From Candidatus Sulfuritelmatomonas gaucii (GTDB lineage Bacteria > Acidobacteriota > Terriglobia > Terriglobales > Acidobacteriaceae): a stretch of 64,000 nt of DNA. Positions 1 to 64,000 of the stretch are shown in pieces (the first letter of the stretch is position 1; each line of letters starts with the position of its first letter). A program made the translations under genes and the position numbers. The notes beneath the pieces were generated by a model that worked only from the letters and a program-made list of their open reading frames with translations, made no database searches and was not told where the DNA came from. The stretch covers positions 18,212 to 82,211 of the forward strand of contig OKRB01000105.1 of the NCBI GenBank assembly GCA_900290245.1, given 5' to 3'.

Positions 1-96
1 CCCCATTACCAGCCGCAGGAACACCAGGCTCCGCAGCCGCATAACGGCGGGCACGGCGAGCAACAGCCTCACGATTCGCACGATCGCGGCCACTAA
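1..96 (+). CDS. C-terminal tail of a His/Gln-rich secreted-type protein (5' end outside window)
   Basis: The frame is open from base 1 and ends at TAA 94-96, giving 31 residues rich in Pro, Gln, His, Gly and Asp. No domain can be recognised in so short a tail. Similar His/Gln-rich tails occur in acidobacterial YXWGXW-type envelope proteins, and the next gene is one of these, so a related secreted protein is plausible but unproven. A perfect 11-bp hairpin follows the stop at once, which supports this being the true 3' end of a gene. Confidence 0.55.
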   Translation, partial: PHYQPQEHQAPQPHNGGHGEQQPHDSHDRGH

Positions 97-103
97 TCAC
101 AAC

Positions 104-132
104 CTGGTCCCGGCGGCACAGGCCGGGACCAG
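104..132 (+). terminator. Perfect 11-bp hairpin between two secreted-protein genes
   Basis: Arms CTGGTCCCGGC (104-114) and GCCGGGACCAG (122-132) pair perfectly around a 7-nt loop. It begins 8 nt after the upstream stop. No U-tract follows, so it is either a weak or factor-assisted terminator or an mRNA-end stabiliser. Confidence 0.55.
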
Positions 133-170
133 CGCTTCCTGAATGAAGATCCCAAAAAGGAGGTCGTACG

Positions 171-1355
171 ATGAAGAACTTTCTCTGCAGGCAGAGCTTT
201 GTGATCTTGCTGGCTCTCAGCATGATTCCGGCGGCCGCGATGGCCCAGGTCAGTGTCGGAATAGGAATTGGCGTTGCGATTCATACCGCGCCGCCACCGC
301 TTCCGGTGTATGTGCAACCTCCCATTCCAGGAGACGGCTACATGTGGACGCCGGGTTACTGGGGGTGGGGCGCTGCAGGCTACTACTGGGTGCCTGGAGT
401 GTGGGTGCGCCCGCCGATGGTCGGCGTGCTGTGGACTCCCGGCTACTTGGGCTTCGCGGGTGGCGCGTATGGCTGGCATCCAGGGTACTGGGGGCCACAC
501 ATCGGCTTTTATGGCGGCGTGAACTACGGGTTTGGCTACGGCGGCGTGGGGTTTGTGGGCGGCGCGTGGCACGGCGGCGCGTTCGCCTATAACTCAGCGG
601 TGATGAATGTGGGAGCGGGCGTGGTGCACAACACGTATATCGACCGCACCGTCATCAACAACAACACGGTGATTAATCGTACGAGCTTCAATGGAGCCGG
701 CGGCGTGATGGCGCGGCCGACCGGGATGGAGCAGACGGCGATGAACGAGCATCACTTTGAGCCGACCGGCGAGCAGACGCAGCACTTCAACGCTGCGGCG
801 CAGGATCCCGGGCAGCGCTTTTCGGCCAACGGCGGGCATCCGGGAAATGTGGCGATGGATTCAGTGAATGGACGCCGCTACAACCAACAGGGCCGGATTG
901 CCAACGGCATTCGGTCGGGGCAGTTGACGGCCGGCGAGAGCAAGAACCTGGAGAACCGCGAAGCGGGGCTGAACCAGGAGATCCACAACGACCGGCAGGC
1001 GAACGGCGGACGCCTGACCCCGCAGGAGCGGCAGCAGGTGAACCGGCAGCAGAACAACATGAGCCGGTCAATCTACGACGACAAACATAACGACCAGACG
1101 GCTCACTACGGAAACAACGAAGTGGGCCAGCGCCGCTACAACCAGCAGCAGCGCATCGCCAACGGGCTGAACAACGGCAGCATGTCGGCCGGTCAGGCGG
1201 GGCGCGTGGAGCAGCGTGAACAGAACATCAACCGGTCTGACGCGGCGGACCGCAGGGCCAACGGCGGAAGGCTGACGCCACAAGAGAGACAGAACCTCAA
1301 CCGGCGGCAGAACGGCGCCAGCCGGCAAATTTACAACGACAAGCACGAGAAGTAA
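171..1355 (+). CDS. YXWGXW repeat-containing secreted protein with duplicated C-terminal module
   Basis: Signal peptide at residues 1-26 (ends AAAMAQ). Residues 45-150 carry the aromatic/glycine motifs of the YXWGXW family (GYMWTPGYWGWG, GYYWVPGVW, WTPGYLGF, WHPGYWG). The function of this family is unknown, but it is found in envelope or secreted proteins. The C-terminus is a tandem duplication: about residues 235-307 and 321-394 each start RRYNQQ.RIANG, contain ANGGRLTPQER and end in IY.DKH. The start is fixed by a strong AAGGAGG at 157-163, 7 nt upstream of the ATG. The gene converges on the VWA gene, with a short-unit inverted repeat between them. Confidence 0.85.
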   Translation: MKNFLCRQSFVILLALSMIPAAAMAQVSVGIGIGVAIHTAPPPLPVYVQPPIPGDGYMWTPGYWGWGAAGYYWVPGVWVRPPMVGVLWTPGYLGFAGGAYGWHPGYWGPHIGFYGGVNYGFGYGGVGFVGGAWHGGAFAYNSAVMNVGAGVVHNTYIDRTVINNNTVINRTSFNGAGGVMARPTGMEQTAMNEHHFEPTGEQTQHFNAAAQDPGQRFSANGGHPGNVAMDSVNGRRYNQQGRIANGIRSGQLTAGESKNLENREAGLNQEIHNDRQANGGRLTPQERQQVNRQQNNMSRSIYDDKHNDQTAHYGNNEVGQRRYNQQQRIANGLNNGSMSAGQAGRVEQREQNINRSDAADRRANGGRLTPQERQNLNRRQNGASRQIYNDKHEK

Positions 1356-1361
1356 GCGGAG

Positions 1362-1440
1362 AACAGTAGTCAGTGGTCAGTGAACAGTGGTCAGTCGAGG
1401 CACGATGAAACTGGCCACTGATCACGGTGCACTGGTCACT
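1362..1440. repeat. Short-unit array (AGTGGTCAGTG type) forming an imperfect inverted repeat
   Basis: The gap between convergent genes contains AGTAGTCAGTGGTCAGTG-type units on the left and their approximate reverse complement on the right. About 22 of 30 positions pair in my hand alignment. It lies between the stop of the YXWGXW gene and the stop of the VWA gene, so it could act as a two-way transcription end. Confidence 0.6.
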
Positions 1441-2653
1441 TTTCTTCTGGTGAGTAATAGCCCTCGCGCGTTTCCACGGTGTAGTCGGGGTTGGTGGTTT
1501 TGACCACGATCTTGTGGAATTCATCTTCAGCGCCGGCTTTGTCGGGCGTGTAGGTCAAGAGGTACTGCTGGCGAAGGCCCGCCTCGATCCAACCGTAGAT
1601 TTCATCGAGATTGTCTTTCTTTTTGGCTTCGAAGAACATGCCGCCGGTACGCTGGGCGATTTCCTGCATGATTTTGCGGCCATCAATGCCGGACTCGCTG
1701 GCGGGGCCTCTGCGCCCGCCGCCACCACCACCGGGATAGCCGCCACCGCCGCCGGGGTAGCCACCACCGCCGGGATAGCCGCCGCCCATGCCGCCATGGT
1801 GCCCAGGGATGCCGCCCGGCTGGCGCTCTTCCTGGCCTTTGAAATAAATTGTGCACACCTCGAGATTGGCGCGGTCGGCCGCGTCGATGGCATCGTTCAG
1901 CGTTTCCTTGCTTCCGTGGTCGGCGCCGTCAGAAAAGACGATGAGCGCCTTGCGTCCGCTTTTGGATTTCATCAGATCATCCGACGCCAGGTAGATGGCG
2001 TCATAGAGCTGGGTTCCATTCCCATGCTCGCCCCGCGCTTGCCCGTTGTCCCGATCGTCGTCGCTGGTTTCAGGTCCCTGAGGATTGCTGCGCTGAGGCG
2101 ATGTAGGGCCCATCTCGTCGATCTCGCGGTCGAGCTTGTCATGCGCGCTCGTGAAGTCCTCAAGCAACTCAACCTCGCGGTCAAAGTGGATGAGGAAGGC
2201 TTCGTTACCTTTCTCGGCAGTATGCTGCGACGACGGCGGCGTGGACTTGTCGGCGCTTCCTGGATTCGGACTGGGGTTGGGGCTCGGACTTGCCGACAGC
2301 ATTTGATCGACGAATTTTTGCGCGGCTTTGCGCTCGGCGTCCATCGCGGGCATGACGGTGCGACTTGTTTCGACGAGCAGGCCCAACCGGAAGGGAAGGC
2401 TGCTATCGGCCGCGAAACTCGAGATCACCTGCGGCCGGCCATCTTCAGTGAGGGTGAAGTCTTTGGCGGTCAGGTCCTTCACGATCGCACCTTTTTTGTC
2501 GATCACCATCACCGGCAGCAGGACTTCGTGCGGCTGGCTCCCGGTGGCTGCTGACTGCCCGGTGGACGGCTGCTGGGCTGCGGCGGCGGAACCGCACAGG
2601 CAGGGAACGGCCAGCAGAGAGAGAACGAAGCAAAGCGAGGGATTCGTCTTCAT
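1436..2653 (-). CDS. VWA domain-containing protein, acidobacterial type
   Basis: Matches the acidobacterial VWFA-related family: signal peptide (first ~27 residues), a segment of type VMVIDKKGAIVKDLTAKDFTLTEDG, then a von Willebrand A fold with FRLGLLVETSRTV and ALIVFSDGADHGS. The canonical metal-site DxSxS appears as ETSRT, so metal binding may be lost or altered. A glycine-rich stretch with repeated GGYPGGG units interrupts the second half of the domain. It probably acts in the periplasm or at the surface; ligand unknown. I chose ATG 2653 because the signal peptide starts there; an in-frame GTG at 2680 would add 9 residues. Confidence 0.85.
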   Translation of the reverse strand: MKTNPSLCFVLSLLAVPCLCGSAAAAQQPSTGQSAATGSQPHEVLLPVMVIDKKGAIVKDLTAKDFTLTEDGRPQVISSFAADSSLPFRLGLLVETSRTVMPAMDAERKAAQKFVDQMLSASPSPNPSPNPGSADKSTPPSSQHTAEKGNEAFLIHFDREVELLEDFTSAHDKLDREIDEMGPTSPQRSNPQGPETSDDDRDNGQARGEHGNGTQLYDAIYLASDDLMKSKSGRKALIVFSDGADHGSKETLNDAIDAADRANLEVCTIYFKGQEERQPGGIPGHHGGMGGGYPGGGGYPGGGGGYPGGGGGGRRGPASESGIDGRKIMQEIAQRTGGMFFEAKKKDNLDEIYGWIEAGLRQQYLLTYTPDKAGAEDEFHKIVVKTTNPDYTVETREGYYSPEEK

Positions 2654-2726
2654 AGGAGTGAGCGGGGCACACTTCTTCACCCCGTTAGACGCGGCAGGCC
2701 GCGGACCGTTGACTGATTCTATGGTC

Positions 2727-4958
2727 TCACTCCGGGGCGGGAGTGGATGGCGGAAGGTCGTTTTCGGCCCAGCGGCTTGGGACGTCTCCCATGGTCAGGA
2801 CCAGGCGCCCGCCTGCTGCAATCTCGCGGTGATGGAGCCACGCGCGGTCGAGCGGCTCGCCATTGAGCGTGGCGGCCGTGACGTAGAGGTTCGACTTCGA
2901 CAGATTTCGGGCTTCGATGATGAAGTCCTTGCCACCCGCGAGATGCAGCGTGGTCTGCCGGTAAGCGGGACTACCGATGAGGTAAACATCCTGGCCGGCG
3001 TTGGGAAAGATGCCTATCTGGCCGAAGGCATACCAGGAGGACATGGCGCCCGAATCGTCGTTGCCCGGCAGTCCGCTGGGGCCTGCGTGATAACTGGCGG
3101 CGATGATCTGGCGCACGCGGGAGTCGGTCTTGTCGGGCCGGCCGGCCCAGATGTAGAGGTATGGCGCAAGGAATCCCGGTTCGTTGCCGACGTCGTACCG
3201 GAGGGGCACGTCAAAAAACGCGTCGAGACGGCGGACGAATGTCTCCGGGCCGCCGCTCAGCTTGATCAGCGAGGCGACATCCTGCGGCACGAAGGTCGAG
3301 TAGGTCCATGAATTGCCCTCGTAAAATGTTTCGCCTCCCCAGGTGCAGAAATCCATGGCCGTGAATGGCGTCAGCCAGTTTCCATCGCGATGACGGGGAC
3401 GAATGAAGCCCGTGAAGCCGCCGTCAGAGAAGTCTGGATCCCAGAGTTTTTTCCAGTTGGCCGAGCGTGCGAGATATTTCTCGTAATCGCCCGTGTCGCC
3501 GAGGCCCTGAGCGAGCAGCGCGATCTCAAAGTCATTGGCGGCGTATTCCATGTCGACCGAGCCGGGGCGATCGGAGCCTTCAATGGAGACGTAGCCGAGC
3601 GTGTGCCAGTCGTCGAGCCCGCCGCGGCCTTCCTTGAGGTGATCGGCAGGCGATACCTCGGCGTCATGAATCTCGGCGGCCAGCGCGGTCTTCCAGTCGA
3701 TATCTTTGAGGCCCTTCACGTAGGCGTCGGTGAGCATGAATTCTGCATTGCTGCCGCCCTGCGTGCGGCCGTTGAAATTGCCGCTACGCGCATCGGGCAG
3801 CCAACCCTCGTGCCGGTAGAGATCGACGAGCGCGCGGACGATCGCAGTTTGCCGCTCGGGCGCGATCAGCGTGAGCAGCGGGCCGGAGGTGCGGAAGATG
3901 TCCCAGATGGCGTAGTAATCGTCGTAATACGGTTCTGCGGACGACCACAAGGGATTCTCGCCAGTGCGGTCGGTGGGCATGAGCATGGTGTGGTAGAGCG
4001 CGGTCGAAAACATCTGCTCCTGCTCAGGCGTCGCGCCCTCGATCTCGACATTGCGCAAAGCGTGGTTCCATTCGGCGATCGCGGCTGCGTGAACCGCTTC
4101 AAAGTCGAAACCGGGAATTTCGGTTTCGAGATTGCGCCGCGCCTGTTCGATGCTAACGAAGGAGATGCCGATCTTCATTAGAACAGGGTGGCTCGTAAGG
4201 GCGGGAAATGTGAGCCACGCGCCGCACTTCGATTGTGCGCTTCCGCTTGCGTTCTTGCTGCCGGAAGAGAGTTTGCCGTCGAGCCACGTGCCCCACGACG
4301 CGGCTGGTGTGTCGGTCTTCGCATAGAAGTACACCGTGTAAGGAACGGGCTGCTTGTTCCAGCCGCCCTTCAGGGTAGTGGAACCGGAGACCTCGGTTGG
4401 AGACAGGATTTGAACCTGCGATCCGGTGAGAATTTGAAATTCACCTGTCTTCATGCCGGAGAGGAGGAAGTGGCTTACATCGAAGAGAAGATTGGCTGGC
4501 GCGGCGGCGGGGTAGCGAAATCGATAGATGGCGCTGCGGCGCGCGGCCGTGATTTCGACGCCAATGCCGTAGCGCGCTAGAGAGACGGAGTAAAAGCCGG
4601 CAGAGGCATGCTCGCCGGCTCGCGGCGAAGCGGCGTCCAAGGGAGAAAGCGCGCCGGTTGTGGACATGACGAGGATGTTGCCGTACTTTGCGCCGCCGCC
4701 GGTGCCGCTCACGTGTGTCTGGCTGAAGCCGCGAATGTCGTCTTTGGCGTTCCATCCGGCGTTGGGGTCGTGGCCTTCGGCGGCTGCCATGTCGGGGCCC
4801 GGCTTGATCATGCCGAAGGGGACGACGGGACCGGGAAAGACATTGCCGCCGCCTGATGCGCCGAGAAACGGGTCGACGAACTGTGCGGACTGGGCGTGGG
4901 CATATGACGCAAGGAAAATGACGGGCAGAATGGCGGCAGTGCGCAGCAAGGGTTTCAT
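2727..4958 (-). CDS. GH92 family glycosidase (exo-alpha-mannosidase type), secreted
   Basis: 743 residues with a signal peptide ending at SYAHAQ. The N-terminal segment FVDPFLGASGGGNVFPG and the C-terminal motif GNDDSGAMSSWYAFGQIG (from about residue 632) are hallmarks of GH92, a calcium-dependent inverting family that removes alpha-linked mannose from glycans. Length fits the family. It probably acts in the periplasm or outside the cell on N-glycan, fungal-mannan or glycolipid mannose. The gene stands alone, 73 bp from the end of the VWA gene on the same strand. The exact linkage specificity cannot be read from sequence. Confidence 0.92.
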   Translation of the reverse strand: MKPLLRTAAILPVIFLASYAHAQSAQFVDPFLGASGGGNVFPGPVVPFGMIKPGPDMAAAEGHDPNAGWNAKDDIRGFSQTHVSGTGGGAKYGNILVMSTTGALSPLDAASPRAGEHASAGFYSVSLARYGIGVEITAARRSAIYRFRYPAAAPANLLFDVSHFLLSGMKTGEFQILTGSQVQILSPTEVSGSTTLKGGWNKQPVPYTVYFYAKTDTPAASWGTWLDGKLSSGSKNASGSAQSKCGAWLTFPALTSHPVLMKIGISFVSIEQARRNLETEIPGFDFEAVHAAAIAEWNHALRNVEIEGATPEQEQMFSTALYHTMLMPTDRTGENPLWSSAEPYYDDYYAIWDIFRTSGPLLTLIAPERQTAIVRALVDLYRHEGWLPDARSGNFNGRTQGGSNAEFMLTDAYVKGLKDIDWKTALAAEIHDAEVSPADHLKEGRGGLDDWHTLGYVSIEGSDRPGSVDMEYAANDFEIALLAQGLGDTGDYEKYLARSANWKKLWDPDFSDGGFTGFIRPRHRDGNWLTPFTAMDFCTWGGETFYEGNSWTYSTFVPQDVASLIKLSGGPETFVRRLDAFFDVPLRYDVGNEPGFLAPYLYIWAGRPDKTDSRVRQIIAASYHAGPSGLPGNDDSGAMSSWYAFGQIGIFPNAGQDVYLIGSPAYRQTTLHLAGGKDFIIEARNLSKSNLYVTAATLNGEPLDRAWLHHREIAAGGRLVLTMGDVPSRWAENDLPPSTPAPE

Positions 4959-4997
4959 CTTTTCAGTTTATTGCAGGAGAAGAATAGCACTGAGAAG

Positions 4998-5028
4998 CAG
5001 GGAGCAAGGGAGCAAGGGAGCGAGGGAA
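4998..5028. repeat. Short-unit array (GGGAGCAA x3)
   Basis: Tandem AGGGAGCA-type units lie between dapD (72 bp after its stop) and the start of the GH92 gene. It belongs to the same sequence family as the arrays at 5971, 27098, 33760 and 33868. Confidence 0.65.
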
Positions 5029-5100
5029 TTTGATCGCTCAGGAAGACAAATTCATTTCTGGGTTGCAGCTTGATCGTGACAAAGCTTCTGACTCAACCCA

Positions 5101-5949
5101 TCAGCGAAGCAGATCTTCAAGGGTCGTGCTGAGATCGGTTTTGTCGTCGCGGTATTTCACGATGGCGGGAGCGTAGAGGCTCAGGCCCCATTCCTGTCCT
5201 TTACCCTTGGTGACTGCGCGGGCGCCGGGAACGACCACTGCGTTTTCCGGAACGATGAGCGGCAGGTCTGCTGTGGCGCGGATCACATGGCCGGTGACGA
5301 GATCGAACAAAGGGGTTCCTCGGGTGAGGATGGTTCCGGCGGCCAGCACCGCGCCTTTGCGCACAATGGCGCCCTCATAGACGCCGCAGTTGCCTCCGAT
5401 GAGCACGTCGTCTTCAATGACCACCGGGCTGGCGTTCACCGGTTCGAGCACACCGCCGATCTGCGACGCAGCACTTAAATGCACATGCTTGCCGATCTGC
5501 GCGCAGGAACCGACGAGCGCGTGGGAATCGACCATAGCGCCTTCATCGACATACGCGCCCGCGTTGATGTACATGGGGGGCATGCAGACGACGCCGCGGG
5601 CGACAAAGGCGCCGGCGCGCACCGATGAACCGCCTGGGACCACGCGGACGCCATCTCCGGACGCAAAATGCCGCGCCGGGTAGGTGTCCTTGTCGATGAA
5701 TGAAAGCCCGCCTGCGGGCATCTCTTCGAGCGCGCCCAGGCGAAAACCGAGCAGGATGCCTTGCTTGACCCAGGGATTCACGCGCCAGCGCGTGAGTGCA
5801 TTGGCATCGGGCTGGGCTGCACGCACCTTGCCGGATTCCAGGGCGGAGCGCAGGGCCAGAAATGCATCCATCGCCGGGACGCTGCGGATGGCGGCCGGTC
5901 CAGCGGCAAAGTGCCGCTCAATCTCTTTTTGAAGATCGTGCGTGGCCAT
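5101..5949 (-). CDS. dapD: 2,3,4,5-tetrahydropyridine-2,6-dicarboxylate N-succinyltransferase
   Basis: 282 residues. Transfers succinyl from succinyl-CoA to tetrahydrodipicolinate in the succinylase branch of lysine and diaminopimelate synthesis; cytoplasmic. The N-terminal helical part (residues 1-100) is followed by left-handed beta-helix hexapeptide repeats, with the family signatures PPMYINAGAYVDEG, VDSHALVGSCAQIG, LSAASQIGGVLEP and VLIGGNCGVYEGA. Full length. No other dap genes lie nearby. The start ATG agrees with the usual short N-terminus. Short-unit arrays lie on both sides of the gene. Confidence 0.95.
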   Translation of the reverse strand: MATHDLQKEIERHFAAGPAAIRSVPAMDAFLALRSALESGKVRAAQPDANALTRWRVNPWVKQGILLGFRLGALEEMPAGGLSFIDKDTYPARHFASGDGVRVVPGGSSVRAGAFVARGVVCMPPMYINAGAYVDEGAMVDSHALVGSCAQIGKHVHLSAASQIGGVLEPVNASPVVIEDDVLIGGNCGVYEGAIVRKGAVLAAGTILTRGTPLFDLVTGHVIRATADLPLIVPENAVVVPGARAVTKGKGQEWGLSLYAPAIVKYRDDKTDLSTTLEDLLR

Positions 5950-5970
5950 TGCAATCCGAGTGTATCAAGG

Positions 5971-6040
5971 GCAGGGAGCGAGGGAACAGGGAACGAGGGA
6001 GCAACGGAGCAACGGAGCAACGGAGCAGGGGAGCAGGGGG
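5971..6040. repeat. Long short-unit array (GGGAACA / GGAGCAAC units)
   Basis: About nine consecutive 7-9 nt units (GGGAGCGA, GGGAACA, GGAGCAAC x3, GGAGCAGG x2) upstream of dapD. The units are too short and too drifted for CRISPR and there are no spacers. This is the longest single-orientation array in the window. Confidence 0.7.
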
Positions 6041-6074
6041 ACCTGGAAAGGAAAACAGAAGCTACAAGGCGATG

Positions 6075-6392
6075 CTAGGTTTTTGGCCGAGTGGCGCTTG
6101 CGAAGGTCTGGAGGCGGAAGGAGTTTTTGCCTGATGGGATAAGCGCGAGGGGAAGTGGCGTCTTGCCGGGACTGCCGCTGAAGTTTTTCGATTCGAGCCA
6201 TAAGGAGAGCCTGGGATCGCGAATCTCGGGGTGTCCGTTCCAGAAACCTGGAGGGAGGCTCAAAAGAATCAGCAGGTGGTCAAGGCGCAGCTCGATGTCT
6301 TCGAGCTCCCTGGGAAAATAGCGGCGAACATTGGCCGCTCCCACATCGACACCGGTAAAGGCGTGTCCTTCGCACTGTGTTTTGACGACCAT
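6075..6392 (-). CDS. Small hypothetical protein
   Basis: 105-residue frame in the dapD-pyrH gap. The N-terminal 60 residues look protein-like (VDVGAANVRRYFPRELEDIELRLDHLLI, then GHPEIRDPRLSLWLE), with balanced charge and a helical pattern. The last ~35 residues are less convincing. A weak AAGG lies just upstream of ATG 6392. I do not recognise a family. It could be a small DNA- or protein-binding regulator or an unexpressed frame. No membrane segment or signal peptide. Confidence 0.45.
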   Translation of the reverse strand: MVVKTQCEGHAFTGVDVGAANVRRYFPRELEDIELRLDHLLILLSLPPGFWNGHPEIRDPRLSLWLESKNFSGSPGKTPLPLALIPSGKNSFRLQTFASATRPKT

Positions 6393-6631
6393 AAGAACCT
6401 TGTGAATGAAGGCAGAATGAAGTCAGTGTACGGAGAGGCTCGGGATACTGCGCGGCGTTGGGGAGGAAAAGTGAATCGGGCTTCCGAATTTGAAACAGAT
6501 GATGAGAGAAATCCAATTCGGGAACGATCAGCTCAGCGCCGGTCGAGCCATCGAAAGTTGCGGGCCGACAGCTTTATCGTGCTGCAAACGTGAAGCACAA
6601 CCGTCCGGGCGTGTGCGATACTCGAAACGGA

Positions 6632-7336
6632 ATGTACAAGCGAATCGTACTGAAGCTCTCGGGCGAGGCGCTCTCGGGTCATCGCGGATTTGGGCTCGAC
6701 GCCGAGAAAGTGGCTCAAATTACCAGTGAGATCGCCGAGATCCACGACCTCGGTGTGGAAGTCGGTGTCGTGGTCGGCGGCGGGAACTTTTTCCGCGGTG
6801 TGGAGGAGCAGGCCAAGGAGATGGACCGTGTGAGCGCGGATAACATGGGCATGCTCTCCACGGTGATCAATGCCATTGCCATGCAAGATGCCCTGGAGCA
6901 CCGCGACGTGCAATGCCGGGTGATGACGGCGGTTCTAATGAACCAGATTGCGGAGCCCTATATCCGGCGCCGCGCCGTGCGGCATCTCGAGAAAGGCCGC
7001 GTGGTGATCTTCGCCGCGGGCACGGGAAATCCGTTCTTCTCCACCGACACGGCGGCCAGCCTGCGCGCCATGGAGATCAAGGCTGATGTGCTGCTGAAGG
7101 CGACCAAGGTGGAGGGCATCTATAACGCCGACCCGGTGCTGGTGAAGGATGCCGTCAAGTACGATGAGATCACTTACATGGAAATCCTGCGCCAGGGGCT
7201 GAAGGTGATGGACCTGACCGCGGTGAGTCTTTGCAAGGACAATAATCTGCCGATGGTGATCTTCAATATGAACCAGCCGGGAAACATCCGCCGGGTGGTG
7301 ATGGGTGAAAAGGTCGGCTCACTGGTGACGGCGTAA
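6632..7336 (+). CDS. pyrH: UMP kinase
   Basis: 234 residues. Phosphorylates UMP to UDP in pyrimidine nucleotide synthesis; a cytoplasmic hexamer of the amino-acid-kinase fold. Signatures: KLSGEAL near the N-terminus, [20 protein letters not shown], and [13 protein letters not shown] start it at ATG 6632 ([11 protein letters not shown]), the normal N-terminus; the frame stays open upstream to 6590 but the extra residues are not family-like. In many bacteria pyrH lies with tsf and frr; here it stands alone. A CAGGGATCAG array begins 2 nt after the stop. Confidence 0.95.
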
Positions 7337-7338
7337 GA

Positions 7339-7370
7339 GCAGGGAACAGGCAACAGGGATCAGGGATCAG
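7339..7370. repeat. Short-unit array (CAGGGATCAG type) after pyrH
   Basis: Units CAGGGAACAGG, CAACAGGGAT and CAGGGATCAG follow directly on the pyrH stop codon. The same type, in minus-strand sense, lies after ssb at 34512-34540. Confidence 0.6.
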
Positions 7371-7476
7371 AATGCGACCTCTAAGCCTGAGCTGTTCAGC
7401 TCATTCCTCGATTTTCGGTTGGTTTTCCTACTCCACACTCTCTGTTCTCTGTCTGTCCGGAGACGTCTAACTGTTC

Positions 7477-8616
7477 GTGGAAGATCGTAAGCCAGCACCG
7501 TTGAAGGCATTGACAGGCTTGCGATGTTTCGCGGCCCTCAACATTGTCTTCTTTCATTTCTCCGATCCCCAGTGGTTCGGGTTTCTGGCGCCGGTGGTGA
7601 ATGCCGGCTTCATTTCGGTCAGTTATTTCATTCTGTTGTCGGGCTTCGTGCTGGCCTATAACTACGCCGAGCGGGCGCGGAACGGAGAACTGGATCGCAA
7701 GCGATTCTACGAGGCGCGGTTCACGCGCATCTATCCCATTTACTTTCTCAGCCTGTTGCTGAGCGTGGGTCTGCTGAAGACAGAGTATGCGACGCACACG
7801 CCTGCCATGTTCTGGACGGGCGTCGTTCTGACTCCACTGCTGCTGCAAGGCTTCGTTCCCGCGGTTGCCACGTTCATGAACACGCCGGCGTGGACGATGT
7901 CGGCGGAAGCTGTCTACTACGTGATTTTTCCGTGGCTGGCAAAGTGGAAACGCCCGGAGCGGATTGCACCACACCTGCTGAGGATGTCGGGCATCTGGGC
8001 ACTGGGCCTGGTTCCCGGCGCTCTCTACATTGCGTTCAATCCCGACGGCATCGCGCACCCCGACCGCTGGAGCTTTGGTCCGTGGCTATCGGCGCTCAAG
8101 TATACGCCGTACTCCCATGTGTTCAGTTTTATCTTCGGCGTGATGCTGGCCGATCTCGACAAGATGATTGCGCGAGCGCATCCATTGCGACTTTGGCTCG
8201 GCATCGCGGGTTTCGGGGGGATCTACGCCCTGCTGAGCCTGGGGCCCCTGGTGCCTTACGCCATCATCCACGATGGCCTGCTGATGCCGCTGTTTGGCTG
8301 CATCGTTCTGGGGCTCGCGGGAGTGAATCCGCTGGCGCGCGCGCTGGGCGTGCGGCCGCTGGTGTTTGTCGGCGAGGCCAGCTACTGTCTTTACCTGCTG
8401 CACTTCAACTTGTGGAACATCGTGCACGGCTGGCAACTGCTTAGATTGGTCGGCCTGAGCCGCTTCGATCCATGGCTCAGCTACGCCTTGATGATTGCGC
8501 TGGCGATTGGCGCGCTGTACTTCATCGAAAAGCCGGCACAGCGCAAGCTGCGCGAGTGGCTGCACGCGACGTCGGTGGTGAAAAGCAGGGATGAGAAGGC
8601 AGTTCGTAGTTCGTAG
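7477..8616 (+). CDS. Acyltransferase family 3 (OafA/YrhL type) membrane protein
   Basis: 379 residues, about ten membrane helices. The N-terminus LKALTGLRCFAALNIVFFHF is the family signature with the conserved His. ARFTRIYPIYFLS and the C-terminal FVGEASYCLYLLHF also fit. The family O-acylates exported sugars or lipids at the inner membrane; the substrate is not deducible. The start is GTG 7477: an in-frame stop at 7468-7470 leaves no room for a longer product. The last residues (VRSS) and the TAG stop are encoded by the AGTTCGTAG repeat unit that begins there, so the original C-terminus may have been trimmed by repeat growth. Confidence 0.88.
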   Translation: MEDRKPAPLKALTGLRCFAALNIVFFHFSDPQWFGFLAPVVNAGFISVSYFILLSGFVLAYNYAERARNGELDRKRFYEARFTRIYPIYFLSLLLSVGLLKTEYATHTPAMFWTGVVLTPLLLQGFVPAVATFMNTPAWTMSAEAVYYVIFPWLAKWKRPERIAPHLLRMSGIWALGLVPGALYIAFNPDGIAHPDRWSFGPWLSALKYTPYSHVFSFIFGVMLADLDKMIARAHPLRLWLGIAGFGGIYALLSLGPLVPYAIIHDGLLMPLFGCIVLGLAGVNPLARALGVRPLVFVGEASYCLYLLHFNLWNIVHGWQLLRLVGLSRFDPWLSYALMIALAIGALYFIEKPAQRKLREWLHATSVVKSRDEKAVRSS

Positions 8617-8690
8617 TTCACAGTTCACAGGATCTCGCTGATCTTCAACGAGGCGGCGTTGTTTGTGCCGTGAACTGTGAACTACGAACT
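8608..8690. repeat. Perfect 21-bp inverted repeat made of heptamer units between convergent genes
   Basis: Left arm 8608-8628 and right arm 8670-8690 are exact reverse complements (21 bp) around a 41-nt loop. Each arm is built from AGTTCGT/AGTTCAC heptamers. It overlaps the stop codon of the acyltransferase gene and ends 6 nt before the stop of the convergent lipoprotein gene. A two-way terminator is the simplest reading. Confidence 0.75.
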
Positions 8691-8696
8691 GGCGAC

Positions 8697-9911
8697 TTAC
8701 GGCGTGACCGACTGGGAGGCGTGGTTGCCGTGCGGAACCGCTGCAAGAGCCGTGGGATTAACCCCGGTGGGATATGGCGTGGCCTGAAGTTCCGACAGCG
8801 CGCCGGTCTCCGGATTGAGGCGGAAGCCGGAGAGGGAGTTGCCCAGGTAGTTCGCAGTATAAACGTACCGGCCAAGCGCAGGATCCACAACAATCGACAC
8901 CGGCTGCGTATCGGTGGAATTACCAGCAGAAGCGGTGGAGTTGACGATAGTGGAGGGAGTGCCTGTGGGCAGTGCAATCGAGTAGGCCGAAACCGATGAA
9001 TCCAGCGAGTTGGACAAGTAGATGTAAATGCCCCGAGGATCGATGGCAAGTGCAGTGGGCTCGTTGCCGGTCTTAAACGGACCGTTGACCAGGAAATTCA
9101 ACGAATCATTGGCCATCACGGTGTAACCGATCAGCTCGTTGGACGCATAGTCGGTGACGTAGACGAAACGGTTGACGGGATCGGTAGTCAGCGCGGAAGG
9201 CTTGACGCCGGCCTGGTAAGGGCTGCCAGAGACAGGGGTCAATGCGCCGCTGGAACCGACGGCATAGCCAAATACCCAACCGGGATTGGCGTCGCTTGAT
9301 GTGCTTCCGCCGGGATTGTATGAGGATTTGTCATATGCCGCGACATATACGGCACCGCTGTTGGCGAGCACAGTGACGCCCGTGGGCACGATGGTATCGC
9401 TCGCAAATCCGGGAAGAGTAAGCGAGACGGTGGCGGCGGCCGAGCCGATTACACCCAGATTGTTGATGGGATATTCCGTCAGGGTGGCGGAGGTCGTTCC
9501 GGACAGCACGTAAAGGTAGGTATTCGCCTGGTTGACTGCGATCGATACCGGAGCGGTCGACAGCGTCACCGACTCTTTTTGCGAGAGGTTGCCGTGATCG
9601 TCGATGCTGAAATGAACCACGGAATCGTTTCCCTGGTTGGCCACGTAGAGGTGGTAAAAGTTGCCCGTGGTTGCCATCGAGACAGGAAGGGTTCCTCCCG
9701 AAGAGATGGGAGCGGGACCAACGCGCAGCGCGCCGGAGGTGCCGTCAACGTCGTACGTATAGATTTGTCCAGCGCTGCCGGCGCCGGTGCCCTTGGAGCA
9801 GGCCACGTAAACATACGCAATGGTGACGAGATAGCAGCCACTCAAGCCGGTGGCCACTATGAGGCCGAGGAAAGAGACCAGAAGAAGCTGGCTCACTTTG
9901 TTGAACTTCAT
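8697..9911 (-). CDS. Lactonase-like beta-propeller lipoprotein (paralogue 1)
   Basis: 404 residues. Lipoprotein signal peptide with lipobox LSGC at about residues 23-26. The rest is repeats of type YVYVAN..NSVSAYSI and FVYVTDYASNELIGY that build a seven-bladed propeller like 6-phosphogluconolactonase and YVTN-repeat proteins. The cell location excludes the cytosolic lactonase role; a surface binding or scaffold function is more likely. GAAGGAA precedes ATG 9911. First of three tandem paralogues on the same strand that share the N-terminus MKF(N/K/T). Confidence 0.85.
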   Translation of the reverse strand: MKFNKVSQLLLVSFLGLIVATGLSGCYLVTIAYVYVACSKGTGAGSAGQIYTYDVDGTSGALRVGPAPISSGGTLPVSMATTGNFYHLYVANQGNDSVVHFSIDDHGNLSQKESVTLSTAPVSIAVNQANTYLYVLSGTTSATLTEYPINNLGVIGSAAATVSLTLPGFASDTIVPTGVTVLANSGAVYVAAYDKSSYNPGGSTSSDANPGWVFGYAVGSSGALTPVSGSPYQAGVKPSALTTDPVNRFVYVTDYASNELIGYTVMANDSLNFLVNGPFKTGNEPTALAIDPRGIYIYLSNSLDSSVSAYSIALPTGTPSTIVNSTASAGNSTDTQPVSIVVDPALGRYVYTANYLGNSLSGFRLNPETGALSELQATPYPTGVNPTALAAVPHGNHASQSVTP

Positions 9912-9977
9912 GCGCTTCCTTCGTCATGGGCCCGTCTGTCGGAGCCCCGAGAAAAACCTGTTAGATTGCCCGCCGTT

Positions 9978-10006
9978 ATTGTAAAAGCCGGGTGCGGGGT
10001 GGTGCC
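9978..10006 (-). promoter_or_regulatory. Putative promoter of lipoprotein paralogue 1 (TACAAT / GGCACC)
   Basis: On the minus strand, GGCACC (10006-10001) and TTTTACAAT with TACAAT at 9983-9978 are 17 bp apart, about 67 bp from the start codon. Paralogue 3 has the same layout and near-identical flanks at 13082-13109. Confidence 0.5.
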
Positions 10007-10043
10007 AGCCGCTCCATTGCCGGAGCAGAACGATCAGGACTTC

Positions 10044-11405
10044 TCACTTCTGAATGCCGCCCCCCGTGCCGTTGTGTGGAATTGCGGCGACAGCAGTCGG
10101 GTTGTCATTGCTTGGATAGGGCGAGAGCTGCGAATCAAGGAGTGATCCGTCAGTGAGACTGAGCTCAAAGCCGGAAACGTTGTTGCCAAGAAAGTTGGCA
10201 GTGTAAAGGAAATGGTTGGTCGAGGGATCAATTCCGATGGCCACTGGCTGCAAACCGGTGGCGTAGGTACCAGTGCTGGAAGAAGTGCCGAGAGAAGTGA
10301 GCTTTCCGCTGGAAATCGAGTAGGCCTCAACGGTCGCGTCCTGCGAATTGGCCACATAGGCATACGGATAGGTGGGATCAACGACGATGGCGGAAGGCTG
10401 GTTGCCCGCCCTGAACGGGCTTCCGGCAAGCGGGGTCAAATTGCCCGACGCAACGGAGTATCCCCTGACGTTCCCGCTACCGAAGTCAGTCACGTAAACG
10501 TAGGTGCTTGTGGAATCGCTGGCGACACCCGAAGGCTGAACGCCGGCCGCAAAGGGTGAGCCGCCAAGGGGCGTGAGAACACCACCCGAACCCACCGAAA
10601 AGGCGAAGACATAACCGACATGTGGCGTGACAGAGGAGTCATAGGCGGTGACGTAAACGTATGCGCCGGACGCCAGCACATTGACCGCCGTGGGAACAAT
10701 GATGTGAGCGGAGTTTGCCCCGGAGAGCGTGAGCGGCCAATACTGCCCGTTCACCGCCGAGTTCACCGCCGGCGAGCCGATGCAAGTTGTCGCCCCACAT
10801 GGGGCGCTGCTGGACGAACCGCCCGCCGAAAGCGGGAAGACGCCGATGGAGCCCGAGCAGGGATCTGCGTCAGAGCAGACGGGAAGCGGCTGGTAGAGGT
10901 CGACGACAAAGAGGTTGGATTTGTTTGCGGCGGCGGCGAGGGGAAAAATTCCCGGCGTATTCACGGTGTTGTAGGGATAGAGCTTGCCATCGCTGCCGAT
11001 GACAAACTGGACGATGGTATTGTCGTCCTGGTTGGCCACGAAAAGGCTGCCGTAGTCGGCTGAAACGGCTTCGGCCACGGGGTCACGTCCTCCTGAAGGG
11101 AAGGGCGAAGTGGGAATCTGGCGCATGCGGCCCGACTCGGAGTTGATTTCGAAGACATTGATCTCGCCGTAATTGTCGGCGCCGGCGGCCTTGGAGCTTG
11201 CCACATAGACGAAGTCGACGGTCAAGGTCTGCGTCAACTGCGAGCAGGCAGTGACCAGCGTGGCGGCCAGCAGACCGGCTGCGGAAACCAGCAGCAGGCC
11301 AAAACCGGAGCGAAGCCGACGAGGACTTGCGGGCTGCAAGGGTTGGGCGTCGTCGGCAGGCCCATTCTGGTTTTGCGATCGCTGGCTCGATCTCTTGAAC
11401 TTCAT
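10044..11405 (-). CDS. Lactonase-like beta-propeller lipoprotein (paralogue 2)
   Basis: 453 residues from ATG 11405. Compared with its neighbours it has a longer N-terminal cytoplasmic stretch before the hydrophobic segment and lipobox VTAC. Propeller repeats such as YVYVTDFGSGNVRGYSV and YAYVANSQDATVEAYSI follow. I chose 11405 (MKFKRSS) over ATG 11411 because bases before it align with the start regions of paralogues 1 and 3, although the expected purine SD is degraded to GAAAGAT. A 7-bp perfect hairpin (11421-11441) lies just upstream. Function as for paralogue 1. Confidence 0.84.
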   Translation of the reverse strand: MKFKRSSQRSQNQNGPADDAQPLQPASPRRLRSGFGLLLVSAAGLLAATLVTACSQLTQTLTVDFVYVASSKAAGADNYGEINVFEINSESGRMRQIPTSPFPSGGRDPVAEAVSADYGSLFVANQDDNTIVQFVIGSDGKLYPYNTVNTPGIFPLAAAANKSNLFVVDLYQPLPVCSDADPCSGSIGVFPLSAGGSSSSAPCGATTCIGSPAVNSAVNGQYWPLTLSGANSAHIIVPTAVNVLASGAYVYVTAYDSSVTPHVGYVFAFSVGSGGVLTPLGGSPFAAGVQPSGVASDSTSTYVYVTDFGSGNVRGYSVASGNLTPLAGSPFRAGNQPSAIVVDPTYPYAYVANSQDATVEAYSISSGKLTSLGTSSSTGTYATGLQPVAIGIDPSTNHFLYTANFLGNNVSGFELSLTDGSLLDSQLSPYPSNDNPTAVAAIPHNGTGGGIQK

Positions 11406-11420
11406 GCGCATCTTTCGTCG

Positions 11421-11441
11421 ATGGCCCGATTAGTGGGCCAT
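11421..11441 (-). promoter_or_regulatory. 7-bp hairpin in the leader of lipoprotein paralogue 2
   Basis: ATGGCCC (11421-11427) and GGGCCAT (11435-11441) pair perfectly around 7 nt, immediately upstream of the weak ribosome-binding region. It could affect translation start; not seen in the two paralogues. Confidence 0.35.
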
Positions 11442-11611
11442 TCATCCCTCGAGTTTTGGAATCAAATCCGGCGCAAACAGCGGCGGGCGCGCCTTGATCT
11501 CATTCCAATTTGCAGACCCCAATATTCGTGCAGACCCCGAAGCTCCGGGAATCTCTTAACGGACGAACCCGCGTCACCGAGTCTGCTCAGGCCGGCGGGC
11601 GCCGCAGGTTT

Positions 11612-12997
11612 TTAACTTGTCCGGCCGTCGACCATGCACCATGTCGGAGGTCCCTCAAGCTTGTTGGTGCTGAGCACGCGCATATCGATGAGTTCGCCCG
11701 TATTCGGGTCAATCACCCGCCCGGTGACCGTTGAGTCGAATTCGTTGGCTTCATAGATGAACTGGTTGGAAGGATCCTCAACAATGCACTGAGGTCCGGC
11801 CCCTGATCCAAACGGCTCGTCGAGCACAAAACTGAGCTGGTAATTGGGTGCGGTGGTGATAAAGTACGCCGCGATGCCGCTTTCCTGGTTGGGTCCGACC
11901 ACGTTGTTTCCCTGGTTCGCTACGTAAAGGAACTTGCCTTTTGACTCGACCGTCACAAAGATCGGATTGGAAAGCGTGGCGTCATCCGGGAAGGCGCCGC
12001 CGGGTTCCGACTGCAGCGCGCCGCCGCTGCCCAAGGTGTACGGCAGAAGCTGGCTGGCATAGGTACCCGTCGGGAAGGGGCCACCCGTTGCGGTGATGGT
12101 GATGGGCTCGTTATCGAGCACGTAGATCACGCTGTTGGCGTTGACGATGGCAGTTCCCTGGTGGATGCCCAGCGGTTGAGAGCTGTTCTGGCTGAGGGTC
12201 AACTGGCCGGTCGTGCTTGCGTAGCTGTACGGGAATACCAGGCTGCCGCCGACGTATGGATACGAGGTTGGAGCCGGGGCACCGGCCAGGGTGAGAATGA
12301 AGCCGCTGGTAAGGACAAAGTCGACCGGGTTCGCCGGGACCGGAAAGTACGTGAGCGGCTGGCCGTTCGCGGCCGTCACCTGCGCGTTGACAACCAGCGA
12401 CAAACGACCCGTGGTCTGGTCGATCTTAAAGACGGTAATGTCGCCGCAGGTCGTGACTCCCGAGCCCAAGGCCAGCGCGCAATTGTCTTTGCTTGAGGGG
12501 TTCACGTTGTCGGGCGAGTCGTGGTCGAGAACAAAAATGTAGCTGCCTGAGGAGTCGACGAACATCCGGAATGGATTCATGCCCTGAGAGAAGAATGTCT
12601 CCTGCGGGGTGAAAATGCCATTTCCGCCCACCGCGAATTCGGTGATGTTGGCGTTCTGGCAGGCATTGGCGCCGGTGCCGTAGCAGTTGCCGTTCCCGGA
12701 GCCGTTGACGCCGCGATTGAGGACATACACGAACCGGCTTCCGAGGGTGAGGACGGCGCGAACCGGGTTGGATCCGCCGGAAGAGACAGGCAGGCCGTTG
12801 ATCGTTGTCAGTGCGCCTGTATTGTGATCGATCTTATAACCGGAAACGATGCCATTATTGCCGGTGGAGGCGGTTACGGTTCCTGTCACATACAAATAGC
12901 CGACCGTATAACTCTGTACGCAAGACGTCACTCCAAAAACCACGGCTACCGAGAGGGCGCCGATGGAAAGCGCCTTGCCGAATTTTGTGAACTTCAT
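11612..12997 (-). CDS. Lactonase-like beta-propeller lipoprotein (paralogue 3)
   Basis: 461 residues with lipobox GVTSC at about residues 22-26. Repeat units include FVYVLNRGVNGSGN, FLYVANQGNNVVG and FIYEANEFDSTVTGRVI, so it has the same propeller plan as paralogues 1 and 2 but with longer loops, several with Cys pairs. A GAAGGAA Shine-Dalgarno lies just upstream of ATG 12997. Probably the promoter-proximal and first-transcribed copy. Each paralogue has its own long leader, so these need not be one operon. Confidence 0.84.
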   Translation of the reverse strand: MKFTKFGKALSIGALSVAVVFGVTSCVQSYTVGYLYVTGTVTASTGNNGIVSGYKIDHNTGALTTINGLPVSSGGSNPVRAVLTLGSRFVYVLNRGVNGSGNGNCYGTGANACQNANITEFAVGGNGIFTPQETFFSQGMNPFRMFVDSSGSYIFVLDHDSPDNVNPSSKDNCALALGSGVTTCGDITVFKIDQTTGRLSLVVNAQVTAANGQPLTYFPVPANPVDFVLTSGFILTLAGAPAPTSYPYVGGSLVFPYSYASTTGQLTLSQNSSQPLGIHQGTAIVNANSVIYVLDNEPITITATGGPFPTGTYASQLLPYTLGSGGALQSEPGGAFPDDATLSNPIFVTVESKGKFLYVANQGNNVVGPNQESGIAAYFITTAPNYQLSFVLDEPFGSGAGPQCIVEDPSNQFIYEANEFDSTVTGRVIDPNTGELIDMRVLSTNKLEGPPTWCMVDGRTS

Positions 12998-13081
12998 GCT
13001 ATTCCTTCATCCTGGTCAGGCGTAGGCCGCCAAGTCTTATCGTTCCCGAGCAGTGCTGGGTTGGGATGGAATCCCTGATCG

Positions 13082-13109
13082 ATTGTAAAAGGCGAGGGCA
13101 GGTTGTGCC
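13082..13109 (-). promoter_or_regulatory. Putative promoter of lipoprotein paralogue 3 (TACAAT / GGCACA)
   Basis: Minus-strand GGCACA (13109-13104) and TACAAT (13087-13082) are 16 bp apart, about 85 bp upstream of the start. The surrounding CCTTTTACAAT is shared with paralogue 1. The remaining 12998-13281 shows no gene. Confidence 0.5.
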
Positions 13110-13281
13110 TAGTTTCTGCCGCAGAGCCGGGAAAACCACCACTCTCTGGATTTGAGAGGACGAGCGACCGACCCGATTCCGGGTGAGGCTGCCCTCTCAT
13201 TCAATTCTCAGGAACGAACGGCGTTTTAGACGACCTGCAGGAGGAAACGTCAACGCCAGACGAGCTGAGCAACCGCGCGGC

Positions 13282-15366
13282 TCACCAGACCCGGCACGCA
13301 TTCTGGGGGACCATGGGCTGGCCCAATTTGCAGCCGAAGGCCTTGCCGAATTCATCGAAGTTCTGCACCGATCCGTTGACGCGCCAACGACCGGGTGAGT
13401 GGGGATCGGTGAGCGCCGACTGCCGCGCCGCCGCGTCGCGCGTGTTCTGGCACCACACCTGGGCAAAGCCGATGAAATAGCGCTGCGCCTCGGTAAAGCC
13501 GCCGATCTTTTCGTCGATGGATTTGCCTTCATCCTTGAGCGCGTCGAGGAGGGCCATGTAGGCGATGCGCAGGCCGCCGTTGTCGGCGGTGTTTTCGCCA
13601 AGGGTCAAGTGCCCGTTGAGATAGGTGGCCGGCGTATCGCCCTGCGCGGCCGCCGCCTCAAAGTGGTCGTACTCGTTGGCCACGCACTCGGTCCGCTCGG
13701 TGAATGCCTTGCGATCCTCCGCCGTCTGCCACTCGCGTACATTGCCGTTGCCGTCGAACTTCGAGCCCTGGTCGTCAAAGCCGTGCGTCATTTCGTGGCC
13801 GATGACCACACCGATGCCGCCGAAGTTTACCGCCGCGTCGATGTTGGGATCGAAAAAGGGTGGCTGCAGAATGCCGGCAGGGAAATTGATGTCGTTGAAA
13901 GAGGAGTTGTAGTAGGCATTCACCGTAGGCGGCGTCATGTTCCACTCCTTCTCGTCCACCGGCTTGCCCAGCTTGGCGAAGTTGTAGTTGCGTTCGTAGA
14001 CGGCGGCGTGCTCTTCGTTCTCAAGGAATTCGCCGCGGTTCACTTTCACGCTGGAGTAGTCACGCCACTTTTCGGGGTAGCCGATTTTGTTGCGGAACAT
14101 GGCCAGCTTTTGCTCGGCTGCTTTCTTTGTCTGATCGGTCATCCAGGGCAGGGTCTTGATGTCGTCGGCGAGGGCTTTGTCGAGGTCGGCTACGAGCCGG
14201 TCCATGCTTGCCTTGGCGGCTGGAGGAAAGTTTTCTTTCACCCAATCCTGGCCCACCGCCTCGCCGAGGGCGCGGTCAGTCGCGATGGTGCATTGACGCC
14301 AGCGCGGCAGAGGCACCTTCTGCCCGGACAGGGTTGTAGAGAAGAAATTGAAGTCTTCATCAAAGAATGCCTTGGGCAGGGCGCGCGTGTGCCCGTGGAG
14401 CGCTTGCCAGCGCAAGTAGCTCTTCCATGAGTCGAGCGGCTCTGTCTGGACCAGCGTGGCGAGTTCCTTGAAGTAGTCCGGCGTGGCGACGTTCAACGTG
14501 TCGAAATGGCCGATCCCGACGGCATGGAGGTAGGTTTGCCAGTCGAAATCGGGCGTCACCTTCTGGAAGTCGTCGACAGTGTAGATGTGATAAACGTTGT
14601 CAGGATTGCGCCGCTCCACACGGCTGATGGAGGCCTTGGCCATCGCGGTTTCGATCTCCATGACCGCGGCGGCTTCTTTGGCGGCTTGCTCGGGCGTGTC
14701 GCCGGCGAGTGCGAACATTTTTTTGATGTGCTCGACATATTGCGCACGAATTTGCGCGAAGTGCGGCGAGTCGACAAGGTAGTAATCGCGATCGGGCAGC
14801 GATATGCCGCCCTGCGCGACTTCGGCGATTTGCTTTGACGAATCTTTCTCGTCCTGGCCCACCCTGAATTGAAAGAAACCATCGGGCGCGCCCTGATCCT
14901 CAAGCCGGCCGAGCAGCCCGGGAAGCTGCTTTGCGTCAGTCAGGCTTGCAATTTGCTTCCAAGCCGGCTGGATTGGCTCGAGGCCCAGTTTTTCAATCGC
15001 GTCTGTATCCATGCACGAGGCGTAGAAGTCGCCGTATTGTTTTTGCAGGGGATTCTTAGGGGCCGAGGCCGCGGAGTCCAGGTCCTTCCAAAGCAGGTAC
15101 TGATTGCGCTGCTGCAGCAAGGAAAATGAGCGCACCCAGCGGGTTTGGTCAGCAGGGATGGAATTGTTCTTCGTCCAGTTGCCGCAGGCGTACTGGTAGA
15201 AGTCCTGACATGGATCGGCGTTCAGGTCCATTGCCGTGGGATCAAAGCTGCGAGTGGCAGGGGGCTCAGAGGGCTTGGTGTCGTCGGTTTGCGAGGCGGC
15301 GGGAGCCTGCGCGAGGGTGAGTCCTGATGTCACGGCCAGAAAGAGAAAGAGGTATCTGGATTTCAT
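13282..15366 (-). CDS. M13 family zinc metallopeptidase (neprilysin/PepO-like), secreted
   Basis: 694 residues from ATG 15366, which starts a signal peptide (MKSRYLFLFLAVTSGLTLAQ) and has AGGAGA 4 nt upstream; the frame is open to 15570 but that extension is not family-like. N-terminal M13 domain with DFYQYACGNW; C-terminal catalytic domain with NAYYN, zinc site HEMTH at residues 524-528, GENTADNGG (third ligand Glu591) and the C-terminal CRVW typical of the family. Hydrolyses oligopeptides in the periplasm or outside. Stands alone, divergent from the pectinesterase gene. Confidence 0.95.
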   Translation of the reverse strand: MKSRYLFLFLAVTSGLTLAQAPAASQTDDTKPSEPPATRSFDPTAMDLNADPCQDFYQYACGNWTKNNSIPADQTRWVRSFSLLQQRNQYLLWKDLDSAASAPKNPLQKQYGDFYASCMDTDAIEKLGLEPIQPAWKQIASLTDAKQLPGLLGRLEDQGAPDGFFQFRVGQDEKDSSKQIAEVAQGGISLPDRDYYLVDSPHFAQIRAQYVEHIKKMFALAGDTPEQAAKEAAAVMEIETAMAKASISRVERRNPDNVYHIYTVDDFQKVTPDFDWQTYLHAVGIGHFDTLNVATPDYFKELATLVQTEPLDSWKSYLRWQALHGHTRALPKAFFDEDFNFFSTTLSGQKVPLPRWRQCTIATDRALGEAVGQDWVKENFPPAAKASMDRLVADLDKALADDIKTLPWMTDQTKKAAEQKLAMFRNKIGYPEKWRDYSSVKVNRGEFLENEEHAAVYERNYNFAKLGKPVDEKEWNMTPPTVNAYYNSSFNDINFPAGILQPPFFDPNIDAAVNFGGIGVVIGHEMTHGFDDQGSKFDGNGNVREWQTAEDRKAFTERTECVANEYDHFEAAAAQGDTPATYLNGHLTLGENTADNGGLRIAYMALLDALKDEGKSIDEKIGGFTEAQRYFIGFAQVWCQNTRDAAARQSALTDPHSPGRWRVNGSVQNFDEFGKAFGCKLGQPMVPQNACRVW

Positions 15367-15562
15367 CGAATCTCCTATTGGAAGAACGGTCGCAGGCAAA
15401 ATTGTAATTGCAGGCTGGTCACGGTGGATTGTCGAAGAGCCGGTTTCGCATGGGCTGTGTCGCCTGTCACGGGTGGGCGGATGAGTCCCAGGGACTGCCA
15501 GGTCCAGGATCTCTTCGAAAACCGCCGCCGGATCCGCCAGCCGTTCGCGAGAGAATGGGTTT

Positions 15563-16624
15563 ATGCGCATCCAATTGTCGTTGAAGATATGTGCCCTGGC
15601 CGCAGCGGGCCTGCTCTGCTATCCGCATAGGCAGATGATAGCCCACGCGCAGGATGTTCATGTGCGCGTTTCTCCCGATGTGAAGACGGGGATCGAGGGA
15701 ACGACGGAGTTCCCGACCATCCAGATGGCGATGGACCACCATCCGTTTGCTGGAATCGGAAAAGACGGAAGACCGGGGCGCGTCTATATCGAGATCGCGC
15801 CGGGCGTTTATCACGAGCGCGTGATCGTGACGCAGAACCACACCAACATCACGCTGGTGGGCACGGGCAAGACTCCGGCGGACGTGGTGATCACGAACAG
15901 CCTGAACGCGAAACAGGCCGGCGGAACGTTTTTCACCGAGACGGTGGAGATCAACGGCAACGGATTTGAAGCTGACAACATCACCTTCGAAAATACGGCC
16001 GGGAATACGGGCCAAGCGGTTGCGGCGTCGGTGCGCGCCGATAAAGTCGTGTTCAAGAATTGCCGGTTCCTGGGGCACCAGGACACGCTGTTTGCCGATT
16101 ACGGCCGGCAATATTACGTGGACTCGTACATCGAGGGCGGCGTGGACTTCATTTTCGGCAACGCTGCGGCAGTCTTCGACCACGATGAGATTCACGCGAA
16201 CGGCGCCGGCTATTTGACCGCGCAGTCGCGGACCTCGCCGAAGCAGACGACCGGCTACGTGATCATCGACAGCAAAGTGGCCAGCGGCATTCAGCAGGGC
16301 GAAGCCGAACCGGGCGCGCCGCCGCGCCGCGACACGATCAGCCTGGGACGGCCGTGGCGGCCTTACTCGCGCGTCGTTTATATCGATACAGAACTGCCGG
16401 CAGATGTCATTCCGCAAGGGTGGAACGCGTGGGGCCGAACGGACAGCACGCCGCAGACCTACTATGCGGAATTCCATGACACGGGCCCGGGCGCGAACCC
16501 GTCAGGGCGCGTCGCGTGGTCGCATCAAATCACCGCTCAGCAGGCGGCGCAGTACCGGCCGCGCGTATTTCTGGCGGGCAAGGATCATTGGAACCCGATC
16601 GCTGCGGCGGCGAAGCTGCCGTAA
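15563..16624 (+). CDS. Pectinesterase (carbohydrate esterase family 8), secreted
   Basis: 353 residues with a signal peptide ending near AHAQ. De-esterifies methylated homogalacturonan. Family motifs in order: GTGKTPADVVI, GQAVA, QDTLF with the catalytic Asp of the QDTL segment, DFIFG with the second catalytic Asp, and LGRPWRPYSRVVY with the substrate-binding Arg and Trp. Right-handed beta-helix fold expected. Full length. Together with GH92, GH2 and GH89 elsewhere in the window it points to a life on plant or fungal polymers. Weak Shine-Dalgarno (GAGAGAATGGG). Confidence 0.93.
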   Translation: MRIQLSLKICALAAAGLLCYPHRQMIAHAQDVHVRVSPDVKTGIEGTTEFPTIQMAMDHHPFAGIGKDGRPGRVYIEIAPGVYHERVIVTQNHTNITLVGTGKTPADVVITNSLNAKQAGGTFFTETVEINGNGFEADNITFENTAGNTGQAVAASVRADKVVFKNCRFLGHQDTLFADYGRQYYVDSYIEGGVDFIFGNAAAVFDHDEIHANGAGYLTAQSRTSPKQTTGYVIIDSKVASGIQQGEAEPGAPPRRDTISLGRPWRPYSRVVYIDTELPADVIPQGWNAWGRTDSTPQTYYAEFHDTGPGANPSGRVAWSHQITAQQAAQYRPRVFLAGKDHWNPIAAAAKLP

Positions 16625-16670
16625 CGCCCGCCGCGGACGCTTCTGCGATCCAGCGCCGCACTCCCGCCAC

Positions 16671-17120
16671 TCAACCGCGCAAGCCAATCAAAAGCAGCAC
16701 AAAGGCTGCGCCGAGGGCGACGACCCTGGCGCGATGCATGGCGTCCCAACGCCGGTGCTGACGATCGGCCTCGGGGAGGATCCAGGATGCATCCTGGCGG
16801 GCCAGTCGGTTGTTGATGGGGACGAGAAAAATCAGCGTCAGAACGATCACGGCAGCCCAGATGCCGGATGCGGTGGCAAGAAGCCCGATCACCGGTTGAG
16901 CGCGAAGAAGGATGGCTTCGATGACGAGAAGCAAGAAGTTGCCGGCGTACCAGAAAGGCATGATCTTGCCAAGTGTTGCCGCGAAGAGACGAACAGCGTG
17001 CGCACGTGCCTGCTCGTCCAGTTTTTCGAGAATCGGGTTGATGAAGGCCCACACGGCGAATTCTGTTCCGACCATGAGGCCGATCGAAAGAATGGTTACG
17101 ACGCTAAGAAAGAGGATCAT
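16671..17120 (-). CDS. DUF1772 (anthrone oxygenase-like) membrane protein
   Basis: 149 residues with four membrane helices (about residues 4-24, 52-72, 78-100, 130-147). The segment after helix 3, VPINNRLARQDASW, and the late RWDAMHRARVV match DUF1772. Fungal relatives act as anthrone oxygenases, but bacterial members are mostly uncharacterised. Divergent from an HxlR regulator with a palindrome between them, a common layout for HxlR-controlled stress genes. AGGAG lies upstream of ATG 17120. Converges closely (46 bp) with the pectinesterase gene. Confidence 0.8.
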   Translation of the reverse strand: MILFLSVVTILSIGLMVGTEFAVWAFINPILEKLDEQARAHAVRLFAATLGKIMPFWYAGNFLLLVIEAILLRAQPVIGLLATASGIWAAVIVLTLIFLVPINNRLARQDASWILPEADRQHRRWDAMHRARVVALGAAFVLLLIGLRG

Positions 17121-17175
17121 TATTTTCTCCTGCGCTTAAGACGCAGTTCAGGGGTATACTGACTCAGATGTTTGT

Positions 17176-17193
17176 ACTGACAAAGGTGTCAGT
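17176..17193. promoter_or_regulatory. Perfect palindromic operator candidate for the HxlR regulator
   Basis: ACTGACA (17176-17182) AAGG TGTCAGT (17187-17193), a perfect 7-bp inverted repeat in the 96-bp divergent region. A further half-site ACTGACT lies at 17158-17164, one helical turn and a half away. The palindrome covers TTGTCA, a likely -35 for the DUF1772 gene on the minus strand. HxlR proteins commonly bind such sites between divergent genes. Confidence 0.65.
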
Positions 17194-17216
17194 GCGCGGC
17201 GAGAGCCGCCGGGGGT

Positions 17217-17573
17217 GTGGGCTACCCAATGCCAGTTTCTAAGAAAGAAATATCCGAATGTCCCATTGACGCCATGCTTTCGGTGATCGATGGACGATGG
17301 AAGGGAACCATTCTGTGGCGCCTGTCGGAGGGCCCCATGCGTACAAGCGAACTCCGTCGCAGCATACCGGGGATAACTGAGCGCATGCTGATACGACATT
17401 TGCAAGAATTAGTGCGCGACGGGATCCTGGTGAGGCGGCAGGCGAGAAGTGTTCCGCCGTGCGTATGGTATTCGATCTCCGATTACGGGATGACGCTCAC
17501 CCCTGTGCTCGAAACCATTTGCACGTGGGGAAGAAAGCATATTCGGCTGAAACATAGCGGCAGGTTGCCGTAG
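17217..17573 (+). CDS. HxlR-type winged-helix transcriptional regulator
   Basis: 118 residues. Signature ECPIDAMLSVIDGRWKGTILWRL, then RTSELRRSIPGITERMLIRHLQELVRDGILVR and YSISDYGMTL, the whole HxlR fold. The Cys of ECPI sits where redox- or aldehyde-sensing Cys is placed in this family (for example YodB, HypR), so thiol sensing is possible. Start is either GTG 17217 or ATG 17229. Probably controls the divergent DUF1772 gene and itself through the palindrome at 17176-17193. Confidence 0.9.
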   Translation: MGYPMPVSKKEISECPIDAMLSVIDGRWKGTILWRLSEGPMRTSELRRSIPGITERMLIRHLQELVRDGILVRRQARSVPPCVWYSISDYGMTLTPVLETICTWGRKHIRLKHSGRLP

Positions 17574-17649
17574 GGCAGTGCCGGGTGTGTTGAAAACACG
17601 GCAGCGAAGCTTCTTTACACGCCCTCGACTCGCCTGACACACTTGGAGC

Positions 17650-19197
17650 GTGGACACCCAGACAGTCGTAATCCTCGACTTCGGATCGCAGTATACGCAG
17701 CTCATCGCGCGGCGCATCCGCGAGCTGAATGTCTTCTCGGTGGTGCTGCCGTGCACGGCGCCGCTGGCGGAGGTTCAGGCCCATCATCCCATCGGGCTGA
17801 TTCTTTCGGGAGGGCCGTCGTCAGTTTATGACGCCGACGCACCGGCCGCCGACCCGCGGGTGCTGCGCGTGGGCGTCCCAATTCTCGGCGTTTGCTACGG
17901 GCTGCACTTCATCGTGCAAGCCATGGGCGGCAAGGTGCGCCCGGCGCCCAAGCGAGAATATGGCCACGCTGAAGTGACCATTGAAGACAGGGCGACGCCA
18001 TTGTTCGCCGACCTTCCCCCGGCCATCCAGGCGTGGATGAGCCATGGCGATGAAGCGCAGGAGTTGCCTGCGGGATTTCGCCGCGTAGCCGTGAGCGCCA
18101 ATGCGCTGGCCGCCATCGCCAACGACGAGCGCCGGATCTGGGCGGTGCAGTTTCATCCCGAGGTGCACCACACGCCGCTGGGGCGGCAATTGATCTGGAA
18201 TTTTCTCGATATTTGCGGAGCACGCGGCGACTGGACGCCAGCGCATTTTGTCGAGACAACGGTGGCCTCGATCCGCGAGAAGGTTGGCGGCGGGCACGTG
18301 ATCTGCGCGCTTTCGGGCGGCGTGGACTCGTCGGTGGCGGCCATGCTGGTGCACAAGGCCATCGGCAGCCAGTTGACATGCGTGTTTGTGAACAACGGCG
18401 TGCTGCGCAAGCACGAGTTCGTGAATGTGCAGGCAAACCTGCGCGGCAAACTGGGCCTGAATGTGGTCGCGGTCAACGCCAGCGCGAGGTTCCTTGAGAA
18501 GCTCGCAGGCGTCACCGATCCCGAAATCAAGCGCAAACGCATCGGCGTAGAGTTCATCGCCGTCTTCGAGGACGAAGCGCAGCGCATCGCACAGCAGAAG
18601 GGCGGAGTGGACTGGCTGGTGCAGGGAACGCTTTATCCCGACGTGATCGAGTCGTCGAGCGTGAAGGGACCGAGCCAGACCATCAAGAGCCACCACAACG
18701 TGGGCGGGCTGCCGGAGCGGATGAAATTGAAGTTGATCGAACCGCTGCGTGATTTGTTCAAGGATGAAGTGCGGCGCATCGGGCGCGATATGGGCATGCC
18801 TGAGGAGATTCTTGCGCGGCAGCCATTTCCGGGGCCGGGGCTCGCAGTGCGCATCCTGGGCGAAGTGACGCCGGAGCGGGTGGCGCTGTTGCAGGAAGCC
18901 GACGAGATTGTGGTGAGCGAGGTGAAGGCGGCCGGGCTCTACAACAAGATCTGGCAGAGCTTCGCGGTGCTGCTGCCGGTGATGACCGTGGGCGTGATGG
19001 GCGACCAGCGGACGTACGCGTATACCTGCGCCATCCGCGCCGTGCACTCTGAAGACGGCATGACGGCTGACTGGACGCCGCTGCCCTACGAACTGCTGAA
19101 GCGCATCTCCAACCGAATCGTGAACGAAGTGCGCGGCATCAATCGCGTGGTTTACGACGTGACGTCAAAGCCGCCGGGCACGATCGAGTGGGAGTGA
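17650..19197 (+). CDS. guaA: GMP synthase (glutamine-hydrolysing)
   Basis: 515 residues. Converts XMP to GMP with glutamine as N donor; cytoplasmic. N-terminal class I amidotransferase domain with Cys82 in GVCYGLH and the His169/Glu171 pair in FHPEV. ATP-pyrophosphatase domain with the PP-loop SGGVDSS at 222-228. C-terminal dimerisation domain ending PPGTIEWE, the invariant family end. Start is GTG 17650, giving the usual short N-terminus [17 protein letters not shown]. Full length, no guaB nearby. A dispersed repeat element follows the gene. Confidence 0.97.
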
Positions 19198-19243
19198 GGA
19201 CTGGCCGTCAAGGCGGGCGAGGCCATTTGTGCTGGATCTCGGT

Positions 19244-19483
19244 CCGCATGAGTGAGCTCCATTAATTTTTGAGGTTCCCAGGTCCCAAAATCGGGACCTG
19301 GGGCACCCAGTCTTGTGAGACTCCCACCCTAGCGGAGAAAGGATGGGGCACCCGTTTCTGTGAGACCTACCCTAGCAATAAAAACAAGGACGTCGCGAGT
19401 GTCCACCCCACGGACGAAGACCTGTCCGCGAGGACCCCGGAGGGTGGGCACCCAGTTCGGTACGAAACTGCGCAGTCAGAGAC
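19244..19483. repeat. Dispersed hairpin-bearing repeat element (copy 1)
   Basis: Fills the gap between convergent guaA and the POTRA gene. It contains a perfect 10-bp hairpin, CCCAGGTCCC (19277-19286) AAAATC GGGACCTGGG (19293-19302), then reiterated GGGGCACCC...TGTGAGAC units at about 19300, 19345 and 19445, and a CACCCCACGGAC/GTCCGCGAGGACCCCGG segment. The left flank (CCGCATGA..GCTCCAT) and right flank (CACCCAGTT.GGTAC.AA) recur at 58656-58786. No coding capacity is visible. Confidence 0.75.
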
Positions 19484-20782
19484 TTAATGCGCATTCCCCG
19501 CGGCCTTGGCGAAGTGGAAGATGCAGTTGACTTGATGCGTGGCCGGGTCGGGCTTGACGTCGAAGGTTGTAATGACGGACTGCATCCATTTGGCGAGGGA
19601 GCGGTCCTGCTTTTGCGCGCGCGCAGCGAAGGTTGAGACGTAACTTTCGTCGAAAGCAGCGCCGGGGGGCATCTTCCAGAGGTGCGCGAGTTTCGCGGCC
19701 ATGGCATCGGGAGCGCCATCGAATTGAACCGCACCCATGCGGTAGGGCGGGCCGGGCGCGATTTCGAGAGTGTAATTCACAATGCGGGTGGACTCGTTGA
19801 ACGAGGCGTGCGAGATGACGGAGCAATCGAGATAGCCTCGGGCATGATAGGCGTCGCGCACGGCCAGGAGATACAAGTCGAGCGGCCTTCCGGAGCCAGC
19901 CGGGTATTTGGACAGGATCTTCTCGGCCTCGGCGCGGGGGACGAGGGCGTCGGACGGATAGCTGATCGAGCCGAGCTTGTAGATGCCGCCTTCCCTGATC
20001 GCGACGGTAAAGGGAATTTCGACCGCTTGATTTGAGACGACGGGAGGATCAATTTCCGTCACATCGACCTGCACGGCCGCGTAGCCCTGATCCTGATAAA
20101 GATCCTCAAAGGCGCGTTGCAGACCGGGCGCGGAATTCTCCGTGTCGAATTCGTTTCCTGCCTGGCTGGCGACAAGGGCATTGGCTTTCGCCTGCATGGC
20201 GGCCGACACGCCGGAAAGCTGGATGGAGCCGATGCGTACCGCCGGAGAGGTGACGGTGAAGTTCATGGCTGTGATTTTTTTGGGGCCCAGTCCGCTGGTG
20301 AGATCGGCTTTCACCGTTGCCTTCACGCCCTGGCCGGCGAGCATTTCCTCGAATGCATGGCAAATCGCTTCGAGCATGAATCCACTGGCGGGCACGAGAC
20401 CGTGATAGAGCGGGAAGCGCTCGTGAAGCTTCATGTCGAGGTCTTTGCCGGGCTTGAGCGGCAGATTGTCAAGGTGGATGGGGTAGAGCTGGCTGGCGGG
20501 CGTTAATGAGAAGAGCAGGCCCTTCGAGTCAGTGCTGAACTTGACCACCGAAAAAAGGCCAGTGTCGTTGAGCTGCCTGGCGCGAGCTTTCACTTCGATG
20601 GAAGTGAGGCGCACGTTCGGTTTCAGGCCGGCCGCCGCGAGCAACTCCTCCTGCGTGTATTGGGGCGCGCCTTGAAAGCGGATCGCCCTGGGCGGGACCT
20701 TCTTTTGCGCGGGCGATGAGAGCGAGCAGAGAAGAAACAGAGCGGCAATCGGAGCGGCAATCAGGCCAGCCGGTTTGAACAT
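19484..20782 (-). CDS. POTRA-domain protein without beta-barrel (BamA/TamA N-terminal-like), exported
   Basis: 432 residues from ATG 20782, the start of a good signal peptide (IAALFLLCSLSSPAQ). Several POTRA-like modules are visible: FQGAPQYTQEELLAAAGLKP, VRIGSIQLSGVSAAM, YKLGSISYPSDALVPRAEAEKIL with YHARGYLDCSV, and YRMGAVQFDGAPDAM. The protein stops where BamA-type proteins would continue into the barrel. A periplasmic scaffold or accessory of outer-membrane assembly is a reasonable guess. An alternative GTG start at 20830 overlaps the upstream gene's stop (GTGA), so translational coupling is possible. Confidence 0.7.
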   Translation of the reverse strand: MFKPAGLIAAPIAALFLLCSLSSPAQKKVPPRAIRFQGAPQYTQEELLAAAGLKPNVRLTSIEVKARARQLNDTGLFSVVKFSTDSKGLLFSLTPASQLYPIHLDNLPLKPGKDLDMKLHERFPLYHGLVPASGFMLEAICHAFEEMLAGQGVKATVKADLTSGLGPKKITAMNFTVTSPAVRIGSIQLSGVSAAMQAKANALVASQAGNEFDTENSAPGLQRAFEDLYQDQGYAAVQVDVTEIDPPVVSNQAVEIPFTVAIREGGIYKLGSISYPSDALVPRAEAEKILSKYPAGSGRPLDLYLLAVRDAYHARGYLDCSVISHASFNESTRIVNYTLEIAPGPPYRMGAVQFDGAPDAMAAKLAHLWKMPPGAAFDESYVSTFAARAQKQDRSLAKWMQSVITTFDVKPDPATHQVNCIFHFAKAAGNAH

Positions 20783-20826
20783 GCTGCGCCAAGAGTAGCA
20801 AACCTTGAGCGAAGCGGCGAAATCGA

Positions 20827-21621
20827 TCACGCGGTCTTTGGCCGCGTGAACCAGCCGAAAGCGATGGTTCCAAGAAGGATGAGGCCGAGCATTCCGAACC
20901 AGGCGACTCCTGCCATTTTGAGGACCTGGCCTTCACGAGCCTCCACCTCGCGTAAAGAACGTCCGGCGAGGACGAAGCCGGGCTGCGCGCCAGAGATTCG
21001 CTCAACGACGGCTGCGATGCGCACATTATTGCGCGGCTGCCAACTGACGCGCTCCTGACCGTGACTGCGCACGTAATCAAAGACGCCCGCCGGCGGAGTG
21101 GGCGTCTGGCCATCGAGCTGTGCGGTTGAACCCAGAGCCCGGCCCTCATCGTCGTAAACGATCAGAAAAGGGGAGAGGCTGTTCGCCATGTCGACAGTGG
21201 CGCTGCCGTAAGTAGTCAATGCGCCCTGGCGGAGGCCGTCGCTGACGCCGTATTTATTGAGATGGACGGCGAGGTTCGTCACCATTTCGATCTGCGGATC
21301 GTTGGCGCCCTGGCGCAGAACCTGCTGTGGAATCGCGTAAAGCGCCAGCGCCAGGATGGTGGAGATCCCCGCCAGGACAAAGGCGTTGAAAAGCAATGCA
21401 GGACGGCCAAACGTATCGCGCAGCATGCTGAGATGCTCCTTTGCAAGGGAGGTGACCAGGTCTGCGACAATGAGGCGAGTGAGCGCACCGCGCGCGAGCG
21501 ATCCATCGGCTCGCGCATCGCGGAGTGTCTGCAGCATCGCAGGGGCATAGTTGACCCGAAAGGGTTCCGGGTAAAGCCGGAGCGCAAATGCGTAAATACG
21601 CTCGAGGCGATCGGGGGTCAT
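20827..21621 (-). CDS. Two-helix membrane protein with permease-prefix-like N-terminus
   Basis: 264 residues. The N-terminus (LYPEPFRVNYAPAMLQTLRDA) resembles the prefix domain seen before acidobacterial orphan permeases. A membrane helix follows at about residues 76-95, then a predicted extracytoplasmic domain (residues 100-230), and a second helix at about 236-256. This topology recalls small sensor or PepSY-like proteins; no enzyme motif is seen. Its start overlaps the PadR stop by ATGA, and its stop overlaps an alternative start of the POTRA gene. Probable product of a PadR-controlled operon. Confidence 0.6.
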   Translation of the reverse strand: MTPDRLERIYAFALRLYPEPFRVNYAPAMLQTLRDARADGSLARGALTRLIVADLVTSLAKEHLSMLRDTFGRPALLFNAFVLAGISTILALALYAIPQQVLRQGANDPQIEMVTNLAVHLNKYGVSDGLRQGALTTYGSATVDMANSLSPFLIVYDDEGRALGSTAQLDGQTPTPPAGVFDYVRSHGQERVSWQPRNNVRIAAVVERISGAQPGFVLAGRSLREVEAREGQVLKMAGVAWFGMLGLILLGTIAFGWFTRPKTA

Positions 21622-21962
21622 GAGCGGCTCCTGTGAGGAAGCACGCCAAGCGAACGTGCAGTTTGCACGGCGGCATCGAGCCGGTTGACTTCCGCAGCGA
21701 GCGTGCGTCGTCCTAGCGCAGTGAGCTTGTAATAGCGGCGGCGCTTATCGTCGGACATGCCCGATTCGACGACCAATCGGCCGTGCATCATGCGATCGAG
21801 CGAGCCGTAGAGAGTGCCGGGACCGAGGCGCACGCCCCCACCTTCGGGCGCGCGCGCGTCTTTCATGATGAGATAACCGTGCTTTTCGCCCTCCGCGAGC
21901 GAAAGGAGAATGGCGAAGACAGCGGGTGTGAGAGGAACCTGCGGAGGCCCTTGAATCGGCAT
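21618..21962 (-). CDS. PadR family transcriptional regulator
   Basis: 114 residues from ATG 21962. Winged helix with PLTPAVFAILLSLAEGEKHGYLIMKD, GPGTLYGSLDRMMHGRLVVE and RRRYYKLTALGRRTLAAEV, the standard PadR pattern. The frame continues upstream to 22040, but the extra residues are encoded by the operator region. The ATGA overlap with the next gene shows co-translation. PadR regulators of this subtype usually repress their own operon; the AT-rich palindrome directly upstream is the obvious site. Confidence 0.9.
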   Translation of the reverse strand: MPIQGPPQVPLTPAVFAILLSLAEGEKHGYLIMKDARAPEGGGVRLGPGTLYGSLDRMMHGRLVVESGMSDDKRRRYYKLTALGRRTLAAEVNRLDAAVQTARSLGVLPHRSRS

Positions 21963-21970
21963 GACAGTAA

Positions 21971-21995
21971 TATATATCGGAAACGGATATATCCG
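21971..21995. promoter_or_regulatory. PadR operator candidate overlapping the promoter
   Basis: CGGATATATCCG at 21984-21995 is a perfect 12-bp palindrome, and TATATATCGG at 21971-21980 repeats its right half in inverted sense. It lies 9-33 bp upstream of the PadR start codon. The candidate -10 (TATATT) is so close to the ATG that the mRNA may be nearly leaderless. Confidence 0.65.
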
Positions 21996-22052
21996 CAAGC
22001 GAAATAATTCGGGGCCGCGAGGGTATCGCGCCGGCGCCATGAAAGGGCGCCA

Positions 22053-22640
22053 TCAATCGCCCGACGTCTGCGGGCGCAGCGCGGCAATCTCGCGTTGCAG
22101 CGCGTCAAAGCGCGCAAGCAAATCATCGTGGCGCTTGTCGGCAATCGACGGCTCAAAGGGCTCGATGTAAAACGTGCCGTTCGGCTCCAGTTCGCAACGG
22201 TGCACCCGGTGGATTCCCTCGAAGCCCTGCCGGTGAACCACTTCCACTAATTCCTCCTGCGAGAGCGATTCGCGGCGGAGCGCCTTCTTGTCCACCTGCC
22301 CGTTGCGGACCAGCACAGTCGCCCGGCCCTCCATGATGCGCGTCAGGCGCGGCGAGCGGAAGAGCACGCGAACCACGAGCCAGTTGATGGCCAGCAAACC
22401 GAGGGCGCCGATGATGCCGCCGGTCACCGAGTTGTCGTCGCCGATGATGGCATTCTGCACCGTGTTCGATAGCGAGAGGAGCACCACCAGGTCGAACGGG
22501 TTAAGCTGCGCGAGCTCGCGCTTTCCGAACAGGCGCAGCAACACCACCAACGCCAGGTAGACGATGGCAGGACGGAGCAACTTCTCCAGGATGGGAAGCG
22601 GCATCTGAAACATGTGTTGGAAGATCACAGAGTGGAGCAT
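22053..22640 (-). CDS. DUF421 (YetF-like) membrane protein
   Basis: 195 residues. Three membrane helices in the N-terminal half, with LLRLFGKRELAQLNPFDLVVLLSLSNTVQNAIIGDD, the defining DUF421 motif. A cytosolic C-terminal domain has LVRNGQVDKKALRRESLSQEELVEVVHRQG. Relatives include Bacillus YetF and spore-germination-associated proteins; the molecular role is unsettled. It ends 90 bp upstream of padR on the same strand and is not clearly co-transcribed with it, given the operator between them. Confidence 0.88.
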   Translation of the reverse strand: MLHSVIFQHMFQMPLPILEKLLRPAIVYLALVVLLRLFGKRELAQLNPFDLVVLLSLSNTVQNAIIGDDNSVTGGIIGALGLLAINWLVVRVLFRSPRLTRIMEGRATVLVRNGQVDKKALRRESLSQEELVEVVHRQGFEGIHRVHRCELEPNGTFYIEPFEPSIADKRHDDLLARFDALQREIAALRPQTSGD

Positions 22641-22740
22641 GCCAAAGAGGATAACCGGCGGCGGCCAGGGTAAAGCGAGTTTTCAAGGGAAGGGGAGTGC
22701 TCGCAGGCAATGATCGGGGGCGGCGGAGCCGTCTGCTAGA

Positions 22741-23763
22741 GTGAGGATGGAAACAGACCGAAAACCAGCATTCACAGGGGTTCCAGTGCCAGGACTAGCG
22801 CCGTTTCGCATCGAGCCGATCTTCACGGCCCGCGTGTGGGGATATCATGACCTGCGCCCATGGTACGATCGCGTGACCGAGGGTGATCCTATCGGTGAGG
22901 TGTGGCTCACGGGCGACGAATGTGTGGTCGCGACCGGGCCGCACGCGGGCGAAAAGCTGGGAGCGCTGTTTGCCGAACAGCATGATGCACTGCTGGGCGG
23001 CAACGCGCCGGCAGTCGGCTCGCCGCTGCTCATCAAGGTGATTTTTGCTCAGGAAAAGCTCAGCGTGCAGGTGCATCCCGACGACAAGATGGCGCAGAAA
23101 TACGGCCAGCCGCGCGGTAAAACCGAATGCTGGTACGCGCTGGCGGCCGAACCGGATGCGCAGGTGGCCGTGGGCCTGAAGCCCGGCGTGACACTCGCCG
23201 AAGTCAGGGAAGGCATTCACAACGGGACGCTCGAGGCGAGCCTGAATGTGTTGCCGGTTCGCGCCGGAGACGTGATTTTTGTGGATGCGGGGACGGTTCA
23301 TGCGATCTGGCCGGGATCGATCCTGCTGGAGACGCAGCAAAACTCGGACATCACCTACCGCATGTACGATTACGGGCGGCCTCGCGAATTGCACATTGAG
23401 AAATCGCTGGAAGCCACGCGGCTGATCACGCGCGCCGGGAAGGTGGCGCCGCGCGAGCTTGAGGACCGCGCGGTTCTCATCGATGCGGACTTCTTCCGCG
23501 TGGAGCGGATTCCTGTGGAGGGGAGCAAATCGAGCGAGGACCTGCGGGGGGGAAACGGGACCCCCAGGCTGGCCTACCTGTTTGCGGCTGCTGGAACGGG
23601 CCGTCTGTGGGGAGCGGGTTTCGACCCCGTCGATCTGCCTGCCCGCGGCATGGTGGCCGTGCCGTCAACCTCGCCGGAATTTGTGCTGGAAGACATGTGC
23701 GGTGCAGGCAGGAGCCTTGAGGTGATCCGAATCACTCCGAACTGGCGGGGCGAATCCGCGTAA
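22741..23763 (+). CDS. manA: Type I mannose-6-phosphate isomerase
   Basis: 340 residues. Interconverts fructose-6-phosphate and mannose-6-phosphate in the cytosol. Zinc-site motifs are present: QVHPDD (residues 117-122), GKTECWY, and the later His in DAGTVHAIW. RMYDYGR near residue 220 is the family's C-terminal signature. Length fits the short, single-metal bacterial class. Start is GTG 22741 or ATG 22747 (no good Shine-Dalgarno for either). The next gene is a glucose-6-phosphate isomerase, so the two form a hexose-phosphate pair that could take mannose released by the GH92 and GH2 enzymes. Confidence 0.92.
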   Translation: MRMETDRKPAFTGVPVPGLAPFRIEPIFTARVWGYHDLRPWYDRVTEGDPIGEVWLTGDECVVATGPHAGEKLGALFAEQHDALLGGNAPAVGSPLLIKVIFAQEKLSVQVHPDDKMAQKYGQPRGKTECWYALAAEPDAQVAVGLKPGVTLAEVREGIHNGTLEASLNVLPVRAGDVIFVDAGTVHAIWPGSILLETQQNSDITYRMYDYGRPRELHIEKSLEATRLITRAGKVAPRELEDRAVLIDADFFRVERIPVEGSKSSEDLRGGNGTPRLAYLFAAAGTGRLWGAGFDPVDLPARGMVAVPSTSPEFVLEDMCGAGRSLEVIRITPNWRGESA

Positions 23764-23862
23764 TCGTAGCCAAAAGTGGGGTGACATAACGCATTCGTAC
23801 CGTAACGATTTCGAAAATCTTTGACGCGCTCTTCAACCTTTTCGGGCAGAATCTTAATTGTC

Positions 23863-25584
23863 ATGAGTTTTCGGTTTGGACTTGGGTCCGATCTCCGCAG
23901 CATTGTCGATGCCGCCTGTGCCGACTGGCAAGCCAACGGCAAAGTCGATCGATTCTGGCAAAAGGACGCGGGACTATGGACCCGCGACGGCGAAGAGCAG
24001 TGGATGGGCTGGATCGACATTGTCGAGCGGCAGCTAAAGGAACTTTCGTCGTTCGCGGAGCTGGCCGGCGAGATACAAAGCGCAGGCTTCAAGACGGCGC
24101 TGGTTCTCGGCATGGGCGGCTCCAGCCTGTGCCCGGAGGTGCTGGCCAAAACGTTTGGCAGGCAGCAGAATTTTCCGGAGCTGCGCATTGTGGATTCGAC
24201 TGACCCGGTGCAGGTGATGGCTGCCTGCGACGAGGTGAACCTGGGTGAAACGCTGGTGATCGTGGCCAGTAAATCGGGATCGACTCTCGAACCCAACATC
24301 CTGAAACAGTTTTTCTTTGAAGAGATGACCCGAGCGGTGGGTGCGGGCGAGGTCGGGAACCATTTTGTGGCAATCACCGACCCTGGCTCAATGATCGAAG
24401 AAGTGGCCAAGCGCGAGCGTTTCCGCTACATCTTTTATGGCGACCCGCAGATCGGCGGCCGCTATTCCGCACTGTCGTATTTCGGGGTAATCCCAGCGAC
24501 TGTGGCGGGCTTGAACATTGGCAGGCTGCTCGATGAGGCGGCCATGGCCGTGGCCAGCGCCAGGCGGCCCGTAAGCGACAATCCCGCGGTGCAACTTGGT
24601 TTGCTTTTGGGTACAGCCGCGAACGCAGGACGCGACAAGCTCACATTCTTCGCGTCGCCCGAGATCTATGACCTGGGCGCGTGGCTGGAGCAGCTGGTTG
24701 CCGAATCCACGGGAAAGCAGGACAAGGGAATCACCCCAGTGGACCGCGAGGCCGCAGGACCGCCCGAGGTGTATGGCAACGATCGCGTCTTCGCATATAT
24801 ACGGCTGAAAGACACTGGAGATGAGAGCGCCCAAAGGGATCTCGATGCGAAGGTGGCGGCGCTTGAAGCGGCTGGTCATCCGGTGATTCGTTTTGAGATC
24901 GCAGATCCGTATGAAATCTTCGGCCAGTTCCTCACATGGGAGGTGGCCACGGCAGTTGCCGGCTCGGTGATGGGCATCAATCCCTTCAATCAACCGGATG
25001 TGGAGTCGGCAAAACTGGAAACGCGCGCGCTGACGGCGGAGTACGAAAATACAGGCAAGCTACCGGAACGCAAGCCGGTGCTGACAGAGGTAGGGATCGA
25101 AGTGTATGCGACGGAGGATTACGCGACGCTGCTGAAATCGGCGGCGAAAAGCCCGACGCTGGTTGGCTTGTTGCGCGCGCATTTGAACCAAATCCAACCC
25201 ACCGACTTTTTTGCCGTGCTCGCGTTTCTGCCGATGTTCAGCGAGTTGGAATCGATCATGCAGGGATTTCGGCACAAAGTGCGCGACCGCAGGAAAGTGG
25301 CCACATGCATGGGCTTCGGCCCGCGATTTCTTCACTCCACGGGCCAGGATTACAAGGGAGGACCCAACGAGGGTGTGTTCTTGCAGATCACAGCAAGGCA
25401 TGCCGACGATATGGAAGTTCCGGGGCACAAATACAGTTTCGGCGTGGTGATTGACGCCCAGGCGGCCGGGGACCTGGCGGTGCTGGAGGCTCGGGGGCGG
25501 CGGGCCCTTCGGGTGCACCTGGGGGGCGGCTTGATGCCTGGTCTGAGGGCACTTAGTACGGCCATCAGCGCGGCCCTGAAGTAG
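23863..25584 (+). CDS. Glucose-6-phosphate isomerase, Tal-Pgi type isomerase half as a separate protein
   Basis: 573 residues from ATG 23863. SIS folds with GMGGSSLCPEVLA, VASKSGSTLEPN and FVAITDPGS match the isomerase domain that in many bacteria is fused behind a transaldolase. Later signatures FGRQ, GINPFNQPDVESAK and HSTGQDYKGGPNEG, with the catalytic Lys/Glu region, are intact. No transaldolase domain is present upstream. It interconverts glucose-6-phosphate and fructose-6-phosphate. 99 bp follow manA; probably co-transcribed. An alternative TTG start at 23821 would add 14 atypical residues. Confidence 0.88.
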   Translation: MSFRFGLGSDLRSIVDAACADWQANGKVDRFWQKDAGLWTRDGEEQWMGWIDIVERQLKELSSFAELAGEIQSAGFKTALVLGMGGSSLCPEVLAKTFGRQQNFPELRIVDSTDPVQVMAACDEVNLGETLVIVASKSGSTLEPNILKQFFFEEMTRAVGAGEVGNHFVAITDPGSMIEEVAKRERFRYIFYGDPQIGGRYSALSYFGVIPATVAGLNIGRLLDEAAMAVASARRPVSDNPAVQLGLLLGTAANAGRDKLTFFASPEIYDLGAWLEQLVAESTGKQDKGITPVDREAAGPPEVYGNDRVFAYIRLKDTGDESAQRDLDAKVAALEAAGHPVIRFEIADPYEIFGQFLTWEVATAVAGSVMGINPFNQPDVESAKLETRALTAEYENTGKLPERKPVLTEVGIEVYATEDYATLLKSAAKSPTLVGLLRAHLNQIQPTDFFAVLAFLPMFSELESIMQGFRHKVRDRRKVATCMGFGPRFLHSTGQDYKGGPNEGVFLQITARHADDMEVPGHKYSFGVVIDAQAAGDLAVLEARGRRALRVHLGGGLMPGLRALSTAISAALK

Positions 25585-25724
25585 ACAACTTTTTCAGCCA
25601 GACGGGGTTTCTACGAGTAACCGGCTCAGGCGAGGCTCGTCTAAGCGGTTGGGCCGTGGAAGTGGATTGAAAATGATCTTCATCTGGAGCTGGGTGGAGA
25701 GCATCTGTTGATAGGGGAGAAATC

Positions 25725-27092
25725 ATGATAAACCGTACCTTGATGACGCGAAGATTCACGCAGGTGATGGCATGGACAGGGGTGGCTGTGCTGTGTGCTG
25801 TGGTCGCGGTTGCGCAGGACGCGAGCGCGCCTGCGGACCAATCTCAAGGGCAGCCTGCTGCGCAACAGGGGCCGCGCACAGATGGACAGGTCGAGATGGA
25901 CGTGGTGCACGCGCTTGACGCTTCGGCGGCGCTGAAGAACGATTTGATTACCGCGGCCACAATCCAGGGCGAAGTCACGCTTTCCGGAACAGTTTCGAGC
26001 GATGCATCAAAGCTGCTCGCCGAGTCGATTGTTTCGCACGTGAATGGCGTAACCAAGGTGCACAACAATCTACAGGTCGGAAATCCGAGCCAGGCGGCGC
26101 AGAACGCGCAGCCGGCGCCGGATATGCAGGCGCAGGACATGCCTGACAATCAGCAACCCGAGGCAACTCCGGGTTTGCCGCCGCCGGGTCCGTCTCCGGA
26201 CCAGAATCCGGCGCAAGGCCAGAGCCAGGCTCCCGCGCCTTACCCGCAGCAAGCACCGAATCCGCAGCAGGGTGGTTATCCGCAGCCACCGCCGGCGCGG
26301 CCGCAGTACCAGAGCCCGCAGTACTCGCAATATCCGCCGCAGTATCAGCGGGCGCCATCGGCGCCGAGTTATCAGCCTGCTTCAGGGCCTGTCACCATTC
26401 CGCAGGGGACGCTGCTTTATCTGCGGACCAGTGAGCCGGTCGACAGCAAGCGAGCGAAGGATGGCGAGCCGGTTCAATTCACGGTCATCCAGGACGTGAC
26501 TTCGGGGGGCGTGCTGGCGATTCCGCGCGGCGCCACGGTGCACGGCGTGGTGACGGATGCCAGGAATGTTGGCCAGGGCAAACTTGCCGGCAGCTCCGAG
26601 TTGGCGCTTACGCTCACATCGCTTGATTTGGGCGGACGCAGCTACCCGCTTTCCTCCGATGAGTTCAAAGTGAAGGGACCGAATAAAGCCGGCGAGACGG
26701 TAGGTAACGCTGTGGGCGCGGGCCTGATCGGCACCATCATCGGATGCGCGGTTGGCCGCGGCGCGGGATGCGCAATTGGCGCCGGGGCCGGCGTCGCAGC
26801 AGGCACGGCCGCTTCGGCTGCATCCTCCGGGCCGCGAGTCTGGATTCCCGCCGAGGCGCTGGTGAAGTTTCACGTCACTGCGCCGGTGACCGTCGATCCC
26901 GTGAACCCGCAGGAAGCAGCGCGGCTGGCCGAGGGTTTGTATCCGGGCGGTCCGAGCCTCTATCGGAGAGGGCCGTATGGGCCGCGCTACTATGCGGGCT
27001 ATGCGCCGTATCCATACGCGTATCCCTATGGGTATCCGCCCGTCTACTATCGGCCGTACTTCGTGGTTGGCGGGGCGTATTACTGGCGGTGA
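25725..27092 (+). CDS. BON-domain protein with proline-rich linker and glycine-zipper segment
   Basis: 455 residues. Signal peptide to about residue 30. A BON domain (about 50-125; VTLSGTVSSDASKLLAESIVSHVNGVTKVHNNLQV) may bind lipid or peptidoglycan surfaces. A Pro/Gln-rich linker spans about 128-225. A beta-rich domain (VTIPQGTLLYLRTSEPVDS) resembles the TrbI/VirB10-like pattern. A glycine-zipper at about 325-365 and a Tyr/Pro-rich end (PYPYAYPYGYPP) follow. Likely an envelope-integrity protein. A purine-rich AGGGGAG precedes ATG 25725. A short-unit array starts after the stop. Confidence 0.78.
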   Translation: MINRTLMTRRFTQVMAWTGVAVLCAVVAVAQDASAPADQSQGQPAAQQGPRTDGQVEMDVVHALDASAALKNDLITAATIQGEVTLSGTVSSDASKLLAESIVSHVNGVTKVHNNLQVGNPSQAAQNAQPAPDMQAQDMPDNQQPEATPGLPPPGPSPDQNPAQGQSQAPAPYPQQAPNPQQGGYPQPPPARPQYQSPQYSQYPPQYQRAPSAPSYQPASGPVTIPQGTLLYLRTSEPVDSKRAKDGEPVQFTVIQDVTSGGVLAIPRGATVHGVVTDARNVGQGKLAGSSELALTLTSLDLGGRSYPLSSDEFKVKGPNKAGETVGNAVGAGLIGTIIGCAVGRGAGCAIGAGAGVAAGTAASAASSGPRVWIPAEALVKFHVTAPVTVDPVNPQEAARLAEGLYPGGPSLYRRGPYGPRYYAGYAPYPYAYPYGYPPVYYRPYFVVGGAYYWR

Positions 27093-27097
27093 AAAAA

Positions 27098-27138
27098 GAC
27101 AGGGACCAAGGGAACAAGGGACAGAGAGAACAAGGGCA
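27098..27138. repeat. Short-unit array (GGGAACAA type)
   Basis: Units AGGGACCA, AGGGAACA, AGGGACAG and AGAACAAGGG follow the BON gene stop by 5 nt. Same family as 4998, 5971 and 33760. Confidence 0.6.
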
Positions 27139-27226
27139 AAGACATCAGGCATCCGCGTTGGCGGGTGCCCGTTTTCGTTGCGGCGAAGCGCTGTTCGCAT
27201 GCGCAAGAGCTCTGATTGCCGTCGGA

Positions 27227-27232
27227 TATAAT
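27227..27232 (+). promoter_or_regulatory. Consensus -10 box upstream of the PpiD-like gene
   Basis: TATAAT at 27227-27232, 122 bp before the start codon at 27354. No clear -35 at the standard distance (CAAGAG region). A leader of about 115 nt would result. Confidence 0.4.
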
Positions 27233-27353
27233 GGCTTAGTCGCATTGAGCGAGAATTGCGCATTCGCAGGCGGCCGAAACCCAGCAGAACCTTCGCTGAT
27301 GCCTACCGGTCGAGCCTGTCCACGCGTAGAGAGTTGAAGGCAAAAATCCATCC

Positions 27354-29327
27354 ATGATTCGTTTCCTGCAGACAGAAAACCGCATGGTCAAAGCGCTGAT
27401 TGTGGTGATCATCGGCGCCGCATCGGTCACCATGGTGCTCTACCTGATTCCCGGCCTCAGCGGCGTGGGCTCTTCGTCGCCTGACACGTATGCGGTGGTT
27501 TTTCCGCACTGGTACAGCCGAATCCTTTCGTCGGGTGTCGAAATCAAGCAGGCGCGCGTGGAGCAGATTGCACAGAGCGAGCTGCAACAGCGCAACCCGC
27601 AATATGCGAACAACCCTATGCTGCTGCAGTTTTTTGAGCAGCAGGTGGGCCAGCAACTGGTGCAGCAACAGGTGCTGCTCGAAGAAGCGCACCGGCTCGA
27701 CATCCAGGCGACCGACGACGACGTGCGCCAATATCTGCGCACCGGCCCGTCGGGCGAAGTCCTGTATCCCGAAGGAAAATTTATCGGCGAGGACGCTTAC
27801 CGGCAGTTGATCGACGACCGGCTGCACGAGTCGGTTACGGATTTTGAGCAATCCATCAAGGACGACATCACGATCCGGCGGCTGCAGGCCTTTATCACCG
27901 GCGGCGTGACGGTGAGCGACAAGGAAGTGCAGGATACCTACCGCAAGCAGAACATCAAGATCAAATTCGACTACGCCGTGATTTCTGCTGACGATGTGAG
28001 CAAGACGATCAATCCTTCCGACAGCGAGCTGGAGGCATTCTTCAAGAAGAATGCTGCGCGGTACGCCCAGGCGGTTCCGGAAGCGCGAACGATCAGCTAC
28101 TTCGCATTCACAGCAGACCAGATTCCGGGCGGAGTGCAGCAGCCGACGCAGCAGGCTATCCAGCAGTACTACAGGGAACATGTGATCGACTATTCGGTGC
28201 CCGAACAGGCCAAGTCGCGGCACATTCTGATCAGCTTGGCTGAGAACGCGGACGCAAAGACCGTTGCCGCGGCCAAAGCCAAAGCAGACCTGGTTCTCAA
28301 GCAGCTCAAGGCGGGCGGAAGCTGGACCGACCTGGCGAAGAAAGATTCGGATGATCCCGGCAGCAAGGACAGCGGCGGCGAGCTGGGTTTCGCCGAACGC
28401 GGCAAGATGGTGCCGTCGTTTGACAACGCGATCTTCACGCAGAAGATTGGCGACATCGAGATTGTGAGAAGCAACTTTGGTTTCCACATGGTGCAGGTGG
28501 AAGATCGGCAACCCGCGCACACGAAGGCGGTGAACGAAGTGCTGCCGGAAATTCAAGCGACGCTGGTTCGCCAGAACTCGGCAGACGCGCAGGCGAGATA
28601 TGCGCAGACACTTACCTCAGAAGCCATCAAGAATGGAATGGAGAAGACAGCGGCGGCGCACCACCTGCAACTGGTAACGACGCAGCCGGTGGCGCACGAC
28701 GGCGTAATTGCGGCTCTGCCTGACAGTACGCAGCTTCTCGCCAAGGCCTTTCAGGGCAAGCAGGGTGATCCGCCGCAATCCGCGCCTACGGGCGAGGGCT
28801 ACGCCATCTTCCAGGTGACCGGTATTACGCCGGCGCACGCGCCGACTTTTGCCGACTGGAAGACCCACGTGCTCGACGACTATCGCGAGGAGCAGCTACC
28901 CATGCTGATGAGCCAGAAGACCAAGGCGTTGGCCGACCAGGCCAAGGCGACCAACGACCTGGCCAAAGCCGCCAAGGCGGCGGGCGCAACGGTAAAGACC
29001 AGCGACCTGATCGGCGAGGCCGGGCAGGTGCCTGATTTTGGTGCAGTGGGCCAGGTGGCGCCGCAGCTCTTCGATATGAATGTGGGCGCGATCAGCGGGC
29101 CTATCGAGACAGGGCGTACCGGCGTGGTGGCGAAGATCGACGACAAGCAGCAGCCAACCGCCGATGAGATCGCGAAGAACGTTGACCAGACGCGCGACCA
29201 GCTCCTGGACCAGCGCCGCAATCAGGCCTTCAGCGTGTTCCTGAGCGGCGTGTGGGACAACTACAAGAAGCACAAACTAATCCAGATTAACAACAAGGCG
29301 CCGGGACAGCAGGCGCCGGGCATGTAA
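27354..29327 (+). CDS. PpiD/SurA-like periplasmic peptidyl-prolyl isomerase, membrane anchored
   Basis: 657 residues. One membrane helix at about 12-34 (VKALIVVIIGAASVTMVLYLI) and a SurA_N-type chaperone region (about 60-190) rich in Gln. Parvulin domain at about 282-385 with SRHILISLAE, SKDSGGELGFAERGKMVPSFDNAIF and FGFHMVQVEDRQP. A C-terminal chaperone-like part follows. This is the PpiD plan: folding helper for proteins leaving the Sec translocon. Full length. A rho-independent terminator candidate follows at 29353-29383. Confidence 0.9.
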   Translation: MIRFLQTENRMVKALIVVIIGAASVTMVLYLIPGLSGVGSSSPDTYAVVFPHWYSRILSSGVEIKQARVEQIAQSELQQRNPQYANNPMLLQFFEQQVGQQLVQQQVLLEEAHRLDIQATDDDVRQYLRTGPSGEVLYPEGKFIGEDAYRQLIDDRLHESVTDFEQSIKDDITIRRLQAFITGGVTVSDKEVQDTYRKQNIKIKFDYAVISADDVSKTINPSDSELEAFFKKNAARYAQAVPEARTISYFAFTADQIPGGVQQPTQQAIQQYYREHVIDYSVPEQAKSRHILISLAENADAKTVAAAKAKADLVLKQLKAGGSWTDLAKKDSDDPGSKDSGGELGFAERGKMVPSFDNAIFTQKIGDIEIVRSNFGFHMVQVEDRQPAHTKAVNEVLPEIQATLVRQNSADAQARYAQTLTSEAIKNGMEKTAAAHHLQLVTTQPVAHDGVIAALPDSTQLLAKAFQGKQGDPPQSAPTGEGYAIFQVTGITPAHAPTFADWKTHVLDDYREEQLPMLMSQKTKALADQAKATNDLAKAAKAAGATVKTSDLIGEAGQVPDFGAVGQVAPQLFDMNVGAISGPIETGRTGVVAKIDDKQQPTADEIAKNVDQTRDQLLDQRRNQAFSVFLSGVWDNYKKHKLIQINNKAPGQQAPGM

Positions 29328-29352
29328 GCGCGGATCATGCTTCGAACAAAAG

Positions 29353-29383
29353 GCCTGCAGCCTTGACGGTTGCGGGCGTTTTT
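29353..29383 (+). terminator. Rho-independent terminator candidate after the PpiD-like gene
   Basis: GCCTGCA (29353-29359) and TGCGGGC (29371-29377) pair with one G-T wobble, followed by G and five T (29379-29383). It lies 26 nt after the stop, within the gap to the convergent GH2 gene. Confidence 0.6.
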
Positions 29384-29403
29384 GCGTTGGCGTCTGCCTG
29401 CGA

Positions 29404-32136
29404 TTACGGCAAGGTGGAAGCGGCGAAGGGCAGCCCTGTCGTTGGCGAGCGGACGGGTTGCGCTTCCATGTTGGGCGCTACGGATGCGCCCGGAAACGAA
29501 GCCGGCGTTACCGATACATTCCATCCGTCGACCATGATGAGCGCGTCTTGACTCGAGGAATCCGGGCCGTGAAAATCGCTGGCCGCGGCTTCGATGATGA
29601 TGGTCTTTGTTTCATCGGAAACCAGTGAGACATAGTTGTCGCTGTAGAAAGCCGGCAGAACCCGCTCGCCCGATTTGCGGCGGAGCTGTATGTGCGCCAT
29701 CAGGGCAATATTTTTCGTGGGATTGTGGAGCGTGACTTGCAGACGACGCTGCCCCGGTGGATTGTCGGCGAGTTCTTCCACCTTCGCATCCAGCGTGACC
29801 ATCGGCATCTGGTTCAGAGCAGCAAGGTCATCGGGATTGCTGGGCGCGGCGCGCCAGTAGAAGTTGCTCGAGATCAGTTTTCCCGCGGCGTCGCGCAGGT
29901 CCAGCTTGATGAAGTGAACGGCTGAAAGATTCGCTGGAAAATCGATCGGGCCAATATCCGTGGCTGCGTCGGGCGTGGCGGTGAGCCTGGTTTCGTGCTG
30001 GTACACGAGCGAGCCGTCGAGGTTGTAAACCGCGATGTGCGCGGCCAAATCGGCGACCGGCTCGGGCTTGTTGTTGATCACCTGCACTTCGCCGTCGGCC
30101 TGGTTGAACTGGATGTGCACCATCTCTGACGCGTGCATGACGGCGAAGTACGAAGACATGGGTTCTAGGTCGTAGTCGTAGATCTGCCAGACAAAGCTCG
30201 GCTGCGCTGGATCGCTCATCCACGTAATGACGGCCGTTGTGGGATGGAAGAGCTGGGCGTTGCGTCCCTCGTACATGGCGCGGAAGGCTTCGTAGTTCAT
30301 CAGCTGCGCCTTGCGCACAAAGTCGGCGAGGTTGGCGACGTTGCCGTAGCGGCCGGCGAGAATCAAGGGGTAGAGATCGCCGTGCTGGTTTCCTTTGGCG
30401 AGGTCGTGAGCGGCCCAATCGTCGTTGATGGTCTCCCAATCTTTCTTGGGCATCATGGCGTGGATCGATTCCAGCGTCGGGACCGAAACGCTGCCCGTCT
30501 CCGTCTTGAAGTAATCGTCAGTGATGGTGTAGAACGCGCGCGGCGCCCGCCAATAATACGGGCCATGCGAACGCACGCCGCGGCCGCGGGTCGAGCTGGG
30601 CTGGTAGAGGCGCACGGGATCAAGGTCGGCGAGCAGCGTCTTCAGGGGTGCGTCAATCTCGGGAGGCGGATCGCCCTCATTGCGCGCGCACCACAGGATG
30701 ATGGAAGGATGATTGCGGAAGCGGAGGACCTTGTCGCGCACGTTGGCAAGGTAAGTCGGGATGTCGGTGGGATCGGGGCCATCGAGGGGATTGGGCTGGA
30801 AGAACTCATCCCACACAAGGATTCCGTACTTGTCGCATAGCTCGTAAAAATCTTCACCCGTGCTTTGGCCCACCCAGTTGCGAATCAGATTGAGGTTGGC
30901 CAATTTGTGCAGGCGGATCTCCGTGTCAAGCCGTTCGCGTGGGATCCGCTTCATGGCCTCGTCGAGTCCCCAGTCGCCGCCGCGAATGAAGATGGGCACG
31001 TCGTTGACAGAAATCGTGAGCGTGTCTGTGCCGGGCACCGAGTAGGTGATTTTGCGGACGCCGAAGTCCAAATCCTGCGCGTCAGAAACATCGCTGCCGG
31101 TTTTGAATTCGAGATGCAGGTGATAAAGATTCGGTTCCCCGTATCCATTGGGCCACCAGAGCCGCGGATGCTCCATGTGCAGCGCGGGCGTGTTTTTGGC
31201 ATCGAAAGTGATTTGCTGCGTCGAGTGCGCGGCAAGTTCCATCTGTCGCTCGAACGAAATGCTCTCGATGGTTCCGCGCACCACGCCTTGGACCGGCTTG
31301 TCGCTTACATTTTCAACAGTGGCCTGCACGGAGACGTCGGACGAATCGGTCTTCGGCAGCGGCAGATCGGTGGTCACGTACGGATCTTTCAGGACAACCG
31401 GACCGGTGGCAGAGAGATAGACCTTTTGCCAGATGCCGGAATCGCGATCGTGAACGGCGTCAAGCCAATCCCAGCCAAGCGTGCTAAGAAACGTGGGTCC
31501 GTCGATCGCGCTGATGCCTCCGTTCTGGCCGACGCCATCGCGCAGTGTGTGCTCATGCGGAACTCCGGGGTGCGGCTCTGGCGTGACGAGTACGGCAATC
31601 ACCGCATCATGACCCGGCTTGACCTGTGAAGTGATATCGAAATTGCCGCGGATGAAGGCTCCGCGAATGCTGCCCATCTTTGCGCCGTTTACCCAAACGT
31701 CCGCGGAGTAGTTGATTCCGTCAAAGTTGAGCCAGACGTGACGGTCTTTGTACGACTTCGGAACGCGGATCAGGGTTCGATACCAGTAGGACGTGTGAAC
31801 CAGGCTCTCGGGGATGATGTCGGTGCGATCGTTCTCGCCATAGAGCGGCTCGGGATAGACGTGGTTGTTGACAAGAGTGGTGAGCACGGTGCCTGGAACC
31901 GTGGCAGCGTACCAGCCGGTCGAGTTGAACCCTGCTGCGGACACTTGCGCCGCGGGTTCCGGCACCTTGGCCACATCCTGCAACTGCCAGCCGGAAGCGA
32001 GGGTTAACGGCTGCGGGAAAGCGGCCGCCTCGGCAGGAAGGGCTGCGAAGAGGGCGAGCAAAAGCGACAAGGCAGTGAGGACGAAGAAGAAGAGAGTACG
32101 GCCCGTTGGTTTGATCAATGCGCGATCCCCGATCAT
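29404..32136 (-). CDS. GH2 family glycosidase (beta-mannosidase / exo-beta-glucosaminidase type), secreted
   Basis: 910 residues from ATG 32136. Signal segment ending PAEAAAF. A jelly-roll domain (TLASGWQLQDV..., WVNGAKMGSIRGAF), two immunoglobulin-like domains and a TIM barrel follow. Acid/base Glu487 in CARNEGD and probable nucleophile Glu556 in VPTLES fit the subgroup containing exo-beta-D-glucosaminidase and endo-beta-mannosidase rather than lacZ. Substrate could be chitosan-like, mannan or N-glycan core. TTG 32163 is a poor alternative start. Divergent from malQ with about 104 bp between starts. Confidence 0.88.
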   Translation of the reverse strand: MIGDRALIKPTGRTLFFFVLTALSLLLALFAALPAEAAAFPQPLTLASGWQLQDVAKVPEPAAQVSAAGFNSTGWYAATVPGTVLTTLVNNHVYPEPLYGENDRTDIIPESLVHTSYWYRTLIRVPKSYKDRHVWLNFDGINYSADVWVNGAKMGSIRGAFIRGNFDITSQVKPGHDAVIAVLVTPEPHPGVPHEHTLRDGVGQNGGISAIDGPTFLSTLGWDWLDAVHDRDSGIWQKVYLSATGPVVLKDPYVTTDLPLPKTDSSDVSVQATVENVSDKPVQGVVRGTIESISFERQMELAAHSTQQITFDAKNTPALHMEHPRLWWPNGYGEPNLYHLHLEFKTGSDVSDAQDLDFGVRKITYSVPGTDTLTISVNDVPIFIRGGDWGLDEAMKRIPRERLDTEIRLHKLANLNLIRNWVGQSTGEDFYELCDKYGILVWDEFFQPNPLDGPDPTDIPTYLANVRDKVLRFRNHPSIILWCARNEGDPPPEIDAPLKTLLADLDPVRLYQPSSTRGRGVRSHGPYYWRAPRAFYTITDDYFKTETGSVSVPTLESIHAMMPKKDWETINDDWAAHDLAKGNQHGDLYPLILAGRYGNVANLADFVRKAQLMNYEAFRAMYEGRNAQLFHPTTAVITWMSDPAQPSFVWQIYDYDLEPMSSYFAVMHASEMVHIQFNQADGEVQVINNKPEPVADLAAHIAVYNLDGSLVYQHETRLTATPDAATDIGPIDFPANLSAVHFIKLDLRDAAGKLISSNFYWRAAPSNPDDLAALNQMPMVTLDAKVEELADNPPGQRRLQVTLHNPTKNIALMAHIQLRRKSGERVLPAFYSDNYVSLVSDETKTIIIEAAASDFHGPDSSSQDALIMVDGWNVSVTPASFPGASVAPNMEAQPVRSPTTGLPFAASTLP

Positions 32137-32240
32137 TCTTAATGAGTTTTGCTGTGCGCTCAAGAGGATACACGGTTTATCGTCTCAAAGGAAACATGCG
32201 GACGCTCGCGAGCGCGGGCGCATCTGATAAAAGGGACAAC

Positions 32241-33785
32241 ATGGAATTGCAACGCTCGGCTGGAGTTCTGCTGCATGTAAGTTCGCTGCCCTCTTACGGA
32301 GGGATCGGCAACCTGGGGCCTGCCGCGCACGAGTTTGTGGATTTTCTGGCCAAGGGGAAGCAGCATGTGTGGCAGGTTTTGCCGCTTTGTCCTACCGGCT
32401 ACGGCAACTCGCCTTACGCCGGCTCGTCGGCTTTTGCCGGTAATCCGTCGCTCATCAGCCTGGAGTTCCTCAGCGATTGGGGTTGGATCGACGGGGAGCG
32501 CATTGGAGAGTTGCCGGGCCGTTCGGGCGTTGTCAACTTTCAGGAGGTTGAAGACCGCAAACTGCCATTGCTCTACGAGGCTGCGGGCAAGTTTCTCGAT
32601 CACGGGCTCAATGATGGTGCGCTCGCCGATCAGTGGAAGGATTTTGAGGAGTTTTGCAACGGCCAGGCGGCTTGGCTGAACGACTACGCGCTCTATGCCG
32701 TGCTGCGCCGCAAGTTCAAGACGGGCGCGTGGACAGAGTGGCCTGAGCCTTTGCGCCGCCGGGATCCGCAGGCATTGGCGCAATTGGGGGCAGAACACGA
32801 GCGCGAGCTCGCCCTGGAGCGCGTACTGCAGTTTGCTTTCCAGGAGCAATGGCACCAGCTTCGCGAAGCGGCAGAGGAAAGCGGCATCAGAATGCTGGGC
32901 GATGTGGCGATCTTCGTCAACATGGATTCCGCAGACGTGTGGGTTCACCCCGATCTTTTTGAACTCGATGAGGAGCTGAAGCCGATCCGCATTGCGGGCG
33001 TTCCGCCGGACTATTTCTCGGCGACCGGCCAGCGGTGGGGGAACCCGCTCTATCGCTGGGACGTGCTCGCAGCGCACGAATTCGACTGGTGGATCGATCG
33101 CGTTCGCCGGGCCATCGAACTTTACGACATTGTGCGGCTCGACCATTTTCGCGGCTTCGAAGCGTATTGGGCTATCCCGGCGAAGGAAGAGACAGCGGTG
33201 AACGGCGAATGGGTGAAGGCACCGGGCCTCGAGCTGTTTCGCGCCATCGAGCGGGCGCTTGGTCCGGTCCCGTTTGTCGCTGAGGATCTCGGCTTGATCA
33301 CACTTGAAGTCGAAGCGCTGCGCAAGGAACTCGGGATGCCGGGCATGAAGGTGCTGCAATTCGGCTTCAGCAACAAGGGCGCACACACGCACTTGCCGTA
33401 CCGTTTCTTGCCCGGCACCGTGGCCTACACCGGTACGCACGATAACGACACGACGCAAGGCTGGTGGAACTCGGCGAGCGAAGCGGAGCGCGCAGCGGTG
33501 GAGGCTCTTCTTGGGCCGGTGGGCGATCGCCCCGCGTGGCCGCTGATTCGCGCAACGCAGGGAAGTATCGCCGAGATGGCCATCGTTCCCGCGCAGGACC
33601 TGCTGGAGCTCGGTTCCGAAGCGCGCATGAACACACCCGCCGTGGCGACAGACAACTGGAGCTGGCGCGCGCCCGAGGGTTGTTGGACGGAAGAGCTGGC
33701 GAAGAGGCTCGCGGCGCTGGCGGGGGTCACGGATCGGGAGAACGATCCAATCGAAAAGCAGGGAGCGAGGGAGCAAGGCAGCTAG
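32241..33785 (+). CDS. malQ: 4-alpha-glucanotransferase (amylomaltase, GH77)
   Basis: 514 residues. Transfers maltooligosaccharide units in glycogen and maltodextrin metabolism; cytoplasmic. All GH77 marks are present: N-terminal GVLLHVSSLPS, YGNSPYAGSSAFAGNP, nucleophile Asp301 in VRLDHFRGF, acid/base Glu348 in VAEDLG, and Asp401 in GTHDNDTT. Start ATG 32241 has AAGGGA 6 nt upstream; the frame is open further upstream to 32118 without family-like residues. The last nine residues (KQGAREQGS) and the stop are encoded by a GGGAGCGAGGGAGCAAGG array, so the C-terminus was extended or reset by repeat sequence. Confidence 0.95.
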   Translation: MELQRSAGVLLHVSSLPSYGGIGNLGPAAHEFVDFLAKGKQHVWQVLPLCPTGYGNSPYAGSSAFAGNPSLISLEFLSDWGWIDGERIGELPGRSGVVNFQEVEDRKLPLLYEAAGKFLDHGLNDGALADQWKDFEEFCNGQAAWLNDYALYAVLRRKFKTGAWTEWPEPLRRRDPQALAQLGAEHERELALERVLQFAFQEQWHQLREAAEESGIRMLGDVAIFVNMDSADVWVHPDLFELDEELKPIRIAGVPPDYFSATGQRWGNPLYRWDVLAAHEFDWWIDRVRRAIELYDIVRLDHFRGFEAYWAIPAKEETAVNGEWVKAPGLELFRAIERALGPVPFVAEDLGLITLEVEALRKELGMPGMKVLQFGFSNKGAHTHLPYRFLPGTVAYTGTHDNDTTQGWWNSASEAERAAVEALLGPVGDRPAWPLIRATQGSIAEMAIVPAQDLLELGSEARMNTPAVATDNWSWRAPEGCWTEELAKRLAALAGVTDRENDPIEKQGAREQGS

Positions 33786-33886
33786 AGAGCGAGAATGCAC
33801 GCGCGTTCGCCGCTTTCAGAAAAATGGAGCGTGCGCGTATCGCCTTTAGTGGGAATTGCGGCGATTTCCTTGCTCCCTTGCTCCCT
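33760..33886. repeat. Inverted pair of short-unit arrays between malQ and the PPC gene
   Basis: 33760-33778 (AGGGAGCGAGGGAGCAAGG) and 33868-33886 are reverse complements at 18 of 19 positions, 89 nt apart, between convergent genes. The left arm overlaps the malQ stop. Probable two-way terminator or mRNA-end structure. Confidence 0.7.
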
Positions 33887-33897
33887 TGCGCCCGGTT

Positions 33898-34446
33898 TTA
33901 CCGGTACGTGGAATCGTCGAAGCGGCTCATGTCGATCTTGTCGTCGAGCACGCCGAGGGTGATGACGGCAAAGGTAAAGACCTGCGTGTCGGGCTCGAGG
34001 TGACCGCCGAAGGAATGTTCCGCATTCGCGAGCGTAATGTGTGGGTGCACCCGGCCGTCCATCACCATGCCGCTCATGCCAATGATGTCGGCGGGCGCGG
34101 TGGGATTCTTGATGAACATATCTTTGGACGGCAGGTCGCGATTCGACACCTGGTGAACCTGGTAGCCGCGCACCGATCCGAAACCGGAGAGAATGACGGC
34201 ATTCTTGATCTTTTCCTGCGCGATCATCTGCTTGAGCCCGGCCAGCAGGTCGGTGCCGAATTTGAAGCGCAGCACGACGATGCGATCGAGGTGCCCGCTG
34301 ACGGCAAACACGTCGGGCACCGCAGGACTGTTGGGTTTGTTATCGATCGCCGGATTTCCCGTGGCATGGCTAGTCTCGTGGCGCGTCTCCTGCGCCGGCA
34401 GGGCCAGGCACCCTACAAGCAGTGCAACAGCAAACAGCTTTTTCAT
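33898..34446 (-). CDS. Exported PPC/DUF296 domain protein
   Basis: 182 residues. Signal peptide at 1-18 (LFAVALLVGCLALPAQ), then a PPC/DUF296 domain from about 45: RIVVLRFKFGTDLLAGLKQMI, NAVILSGFGSVRG, GRVHPHITLANAEHSFGGHLEPDTQVFTF, the last holding the conserved His residues that bind metal in relatives. PPC domains occur with AT-hooks in plant nuclear proteins and as cytosolic stand-alone proteins in bacteria. A signal peptide on this domain argues against DNA binding here; a periplasmic metal- or small-molecule role is more likely. Confidence 0.82.
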   Translation of the reverse strand: MKKLFAVALLVGCLALPAQETRHETSHATGNPAIDNKPNSPAVPDVFAVSGHLDRIVVLRFKFGTDLLAGLKQMIAQEKIKNAVILSGFGSVRGYQVHQVSNRDLPSKDMFIKNPTAPADIIGMSGMVMDGRVHPHITLANAEHSFGGHLEPDTQVFTFAVITLGVLDDKIDMSRFDDSTYR

Positions 34447-34511
34447 TTGGATTCCCCCTGGCCGCGAGAGCGTGTTCCGCGCAAGTGAAGATTTCCCTTC
34501 GCTCCGCGTTC

Positions 34512-34540
34512 TCCCTGACCCCTGATCGCTGACCCCTGAT
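34512..34540. repeat. Short-unit array (CCCTGACCCCTGAT type)
   Basis: Two near-identical CTGACCCCTGAT units just after the ssb stop (minus-strand sense ATCAGGGGTCAG). Same family as the array behind pyrH. Confidence 0.55.
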
Positions 34541-34548
34541 GCTTGTCG

Positions 34549-35016
34549 TCAGAACGGTATATCGTCGTCAGAAATCTCGGCCGCCTGCGCGTAATCATCC
34601 TGGCCGGCGGGTGGGCGCTGGTCTTCATTGACCGCTGCGTTGGCCGGGCTGGGGCGGTTGAATGCGCCGCCGTCGTCACGGCCCGAGAGCAGCGAAAGCT
34701 CGTTGACGATAATCTCGGTGCGATACACTTTGCGTCCCGCATATTCTTTATCGTCCCAGTTGCGGGTTGTGAGCCGGCCTTCGACAAACAGCTTCGAGCC
34801 CTTTTTCACGTAATCGCGGACGATCTCCGCCAGGCGCCCGTAGACGACAATGTTGTGCCACTCGGTGCGGTCCTGCCAGTTGCCCTGGCCGTCTTTAGAG
34901 CGCTCACTGGTGGCCAGCCCAAATGAGGCCACCATGGTGCCGCCGCCCGTGGAGCGAATTTCGGGATCCTTGCCGACATTACCCAAAAGAAAAACTCGGT
35001 TTACGCTCTTTGCCAT
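34549..35016 (-). CDS. ssb: Single-stranded DNA-binding protein
   Basis: 155 residues from ATG 35016 (MAKSVNRVFLLGNVGKDPEIRST) with AAGGAG 9 nt upstream. OB fold through about residue 110, with ASFGLATSE, WHNIVVYGRLAEI and VEGRLTTRNW. A disordered linker follows, then the acidic tip DDDIPF that recruits replication and repair partners. Tetrameric, cytoplasmic. An in-frame start at 35043 would add 9 residues and lacks a Shine-Dalgarno. No replication genes adjoin. Confidence 0.95.
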   Translation of the reverse strand: MAKSVNRVFLLGNVGKDPEIRSTGGGTMVASFGLATSERSKDGQGNWQDRTEWHNIVVYGRLAEIVRDYVKKGSKLFVEGRLTTRNWDDKEYAGRKVYRTEIIVNELSLLSGRDDGGAFNRPSPANAAVNEDQRPPAGQDDYAQAAEISDDDIPF

Positions 35017-35488
35017 GTTCGTGCTCTCCTTGTTCACTGCCAATTCTTCGTGTCACGTGCCAAAACCTGGAGTCAAGCTCGGCCAATATTCCGTGTCATG
35101 CCAAAAGCTCGTTTGAGGGGATTAGCAAATCTCCGCGACACTTTGTGGCCAGATTGGTCAGGAACAAACTTTCCTTTCCCTTCAGATCTCTGGTCCAAAG
35201 TATATGCGAGCGGCCAGAAGGGCAGCAAAGGTCATGTCAGCAACTCCAATGGATTTGGCCAGTGCCGCAACAACAGATGCTGAACCGTCGTCAGTCTCCC
35301 GTTCCCGATCGACGCGAAAAGGCAATCTTAAACAGCGGCGACGTGTGCCACACGTGTGCCGCTTTTCAGGTCTCAGGAGGGAGCAAGGCGCGCGAGACCG
35401 GCCAATTCCAAATTGTCGGGTCGATCGCTTACTTCTCACTTTGGCTGGTCTTAACCAGCTGTAGTATTAAGGGGATCTTCGCACGCCC
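35017..35488. other. 472-bp gap without a recognisable gene
   Basis: Region between divergent ssb and the GH89 gene. Codon use in all frames is poor and no domain is seen. It holds an inverted GGTCTC...GAGACC pair flanking an AGGAGGGAGCAAGG fragment of the short-unit family (about 35370-35400) and the palindrome at 35444-35459. Presumably promoters for both neighbours. Confidence 0.5.
35444..35459. promoter_or_regulatory. Palindrome upstream of the GH89 gene
   Basis: GCTGGT CTTA ACCAGC, a perfect 6-bp inverted repeat, 30 bp before the start codon. It differs from the LacI-type site at 37905-37922, so if it is an operator it may serve another regulator. It could also be a short leader hairpin. 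Confidence 0.4.
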
Positions 35489-37783
35489 ATGATGCCGGCT
35501 TTGAATGGCTTGCTTACAAAAGCACTGACCGCGCTCTGCATTCTTTTCGCTACGGCGCATGTAGTTCATGCGGCCGATGCAAAGAGCGGCCAACTGCAGC
35601 CAGCCAGAGCAGCCCTCAAACGGTTGATTCCCTCACTGCAGTCGCAGATCAGTCTCTCAAAGATAAGTAGCGGTGACGGCGGCGATGCATTTCGTATTTC
35701 CGGAACAAAGGGGAACATCCAGGTAGAGGCGACTTCAAACGTCGCCGCTCTTTTTGGAGTGAACTGGTATCTCAGGTATGTTGCGCATTTACAAATCTCC
35801 TCAAACGGGGATCAGCTTCGGTTTCGGGGCAAACTGCCGGGTCCGCCCGAGGCGATCGAAAAGAAGTCACCGTATCGTTATCGCTATGCGCTGAACGAAA
35901 ACACCGACGGCTACTCAACACCGTACTGGGATTGGGCCCATTGGGAACGCGAAATCGATCTGCTCGCAGCCAGTGGCATCAACGCCATGCTTGTGGAACG
36001 TGGCGCGGATGAAGTGCTCTATCGAACTTTCCGTGAATTAGGCTACCCGGACGGCGAGATTCGCCAGTGGATTGCGCAGCCCGCACACCAGAACTGGCAA
36101 TTGATGGGCAACCTGTGTTGTTTTGACGAGCCCATCTCACGGCAACTGCTTGAGCGGCGCACGCAATCGGCCAGGCAGATGGTTGCGCGGCTGCGCGAAC
36201 TCGGCATCACGCCTGTCCTACCCGGCTATTTCGGAATCGTTCCGGAAGGCTTTGCCAAGCGACATCCGGGCGCTCACGTGGTTGCGCAGGGGACGTGGAA
36301 CGGTTTCAGCCGCCCCGGTTGGCTCGACCCACGCGATCCTCTCTTTGCGGAAGTGGCTGCGGCTTTTTACCGGCACGAGCGTGAACTTTTTGGCGACACG
36401 TCGATCTACGACATGGAGCCATTTCAAGAAGGCGGGACACCTGGAAAGGTGCCTGTGAGCGCGGCCGCAAAGCGCATCCAGCAGATGCTCAATCTCGCCC
36501 ACCCTGACGCGCTATGGATGATGCTTGCGTGGCAGGACAATCCATCGCCGGTTCTGCTTGAAGGAGTGAATCGTAACCGGCTTCTGATCGTTGACATCGA
36601 ACAGGGACGCACGCCCCACGAAGCCCGTGAAGCAGATTTTCGAGGGGCGCACTATCTGTTCGGCGGACTGTGGGAGTTTGGGGGACGGACGACGCTGGGC
36701 GCGAATCTTTACGACTACGCTGTGCGCCTGCCAGCGATGGGGACTCGACCGGGGAGCAAGATGGCCGGCACCGCGTATTTCTCTGAAGGGCTCGACACAA
36801 ATCCCGCGGCGTTCACGCTCTTCACTGAAATGGCGTGGCGCGAACAACCGGTTGACGTGATTGAGTGGTCGAAGGGCTATGCCAGGAGCCGCTATGGGAG
36901 CGACGATCCACATGCCGAGCGAGCGTGGCAGATCCTGATGCAGACGGTATACAGCGGGATGGCTGACAGTGTTTCCAATCATGGTGAGCGGGACGCAGCA
37001 ACAGAATCTCTATTCGCCGCACAGCCAAGCCTGACGGCTACGAAGGCATCGATATGGGCTCCGGATCAGCTTCGTTATGCGCCGGAGGAGTTGGAAAGCG
37101 CGTTGACGGAGCTGCTCGAAGCCGGCCCAGCGGTTCGAGCGACTGCCACGTACCAATATGACCTGGTCGATGTTGCCCGCCAGGTGATATCCAACTGGAG
37201 CAGAGCGGCGCTGCCGCAAATCAAAGACGCTTACGACCATCGCGACGAGGCGCAGTTCCAAAGTCTTGCTCAGCGATGGCTAAAGATGATGGACCTGGAA
37301 GACGCGATGCTTGCGACGAACTCTTCGTTTTTGCTGGGGCGCTGGCTTGACGCAGTGACGCCATGGGCGGCAAGCGACGGCGAAATGCGACGCCTGCAAT
37401 TTGATGCGCGGTCGATTTTGACAACCTGGGGCGACCGGACCGCCAGTGAAGCAGGATTGCACGATTACGGCAACAAGGAGTGGGCCGGGCTAATTTCGGG
37501 CTACTACCGGCCGCGATGGCAACTTTATTTTGACAAACTCGCTCAGTCAATGAAGGAAGGAACGGCTCCGGGGAAGATCGACTGGTTCCAGATTGGCGAG
37601 CGATGGAACGGGTCGCTCACGGGATACACAACGCGACCCCAGGGTAATTCGTGGTCCGCTGCCAACAAGGTGGCGCAAGAGCTTGGTATACTTTGCCGGC
37701 GCCCTGAGGGATCGGGTGGTGACTTGGTGTCGAGCTCCTCGGCCTGTGCTGATCAGGAAGGATTGCGCGCGACTCCCAAATAG
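35489..37783 (+). CDS. Alpha-N-acetylglucosaminidase (GH89, NAGLU family), secreted
   Basis: 764 residues; signal peptide to about residue 29 (ends HVVHAAD). N-terminal domain to ~110, then the catalytic barrel: YRYRYALNENTDGYSTPYWDWAHWEREIDLLAASGINAML is the GH89 signature. By alignment from memory with human NAGLU, acid/base Glu310 (IYDMEPFQEG) and nucleophile Glu433 (AYFSEGLDTN) are 123 residues apart, like the 130 in the human enzyme. Removes terminal alpha-linked GlcNAc. First gene of the 35-45 kb locus, 626 bp upstream of the TonB receptor operon. Start ATG 35489 or 35492. Confidence 0.92.
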   Translation: MMPALNGLLTKALTALCILFATAHVVHAADAKSGQLQPARAALKRLIPSLQSQISLSKISSGDGGDAFRISGTKGNIQVEATSNVAALFGVNWYLRYVAHLQISSNGDQLRFRGKLPGPPEAIEKKSPYRYRYALNENTDGYSTPYWDWAHWEREIDLLAASGINAMLVERGADEVLYRTFRELGYPDGEIRQWIAQPAHQNWQLMGNLCCFDEPISRQLLERRTQSARQMVARLRELGITPVLPGYFGIVPEGFAKRHPGAHVVAQGTWNGFSRPGWLDPRDPLFAEVAAAFYRHERELFGDTSIYDMEPFQEGGTPGKVPVSAAAKRIQQMLNLAHPDALWMMLAWQDNPSPVLLEGVNRNRLLIVDIEQGRTPHEAREADFRGAHYLFGGLWEFGGRTTLGANLYDYAVRLPAMGTRPGSKMAGTAYFSEGLDTNPAAFTLFTEMAWREQPVDVIEWSKGYARSRYGSDDPHAERAWQILMQTVYSGMADSVSNHGERDAATESLFAAQPSLTATKASIWAPDQLRYAPEELESALTELLEAGPAVRATATYQYDLVDVARQVISNWSRAALPQIKDAYDHRDEAQFQSLAQRWLKMMDLEDAMLATNSSFLLGRWLDAVTPWAASDGEMRRLQFDARSILTTWGDRTASEAGLHDYGNKEWAGLISGYYRPRWQLYFDKLAQSMKEGTAPGKIDWFQIGERWNGSLTGYTTRPQGNSWSAANKVAQELGILCRRPEGSGGDLVSSSSACADQEGLRATPK

Positions 37784-37867
37784 TTTCACCACTTCTCAGT
37801 TGGTCAACGCGGAACTTTTCATGGTGCACACTCCTGGTCATGAATGGAGTCGTTATTGACAAAAAGC

Positions 37868-37895
37868 TTGACAATGGAATGCGGCATGTTCTAGG
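37868..37895 (+). promoter_or_regulatory. Promoter of the TonB receptor-PI-PLC-LacI operon
   Basis: TTGACA (37868-37873, perfect -35) and TCTAGG (37890-37895, weak -10) with a 16-bp spacer. Transcription would start near 37902, right at the LacI-type palindrome, and leave a leader of about 500 nt before the receptor start codon. Confidence 0.6.
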
Positions 37896-37904
37896 GTTCC
37901 AGAA

Positions 37905-37922
37905 TACGTAAGCGCTAACGTA
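37905..37922. promoter_or_regulatory. LacI-family operator candidate
   Basis: TACGTAAGCGCTAACGTA: all symmetric pairs match except one (A/A at positions 6 and 13). It has the central CG of LacI/PurR-type operators and lies immediately downstream of the promoter at 37868-37895, where a repressor would block initiation. A LacI-family gene is the last gene of the downstream operon. Confidence 0.75.
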
Positions 37923-38409
37923 CCCGGAGATACGATTGCGGTTCGAAGCGCGGTTTCCCCTTGTTACGATCATTGAGGCTAAGTGATGCATGGTCCCGCT
38001 CGGCCCCCTGTGGCACATCCAAAGTTGGGGCGGTTCCTGGGATGCAGGAATCGCACAACGCGACCAAGAGAAGTCTGTGGAATCTGAAATCACCTGAGCC
38101 TCTTGCTGCAGATGTTGGGCTAGTCTTTTCTGACGTTGCGGGCCTCTGCCAATTCCTCCAAATTGCTTACTGCGAGGAGCCACCAAGAGCAGTTAAACAT
38201 CCTGTAACTTGTTTGGCTCAGACTGGATCTGCGCTCGCTCCTGCAGAAGGAGCGGCAAGCGCATTTCCAATACTCGGGTTTCCGATCGACCTTGCACGGT
38301 GGGTACACTTCCCCGGAGCTTGCAGCGCTTGAAGCTGCAACAGTTTTCCGTGCTGATGACCGATCTGAGCCCGAATCGATCCAGAACCTTTGAAAGGAGT
38401 CAAGACAAG
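37923..38409 (+). other. Long leader region of the receptor operon without a gene
   Basis: About 490 nt with no convincing coding frame. Two good hairpins are visible: 38230-38263 (nested TGCGC and CGCTCCT arms around GCAGA) and 38320-38340 (TTGCAGC/GCTGCAA, 7 bp). I recognise no known riboswitch. A second promoter inside it cannot be excluded. Confidence 0.45.
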
Positions 38410-41400
38410 ATGGCTAGATTGACCGTGTTGAACAGGCTGGTGTGCGCGGCGCTATTTCTGATTTCAGGCGCATTCATTTGCACGTCGGCCAGCGCGCAAT
38501 TTGAAACCGCATCGGTACTGGGCTTCGTACACGACACGTCAGGAGCGGCAGTAGCCAATGCGAAAGTCACGCTCATCAACGTTGCCACGGGTACCGAAGC
38601 AACGGTCACAGCGGACAGCCAGGGCGAATTCGAATTTACGAGCGTTCGCGTTGGCAATTACAAAGTGACGGGATCCGCATCAGATTTCAGCGCCACCACG
38701 ACGGATGCGTTCACGGTTGAAGTGAACGCGCGCCTGCGGGTTGACATTTCGCTGAAACCGGGCGCAGCGAGCGAAACCATTACCGTAACCGGCGCTGCCG
38801 CACTGCTCAATACCGAAGATAGTGAACGCGGCCAGATTATTTCTGCCCGCGACGTAAGCAATCTTCCGCTGAACGGCCGCGCTTACGCCGATCTGGCCCT
38901 GCTTACGCCGGGCGTGCGCGCGAACAACCTGGAAAACCAAACTGTGACCAGCCGCGACGCATCGTACAACGTCAACGGAGAGCGCAGCGAATTCAATAAC
39001 TTCCTTCTCGACGGCTTGGACAATAACGCCTACGGCACATCGAACCAGAGCTTCTCGAACCAGGCGATCCAGCCTTCGCCCGATGCCATCAGCGAGTTTC
39101 GCGTTGAAACGGACAACTACAGCGCGGAGTATGGACGCGCGTCCGGAGCCGTCTTCAACGTCAGCATCAAGAGCGGGACAAATCAACTGCACGGCGGTTT
39201 GTGGGAGTACAACCGCAACACCGACTTCAACGCGATTGGCCCATTCAAGCCTCCCACCAACGTCTTGACCGGAAAGTCGCAGAAACCCGTGCTCGTGAAG
39301 AACCAGTTCGGTGGAGACATCGGCGGACCGATGCCGATCTTCAAGGGCAAGATTTTTTATTTCGGCGATCTTGAGAGCAACCGGCAGGTACAGGGCCAAT
39401 ATTCCGCTTCCACCGTGCCCAACAGCAATCAGCGCCAGGGCGTTTTTACCGACACGAACGGCAACCCGGTTCCGTTGCACAATCCTCTTACCGGTACGGT
39501 CTATGCCAATGGCATTGTTCCCCAATCGGACTGGGGTTCGCTGGCCAAGCTTGTCATTCCGGCATTGCCCTCAGCCAATGTGAGCGGGGCCTTCTCAAAT
39601 AACCTTGTCAATGTTCCAAAAGCCAACTTCAAAGATTACAGAAGCGATGCGCGATTTGATTTCTTTTTGAATCCACGCAGCACGGCCTTTTTCCGCTGGA
39701 GCTATCACCACCAGGACATCGTCGACGCTGAGCCCATCACCGGCCCGGCCGGAGGAAACGGCAACGGTACCATTCATGACTACAATAAGCAAATCGCGGC
39801 GGGTTATACCTTCCTGTTCAACCAGCACTCGATCCTTGATGCTCGAGTAGCTTTCACCTGGACCCTCGGCGGAAAAACACCGTATGGCCTGGGCCAGCAG
39901 AGTTTGCTCGTGCAGGCAGGTATTCCGGGCTTACCGACCAGCCCGGTAGTCTCGCGCTCGCTGAATGATCAGAACGTGAGCAGCTTCAGCCAATTTGGAT
40001 CGCAGCCAAGCAACCCGCAGTTTCAGAACCCTTTCGCTATCGATCCGAAGGTAAATTACACGCTTCTCAAGGGCCGCAACAGCATGAAGTTCGGCTACGA
40101 GTACCAGTCGATCAACACAGAGATCGACGACTTCAACCCGGTCTATGGGCAGGACAACTATTCCGGCGGATTCAGTGCCGGCCTCTCGAACGCCAGTGCC
40201 GGCAGTTACAACAGCAACGGCGATGCCGGCATCAAGGAGGCCGCATTCCTCGCCGACTTTCTGGTTGGCGCACGCAGCCTGTACCAGTTGAACAACTTCC
40301 GCATTGTGAACTATCACCAGCGCATGAACTTCATCTATTTCCAGGACGACATGAAACTCACGCGCAATTTCACGGTGAATGCGGGAATGCGCTACGAGCT
40401 CGCGACGCCGCAATGGGTCGACGGAAATCACCTGGCAAATTACGACCCGAACACGAATACGCTGCTGCAGGCCCAGGGGGGCTCACTCTATGGCAGCGCG
40501 CTCGTGAATATGCCGAAGACCGATTTCGCTCCGCGCATTGGCTTCTCCTACGGCTGGAAAGACAAGACGGTGATTCGCGGCGGCTACGGTATAAGTTATG
40601 ACCAGTTCAATCGCGAAGGCGGCGAAAATCTGCTCGCCTATAACGGGCCGTACATCGTCAACTCGTCCATTACGCAGCAGGTTGTTACCAGCGGCGTCAA
40701 CACGCCAATTTGCGCCGCCAACGTGCAATCGACCACCTGCTTCAGCCCGGAGTCACAGGGCTACGGCACGAACTTTGTAAGCGCAGCGGGATTCAGCACT
40801 GCACTGGCACAGACGCGCTACATTCCGCCGAACATCGCCACCGGTTACGTGCAGGCCTGGCACTTCGGTATCCAGCGCAAGTTGAATGAAAGCACGCTGT
40901 TCGATGTCTCCTATGTCGGCGAGCACGGGGTTCACATATGGGTGCTTGACGATATCAATCAGGCTACTCCGAACACGCCTTCGTCTACTTGCAGCAACAC
41001 CGTCAACTCGGGCTGCGTACCATTGCTCAATCGCCGCCCGCATGTCGGATTCACGGGTATCGAAGGGTCCTCTAACGCGGGCATGTTGATCTATCACGGC
41101 CTTCAGGCCAGGCTTGAACACCGCTACTCGGGCGGACTCTACCTCCTTGATGCATTCTCGTATTCACGGGCCGTTGACAATGCATCAGGCCACCTGGACA
41201 CGCCGAACAATGACAATTCGCGCGTGAACCTCGCCAATCTCCGCGGCGAGCGCGGGCAGTCGGCTTACAACCAGCCGCTGAACGACACGCTCACCGCTAT
41301 CTGGGATCTGCCTTACGGCCGCGGCCGGCACTGGGGCGCAAGCGCCAATCGCATGATGCAGACTGTAGCGGGCGGCTGGCAATTTACCATCATCGATACT

Positions 41401-41841
41401 GCTACCAGCGGACAGCCTGTCAACCTGATCTACTCCGAGCCTTCGCAGTTTGACGTAAGTGACTTGCTCAACTATCGCCCCAATGTTACCGGCAACCCGA
41501 AATCACTACGGGGCTCCTGGGTGAAGACAAATACTTCGCTGAACGGATACCTGAGCTCGTCGACTGTCAGCGTCCCCACCGACATTACGCACCCTTACGG
41601 TAACGCCGGGAGAAACTCCATTCGCGACAACGCCTTCTACCAGGTGAACGCCGGACTGCACAAGCTGTTTCCGCTGTGGAGCGAGTCGTCGAGCCTGGAT
41701 TTCCGCTGCGAAGCGTTTAATTTACTCAACAATGTCAACTACACGGCGCCAGACTCCAACCGCCAGGACGGTGGATTCGGCTCCATCATAGGATACTTTC
41801 CACCGCGCCAGCTGCAACTGGCCCTCAAATTGAACTTCTAG
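38410..41841 (+). CDS. Oar-like TonB-dependent outer-membrane receptor with carboxypeptidase-regulatory domain
   Basis: 1143 residues from ATG 38410 (AAAGGAG 9 nt upstream). Signal peptide to ~35 (ends TSASAQ). A carboxypeptidase-regulatory-like domain at about 38-115 (GFVHDTSGAAVANAKVTLINVATG) precedes a plug (about 125-260: LPLNGRAYADLALLTPGV, SYNVNGERSEFNNFLLDGLDNN) and a barrel ending RQLQLALKLNF. These receptors take up or bind large substrates at the outer membrane. It is the first gene of an operon with a phosphoesterase, PI-PLC and LacI regulator (34-bp, 18-bp and 39-bp gaps), so its substrate is probably what those enzymes process. Confidence 0.93.
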   Translation: MARLTVLNRLVCAALFLISGAFICTSASAQFETASVLGFVHDTSGAAVANAKVTLINVATGTEATVTADSQGEFEFTSVRVGNYKVTGSASDFSATTTDAFTVEVNARLRVDISLKPGAASETITVTGAAALLNTEDSERGQIISARDVSNLPLNGRAYADLALLTPGVRANNLENQTVTSRDASYNVNGERSEFNNFLLDGLDNNAYGTSNQSFSNQAIQPSPDAISEFRVETDNYSAEYGRASGAVFNVSIKSGTNQLHGGLWEYNRNTDFNAIGPFKPPTNVLTGKSQKPVLVKNQFGGDIGGPMPIFKGKIFYFGDLESNRQVQGQYSASTVPNSNQRQGVFTDTNGNPVPLHNPLTGTVYANGIVPQSDWGSLAKLVIPALPSANVSGAFSNNLVNVPKANFKDYRSDARFDFFLNPRSTAFFRWSYHHQDIVDAEPITGPAGGNGNGTIHDYNKQIAAGYTFLFNQHSILDARVAFTWTLGGKTPYGLGQQSLLVQAGIPGLPTSPVVSRSLNDQNVSSFSQFGSQPSNPQFQNPFAIDPKVNYTLLKGRNSMKFGYEYQSINTEIDDFNPVYGQDNYSGGFSAGLSNASAGSYNSNGDAGIKEAAFLADFLVGARSLYQLNNFRIVNYHQRMNFIYFQDDMKLTRNFTVNAGMRYELATPQWVDGNHLANYDPNTNTLLQAQGGSLYGSALVNMPKTDFAPRIGFSYGWKDKTVIRGGYGISYDQFNREGGENLLAYNGPYIVNSSITQQVVTSGVNTPICAANVQSTTCFSPESQGYGTNFVSAAGFSTALAQTRYIPPNIATGYVQAWHFGIQRKLNESTLFDVSYVGEHGVHIWVLDDINQATPNTPSSTCSNTVNSGCVPLLNRRPHVGFTGIEGSSNAGMLIYHGLQARLEHRYSGGLYLLDAFSYSRAVDNASGHLDTPNNDNSRVNLANLRGERGQSAYNQPLNDTLTAIWDLPYGRGRHWGASANRMMQTVAGGWQFTIIDTATSGQPVNLIYSEPSQFDVSDLLNYRPNVTGNPKSLRGSWVKTNTSLNGYLSSSTVSVPTDITHPYGNAGRNSIRDNAFYQVNAGLHKLFPLWSESSSLDFRCEAFNLLNNVNYTAPDSNRQDGGFGSIIGYFPPRQLQLALKLNF

Positions 41842-41875
41842 TCCGCAGAGGAAGGAAGAAAACCCGAGGGTAGAG

Positions 41876-42823
41876 ATGATGACCATCACCCGTCGGCAGT
41901 TTGGAATTCTCTCTGCCGGTGCTCTGGGCTCAAGCCTCACGCGCTCGCTTTGGGCGCGTGAGGCGTCCCCGACTGACAGGGACCGTTACTTCTACTTCGC
42001 CGTCATCGCGGATTCGCATGTCATCGATGGTTTCTATCACGGCCAGGAGAGCAACGCTGAAGACACGGAAAGCCTACAACATACCGCGGCAAACCTGGTT
42101 TCCGCACGCACCCTCATCAACAGCCTCGATCCGCCCATCGAACGGGTTTTTGTGGTTGGCGACTATTTTCACAATTATCCGTCTTTGGATTACGACTTTT
42201 ACTTCAAGAACACGACGCGGCTCGACAATGCCAAGGCGATTACCGACGGATTCAGGATGCCCGTTCAGGTCGGACTGGGAAATCACGATTACGGAGTACC
42301 CGGCGTTTCGCGCGAGATGAGTCATCGCCTCTTCGAGGCTAAGTTCCACATCAAGCCCTATTACGCCCTGGAGCACAAGGGCCACAAATTTATCGACCTG
42401 AACAACTTTCTTGGCACGACCTGGGGCCCGGCATCCACGATGGTGGATCGCACAACGGGATCGCTTGGCGAAGAGCAGCTGAACTGGTTTGAAGCGCAGC
42501 TTGAAGAGGGAAAGCCTTCTTTCGTTTTCATCCACTATCCCCTTTGGCTCGTCGTCCCCAAGGAAGTCGCCGATTATGGACTGCATCCGCTGATCCGCAA
42601 GCACAAGGAGACGATTCAACTTGTCGTCTCGGGACACTGGCACAAATGGGTAGATTTCGCGCATACCTACGGGCCGCAGCAATATGTGATCGCGGCCACG
42701 CGCTATGACCCCAACGCATACATGTTGATGGAAGTGGACCGCCAGCGAAACACCTGGCGTTTTCTCAACGAAAGCCTCGTCGAGTGGTCCACGCATTACA
42801 GCAAACCGTACAACCATGCATAA
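41876..42823 (+). CDS. Tat-exported calcineurin-like metallophosphoesterase
   Basis: 315 residues with a Tat signal (TRRQFGILSAGALGSSL). Metal-site motifs in order: ADSHV, VVGDYFHN (GD), GLGNHDYG (GNHD), FIHYPLW and SGHWHKW (GHxH), so the dinuclear site looks complete. The first motif reads D-S-H as in cyclic-nucleotide and phosphodiesterase-like members. Acts in the periplasm on a phosphomonoester or phosphodiester. Lies between the receptor and PI-PLC genes, which suggests it removes phosphate from the product of the PI-PLC. Confidence 0.9.
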   Translation: MMTITRRQFGILSAGALGSSLTRSLWAREASPTDRDRYFYFAVIADSHVIDGFYHGQESNAEDTESLQHTAANLVSARTLINSLDPPIERVFVVGDYFHNYPSLDYDFYFKNTTRLDNAKAITDGFRMPVQVGLGNHDYGVPGVSREMSHRLFEAKFHIKPYYALEHKGHKFIDLNNFLGTTWGPASTMVDRTTGSLGEEQLNWFEAQLEEGKPSFVFIHYPLWLVVPKEVADYGLHPLIRKHKETIQLVVSGHWHKWVDFAHTYGPQQYVIAATRYDPNAYMLMEVDRQRNTWRFLNESLVEWSTHYSKPYNHA

Positions 42824-42841
42824 GTTCTACGACCAGGAGCG

Positions 42842-43966
42842 ATGATGCCCTCGCGAAGCAATCGAATGCTGTCTTTCCTCATAGGCCTGGCGCTCTGCGC
42901 TCTGCCTGCCACCTGCCAGAAGAACGATCAGTTGCGATTGAACCAGATCCAGGTCATCGGGACTCACAACAGTTATCATGCCGGCTTTGCGCCCAGCGCG
43001 GCGCAATTATGGCAAACCAAGAATCCGAGTATGTTCGACGGCCTCGACTATCGTCATGTGCCGTTGAATCAACAATTCGACGGAGGCGTGCGCCAGATCG
43101 AGCTTGATGTCTTCGCCGACAGCAAAGGAGGGCTCTACGCGCATCCAACCGGTCCGTCGATGATTGCGGCCGCGAATCTGCCACCCGATCCTGACTTCGA
43201 TCCCGACGGCGTTATGACCAAGCCGGGTTTCAAGGTCATGCACATTCAAGATATCGACTTCCGCAGCACGTGTCAGCCGTTCATCGCATGCCTGCGTCAA
43301 GTGAAGGAATGGTCACATGCCCACCCGGGACACATCCCCATCTTTATTCTTGTCGAGACAAAACAGGGTGCGCCGCGCAGCCCAGTGCAGCGCACTGTGC
43401 CGGAGCCATTCACCTCTGCGACTTTCGACGCACTCGACGCGGAGATTCGCGCGGTGTTTTCCCCCGATCAGCTCATCACTCCCGACGACGTTCGCGGAAG
43501 CTACGCAACGCTGAACGATGCAGTCCTCCACGGAAACTGGCCGACGCTGCTCAGCGCACGCGGGAAAGTGATTTTTCTCATGGACCAGCGGCCGGTTGGT
43601 CCTGTTTATCTTGAGGGCCACCCCTCGCTACGCGGCCGTGTGCTGTTTACCAATGCCGAGCCGGGAGAGCCCGATGCCGCCTTCATCGAGCGCAACGACG
43701 GTCCGTCGAGCGAGATTTCGGAGCTCGTTCGCAAAGGCTACCTCGTCCGCACTCGAACCGATGCTGACACACGGGAGGCCCGCACGAACTCAACCGGTCG
43801 CCGGGACACTATGATGGCGAGCGGCGCGCAAATCCTGAGCACCGATTATCCGGCGAACGAGCCCGCGCGCTGGCCGGGGCATTATTCAGTGAGCTTGCCC
43901 GGGAACGCCATTGCTCGCTGTGACCCCGTGAATTCTCCGGCTACCTGTAGCGGTGCACTGCGATAG
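42842..43966 (+). CDS. Secreted phosphatidylinositol-specific phospholipase C-like protein (calcium-type)
   Basis: 374 residues; signal peptide to ~25 (ends LPATCQ). N-terminal catalytic motif QVIGTHNSYH, then GVRQIELDVFADSKGGLYAHP and a late VRTRTDADTREAR...QILSTDYP segment. These match the calcium-dependent PI-PLC family described from Streptomyces. It would cleave the bond between diacylglycerol (or ceramide) and phosphoinositol headgroups. 18 bp after the phosphoesterase gene. ATG 42842 or 42845; the GGAG at about 42837 favours the second by spacing. Confidence 0.88.
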   Translation: MMPSRSNRMLSFLIGLALCALPATCQKNDQLRLNQIQVIGTHNSYHAGFAPSAAQLWQTKNPSMFDGLDYRHVPLNQQFDGGVRQIELDVFADSKGGLYAHPTGPSMIAAANLPPDPDFDPDGVMTKPGFKVMHIQDIDFRSTCQPFIACLRQVKEWSHAHPGHIPIFILVETKQGAPRSPVQRTVPEPFTSATFDALDAEIRAVFSPDQLITPDDVRGSYATLNDAVLHGNWPTLLSARGKVIFLMDQRPVGPVYLEGHPSLRGRVLFTNAEPGEPDAAFIERNDGPSSEISELVRKGYLVRTRTDADTREARTNSTGRRDTMMASGAQILSTDYPANEPARWPGHYSVSLPGNAIARCDPVNSPATCSGALR

Positions 43967-44005
43967 CCGGCTGCCACATATTTCTTTGCTTCAGGAGATT
44001 CCTCC

Positions 44006-45025
44006 ATGGCAGTTCGGATGAAAGACATTGCGGCCGACCTGGGAGTCTCGCTGGTTACCGTTTCCAAAGTCCTCCGCAACAAGACTGACGTGGGCGAGAA
44101 GACACGGAGGCGCGTTCTCAAGCGGGTTCGAGAATTGAAGTATCAGCCGAATATGCTGGCTCGCGGTTTGGCCTCAGGAAAGAGCTACTCGATTGGCCTT
44201 GTTGTCCCTGATCTGGTGCATACGTTTTTTGCAGAGTTGGCGATGGGAGTGAGCGCCGGCCTTCGCAAGGATTCCTACCAATTGATTCTCGCTTCAGCCG
44301 AAGAGGAACCAGGGCTTGAATGCCAGGAGATCGAGCACCTGCTGGCACGGGGAGTGGATGCACTGCTGATCGCGTCCTGCCAAAACAGTTTCGCCGGCTT
44401 CAAATCGCTCTTACATGCGAAGGTCCCGTACATCCTGCTCGATCGCTTTCTTCCCAATCTCAAAGCGCACTTCGTCGGCACAGACGATGTTGCCGCCGGC
44501 CGCATCGCAACCGAACATCTCATCCAGCTCGGCCGGCGGCGCATCGCACACATCGGTGGCGAGGTGATCAGCACTTCGTTGGGAAGATTGGACGGGTACA
44601 AAAAGGCGCTATCAGCAAACAAACTTCCGTTTCGCAGCGAACTCGTTGTGACTCGCTCCCGGCTTGAAGAAGCAGGCGTGCAGATCGGAGAGCACGCGAT
44701 GGGCGATTTGCTCAGAATCAAGCGAATTCCCGATGCGGTCTTCTGCTATAACGATCTGACTGCGGTGGGGGCGATTCATTGCCTTCTTCGGAATAAACTG
44801 CGTGTTCCCGAAGATGTCGCCGTAATGGGCTGTGGCAATATTCGTTTATCGGAGTACCTCGAAGTGCCTCTCAGTACGATCGATCAATGTCCGGAACGAC
44901 AGGGTGCAGAGGCTGCCAGGCTCGCGCTTTCCATGATCGCGCAAGAACGAAGGCCGAGAGCTGAACGATTCCTTGTCGAACCGAAGCTGATCGCCCGGGA
45001 ATCGACGATGGGACGTGCCAAGTAG
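44006..45025 (+). CDS. LacI family transcriptional regulator
   Basis: 339 residues. Helix-turn-helix at 5-25 (MKDIAADLGVSLVTVSKVL), hinge helix (PNMLARGLASGK) and a periplasmic-binding-type effector domain (IGLVVPDLVHTFFAELAMGV, VGTDDVAAGRIATEHLIQLGRRRIAHIGG, CYNDLTAVGAIHCL). AGGAG precedes ATG 44006. Last gene of the receptor operon. The palindrome at 37905-37922 is its likely site, giving negative autoregulation and induction by a sugar or inositol-type ligand. Confidence 0.93.
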   Translation: MAVRMKDIAADLGVSLVTVSKVLRNKTDVGEKTRRRVLKRVRELKYQPNMLARGLASGKSYSIGLVVPDLVHTFFAELAMGVSAGLRKDSYQLILASAEEEPGLECQEIEHLLARGVDALLIASCQNSFAGFKSLLHAKVPYILLDRFLPNLKAHFVGTDDVAAGRIATEHLIQLGRRRIAHIGGEVISTSLGRLDGYKKALSANKLPFRSELVVTRSRLEEAGVQIGEHAMGDLLRIKRIPDAVFCYNDLTAVGAIHCLLRNKLRVPEDVAVMGCGNIRLSEYLEVPLSTIDQCPERQGAEAARLALSMIAQERRPRAERFLVEPKLIARESTMGRAK

Positions 45026-45093
45026 ATGCCTAACCAGAGATCGCAACTTGCCAGGATCCGTTCAATCGCAGGAGTATCGCTCGATTCAGGGAA

Positions 45094-45116
45094 CCCGGCT
45101 CCGATCAGGAGCTGGG
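45094..45116 (+). terminator. Hairpin after the lacI-type gene
   Basis: CCCGGCTCC (45094-45102) GATCA GGAGCTGGG (45108-45116), 9-bp stem with one G-T pair, 68 nt after the stop. No U-tract; weak terminator candidate at the end of the operon. Confidence 0.45.
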
Positions 45117-45138
45117 CATGCGCCTCACGTTTTCATGT

Positions 45139-45291
45139 TCAGGGCTGCTCTTTGCTCTCGAAATAGGGAGGCGGGATGATCGGCGGCTTGGAGATCTCGC
45201 CGCGAATCTTGCGCACGGTGACGTCATCGAGCGCGAACGAAGGCGCGGCCAGGATAACGGGCGCGTAACCCTCGTCGCCGAACGAGATCAT
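45139..45291 (-). CDS. Small hypothetical protein or 3' remnant of a lost gene
   Basis: A 50-residue frame, ATG 45291 to TGA 45139, with strongly coding-like third-position GC. It encodes ISFGDEGYAPVILAAPSF, LDDVTVRKIRGEISKPP and IIPPPYFESKEQP. The same frame stays open upstream into the end of the RDD gene (VEYRPQQSIG precedes the ATG) but without a start codon. So it is either a small gene with ATG 45291 or a non-standard start, or the C-terminal remnant of a larger gene cut off by the RDD gene. I do not recognise a family. Confidence 0.4.
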   Translation of the reverse strand: MISFGDEGYAPVILAAPSFALDDVTVRKIRGEISKPPIIPPPYFESKEQP

Positions 45292-45356
45292 GCCGATGGA
45301 CTGTTGCGGCCGGTATTCGACCCGGCAAAGTGTCCTACGAGTCTGACACGCCAGAA

Positions 45357-46259
45357 TCAGCTCATGCGGCCCAATTCGCGAAACTGATGCGCGACGGCTT
45401 CAAGAAACGTCTCGATGCTGGTGTCGGGTGGAATCGTGAGGCCCGACTTGGCGCAGAGGGCCTGAGCGATGCGGCTGGCGAGCGCGGCACGCGTGGTGAG
45501 GTCCATGTCGAGTCGCCGCGCAAAGAAGCCTTCCAGCACTTCGAGGTCACTGGCCGATAATTTGGCCAGAGCCGGGGCGGGAAGCACCACACGAAGGTGC
45601 GGCGGCGCACCCCACGGACCAGAACTCGTCTGTCCACCCCAAGAAGCAAAAGCCGCTTCTTGGGGACCCCGGCTCTGTGGGGACCCCGGCGGGACGGGCT
45701 GCGCCGCGGCCGGTGAGTACAACGACAGTGGACGCCCGCTGTTCTGGCTCCAACGCGGCGCGTCCACTTCGCGATCGCGCACCACCAGTGATCCAGCCAC
45801 CATGTCGCCCAGGCGCTGGTTGCGCTTGCTGATGAAGATCGCAATAACGCCGACGGCGTAAAAGCCGGGCAGGTAGTCGACAAAACGCACAAGATTGCGC
45901 GCCAGCGCCTCAACAAAGTTGATGCCGCGTCCTGATTGATGAATGACGCGGATTTTGGCCACAATCTTGCCCGGCGTGCGCCCGTGGTCGAACGCCTCGA
46001 ATAGTGCGAAGTATCCCCATTGCAGCAGAAACACGATGAGAAAGAAGATGCCCGCCGCCCAATTTGCGGAAACTCCGCCGAAAAAATGCAGCGCGGGAAT
46101 GATGATGGCTGCGATAACGGCAAGCAAAACGAACGCTGCGCCCCAGATGAGGTAATCAATCAGGATGGCGATGAAGCGGCTGCCGACGCCGGCCAGCGGC
46201 AACTCAATCGACACAAGCTCCGGGGTTTCGATGTTAAGCTGGTCTCCAACCGGCTCCAT
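45357..46259 (-). CDS. RDD family membrane protein with repeat-derived linker
   Basis: 300 residues from ATG 46259. An RDD domain in the first ~170 residues: GSRFIAILIDYLIWG, two or three helices, and GRTPGKIVAKIRVI. A linker and a C-terminal helical domain (about 225-300) follow. The linker (about 190-218; SRGPQEAAFASWGGQTSSGP) is translated from a hairpin-bearing dispersed repeat. RDD proteins are small membrane proteins linked to ion transport or to MoxR clusters, as here. Its ATG shares the CATG with the divergent SpoIIM-like gene. GGAGAG at 46271-46276 is its likely Shine-Dalgarno; ATG 46268 is an alternative. Confidence 0.85.
   Translation of the reverse strand: MEPVGDQLNIETPELVSIELPLAGVGSRFIAILIDYLIWGAAFVLLAVIAAIIIPALHFFGGVSANWAAGIFFLIVFLLQWGYFALFEAFDHGRTPGKIVAKIRVIHQSGRGINFVEALARNLVRFVDYLPGFYAVGVIAIFISKRNQRLGDMVAGSLVVRDREVDAPRWSQNSGRPLSLYSPAAAQPVPPGSPQSRGPQEAAFASWGGQTSSGPWGAPPHLRVVLPAPALAKLSASDLEVLEGFFARRLDMDLTTRAALASRIAQALCAKSGLTIPPDTSIETFLEAVAHQFRELGRMS
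45607..45690. repeat. Dispersed repeat inside the RDD coding frame
   Basis: CACCCCACGGAC...GTCTGTCCACCCC followed by a hairpin CCCCAAGAAGC/GCTTCTTGGGG and GGGGACCCCGG. Closely like parts of the element at 19244-19483. It stays in frame, with no stop, through about 28 codons of the RDD gene. Confidence 0.65.
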
Positions 46260-47238
46260 GGCGATCATTCTCTCCAATCAGTGGCTCAACAAGCGCCGCC
46301 CATACTGGGACCGTCTCGCGGCGTTGTTGTCGCAGGCCGGAACCGGCGGCGGTGTGCGGCAGTTGTCGCGTGCCGAACTGCGCGAAACCGCATTGCTCTA
46401 CCGCCAGGCGGCCAGCGACCTTTCCACGCTGCGGCAGGACCCCACCGCAAGAACCTACGCAGAGCACGTCAACCAGTTATTGGCTCGCGCCCACCATATC
46501 ATCTATTCGAGCCGACGCAAAGGCTTCCTCAAGATACTCTATTTTCTGCGCGACGAGTACCCGGCCCTAGTGCAACGGCAGATTCGCTACGTTGCGCTTT
46601 CGCTCATCCTATTATTGTCCGGGGCAACGCTGGGCTCAGTGCTCACGCTGGCGCGACCGCAGTTCATGCGCCACATGCTGGGACCGCAGATGGTGGAGAC
46701 CATCGAGCGCCACGAGATGTGGACGCATTCGATCGTCGGTATCGAGCCCCTGGCCAGCAGCCTGATCATGACCAACAACCTCAGCGTCTGCTTTATCGCC
46801 TTCGCGGGAGGCATCGTCTTCGGACTGGGGCCCCTCTACTCGATGTTTTTCAATGGCGTGCTTCTGGGCGTGATTGACGTGGCGTGCCAGCAGCATGGCA
46901 TGTCGCTCGACTTGTGGAGCTTCGTTGCGCCGCACGGCTCACTGGAACTGCCCTCGATCATCCTTGCGGGCGCCGCGGGCCTGCGCCTCGCGTACGGATT
47001 GCTGTTCCCGGGGCTCTACAGCCGCCACGATTCGGTCGCCCTGGCCGGGGTTGAAGCCACTCGAATCGTCGCGGGGATCATTCCGCTGCTGGTGATCGCG
47101 GGCACGCTCGAGGGATTTTTCTCGCCCTCCGCCGCGCCGGTGTGGCTCAAGTTTCTGGTGGGCGGGTCGCTGTTTACGCTGCTGCTGGTATGGCTGTTCC
47201 GGCCGATGCGACCGGCCCCAAGCGGAAACGCGCACTAG
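46258..47238 (+). CDS. SpoIIM-family (stage II sporulation protein M-like) membrane protein
   Basis: 326 residues from ATG 46258 (MAIILSNQWLNKRRPYWDRL, a start typical of this group). N-terminal soluble helical part to ~105, then five or six helices with the SpoIIM pattern (FFNGVLLGVIDVACQQHGMSLDLWSFVAPHGSLELPSIILAGAAGLRLAYGL). The HG-xxE-P motif is the conserved core. Such proteins are common outside spore-formers in MoxR clusters. Longer frames upstream (to 46165) would run inside the divergent RDD gene. Ends 13 bp from the convergent DUF58 gene. Confidence 0.85.
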   Translation: MAIILSNQWLNKRRPYWDRLAALLSQAGTGGGVRQLSRAELRETALLYRQAASDLSTLRQDPTARTYAEHVNQLLARAHHIIYSSRRKGFLKILYFLRDEYPALVQRQIRYVALSLILLLSGATLGSVLTLARPQFMRHMLGPQMVETIERHEMWTHSIVGIEPLASSLIMTNNLSVCFIAFAGGIVFGLGPLYSMFFNGVLLGVIDVACQQHGMSLDLWSFVAPHGSLELPSIILAGAAGLRLAYGLLFPGLYSRHDSVALAGVEATRIVAGIIPLLVIAGTLEGFFSPSAAPVWLKFLVGGSLFTLLLVWLFRPMRPAPSGNAH

Positions 47239-47251
47239 AAGCGGGACCTAC

Positions 47252-48712
47252 CTACACCATCGCCCGTTCCTTTACCTTCAGATACTGGTTCAGCACCGCA
47301 GAGGTGAGTTGCGCGGGATCGAGGTCGAGCGTGAGCGCGCCCTGTTCGCGCAATCGCGCCAGCAGCAGTTCGCGGCGCATGGCGAGCTCCTGCGCCGCCG
47401 AAGCGCGAAACATCTGCTCGACATTTCTCGGGCGCGCATTGGCGATCGCCTGGACGTCTGGCTGTGCCATAGCGACAAACAGCAGCACATGACGATGCAG
47501 CAATTGGATCGCGCCGTCGATTACTTCAGGACGCATTGCGGTTTCGGCCAGGTCGGTGATCCACAGGATCAGTGAGCGCCGCGGCTGCCAGCGATTGAGT
47601 GTCGCAGTGGCGCGAAGGTGATCGGCCTCGCTCGACTCGGCGCGCGCCTGGGCCAGAGCCTCCACGATCTGCCGCAAATGCGTGGGGCCGCGGCCAGGCA
47701 GCACGCGCTGCTGGATATGCTGGCCGTATACCAGCAATGCGACGCGATCGCCGGAGTATAACGCCAGTTGCGCCAGGGCCACGGCCGTTGAGCACGCGTA
47801 ATCGAGCTTGGAGTAGTCGCGACGCTCGGCCGCATTGGAAGGTTTGGGTTTTGGTGCTACACCTTCGAGCGGGCGACTGCGCTCCGCATTCCGCTCGTCC
47901 TCTAGAATCCTGCCCTGCAGGAGCCTGCCCGCGTCGAGCACGATCCACACCGGTTGGGAACGCTCGGTCTGGTAGCGGCGCGTAATCAGCTGGCCGCGGC
48001 GTGCAGTGGCAGTCCAGCACACATCGCGCAGGTCGTCGCCCTCCAAATACTCGCGGAGGCTCTCGAAGTCGCGGCCGAGTCCGCGCTCGCGCGCCTGGCG
48101 GAGCTGCAACTCAATCTGCCGCCCGCGCGCAAGGAAGATCTCCTGATCCTCACCCTGGCGAAGCGCTGGGTACACGCGCACGGTCTGCTCGAGCGGCGCC
48201 ACGGCCCATTTTTCCACGAGCCCAAGCGGTGAAGCATAGCGAAGATAGACTGCTCCTGCCTTGGCGTCGCCACGTTCTCGCGGCTCGATCTTGTAGCGCA
48301 ATGCCGCTCGAACGCGCGGGATGACGCGCAAGCGCTGCGTCGCGGGCGCGGCAACCAGTGCGTCGGGCAAATCATCCACGAGCCGGCATTCGATGGCCGT
48401 TTTGGCGTCGTGCTCCACCGCAAGCTCGATTTCGGTTTCGCTGTTGAGCGCTGGTGCGTTGCTCCATGAGCGCTCGATCGCGATCTCGTGCGCCGCCGGA
48501 AGACGCGACCCATCGAGAAGGCAGCCGACCAGGACCAACGCATCCCATAGCAGCATCGTGTAACTGAGGCGCGCGTCGAAGAATCCTGGCAGGGCAAACA
48601 ACAATCCGGCGGCGAGCAGCCAGATCGCACGCGGCGTCAGGCCGAAGGCGAAACGCCCACGCGGTTGGCATTTGGCGCGCGCCGGCTCAGGATGGAGTGA
48701 GGGTGAGATCAT
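47252..48712 (-). CDS. DUF58 domain protein (MoxR partner)
   Basis: 486 residues. Two helices near the N-terminus (about 28-65), an immunoglobulin-like domain, then DUF58 core FESLREYLEGDDLRDVCWTATARRGQLITR and a VWA-like tail (VWIVLDAGRLLQG, RVALLVYGQHIQQ). Usual partner of MoxR AAA ATPases, proposed to link the ATPase to envelope or metal-insertion tasks. The start overlaps the MoxR stop by ATGA (48709-48712). The C-terminus ends at the SpoIIM gene with only 13 bp between. Confidence 0.9.
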   Translation of the reverse strand: MISPSLHPEPARAKCQPRGRFAFGLTPRAIWLLAAGLLFALPGFFDARLSYTMLLWDALVLVGCLLDGSRLPAAHEIAIERSWSNAPALNSETEIELAVEHDAKTAIECRLVDDLPDALVAAPATQRLRVIPRVRAALRYKIEPRERGDAKAGAVYLRYASPLGLVEKWAVAPLEQTVRVYPALRQGEDQEIFLARGRQIELQLRQARERGLGRDFESLREYLEGDDLRDVCWTATARRGQLITRRYQTERSQPVWIVLDAGRLLQGRILEDERNAERSRPLEGVAPKPKPSNAAERRDYSKLDYACSTAVALAQLALYSGDRVALLVYGQHIQQRVLPGRGPTHLRQIVEALAQARAESSEADHLRATATLNRWQPRRSLILWITDLAETAMRPEVIDGAIQLLHRHVLLFVAMAQPDVQAIANARPRNVEQMFRASAAQELAMRRELLLARLREQGALTLDLDPAQLTSAVLNQYLKVKERAMV

Positions 48713-49710
48713 TTCCGCGGCACCGCAACCGCCGCCACCACGTCGTTGAGTACGCGATCTGCATCAAAGCCCTCCAGCTCGGCTTCTGGCTTGAGCAGAA
48801 TGCGATGGCGCAGTGCAGGCAGCACGGCGCGCTTCACGTCATCCGGGATCACATAATCGCGGTCCTCGAAACTCGCAAAGGCCTGGGCTACGCGCAGCAA
48901 GCAAATAGCAGCGCGCGGGCTGGCGCCGAGCGCGAGTGTCGGCCACTCGCGGGTGCGGCGAACGAGATCGAGGATGTAACCGTAAAGGTCCTGCTCCACG
49001 CGAATCGCACGAATTTCTGCGCGCGCCGTCTTCAGCAGCTCGGCGGCGAGCGGCGCAATCTTTGCTTCTTCGAGGATGTTGCCGGTGCCAGTCGCATGAT
49101 GGCGTTCGAGCATCTGCCGTTCCTCATCAACGTTCGGGTAGCTCACCTTGATCTTGAGCAGGAATCGATCCAATTGCGCTTCGGGCAGCGGATAGGTGCC
49201 TTCAAAATCGATCGGGTTCTCGGTGGCGAAGACGGTGAACCACTCCGGAAGCGGCCGCCGAACGCCGTCGCTCGTCACCTGCCGCTCCTCCATGCACTCG
49301 AGCAGCGCGGCCTGCGTGCGCGGCGGCATGCGATTGATCTCATCGACCAGCAGCAAATCGGTGAACACCGGGCCGGCATGGAAGGTAAACGTGTCCGCGC
49401 CAGGGCGAAACATGGTTGTGCCCAGAATGTCCGCAGGCATCAGGTCGGGTGTACCCTGCACGCGCTGGAAGCCGAGGCCGAGCAAGCGGCCCACCGATTT
49501 GACGATGAGCGTTTTGGCGATGCCCGGCACGCCTTCGAGCAGCGCATGGCCCTGCGTCAACACGGCGACTAGGACCTCTCCAATGACTTCCCTCTGTCCG
49601 GCGATTACGCGGCCAAGCTCCGCGCGCGCTGCGGTCAGCAACTGTTGCGTCGCGGGCAACGCCGCTGCTTGCGCTGCTGAGCCGCGTTCCAAATTCGTTT
49701 CCTCAGTCAT
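48709..49710 (-). CDS. MoxR family AAA+ ATPase
   Basis: 333 residues. Walker A in LLEGVPGIAKTLIVKSVG, Walker B LLLVDEINRMPPRTQAALLECMEE, sensor 1 ATENPIDFEGTYPLPEAQLDRF. A C-terminal helical lid follows. MoxR ATPases act as chaperone-like motors that mature partners carrying VWA/DUF58 domains. Cytoplasmic. Fourth gene on the minus strand from 54.2 kb, after DUF4350 (57-bp gap), and coupled to DUF58 by an ATGA overlap. Confidence 0.94.
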   Translation of the reverse strand: MTEETNLERGSAAQAAALPATQQLLTAARAELGRVIAGQREVIGEVLVAVLTQGHALLEGVPGIAKTLIVKSVGRLLGLGFQRVQGTPDLMPADILGTTMFRPGADTFTFHAGPVFTDLLLVDEINRMPPRTQAALLECMEERQVTSDGVRRPLPEWFTVFATENPIDFEGTYPLPEAQLDRFLLKIKVSYPNVDEERQMLERHHATGTGNILEEAKIAPLAAELLKTARAEIRAIRVEQDLYGYILDLVRRTREWPTLALGASPRAAICLLRVAQAFASFEDRDYVIPDDVKRAVLPALRHRILLKPEAELEGFDADRVLNDVVAAVAVPRK

Positions 49711-49767
49711 TCAGCTCTCCTTGCTCTTTGCACGTGTCGTCCAAGTGTCGTTGCCATATTCTGAATC

Positions 49768-50955
49768 TCATCGTCGTGCCGCCTGTGTGTGAGCGGTTGC
49801 CTCCAGCGCGGCGCCGTGGCGGCTGAGGGCCTGCACCAGCGCCAAGGCTTTTTTCGGTGGAAGCTTGTCGTCGGCCACCACCGCTTCACAATCGGCGAGG
49901 TCCTTCTCAAGCTCCGCGGCGGCCTTCGGGAAGCGGCGGCGAAGCGCAATGCCCATCTCTTCCGCGCTCATCTTCGCACCTTTCAGCCCGCACAGGTCCG
50001 CCATGCTGCGCCGGAATCGCTCATATGCAAGCTCTACTGCGGTTGCCGACGCTCCCGCTTCGGCGTAGAGCGAGCCAAGGGCTTCAAGAAACTCCACGGG
50101 CGTGGCGCGGACGGGTTGGGGAACATCACGCACCGGCCCGCGGCGCCGGCTGAAGCTGAACACGATCAGCAAGCCGATGGCGATGAGGCCAGTTTCAAGC
50201 AGGATCAGCGCCGGACCGCGCGCGTAGAACCATACCGAGTGCGTATCCCCGTGCAGCGACTCATCCCAATAAAAGTGGTGGCCATCGCGCGCGCCCAGCG
50301 AGTTCAAAAAGAGGCTCAGGTTGTCAGCGCGGCTGATAAACCCGTTTTCGAGCGGAGTTGCGCTCGCCCACCAGACGACCTGGCCTTTGGCCGATGTGTA
50401 GTCCACGACGGCTGGCGCACCGGCACAGTTGTATTGCACGCGATCGCGGGGCCTGTCCACTCCCCATGCGGCTTCAGGAACCATCCAGACTTCACCGGAA
50501 TCAGCCAGCGCATCGAGACCCTGAGGCGCAAGTTTGCACGCGGCCTGGAACTGCTGAGACGGCCGCGCATTGCCATCGGGCGCCAAATGGCCTCCCGACC
50601 AACCCGTCACCAGAACGCGGCCGCCATGGGCAACGATGTCGCGCACCGCCTTCAAATCCGCTGTGGTCATGAGGACCGGATCGGCAAAAATCACCACGGT
50701 TTGCGCGTCGGCGCGGCTGGCCAGATCGCTCAATGGCTGCTCCCAGCGCTCGACATCGTAACCACTTCCCTTGAGAAGATCGAAGGCTGCCTGCGCGCCG
50801 TGCCTCCCCGTCAGATAGGTGCTGGGCAGAGGGTTGTCGTCATTGTTTTCATTGCGCGCGAAGAACGCGGTGACAAACGCAAGCACGAGCACTGCGGCAA
50901 GGCAGCCCAGGAGCAGCTTGCGATCCGTGGCGTCGAGTGAGGCAAGGAGCTTCAT
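49768..50955 (-). CDS. DUF4350 domain membrane protein
   Basis: 395 residues. One helix near the N-terminus (KLLLGCLAAVLVLAFVTAFFA), a GATase-like extracytoplasmic region (residues 40-240; TYLTGRHGAQAAFDLLKGSGYDVERWEQPLSDL, then VRDIVAHGGRVLVTG), a second helix at about 255-275, and a cytoplasmic helical tail. This is the usual DUF4350 layout in MoxR clusters. Starts within the DUF4129 stop (ATGA, 50952-50955). Confidence 0.85.
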   Translation of the reverse strand: MKLLASLDATDRKLLLGCLAAVLVLAFVTAFFARNENNDDNPLPSTYLTGRHGAQAAFDLLKGSGYDVERWEQPLSDLASRADAQTVVIFADPVLMTTADLKAVRDIVAHGGRVLVTGWSGGHLAPDGNARPSQQFQAACKLAPQGLDALADSGEVWMVPEAAWGVDRPRDRVQYNCAGAPAVVDYTSAKGQVVWWASATPLENGFISRADNLSLFLNSLGARDGHHFYWDESLHGDTHSVWFYARGPALILLETGLIAIGLLIVFSFSRRRGPVRDVPQPVRATPVEFLEALGSLYAEAGASATAVELAYERFRRSMADLCGLKGAKMSAEEMGIALRRRFPKAAAELEKDLADCEAVVADDKLPPKKALALVQALSRHGAALEATAHTQAARR

Positions 50956-52052
50956 TTCGTCTCCACCCCGAGGGCCGCGGCCAGTTCGAGCGCCGAATTG
51001 AAGTCGGCCGCCGCTGCCGCCCGGCCGCCATACCAGGTGCGCTCAAAGCTTTGCGTCAGTTCGGTCAGGCTCGTCTTGCGCGGATCCGTTCCGGCCAGCA
51101 ACGCGAGATACTCGCGCGGGGTGCGGGCGCGGTCGGCGGGCCACAAACGACGCGACTCCAGACGGGCGATTGCGGCCCAATACACAAAGTGAATGGCTTC
51201 GCGCCAGAGTCCCTTAGCTGCCATGGCTTGTGCGTCCAGGAGCCACAAGCGCCATTCCCGTGCTGACGGTGCGTCCGGTGCGGGCACTTCATCGGGCACG
51301 AGCTTGACGCGTGAACGCCGCTCAATGCGGATGAGAAACCAGATGAGCGCCGTCGCAATCGCCACCAAGAGCAACGCGCGCAGCGCCCAGGCGATCCACG
51401 GCGCGCGTGAACCCAGGCGTACAAGGCTCGCGAGGAACTTATCAAGCAGGTTGTAAAACCACTCGAGGAATCGTTCTCGCGGCGACATTTCGGTGACGCC
51501 GCGGTAGGCGCGCTGCGAGAGAATTGCGCTGAGCGCCTTGCGTTCATCGGCGTAGCTTGCGCTTGCCTGAGCCGGGCCTTCTGCCTGCTTCGCGTCGTCC
51601 TGGAGGCGCTGGTGCGCCTGCGTCAATAAAGAATCGGCGGTTCGCGGCTGGTTTTTGGCGCCGGGGATCAATGTAAGAGTCGCGGGTTGGGCAGCGTGAT
51701 CCTTCTTTGCCGCGAAGCCCAGCACAGCGCGCAGCCAGTCGTAGCGAACTTCGCGGGTTTGCGTGACGGCGCCAGCCTGCCAGTGTACGCGATCATCCGA
51801 ACCGGCCTGCCGGGGATCGCACGCGGAACTCATCTGCGCCGCATCTTTCTTTGGCTGCGCGGCCTGGCACGCTGAAACCAGGGCGTCGAGATTCTGGAGG
51901 TGCTGGCGATACTCCGCCAGGCTGACGTCGCGCCAGCCTGCATCGGCGACGAAGCCCTGTGGGCGAGCGTGCGGCGCAGCACAGAGAAGCGCCAATAGCG
52001 TCGCGCCGGCCGGAGCAATCCACCAACCTGATCGAGGCTGCCACAAGTTCAT
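50952..52052 (-). CDS. DUF4129 domain membrane protein
   Basis: 366 residues. Signal or anchor at 1-30, a periplasmic part to ~205, one helix at about 228-250 (WALRALLLVAIATALIWFLI), and the C-terminal DUF4129 with REWRLWLLDAQAMAAKGLWREAIHFVYWAAIARLE and SFERTWYGG. Transglutaminase-cluster partner in many bacteria, here in the MoxR cluster. ATGA overlaps at both ends (52049-52052 and 50952-50955) show tight coupling. Confidence 0.87.
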   Translation of the reverse strand: MNLWQPRSGWWIAPAGATLLALLCAAPHARPQGFVADAGWRDVSLAEYRQHLQNLDALVSACQAAQPKKDAAQMSSACDPRQAGSDDRVHWQAGAVTQTREVRYDWLRAVLGFAAKKDHAAQPATLTLIPGAKNQPRTADSLLTQAHQRLQDDAKQAEGPAQASASYADERKALSAILSQRAYRGVTEMSPRERFLEWFYNLLDKFLASLVRLGSRAPWIAWALRALLLVAIATALIWFLIRIERRSRVKLVPDEVPAPDAPSAREWRLWLLDAQAMAAKGLWREAIHFVYWAAIARLESRRLWPADRARTPREYLALLAGTDPRKTSLTELTQSFERTWYGGRAAAAADFNSALELAAALGVETK

Positions 52053-53128
52053 CGTTCTTCCACGGTATCAGGAGGCAGAGTCGGCCCGGAAATGGTACCG
52101 GCTTCCGATGCCGCAGCCGCGGATGCGAACCCTGCCGGTCCGGGTTCGGGCTGCGAAGGGGCATGCCCGCTGCCTGCTTGCTGGGACAAGAGGCCGGCTT
52201 GCTGCATCATCCATTCGATGTCGAAGCCTTCCTTGCGCATGCGCTGATCGTAGTAGAAGAGAACCAGGGCGATCCAGGCAACCGGAGTGAGCAGTGTCTG
52301 CAGGGTAAAATTCACGATCACATTCAAAAGTTCGGCCACAACCATCGCCACGGATGCAGTTTGGGCGCTGTGCCCGGCCGCCGTGATGACACCGACGATG
52401 ATGAGGAACGGGATATACGCAATCATCGAGACGACCATGGTGAGGGCGACGACCAGCAAGAACATGACAAAGATGCGGCCACGCGTACCATGGCTGAGCT
52501 TCCACGCGCGCATCAGCGATTCCCATGCCGTCTTCTGTTCCACGACGCAAACGGCCATGCCGACGGAGTAACCCAGCGCGAGCCACACGATCACAACCAG
52601 GGCTGCACCAAACGCAACAAAGACAAAGAAGCCCGAGGCGACGCCGGCGGCAACGCCTCCGCCCGTGAGCGTCACCAAGTAGAAAAGGATGACGGCAACG
52701 CCACCCGCAGCTGCAAGCGGGATACCTGCGACGACGAGCCCTTGAAGCACCAGGAACCACAGATAGGTCCAAAAGCGGGCTCGCCCACTGGCCAGCGCGG
52801 CGCGAATCGTCAGCTTCTCGCCGCGATTGGCGCTGACCGCAGCCTGCGTAAGGCCGGCCGTGGAATAGACGTAGGCCGCAATGTAAAGGGGAAGTGTTAA
52901 AGCGATAAGCGCAACCAGCGCCAGAATCGCGATCGGATTTGAACCCGAACTTCCCTTGAGCGCTGCGGCTGCGGCCACGACAAGCGCGCCGGCGAGAACG
53001 CCGATCGCGATCATCACCCCGATGGGCAATGCCGCGACTCCCGCAAAAAGCAGAAAATTGCGTCGATAAAGCTGCGCGGTCCGGTCCAGGATTTCGCCGA
53101 GCGTCAATGGCCGTAAGCTCTCGTTCAT
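52049..53128 (-). CDS. Multi-pass membrane protein (glycerophosphodiesterase membrane-domain type), copy 1
   Basis: 359 residues from ATG 53128; six helices. N-terminal LRPLTLGEILDRTAQLYRRNFLLF and late KEGFDIEWMMQQAGLL are marks of the group annotated with the GPDPase membrane domain. No phosphodiesterase catalytic domain is attached. Paralogue of the next gene upstream (same N-terminal motif and same KEGFDIEWMM). The frame reaches 53269 upstream but would overlap the paralogue. Confidence 0.8.
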   Translation of the reverse strand: MNESLRPLTLGEILDRTAQLYRRNFLLFAGVAALPIGVMIAIGVLAGALVVAAAAALKGSSGSNPIAILALVALIALTLPLYIAAYVYSTAGLTQAAVSANRGEKLTIRAALASGRARFWTYLWFLVLQGLVVAGIPLAAAGGVAVILFYLVTLTGGGVAAGVASGFFVFVAFGAALVVIVWLALGYSVGMAVCVVEQKTAWESLMRAWKLSHGTRGRIFVMFLLVVALTMVVSMIAYIPFLIIVGVITAAGHSAQTASVAMVVAELLNVIVNFTLQTLLTPVAWIALVLFYYDQRMRKEGFDIEWMMQQAGLLSQQAGSGHAPSQPEPGPAGFASAAAASEAGTISGPTLPPDTVEER

Positions 53129-53154
53129 GATCGTGCTCGCTTGTCTTGATCCTA

Positions 53155-54189
53155 TTAATGTCCCATGTCTGCGGTAGAGCCGGTTATCCCTGGCGAGGCG
53201 CCGGTGTCGGGAAATCCGGCAAGCCCGGTTCGTGCCTGTGGCAGCAAGCCGGCGGCCTGCATCATCCACTCAATATCGAACCCTTCCTTGCGAATTCGCA
53301 GGTCGTAATAAAAGAGCGTGAGGCCGGTGGAATAAATCGGACCGATCAAGGTGTTGGTGACGAATGCGGCAACCTCAGAGACTGCCAGCAAGGCGAGCGG
53401 CAACGCGTGTCCGGGATGCTTCAGGCCGAGGATAATAAACGGAAATCCGAACAGGATGCCCAATAACAAGCGGATTACGTAAACCAGGAGCCAGAGCACA
53501 AAGATGCGGCCGCGCGAACCCTGACTGAGCTCGATGCTGCGCCGGATCGCCTGCCGGGTCGACAGGCCTTCGACGACGCATGCCGGCATGGCAAGCGAAT
53601 ACCGCAGCCACATGATCACGCCGTAGATAGTCGCGCCCAGAAAGAGTGGGGCAAAGATCAACATGCCGACCAGAAAGCCGATCGCGGTCGACGGATTCAT
53701 CGCGGGAGGGTGCTGCGCAACCTGCGGATTGAAGAGGAATCCGCTGGGCAGAATGGCAAAGAGCGCCGCAAACAGCACCACATACAAAACGTAGAGGGGC
53801 GCCCATGCGCGAAACACGGTTACGGCCATCAGCCATAGATACCGGCGCAAGCGCAAGAGAACGCTGCCTGCAGCGGCGCGGACCGTCGCAGTTTCACCCA
53901 GATAGATCCACGCCACGGTGCGATTGAATGCGGCGATGGCGAGTCCGGCCACGAGGGCGATGGCCAATACCTCGACGCCGAGCGTAACCGCGTAGGCCCA
54001 CTCCAAGTGGGGGGGAATATGCGGATACCCGAGGAGCGTGAGCACGCCCAGGTGGAGCATCTGCACGAGCAACATGGTTCCGGCGAAGATTCCGGAGATC
54101 CCGACAAAGAGCGGAAAATGATTGCGATACAGTTCGGCGGTGCGGTCCAGAATCTCGCCGAGGGTCATTGGCCGAAGCTGGTTGTTCAT
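53155..54189 (-). CDS. Multi-pass membrane protein (glycerophosphodiesterase membrane-domain type), copy 2
   Basis: 344 residues from ATG 54189 with GAGG just upstream. Starts LRPMTLGEILDRTAELYRNHFPLF, has six helices, and ends RKEGFDIEWMMQAAGLL plus a Pro/Gly tail. Probably the first gene of the minus-strand MoxR cluster operon. Function unknown; a role in membrane insertion or as an envelope scaffold for MoxR-DUF58 is a guess. Confidence 0.8.
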   Translation of the reverse strand: MNNQLRPMTLGEILDRTAELYRNHFPLFVGISGIFAGTMLLVQMLHLGVLTLLGYPHIPPHLEWAYAVTLGVEVLAIALVAGLAIAAFNRTVAWIYLGETATVRAAAGSVLLRLRRYLWLMAVTVFRAWAPLYVLYVVLFAALFAILPSGFLFNPQVAQHPPAMNPSTAIGFLVGMLIFAPLFLGATIYGVIMWLRYSLAMPACVVEGLSTRQAIRRSIELSQGSRGRIFVLWLLVYVIRLLLGILFGFPFIILGLKHPGHALPLALLAVSEVAAFVTNTLIGPIYSTGLTLFYYDLRIRKEGFDIEWMMQAAGLLPQARTGLAGFPDTGASPGITGSTADMGH

Positions 54190-54512
54190 TCCATCCTCAG
54201 TGCGCAAAGAAGCTTTTCCGCGAACCTGCGCTTGGGTTTGGCTCAGGCATGCGCCGAGGCCCGCGCAGAAAATATCCCAGCACAAAAAGGTCAAGATTTG
54301 GCGCGAAAATTCGATTCCGTGAACGCTTGCAGGGATCGTAGCACAGGATCGGCGCGCGCAGCGGTCCGGCGCTGCGGGTGTCTGGACCCGAGCCTTGAGG
54401 TTCCGCAAGAAACTTGTGCTTTTTGGTAACTAATCCTTTAGTTGTTCGTCTATAGTGGTGTGAGGGCGCATGTTTCCGAACGGAATCTCCCCATCAAATC
54501 AATGAGATAGCG
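54190..54512. other. Divergent control region between MoxR cluster and BlaI operon
   Basis: 323 bp without a gene. It holds the BlaI-type palindrome and a -10 box near 54451. I see nothing else definite; promoters for the MoxR cluster should lie in its left half. Confidence 0.5.
54428..54443. promoter_or_regulatory. BlaI-type operator candidate with adjoining -10
   Basis: AACTAA TCCT TTAGTT, a perfect 6-bp inverted repeat, located at the -35 position for TATAGT at 54451-54456. BlaI/MecI repressors bind such dyads in their own promoters; the half-site ACTAA/TTAGT differs from the staphylococcal TACA/TGTA. Confidence 0.6.
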
Positions 54513-54926
54513 ATGCCGCCGAAAAAATCCAACACGCTGACCGAGGCCGAGCTCAGGCTGATGAAGATCCTGTGGCGGCGTGGCGAATCGGCAGTCACCG
54601 ACCTGGTGGCCGCGCTGCCTAAGGGCGAACAACTGGCTTACAACTCGGTTCTCACCACAATTCGTATCCTCGAGCAAAAGGGTTACGTGGAACACCGGCA
54701 GGAGGGCCGCGCATTCGTTTACCGGCCTCAAATCGCCGAGCAGGACGCGCGCCGGACAGAGGTTCGCAACGTGCTCAACCGTTTTTTTGGCAACTCGAGT
54801 GAGCGGCTCGTGTTATCTCTGTTGGGCGACATTGAGATCTCTCAAGAAGAATTGCAGAGGCTCAAGGACGCAATTCGCGATGCCGCGCCAGACGATGCCG
54901 CGCCCGATCCGGAAGGCGAGGGGTAA
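54513..54926 (+). CDS. BlaI/MecI/CopY family transcriptional repressor
   Basis: 137 residues. Winged helix LTEAELRLMKILWRRGESAVTDLVAAL, AYNSVLTTIRILEQKGYVEHRQEGRAFVYRP, then a dimerisation/cleavage region (NRFFGNSSERLVLSLLGD). The linker FFGNS is where BlaR1-type proteases cut the repressor in the classical system. Three bp before the M56 peptidase gene. Confidence 0.93.
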   Translation: MPPKKSNTLTEAELRLMKILWRRGESAVTDLVAALPKGEQLAYNSVLTTIRILEQKGYVEHRQEGRAFVYRPQIAEQDARRTEVRNVLNRFFGNSSERLVLSLLGDIEISQEELQRLKDAIRDAAPDDAAPDPEGEG

Positions 54927-54929
54927 AGA

Positions 54930-56624
54930 ATGCATTCGATCCTCATAGCTGGCGCATTTCATGCGGAAATTGCCTCGACGGGCGACCGCCTGATCGCGAT
55001 GTTTTCCGGATTTGCGCGCTCTGCCGCACCTGTGGCTCTTGACGCCGTGTGGCAGGGCGCGATGGTAGCGGTTGCCTTGGTTCTCTGCTTGCGGTTTGCG
55101 CCGCGCGTTTCGGCCACGCACCGCTTCGCCATCTGGTCTTCGGCCTTCGCGGTTGTTGCCGCGTTGCCGTTCCTGCCCATCATTCTGCACTCTTCGGCAT
55201 CGGCCGCCGTTGGGCCTTCCGCGCTGCCTGCGATGACCGCGCGACCGTGGCTGCAACTCGATAGCCGATGGGGATTTATCGTTGCGGGCCTTTGGCTCGC
55301 GGCATCGGTTGTCCGCGCCGGCGATCTCGTCTTCCACTCAATGCGCCTGCGCCAGTTGTGGAAGACGGCATTACCAGTTCCAGTGGACGCAGGCCTGCGC
55401 TCGCTGCTTGGCGCCGTATTTCCGACGCGCCACCCTATTGAGATCTGCAAGACGCGCGAGCTTGACCGACCCAGCGTGATTGGCTTCTTCGCGCCGCGCA
55501 TCCTTATTCCAGATTGGCTCTTTGAGCGCCTGACGCCCGGTGAACTTGAGCATGTAGTCCTGCACGAAGCCGAACACCTGCGGCGACGCGACGACTGGAC
55601 CAATCTGCTACAGAAAATTTCGCTGGTTCTTTTCCCGTTGAACCCCGCGCTCGCGTGGATGGAGCGGCGGCTTTGCCGCGAACGCGAGATGGCTTGTGAC
55701 GAAGGCGTTGTGCGGCGTACGCAGGCTCCGCGGGCTTACGCGGCCTGCCTGACCAGCCTGGCCGAGCGGTCGCTGAAACGCCGCGCGCAGGCGCTCTCGC
55801 TCGGCGCGTTCGAGCGGCGGCCTGAACTGGTCCACCGTGTGCACAGCATCCTGTGGCGCAAGCGCGCGCTGCATCCACTCGCGGCCCGTGCCTGGGTAGG
55901 CGCCGTCGGCTGCGGCCTGTTGTTTGGAGCGGTTGCGCTGGCGCGCTGCCCGCAGGTGGTGGCATTCGTTCCGGCGAAGACCGGCAACACGGCGCATGAC
56001 CTGGCGAATGCGCAGAAAAATACAGAGACGCCTAACATGGAGCGTGCCGCACTTTCGCCGGTCCGTCAGGCAGGCCAGGCAGTTGCCACCGCAGATTTGA
56101 AATCAGCCGGCGGACTCCAAGCGCCTGCACAATTCCATGCGATCGAGACGAAGGCTGTTCTGCCGGCGCAGCGCAACGCAGCGGCACCGCTGATGGCCGA
56201 TTCTGAAGGCCCCGCATCGCAGCAATCGATGGGTACTGAGGAGCGCGCAGTTGCGTCCCTTGAAAGAAACGCAGATGCTCCGCGCCAGGTGCTGTTGAAA
56301 GCGGAAGAATCTAATGCCGCGGCTATCGCGCAGGAAACGGGATGCATCGTCTTCACGGCCTGGGAGCAGGTGCGAACTGTTCGGCGCGGGAGCGCTCCGG
56401 TGGCCGATTACGATGCTGACGCAGGCAGTCAGCGGGAAAATCCCCAGGCCGCCAGCGACTCAGACTCCCAACCGGCGGCTCAAATCACCATTACGCGCGT
56501 GATCCTGACGGTTTACCCCGCAGCCTCAGCGCCCCAGGCGAACAGGAAACACATCGCAGGTTCCCATTCCGGCCTGCCCGCCGCAATTCCGTTCGATGGC
56601 GGCTGGCTGGTCTTCCGGCTCTAA
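54930..56624 (+). CDS. M56 family (BlaR1-like) membrane metallopeptidase
   Basis: 564 residues with helices at about 37-58, 66-88, 113-132 and 317-335. Zinc site HEAEH at 212-216 and third ligand region REREMACDE (from 250). Unlike BlaR1 there is no penicillin-binding sensor domain after the last helix; the periplasmic tail (about 340-564) is low-complexity, Ala/Gln rich. A protease that responds to envelope stress and cleaves the BlaI-type repressor next to it is the likely role. GAGGGG precedes the start. Confidence 0.9.
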   Translation: MHSILIAGAFHAEIASTGDRLIAMFSGFARSAAPVALDAVWQGAMVAVALVLCLRFAPRVSATHRFAIWSSAFAVVAALPFLPIILHSSASAAVGPSALPAMTARPWLQLDSRWGFIVAGLWLAASVVRAGDLVFHSMRLRQLWKTALPVPVDAGLRSLLGAVFPTRHPIEICKTRELDRPSVIGFFAPRILIPDWLFERLTPGELEHVVLHEAEHLRRRDDWTNLLQKISLVLFPLNPALAWMERRLCREREMACDEGVVRRTQAPRAYAACLTSLAERSLKRRAQALSLGAFERRPELVHRVHSILWRKRALHPLAARAWVGAVGCGLLFGAVALARCPQVVAFVPAKTGNTAHDLANAQKNTETPNMERAALSPVRQAGQAVATADLKSAGGLQAPAQFHAIETKAVLPAQRNAAAPLMADSEGPASQQSMGTEERAVASLERNADAPRQVLLKAEESNAAAIAQETGCIVFTAWEQVRTVRRGSAPVADYDADAGSQRENPQAASDSDSQPAAQITITRVILTVYPAASAPQANRKHIAGSHSGLPAAIPFDGGWLVFRL

Positions 56625-56671
56625 CCAAACATTTCAACCAAGGCAAGCAGAAATTTCAAACCAAATGGAGA

Positions 56672-58237
56672 ATGAACATGACACCAACAACTAAATCATT
56701 AGTAGCAAGACTGAAGGAGCTCGCAATCCCCGCGGGTGTTCTCGCTACGGTCCTCTTCCTATTCGCGTTCATGTTTGACCACAACCGCGCGCAAGCCGCT
56801 GCCTCGGGCCCGCTGGACGAAAGCAGCGTTTCGGCGCTCACGGCACTGGACAACGCGGTCGAAGCAGTGGCAACTCGCGTCACGCCGGCGGTGGTCAACG
56901 TCACCGTTACTTCACGCGTCAAGCAGGACGATCAGATGCAGATGAACGGCCAGAGTTTCGGCGGCATCAATCCGCAGGAATTGCCCCCTGGATTCCGGCA
57001 GTTTTTCTTCGGGCCCAACGGCCAGCAGATGAAACCGCAGCCCCAGTTTGAGCACGGCATTGGCAGCGGAGTCATCGTCTCGTCCGACGGCTATATCGTC
57101 ACCAACGACCATGTCGTCGACGGCGCTACGCAAGTCCGCGTGACTCTCAACGATCGTCGCGTCTTCACGGCCAAAGTGATTGGCGTAGACAAGCTGAACG
57201 ACCTGGCGGTCATAAAGATTGACGCGCACGATTTGACCACTGTGCCATGGGGCGATTCGGACAAGCTGCGCACGGGTGAATCCGTTCTTGCCTTTGGCAA
57301 TCCCTTCGGCAACTTCCCGTTCACCGTCACCCGTGGAATCGTGAGCGGCCTCGACCGGCCCAATCCCTACTCCGACGATCCGCGCAAGCCGGGCGATTAC
57401 ATCCAGACGGACGCGGCCATCAATCCCGGCAACTCCGGCGGCCCGCTCGTGAATGCATATGGACAGGTGATCGGGATCAACACCTTCATCATCTCGGGCA
57501 GCGGATCGTTTGCCGGCGCCGGGTTCGCCATCCCCTCGCAGATCGCCGAGACTTCAGCCAAGGCAATTATCGCGAACGGCACAGTGCATCACGGCTACCT
57601 GGGCATCGGCATCAACTCAGTGACGCCTGAGAATGCCACGTTCTTCAACCTGCCCGACGCCAGCGGCGCCATCATCAGCGAGGTCACGCCGGACTCGCCT
57701 GCGAGCAGCGGCGGCCTGAAGAGCGGCGACGTGTTGCGCGAATTGAACGGCAAGAAGATCGACAACGCGAGCACCTTCCAGGTTGCGGTCAGCGAAATGG
57801 CTCCCGGCACGTCGCTCAACCTGGGCGTTTTGCGCGACGGCAAGCCGGAAACCATTCACGTAACCGTAAGTGAATTCCATAACGACAAAAGCGGCGAAGA
57901 AGCCAGCAACTCCGGATCAGGAGATCAGCACGCGAGATTGGGCGTCAGCGTGGCGAATCTCACGCCCGAGCTGCGCCAGCAGTACAACGTTCCCGACAAT
58001 GTGCATGGCGCGGTAATTGAGTCGGTGCGCCCGGGCAGCCCGGCTGACGATGCAGGCTTGTCCGCGGGTTTCGTGATTCTCGGTGTGGACCGGCATCCGG
58101 TGGGGAGCGCCGACAACTTCGTCGATCAAGTGCACTCAGCGCCGGCAGGCAAAGACATCCTGCTGCTGGTGTGGGCCAAAGGCGGGTCCAGCTATCTCGT
58201 GATTCATCCCGCTCAGAATTCGGAGAGCGGCATGTAA
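56672..58237 (+). CDS. Do-type (HtrA/DegQ) serine protease, membrane anchored
   Basis: 521 residues. One N-terminal helix (about 18-36) serves as signal anchor. Protease domain with His147 (TNDHVVDG), Asp177 (NDLAVIKI) and Ser255 (GNSGGPL), then two PDZ domains (about 300-400, LGIGINSVTPENA; and about 420-510, LGVSVANLTPELR). Degrades or holds misfolded periplasmic proteins. 47 bp after the M56 gene, so probably controlled by the BlaI-type repressor. ATG 56672 or 56678; GGAG spacing favours 56678. Confidence 0.94.
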   Translation: MNMTPTTKSLVARLKELAIPAGVLATVLFLFAFMFDHNRAQAAASGPLDESSVSALTALDNAVEAVATRVTPAVVNVTVTSRVKQDDQMQMNGQSFGGINPQELPPGFRQFFFGPNGQQMKPQPQFEHGIGSGVIVSSDGYIVTNDHVVDGATQVRVTLNDRRVFTAKVIGVDKLNDLAVIKIDAHDLTTVPWGDSDKLRTGESVLAFGNPFGNFPFTVTRGIVSGLDRPNPYSDDPRKPGDYIQTDAAINPGNSGGPLVNAYGQVIGINTFIISGSGSFAGAGFAIPSQIAETSAKAIIANGTVHHGYLGIGINSVTPENATFFNLPDASGAIISEVTPDSPASSGGLKSGDVLRELNGKKIDNASTFQVAVSEMAPGTSLNLGVLRDGKPETIHVTVSEFHNDKSGEEASNSGSGDQHARLGVSVANLTPELRQQYNVPDNVHGAVIESVRPGSPADDAGLSAGFVILGVDRHPVGSADNFVDQVHSAPAGKDILLLVWAKGGSSYLVIHPAQNSESGM

Positions 58238-58256
58238 AGTTCGACCAGCGCCTCAG

Positions 58257-58287
58257 GCCTGGCCGCGTGGGAAGGGAGCGGCCAGGC
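58257..58287 (+). terminator. Perfect 10-bp hairpin after the HtrA gene
   Basis: GCCTGGCCGC (58257-58266) and GCGGCCAGGC (58278-58287) around 11 nt, 19 nt after the stop. No U-tract. Confidence 0.55.
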
Positions 58288-58466
58288 GGGGTGGTCGAGA
58301 CACTTGTCCTAGGCTGAAGGCTGCCGTGGTTGGGTGGCTTGAGGAATCAGGGTCTGCTCGGGGGGAGGGGACTCTGCTTCTACAGCCTGGGACAAACTAA
58401 CCCTCATTTCTCTTGAAGCCGTCGAAGATCGTAGCGCTGGTCGCAAGACTGGCTGTAAGGATCGCG

Positions 58467-58553
58467 ACTGTGAAACTGTAGAACTGTGAAACTATGGATC
58501 GCGCCAAATCAGTGACTTAGAACGGAATCTTCACAGTTCTACAGTTTCACAGT
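58467..58553. repeat. Perfect 24-bp inverted repeat made of octamers
   Basis: 58467-58490 and 58530-58553 are exact reverse complements (24 bp), 39 nt apart. Each arm consists of GTGAAACT/GTAGAACT octamers. It lies between the convergent HtrA and sensor genes. Confidence 0.75.
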
Positions 58554-58655
58554 GAATAAAAAGCGGCGCTTGCGTGGGTGGCCCAGATGCAAGCACGGCA
58601 GTATGTGTCGGTGGGTACGGTGATGTTATTCATTCGATCCTCGCACCCTCTCTGA

Positions 58656-58786
58656 CCGCATGAATTCGCTCCATCAGCTTCGTGGTTCCCGGGTCTCAAA
58701 ATCGAGACCCGGTATTCGTGATTCCCTGATCTCAAAATCGAGACCAGGGGCACCCAGTTGGTACAAAGCTAAGCGGTCAGAAACCT
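58656..58786. repeat. Dispersed hairpin-bearing repeat element (copy 2)
   Basis: Two tandem hairpins share the loop AAAATC: CCGGGTCTC/GAGACCCGG (58689-58712) and CCCTGATCTC/GAGACCAGGG (58724-58749). Both flanks resemble the copy at 19244-19483, including CCGCATGA...GCTCCAT on the left and GGGGCACCCAGTT...GGTAC on the right. Confidence 0.75.
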
Positions 58787-58916
58787 CCTGGGTTTGGCGC
58801 TCATCTTGATTGTGCGGGAAACGGCGAAATAGTCCGCAACGTTAAGTGGCTCAGATAGAGCGAGTCACGGGAAGAGGGCCTTGACACTACGATTCCCGAC
58901 GACTTGAAGTGAGTCA

Positions 58917-61028
58917 CTATCTCAAGCCTGTGACCAAATACAAATCTGAAAGCAGGCGGGTGTAGCCATAAGCGTATGCGCTGCCGTCGAGAGTGAAGAG
59001 CACATGAGTCATTTCGCAAACTCCCGGCCCTTCAGGAACGGCGATTTCTTTGAAGAACTTCCTCTGACCGGTGAGAATGTTGATCCGGAAAGCTCTGATC
59101 GATGACTTGCCGTGCTGATAGACATAGAGGACGTTCGGGTCCGATGTCCATTGAACCGTTTCCCCCGCCAGCAATCCGGGAATGGCACGAGGAGTCCCAC
59201 TGTCCATCGGGTAGAGTTGCGCTCCGCTCTTTTTCATATCGCTCGCGGCAATGAGCTTTCCATCGGGCGAAATCTGGCAAGCGTTGATTCCTTCCGGCGT
59301 AACGGCACGCGGACTGCCCCCATCGATACTTTGAACGAAGCACTGGGCCGCACGTCCTGTGTAGTTTCCCGTGAAAAGAATCTGTTTGCCGTCGGGCAGC
59401 CAGTGAATGCCCTCCTCGTACTGCTGAATGTCGCCACGGTTGATTCGCCTTATGGTTCCGGCGCCAGTGGGCAACAGGACGAGTTGAGCGTAGGAGACAG
59501 TTGCAGCCACCCACTTGCCGTCGGGAGAAAAATCGCCGGCCATTCCGTCGCCCAGCGCAACCGGCGGCGAGCCTGTCATGTCGCGCATGGCCACCGTATA
59601 GTTTGGCCCGCTCTGTTCTCCCTGCTCGTCAAAGAGCAGCGATTTGCCGTCGCGCGAGATGTCCACGGGAAGCGACCAGTCCTGCCACGAGAGGTCGAGT
59701 TCCTTTTTGGCTCCCGGTGCTTCTCCCATAATAGCTGCGCGATGATCGTCACGCGTCATCAGCACTTGGCCGTCAGGCGCGATGTCCTGCAGGGTTACTC
59801 CGCCCAGCGAGCGGAAGGCGAGGCGTAGATGGCCCGACAGGTCGACCGCATAAACCTGGTGCTGCAACCCGGCGCGCGTCGCCGAGAACCAGACTTCCTT
59901 CCCACTTGGTGACCAGGCCAGCCCCTCTTCGCTTTCCCAACCCGTGGAGAGGAGCATCTTTTTCCCTGCCAGATCGACGACCGAAACGCCGCCCTGGTCG
60001 TCATTGAGGATCGGGTGATCGAGAAATGCGATCTCGCGGCCGTTCGGCGAGACCCGCACGTGGCTGATCCAGCCGGAGGTTTCGTAGAGAACGTGACCGA
60101 GCGGAAACTCAAGCCGTTCTTTGCCTGCCACATCGTGAACAACCGCAAGCGTCTTTCCGTCAGGCGACCAGTCAGCCCAATCGGCATTCTCGGCGAGCTG
60201 GCGCGGCGTTCCGCCTGTAAGCGGCACCTCGCCCAGTGTACCCGTCATCCCGGTCATGAACTGCGGGGTCGCCGGCTGGAGTACGGCCATCTCACCGGAC
60301 GAAGAGACGGCAAGCAGATCGGTTCCCATCAAACCTAGTGATCGCGAGCCATGAAAACTCGGATTTTTTGAGAAAATCTCGACCGGGGCACCCTCCCACG
60401 AAGCCGCATAAATCACGTTTTGTCCGTCAGGTGCGAACCGTGCCGAATAAACTGTTCCCCGCATGACGCTGAGGCGCTGAATCTGTGCCGGCTGCAGCCT
60501 CGCGCTGCGGCGCCCAAGCCATACGCCCGCGCCCAGCAGCGCTGCACAGACAATGATGATCAGAGAGACGAAGACCAGGCGCCGCGACTTAAACCGGTAT
60601 CGGGACTGCTGCTCGCCATCCGGGCCGGCTGCAATCGGCGACGCTGACGCGGGAGGAAGTGCCGGCGGGCTATCTACAGTTGCAACAAAACGATAGCCGC
60701 GGCGCGGCACCGTCTCCACGAACGAAGGGTTCTCGGCCGAATCCCCTAATGCTGTGCGCAGTTTGCCAACCGCGACGTTTACGGCGTGGTCGAAGTCTCC
60801 ATAACTGTCGTCGGGCCAGATGCGCGACTGGAGTTCCTCGCGCGAAACCACGTTACCGGGATTCTCCAGCAGAATCTGAAGGACCTTGAACGGCTGGTCC
60901 TGGAGCTTGACGCGGCTCCCCGCCTTGCGGATCTCACCGGTGCGAAGGTCGGCTTCGAATTCCCCGAAGCGAACCCTGCGGAACCCGTTGTGAGATGGGG
61001 AATCTCCGTTCTGGTGAATCTCCAGCAT
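58917..61028 (-). CDS. Winged-helix DNA-binding / TolB-like propeller transmembrane protein (CadC/ToxR-like plan)
   Basis: 703 residues. OmpR/PhoB-type winged helix at about 17-116 (VRFGEFEADLRTGEIRKAG, LQILLENPGNVVSREELQSRIW, GDFDHAVNVAVGKLRTALGD, VETVPRRGYRF). One membrane helix at about 150-171. From about 185 a periplasmic propeller with PD40 repeats (APDGQNVIYAAS, SPDGKTLAVVHD, SPNGREIAFLDH, SPDGKLIAASD). This fusion is expanded in Acidobacteriota. A one-component sensor that binds DNA from the membrane is likely; target unknown. No divergent partner within about 195 bp except the protease gene. Confidence 0.9.
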   Translation of the reverse strand: MLEIHQNGDSPSHNGFRRVRFGEFEADLRTGEIRKAGSRVKLQDQPFKVLQILLENPGNVVSREELQSRIWPDDSYGDFDHAVNVAVGKLRTALGDSAENPSFVETVPRRGYRFVATVDSPPALPPASASPIAAGPDGEQQSRYRFKSRRLVFVSLIIIVCAALLGAGVWLGRRSARLQPAQIQRLSVMRGTVYSARFAPDGQNVIYAASWEGAPVEIFSKNPSFHGSRSLGLMGTDLLAVSSSGEMAVLQPATPQFMTGMTGTLGEVPLTGGTPRQLAENADWADWSPDGKTLAVVHDVAGKERLEFPLGHVLYETSGWISHVRVSPNGREIAFLDHPILNDDQGGVSVVDLAGKKMLLSTGWESEEGLAWSPSGKEVWFSATRAGLQHQVYAVDLSGHLRLAFRSLGGVTLQDIAPDGQVLMTRDDHRAAIMGEAPGAKKELDLSWQDWSLPVDISRDGKSLLFDEQGEQSGPNYTVAMRDMTGSPPVALGDGMAGDFSPDGKWVAATVSYAQLVLLPTGAGTIRRINRGDIQQYEEGIHWLPDGKQILFTGNYTGRAAQCFVQSIDGGSPRAVTPEGINACQISPDGKLIAASDMKKSGAQLYPMDSGTPRAIPGLLAGETVQWTSDPNVLYVYQHGKSSIRAFRINILTGQRKFFKEIAVPEGPGVCEMTHVLFTLDGSAYAYGYTRLLSDLYLVTGLR

Positions 61029-61223
61029 CGCTGCGTTTACCTCTCTCTTGATGCCATATCGCGGGCCCCTTCTTCAACTATTTTGCAGGAGACGTTCCTA
61101 TTCCGCACCTCTCCAGTTTCTCTCCTGCTACAAGACTGAGGCGCGACCTTCAATCTAGGCCCAGTGAATTGAGGTACCTGGCGGCCTCTCGCATGATCGC
61201 CTTGCCACGTAAGGAGGAGGTCC

Positions 61224-62120
61224 ATGCGCGGCTTTCCCCGCTTCCCCAAGGTCCTGATAAGCGTGTCCCTGGTTTTGACTGCGATCACGCAGGCGTGTGC
61301 CAGTGACGTGCACCAGCCGCAATCAACTCCGCCAATCGGCGGAAAAGCCGCAACTATCCCGTTCGACCTGTATCAAGGGTATTTCATCGTAGCGCGCGGG
61401 TCGATTGGCGGGCTCAAAAATCTCAACTTTTTCATCGATACCGGCACGAGCTCGTCTGTTCTCGATTCGCGGATTGCGAGAAAGCTCAAGCTTCACAGCG
61501 AAGAGCCCGCCAATGTCATCGCCGTCGGCGGCAAAGTACCGGGTGAATGGGCCAACCTCCCTTCGGTTGGGCTCGGCCCAATGCAACGGTCCAATCTTGA
61601 GGTGGTTACCGCCGATCTCTCGTTCTTTGAGAAGTTCCTCCCGGTTCGTATCGATGCGATCGTCGGAGTGGATATGCTGGGGCAGAGTCCCTTCGTCATC
61701 GATTACTCTGCTCGTGTGATCCGCTTTGGATTGGCTCCGGCCTGGCCCGATTCCGTTCCCTTGCGGCTCGACGCCGGCTTCGCGGTCTTTGACGCAGAGA
61801 TCGACCACAAGCCCGTGCATCTTCTCCTTGACACCGGCGCTTCTTCCCTGGTGATGTTCACCGCGATCACGCCAAATAATCCAGATATCAAAGGTGCCGA
61901 GATTCGCTCGATCGAGCCGACGGGGGAATTCGAGAGCAAACAGGTTCTGCTGCAGTCGCTCCAATTGGGTCCCGAGGAGTTTCGTAAGAAACGGGCCCTG
62001 GTGACCCGCAACCCTGAACCTTCTCAGATCGACTTCGATGGGCTGATGAGCCCGGTGGCGCTCGGCATTTCGCGAATCTCGGTGGATCTTAACAGAGGAG
62101 TAATGACGTTCAGCCGCTGA
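61224..62120 (+). CDS. Secreted tandem retropepsin-like aspartic protease
   Basis: 298 residues; signal peptide to ~26. Two half-domains each carry an active-site triad: Asp72-Thr-Gly (FFIDTGTSSSVLD) and Asp203-Thr-Gly (LLLDTGASSLVMF). Hydrophobic-hydrophobic-Gly segments follow at about 145-152 and 271-280. Retropepsins are normally single-DTG homodimers; here one chain could form the whole active site. A strong GGAGGAGG precedes ATG 61224. Divergent from the winged-helix/propeller sensor. Confidence 0.82.
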   Translation: MRGFPRFPKVLISVSLVLTAITQACASDVHQPQSTPPIGGKAATIPFDLYQGYFIVARGSIGGLKNLNFFIDTGTSSSVLDSRIARKLKLHSEEPANVIAVGGKVPGEWANLPSVGLGPMQRSNLEVVTADLSFFEKFLPVRIDAIVGVDMLGQSPFVIDYSARVIRFGLAPAWPDSVPLRLDAGFAVFDAEIDHKPVHLLLDTGASSLVMFTAITPNNPDIKGAEIRSIEPTGEFESKQVLLQSLQLGPEEFRKKRALVTRNPEPSQIDFDGLMSPVALGISRISVDLNRGVMTFSR

Positions 62121-62161
62121 ACCGGCGAGGCACCCAACCAGGCAACGTGAATTACCGGAAG

Positions 62162-62509
62162 TCAGCCTGTTGACCGTCTGGCGCCGGGTTGTTGCCTTGC
62201 CAGGCGGCGGTTGCGTAGCCATTTGGCGACGCCGAGCGTGAGCAACAAACTGCCGAAGGGGAGGCACATGAGAGCGACGATGAGCGCGAACCAGCCGGTA
62301 TTGGTGCTGGCTCCGGTGCGCGAGTAGCCGCCCAGCACAGTTTCAAGCAGCAGGGCAGAGAGCACGCCGATGCCGACCATCGAGCCGCCCCATTGCAGGA
62401 GCTGCCGCGTGCCGTCGTCAGAGTGGGATGGACGATGAATTGCCGAGGTTGGCGGGGTCGGGGGCATGAATGATCGATCTAGTCCATGATAAGGGCGCGG
62501 TTGCGGCAT
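62162..62509 (-). CDS. Small membrane protein downstream of DUF420
   Basis: 115 residues from ATG 62509, one base after the DUF420 stop (TGA-A-ATG), so translation is coupled. A Pro-rich N-terminus of about 45 residues is followed by two helices (about 47-67 and 73-97) and a basic end. No family recognised. Position suggests an accessory of oxidase or haem assembly. A start at 62566 would overlap DUF420 and is less likely. Confidence 0.6.
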   Translation of the reverse strand: MPQPRPYHGLDRSFMPPTPPTSAIHRPSHSDDGTRQLLQWGGSMVGIGVLSALLLETVLGGYSRTGASTNTGWFALIVALMCLPFGSLLLTLGVAKWLRNRRLARQQPGARRSTG

Positions 62510-62510
62510 T

Positions 62511-63065
62511 TCATCCCAGAGCGATTCGGAGCATGGCGTAGGTGACGACTCCGGTGATGGAGACATAGAGCCAGATGGGAAAAGTCCAGCGCGCGATTTT
62601 GCGGTGCTGCGGGATGCGGCCGCTAAGCGAAAAGAAGAAGGTGACCAGGATCAACGGCAGCGCCACCGTTGCCAGGATGATGTGACTGGCGAGCAGCCAA
62701 AGGTAGAACGTACGATAGGCGGCGTGAATTGGGTAGCTGATGTCGCCGTGCAGCGCGTGGTGCGCAATGTATCCGATGAGAAACAGTGTGGAGAAGACAA
62801 ATGCCGTGATCATCGAGGCGCGGTGCTGGCGGATACGGCGCGCGCGGATGAAGGTATAACCGATAAGCAGGGCCGTGGCCGCGAGGCCGTTCAGGATCGC
62901 ATCGACGGCGGGAAGGAAGGCGTATTGCGCGCTGGTGGCCGCAGCCGGATGAATATAGATGAGCCAGAAGATGAAGAGCGTGGCCGCGGCGCTGATGGCG
63001 AGGATGGCGGCGATAGCGGGGCCCGTGTGAGTCCGCGAACTGGATGCTGGAGCAACGGTTGCCAT
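62511..63065 (-). CDS. DUF420 membrane protein (CtaM/YozB-like)
   Basis: 184 residues, five helices. Conserved His-rich motifs between and within helices: YIAHHALHGD, AYRTFYLWLLASHIILATVALPLI, HRKIARWTFPIWLYVSITGVVTYAML. Relatives in Bacillus and Staphylococcus (YozB/CtaM) help cytochrome oxidase assembly. Its ATG overlaps the CtaB stop (TAATG, 63063-63067), which fits that role. Confidence 0.87.
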   Translation of the reverse strand: MATVAPASSSRTHTGPAIAAILAISAAATLFIFWLIYIHPAAATSAQYAFLPAVDAILNGLAATALLIGYTFIRARRIRQHRASMITAFVFSTLFLIGYIAHHALHGDISYPIHAAYRTFYLWLLASHIILATVALPLILVTFFFSLSGRIPQHRKIARWTFPIWLYVSITGVVTYAMLRIALG

Positions 63066-64000
63066 TATGCCTTTGCCGTGGCGCAGAGCATCAGCGTGGT
63101 GAAGAGCAGCGGCAGGTAGAGCACGCTCACCTTGAGCAGATCACGCGCTCGCATGCGGCTTTCGTCTTCGGTCTTCGCGCGCAGGATGCCGGCGAAGCGG
63201 ATGGTGTAGGCGAGATAGACCAGGCCCAGCGCCGTTGCCGGCATGACATAAAGCACACCCGTCAGTCCGAGCTTCCATGGAGCGAGACTAACGGGAATCA
63301 TCAGCACAGCGTAAAAAAGCGCTTCGACGACGGTTGACCATCCATCGGGCTGCACCACGGGCAACATGCGGATACCGGCGCGCGCGTAGTCGTCGCGGTA
63401 AAGCCATGCGATGGACATGAAGTGCGGGAACTGCCACACGAAGAGAATGGCGAAGAGGGCGACGGCCGGCCATTCGATGCGGCCGCGGGCGGCGGTCCAG
63501 CCGAGCATGGGTCCCATGGCGCCGGGAAACGCGCCGATGAAGGTGGCCATGGTGGTGACGCGCTTGAGCGGCGTATAGATGGCGACGTAAGTGAAGGCCG
63601 TGAGCAACGCCAGTGAAACCGTAAGCAGGTTGGTGCGGGTGGCGAGCCAAAAGGCGCCGAGAGCAATCGCGCCCAGCCCGGCGAGAATGCCGATCGGCAG
63701 CGGCATGCGCCGCGAAGCGAGCGGGCGATCGGCGGTGCGCTTCATCCTGGCGTCGGATGAGCGCTCGAGAGCCTGGTTCAGCGCGCCTGCGCCGGCGGAA
63801 ACGAGCCCAATGCCGAAGAGCACATCGAGCAGGCCGCGCTGCAGCGTGGAGATGCCGGACTGCATCGAGCCCAGGTAGAAGCCGCCCCAACCGGTGACGA
63901 GAACAAGTCCGACAACCTTGACCTTGAAAAGCTCGCGCAGGTCGTGGATGAGGAGGGCCGTCGCGCCGGGTCGGGGTGCATGAAGTGTGTGCGGAGCGTC
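63065..64000 (-). CDS. ctaB: Protoheme IX farnesyltransferase (N-terminus outside window)
   Basis: 311 residues visible; the frame runs off the window end, so only the first residues should be missing. UbiA-fold membrane enzyme that converts haem b to haem o for haem-copper oxidases. The prenyl-diphosphate site reads NQALERSSDARMKRTADRPL (N-xxx-D-xxx-R type), and the second polar loop is LYRDDYARAGIRMLP. About eight helices. Operon order ctaB, DUF420, small membrane protein on the minus strand. An internal ATG at 63865 would lose the first helix and is not the true start. Confidence 0.93.
   Translation of the reverse strand, partial: DAPHTLHAPRPGATALLIHDLRELFKVKVVGLVLVTGWGGFYLGSMQSGISTLQRGLLDVLFGIGLVSAGAGALNQALERSSDARMKRTADRPLASRRMPLPIGILAGLGAIALGAFWLATRTNLLTVSLALLTAFTYVAIYTPLKRVTTMATFIGAFPGAMGPMLGWTAARGRIEWPAVALFAILFVWQFPHFMSIAWLYRDDYARAGIRMLPVVQPDGWSTVVEALFYAVLMIPVSLAPWKLGLTGVLYVMPATALGLVYLAYTIRFAGILRAKTEDESRMRARDLLKVSVLYLPLLFTTLMLCATAKA

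Follow-up and report, generated by a model that had tools for sequence, protein, structure and literature searches.

Bacterial systems that couple uptake across the outer membrane to the cleavage of phosphodiesters have a described example in phosphate utilisation system I (PUSI) of Flavobacterium johnsoniae, which is predicted to take up and cleave phosphodiesters such as lipid headgroups (PMC8115612). Regulation of inositol use by the LacI family has also been described, with seven LacI-family groups assigned to inositol (PMC4052901). Among the matches listed in openly licensed PMC literature on inositol lipids, MIOX, LacI, GH92, Acidobacteria, and PUS, PMC8115612 was the only one to report a bacterial locus like the one presented here. 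A reading made from the sequence alone (hereafter the sequence-only reading) was unaware of any published locus combining exactly these genes. That statement needs correction: PUSI, like the operon studied here, places a TonB-type outer-membrane system (of the SusCD type in PUSI) beside PF00149 and PF16670 enzymes, yet it does so with SusD and an ECF sigma factor (PMC8115612). In Table 1 of that paper, these two Pfam numbers look swapped relative to their descriptions.

Gene content and conservation of the locus

The window, that is the whole stretch of 64,000 nucleotides analyzed, comes from Candidatus Sulfuritelmatomonas gaucii (GCA_900290245.1, OKRB01000105.1, positions 18,212-82,211 of the forward strand). 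Open reading frames and Pfam matches placed five genes where the sequence-only reading had put them, all on the + strand, and its intergenic gaps of 626, 34, 18, and 39 bp hold given a receptor start at 38410. The features are as follows:

35489..37783, strand +: GH89 alpha-N-acetylglucosaminidase (Pfam), a neighbour whose membership in the operon is not supported
37868..37897, strand +: promoter-like stretch TTGACA-N18-TAGGGT, read from the sequence, preceding the operator
37906..37921, no strand: putative LacI operator ACGTAAGCGCTAACGT, a near-palindrome 488 bp ahead of the receptor start
38410..41841, strand +: TonB-dependent receptor with CarboxypepD_reg, plug, and OMP_b-brl_4 domains (Pfam, start choice, relatives)
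41876..42823, strand +: Tat-type calcineurin-like metallophosphoesterase, MPE (Pfam, conserved copies)
42842..43966, strand +: predicted exported Ca-type PI-PLC, PF16670 (Pfam, sequence and structure comparison)
44006..45025, strand +: LacI-family regulator of an inositol-linked clade (Pfam, relatives' neighbourhoods, tree)

A SpoIIM-like gene and the GH89 gene are the neighbours that flank the receptor-to-LacI unit (Pfam), and no Rfam family was matched in the window. The receptor was recognized through OMP_b-brl_4 (E 4e-195), CarboxypepD_reg (E 5e-17), and Plug (E 3e-5). Its ORF as listed opens with TTG at 38209, and the ATG at 38410, which is preceded by AGGAG, is the likely translation start. 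The PI-PLC matched the PI-PLC-C1 profile (PF16670) with 463.7 bits (cut-off 29.9, E 4e-139), its residues 31-362 aligning with the whole model (1-329). The best PDB matches of its AlphaFold model (mean pLDDT 90.5) were the Ca-dependent PI-PLCs 5fyr, 5fyp, 5fyo, and 3h4w (E ~1e-14 to 1e-15), and H42, N43, E87, and D89 of the HNSY and ELD stretches, which we take to be active-site residues, were invariant in an alignment of 26 sequences. The MPE gave a Pfam match at E 4e-9, and a twin-arginine motif was seen by eye in its N-terminus MMTITRRQFG. The best structural matches of its model include GpdQ and SMPDL3A, and with a mean pLDDT of 67.6 the model was too weak to assign a substrate.

These genes were compared across 40 PI-PLC loci, which comprised 34 named loci, 5 of 14 further stretches (nine duplicates were dropped), and the window; two genomes, G046 (L017, L028) and Edaphobacter X5P2 (L055, L060), contributed two loci each. 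The PI-PLC is present in Terriglobus roseus DSM 18391, Edaphobacter lichenicola, Granulicella spp., and Bryocella elongata. Matches had to reach 500 bits for a receptor, 300 bits for a LacI or an MPE, and 200 bits for a GH92 or GH89 enzyme, and genes missing from short contigs (including L044, L049, L063, and L064) carry little weight. A window-type receptor was found in 18 of the 40 loci, every time upstream of the PI-PLC and on the same strand (44-78% identity and at least 500 bits in the 17 loci other than the window), and was missing from 22. The window-type MPE occurred in 11/40 loci, on the same strand and preceding the PI-PLC match by 9-172 bp, the copies directly 5' of the PI-PLC in the 10 other loci being 58-82% identical, and the window-type LacI occurred in 6/40. 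Identities of receptor and PI-PLC to those of the window were correlated (rho 0.87, n=17), a pattern that common descent alone could cause. On this comparative evidence 38410-45025 (receptor, MPE, PI-PLC, and LacI) is a conserved unit; the sequence-only reading had taken these four genes for an operon.

The LacI regulator, its putative operator, and inositol genes

In the LacI tree the window protein fell into a clade of nine rows (100/99), all nine of which neighbour PI-PLC, MIOX, or iol genes, with MIOX or iol genes beside five of them; this sample is not neutral, five rows besides the window having come through PI-PLC searches. For the 26 rows outside the clade, the examined stretches contained no match over 100 bits to MIOX, IolD/E/G, or PI-PLC (these rows were labelled "other" by default and then checked, mostly over ±1.5 kb). 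The inositol link drawn by the sequence-only reading is backed independently: some genomes that lack PI-PLC encode LacI relatives of this clade next to MIOX or iol genes. Once the PI-PLC-linked proteins are set aside, these relatives are the best three LacI matches among 149 genomes (G012, G063, and G074; 55%; neighbourhoods drawn from 30 matches, one per genome), and their genomes had no PF16670 match. At the G074 locus (L149), IolD scored 917 bits (cut-off 715), IolG 455 (cut-off 355), and an IolE-like protein 185 (under its cut-off of 290). Between LacI and IolD in L148/L149 there is also a 480-aa minus-strand ORF with no family match, which may be spurious. Just beyond the clade, the LacI relative of G146 (54%) has an alpha-galactosidase nearby.

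The putative operator at 37906-37921 has no second exact copy within its own genome, is identical in L038, and differs by one mismatch in L031. In some relatives its palindrome recurs ahead of PI-PLC operons, ahead of MIOX, and inside an iol operon. Six clade loci had been left out of the definition of the 16-mer, and four of them carried a total of six sites at up to 2 mismatches, four of these sites being supplied by the near-duplicates L148 and L149; 60 permuted palindromes gave 0.03 sites on average and never more than 1. At the same stringency, no site was found in eight loci of more distant LacI genes. Operator-like sites lie ~27-52 bp ahead of the MIOX start or match in L053, L061, L147, and L103, the order in L061 (Terriglobus roseus) being transporter-LacI-site-MIOX-PI-PLC-GH92-like, and in L148/L149 a site lies between LacI and iolD, ~940 bp ahead of iolD. 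Across 30 MIOX loci (±1.5 kb), a site at up to 1 mismatch was found in two only and a window-type LacI in one only. The degenerate motif, with 1 mismatch, also occurs beside LacI genes outside the clade (L125/L154, L135, L136, L151, and L164), and the 12 operator-like sites at up to 1 mismatch in the 34 named loci are within the range of 0-20 given by 20 permutations. The promoter-like TTGACA-N18-TAGGGT is also present in L038, and TTGACA stands at a similar distance in L031 and L053; 37868-37897 was not among the matches of a consensus promoter scan, its -10 fitting TATAAT in 3/6 positions only.

On a contig other than that of the window, the same genome carries an iol cluster with IolD (940 bits), IolG-like and IolE-like proteins (63% and 64% identical to their L149 counterparts), an aldehyde dehydrogenase, an IolB-like PF04962 protein, and a transporter. 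No operator-like site was found in this cluster, and no MIOX in this genome (93.8% complete). An inositol sink (IolD or MIOX) was not enriched among PI-PLC genomes (7/14 versus 56/135 others, p 0.37; 57/135 when a partial IolD in G040 that scores below its cut-off is included).

Proposed function, GH89, and alternative substrates

We consider it probable that 38410-45025 is an inositol-responsive, LacI-repressed operon harvesting phosphoinositol headgroups. The four genes would form one operon repressed by the product of its own last gene, LacI, with inositol or a close product as the likely effector. The exported Ca-type PI-PLC would cleave phosphoinositol lipids to yield inositol phosphate or cyclic inositol phosphate, the MPE may then open the cyclic ester or strip the phosphate, and the TonB receptor would carry the headgroup across the outer membrane. 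Freed inositol would enter the iol cluster in this genome, and in some relatives it would pass to a MIOX that shares the operon or regulon. In acid soils that contain much membrane debris from fungi and plants, Acidobacteria are a common group, and there a regulon of secreted PI-PLC, receptor, and inositol catabolism would tie lipid turnover to carbon and phosphorus use.

The GH89 gene, which the sequence-only reading had included in the set, probably does not belong to the PI-PLC operon. The protein itself is well recognized by Pfam (NAGLU TIM barrel at E 5e-100, N- and C-terminal NAGLU domains also above cut-off), and the glutamates of EPFQEGG and SEGLDTNP, presumably catalytic, are kept in an alignment with CpGH89. 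None of the 39 other PI-PLC loci has a GH89, and across genomes it does not co-occur with PI-PLC (2/14 with PI-PLC versus 7/135 without). The gene lies upstream of the operator and has none in front of it, since a search of 26614-37905 allowing up to 1 mismatch found no operator-like site. Conserved co-occurrence in relatives thus extends to receptor, MPE, PI-PLC, and LacI but not to GH89 (1/40 loci), and of the earlier interpretation the conserved unit and the inositol link are kept and GH89 is dropped. In G075 (L145), a GH89 of 55% identity lies ~5 kb from MIOX; this proximity was rejected as support for membership, given the glucuronyl-esterase-like gene and the GH9 gene on the other strand that separate the two and the lack of a PF16670 match in that genome.

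A narrower version of the headgroup-harvesting operon, compatible with it and proposed here only tentatively, has glycosylated inositol lipids, namely the GIPC of fungi or plants, as the main substrate, with the terminal sugar removed by GH92, GH27, or GH59, or at the present locus perhaps by GH89. The GIPC headgroup bears mannose in Arabidopsis, and that of tomato bears GlcNAc (PMC11496612). Such a substrate is plausible from the gene content of equivalent loci, of which nine of the 40 have GH92 within ~4.1 kb of the PI-PLC (7 on the same strand, 2 on the opposite one, in two sequence clusters) and one each has GH27 and GH59, whereas 28/40 have no match to these three families or to GH89, the last accompanying PI-PLC at one locus only and beyond the operator-controlled unit. 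Among the 149 genomes, GH92 lies within 6 kb of at least 4 of 15 PI-PLC genes versus 0.13 expected, although the 6-kb limit was picked post hoc, related loci were pooled, and GH92 clustering may have other causes. GH92 is also more frequent in PI-PLC genomes (11/14 versus 51/135 others, p 0.004; 62 genomes in all, one of them below cut-off and 61 over it). The Botrytis GIPC-PLC, however, was picked as a putative sphingomyelinase and not as a PF16670 enzyme. Terriglobales could conceivably possess a LacI-controlled, TonB-fed system that eats glycosylated inositol-phosphate lipids of fungi or plants, built from a receptor-MPE-PI-PLC core, an interchangeable glycosidase, and an iol or MIOX sink; if so, we know of no earlier bacterial GIPC utilisation locus.

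That the receptor-MPE-PI-PLC trio serves mainly to obtain phosphate from the headgroups of lipids, the role proposed for PUSI, with inositol as a by-product, seems to us unlikely. PUSI combines PusCD1, an ECF sigma factor, and the PF00149/PF16670 pair, and the transcripts of this pair are up under phosphate depletion (PMC8115612). At the thresholds applied, IolD and MIOX were both missing from seven of the 14 PI-PLC genomes (five of the seven are <80% complete), and a PafA-like phosphatase, below its cut-off, is found in L060. However, the regulator is a LacI from a clade tied to inositol genes, and no Pho-box-like site was found near the operon with an E. coli-type consensus, which may not be that of acidobacterial PhoB. 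Use of GPI anchors or glycerophosphoinositol, in which the PI-PLC and a GpdQ-like MPE would act on protein-linked or deacylated phosphoinositol, appears highly improbable: the structural matches of the MPE would suit it, but they come from the weak model, and there was no other pointer to GPI.

Comparison with known systems

PUSI as described in PMC8115612 has a SusD partner, an ECF sigma factor, and induction by phosphate depletion, whereas the window operon has an OMP_b-brl_4/CarboxypepD_reg receptor and ends with a LacI gene of the inositol-linked clade. No SusD-like gene was found in the window (Pfam, ORFs of at least 120 aa), the gaps of the operon hold no further gene, and the locus appears to lack the SusCD pair expected of a phosphate utilisation system. 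The predicted PI-PLC shares its fold with the Ca-dependent enzymes of Streptomyces antibioticus (3h4w) and Pseudomonas sp. (5fyo), with short sequence similarity (E 6e-10 and 3e-9, respectively) and ~18% identity across the structural alignment. The IolR-type regulators of PMC4052901, whose main text has no occurrence of "Acidobacteri-", are, like the window LacI, members of the LacI family tied to inositol use; to what is described there, the window set would add a secreted PI-PLC and its receptor.

The receptor-to-LacI operon and its neighbour

The sequence-only reading had proposed five genes of the window as a locus for the utilisation of inositol-phosphate glycolipids. All five were found as it had placed them:

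35489-37783 (+), GH89
38410-41841 (+), TonB receptor
41876-42823 (+), metallophosphoesterase (MPE)
42842-43966 (+), PI-PLC (PF16670)
44006-45025 (+), LacI regulator
A putative LacI operator, a near-palindrome at 37906-37921, was noted in addition to these five genes.

Taking 38410 as the receptor start, the intergenic gaps measure 626, 34, 18, and 39 bp. Of 149 relatives' genomes, 14 contain PF16670, and PI-PLC is therefore an accessory gene. Acidobacteria are named in 33 of the 34 titles of the PI-PLC relatives' records, counting genera and Bryobacterales that we take to be acidobacteria; the exception is a Cyclobacteriaceae MAG (L063, 38% identity). Forty distinct PI-PLC loci were compared. 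Close relatives of the window receptor (44-78% identity, at least 500 bits) occur in 17 further loci, always upstream and on the same strand, an MPE precedes PI-PLC by 9-172 bp in 10 further loci, and a LacI of the window's group is present in 5. These relatives bear out the core of the proposal: the receptor-MPE-PI-PLC-LacI operon is real and conserved. The window-type receptor was absent from 22 of the 40 loci, in some of which other TonB-type receptors adjoin PI-PLC. At one locus (L037, 5469-8946) the receptor match is split over two frames.

GH89 fared differently. It was found in none of the 39 other PI-PLC loci, and by genome it occurred in 2 of 14 with PI-PLC versus 7 of 135 without (p 0.20). 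On this evidence its membership was rejected; the unit is therefore receptor-MPE-PI-PLC-LacI, with GH89 as a neighbour. Elsewhere in the window, a GH2 protein carrying an exo-beta-glucosaminidase Ig domain (29404-32163, -) adjoins a GH77 4-alpha-glucanotransferase (32118-33785).

The LacI regulator and its putative operator

LacI relatives were sought in the 149 genomes and wider stretches around eleven of them were examined. The three best matches after the PI-PLC-linked ones were all tied to inositol genes: in G012, LacI adjoins MIOX (myo-inositol oxygenase), with a fragment of a window-type receptor close to the contig end, and in G063 and G074 it lies together with a PfkB kinase, a GH4 glycosidase, IolD, an IolE-like protein, and IolG. 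The next match (G146, 54%) and the remaining stretches examined were without such inositol genes. A maximum-likelihood tree with 35 rows grouped the window LacI with the inositol- or PI-PLC-linked LacIs in a single clade of 9 (support 100/99); none of the 26 other rows had MIOX, IolD/E/G, or PI-PLC above 100 bits within the stretches examined. This clade, found beside PI-PLC, MIOX, and iol genes, indicates that the earlier link to inositol is probably right.

The gene order of Edaphobacter L053, a PI-PLC locus, reads transporter-LacI-metallo-beta-lactamase-MIOX-receptor-PI-PLC; the metallo-beta-lactamase-fold protein (3982-4881) has a signal-like N-terminus, and such a domain is reportedly tied to phytase activity, according to the title of PMC6584368. 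The proposed regulon is most compact in Terriglobus roseus DSM 18391, a named strain whose genome is complete (L061, 6434-13409): transporter-LacI-operator-MIOX-PI-PLC-GH92-like. In the iol operon of L149 and L148, a PfkB kinase and a GH4 glycosidase (4629-7132 and 4795-7301, respectively) precede LacI, which suggests that a glycosyl-inositol may also enter there.

The putative operator, ACGTAAGCGCTAACGT at 37906, lies between GH89 and the receptor. A promoter-like TTGACA-N18-TAGGGT, absent from the list of a consensus promoter scan, ends 8 bp before it, and a position just downstream of such a stretch would suit a repressor. From the site to the receptor start are 488 bp (37922-38409), a similarly long gap being present in L031 and L038; Rfam gave no match in this interval. 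The site is the sole exact copy in its genome, where copies at up to two mismatches stay at control level. An identical site lies between divergent LacI and receptor genes in L038, and L031 differs by one mismatch. At up to two mismatches, the window 16-mer gave 6 sites, in 4 of the 6 clade loci outside those defining the motif (L148 and L149 being near duplicates); 60 permuted palindromes gave a mean of 0.03 and a maximum of 1. No such site was present in 8 loci with other LacI genes.

Placement of the site in the compared loci
About 27-52 bp ahead of the MIOX start or match: L053, L061, L147, L103
In the LacI-iolD interval, some 940 bp ahead of iolD: L148, L149
Ahead of the receptor: L031, L038, L056, L147; looser in L039, L053, L058, L062
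Ahead of the transporter-LacI operon: L053, L061

A degenerate consensus matched exactly 6 times in 34 named loci, where permuted versions averaged 0.16 and none of 200 reached 6, a comparison that is not independent because the consensus derives partly from the same loci; at up to one mismatch it gave 12 sites versus 0-20 over 20 permutations. At one mismatch the degenerate motif also occurs next to LacI genes that are not members of the clade (L125/L154, L135, L136, L151, L164). Only 2 of 30 MIOX loci (±1.5 kb) carry a site, and the source genome's own iol cluster has no operator-like site. In L060, an operator-like site at 13836 (one mismatch) precedes a PafA-like phosphatase (14023-15696; 319 bits against a cut-off of 650) near PI-PLC and LacI.

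Inositol sinks and candidate lipids

MIOX was not found in the source genome, G000, in which the window spans 18212-82211 of contig C52. The IolD of this genome scores well above the cut-off and is clustered with an IolB-like (PF04962) protein, an aldehyde dehydrogenase that is perhaps IolA, proteins resembling IolE and IolG, and a transporter akin to the one in the MIOX operons. Sinks (IolD or MIOX) were not enriched with PI-PLC (7 of 14 versus 56 of 135 genomes, p 0.37); among PI-PLC genomes at least 90% complete, 4 of 5 have one (G000, G054, G069, G121; not G046), too few to weigh. Across the 149 genomes, IolD (34 genomes, E 1e-200) and MIOX (31 genomes) co-occur only in G059, about 7 co-occurrences being expected under independence. 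These two routes seem to replace each other across genomes, common descent being uncontrolled.

The structure model of the PI-PLC is of good quality, and its matches are Ca-dependent PI-PLCs; the MPE model, of poor quality, is similar to GpdQ and SMPDL3A. In 9 of the 40 loci, GH92 is no more than about 4.1 kb from PI-PLC. In the 149-genome set it lies within 6 kb of at least 4 of 15 PI-PLC genes (about 0.13 expected from GH92 density) and is present in 11 of 14 PI-PLC genomes versus 51 of 135 others, both enrichments being inflated by relatedness and by a limit picked after looking. The window has its own GH92 alpha-mannosidase (2727-4958, -), about 38 kb from PI-PLC and one of five matches in the genome (one partial). 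Other glycosidases are a GH27 after PI-PLC in Bryocella (L062) and a GH59 ahead of the operator in L031. According to PMC11496612, the head of GIPCs (glycosylated inositol lipids of fungi and plants) bears mannose in Arabidopsis, and in tomato GlcNAc. Either enzyme, alpha-mannosidase or alpha-GlcNAcase, could therefore make sense.

Comparison with known systems

The operon is most likely inositol-responsive and would serve the use of phosphoinositol headgroups. PMC4052901 catalogues LacI regulators that act in inositol use; an inositol survey (PMC9430895) lacks the word Acidobacteri- and has 'oxygenase' once, for yeast. The nearest system found is PUSI of Flavobacterium johnsoniae, which according to PMC8115612 comprises PusCD1, an ECF sigma factor, and a PF00149/PF16670 pair, with transcripts raised by phosphate depletion. 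Its gene logic resembles that of the window operon, whereas receptor type and regulator differ, and the window operon is a new variation on this PUS-like plan.
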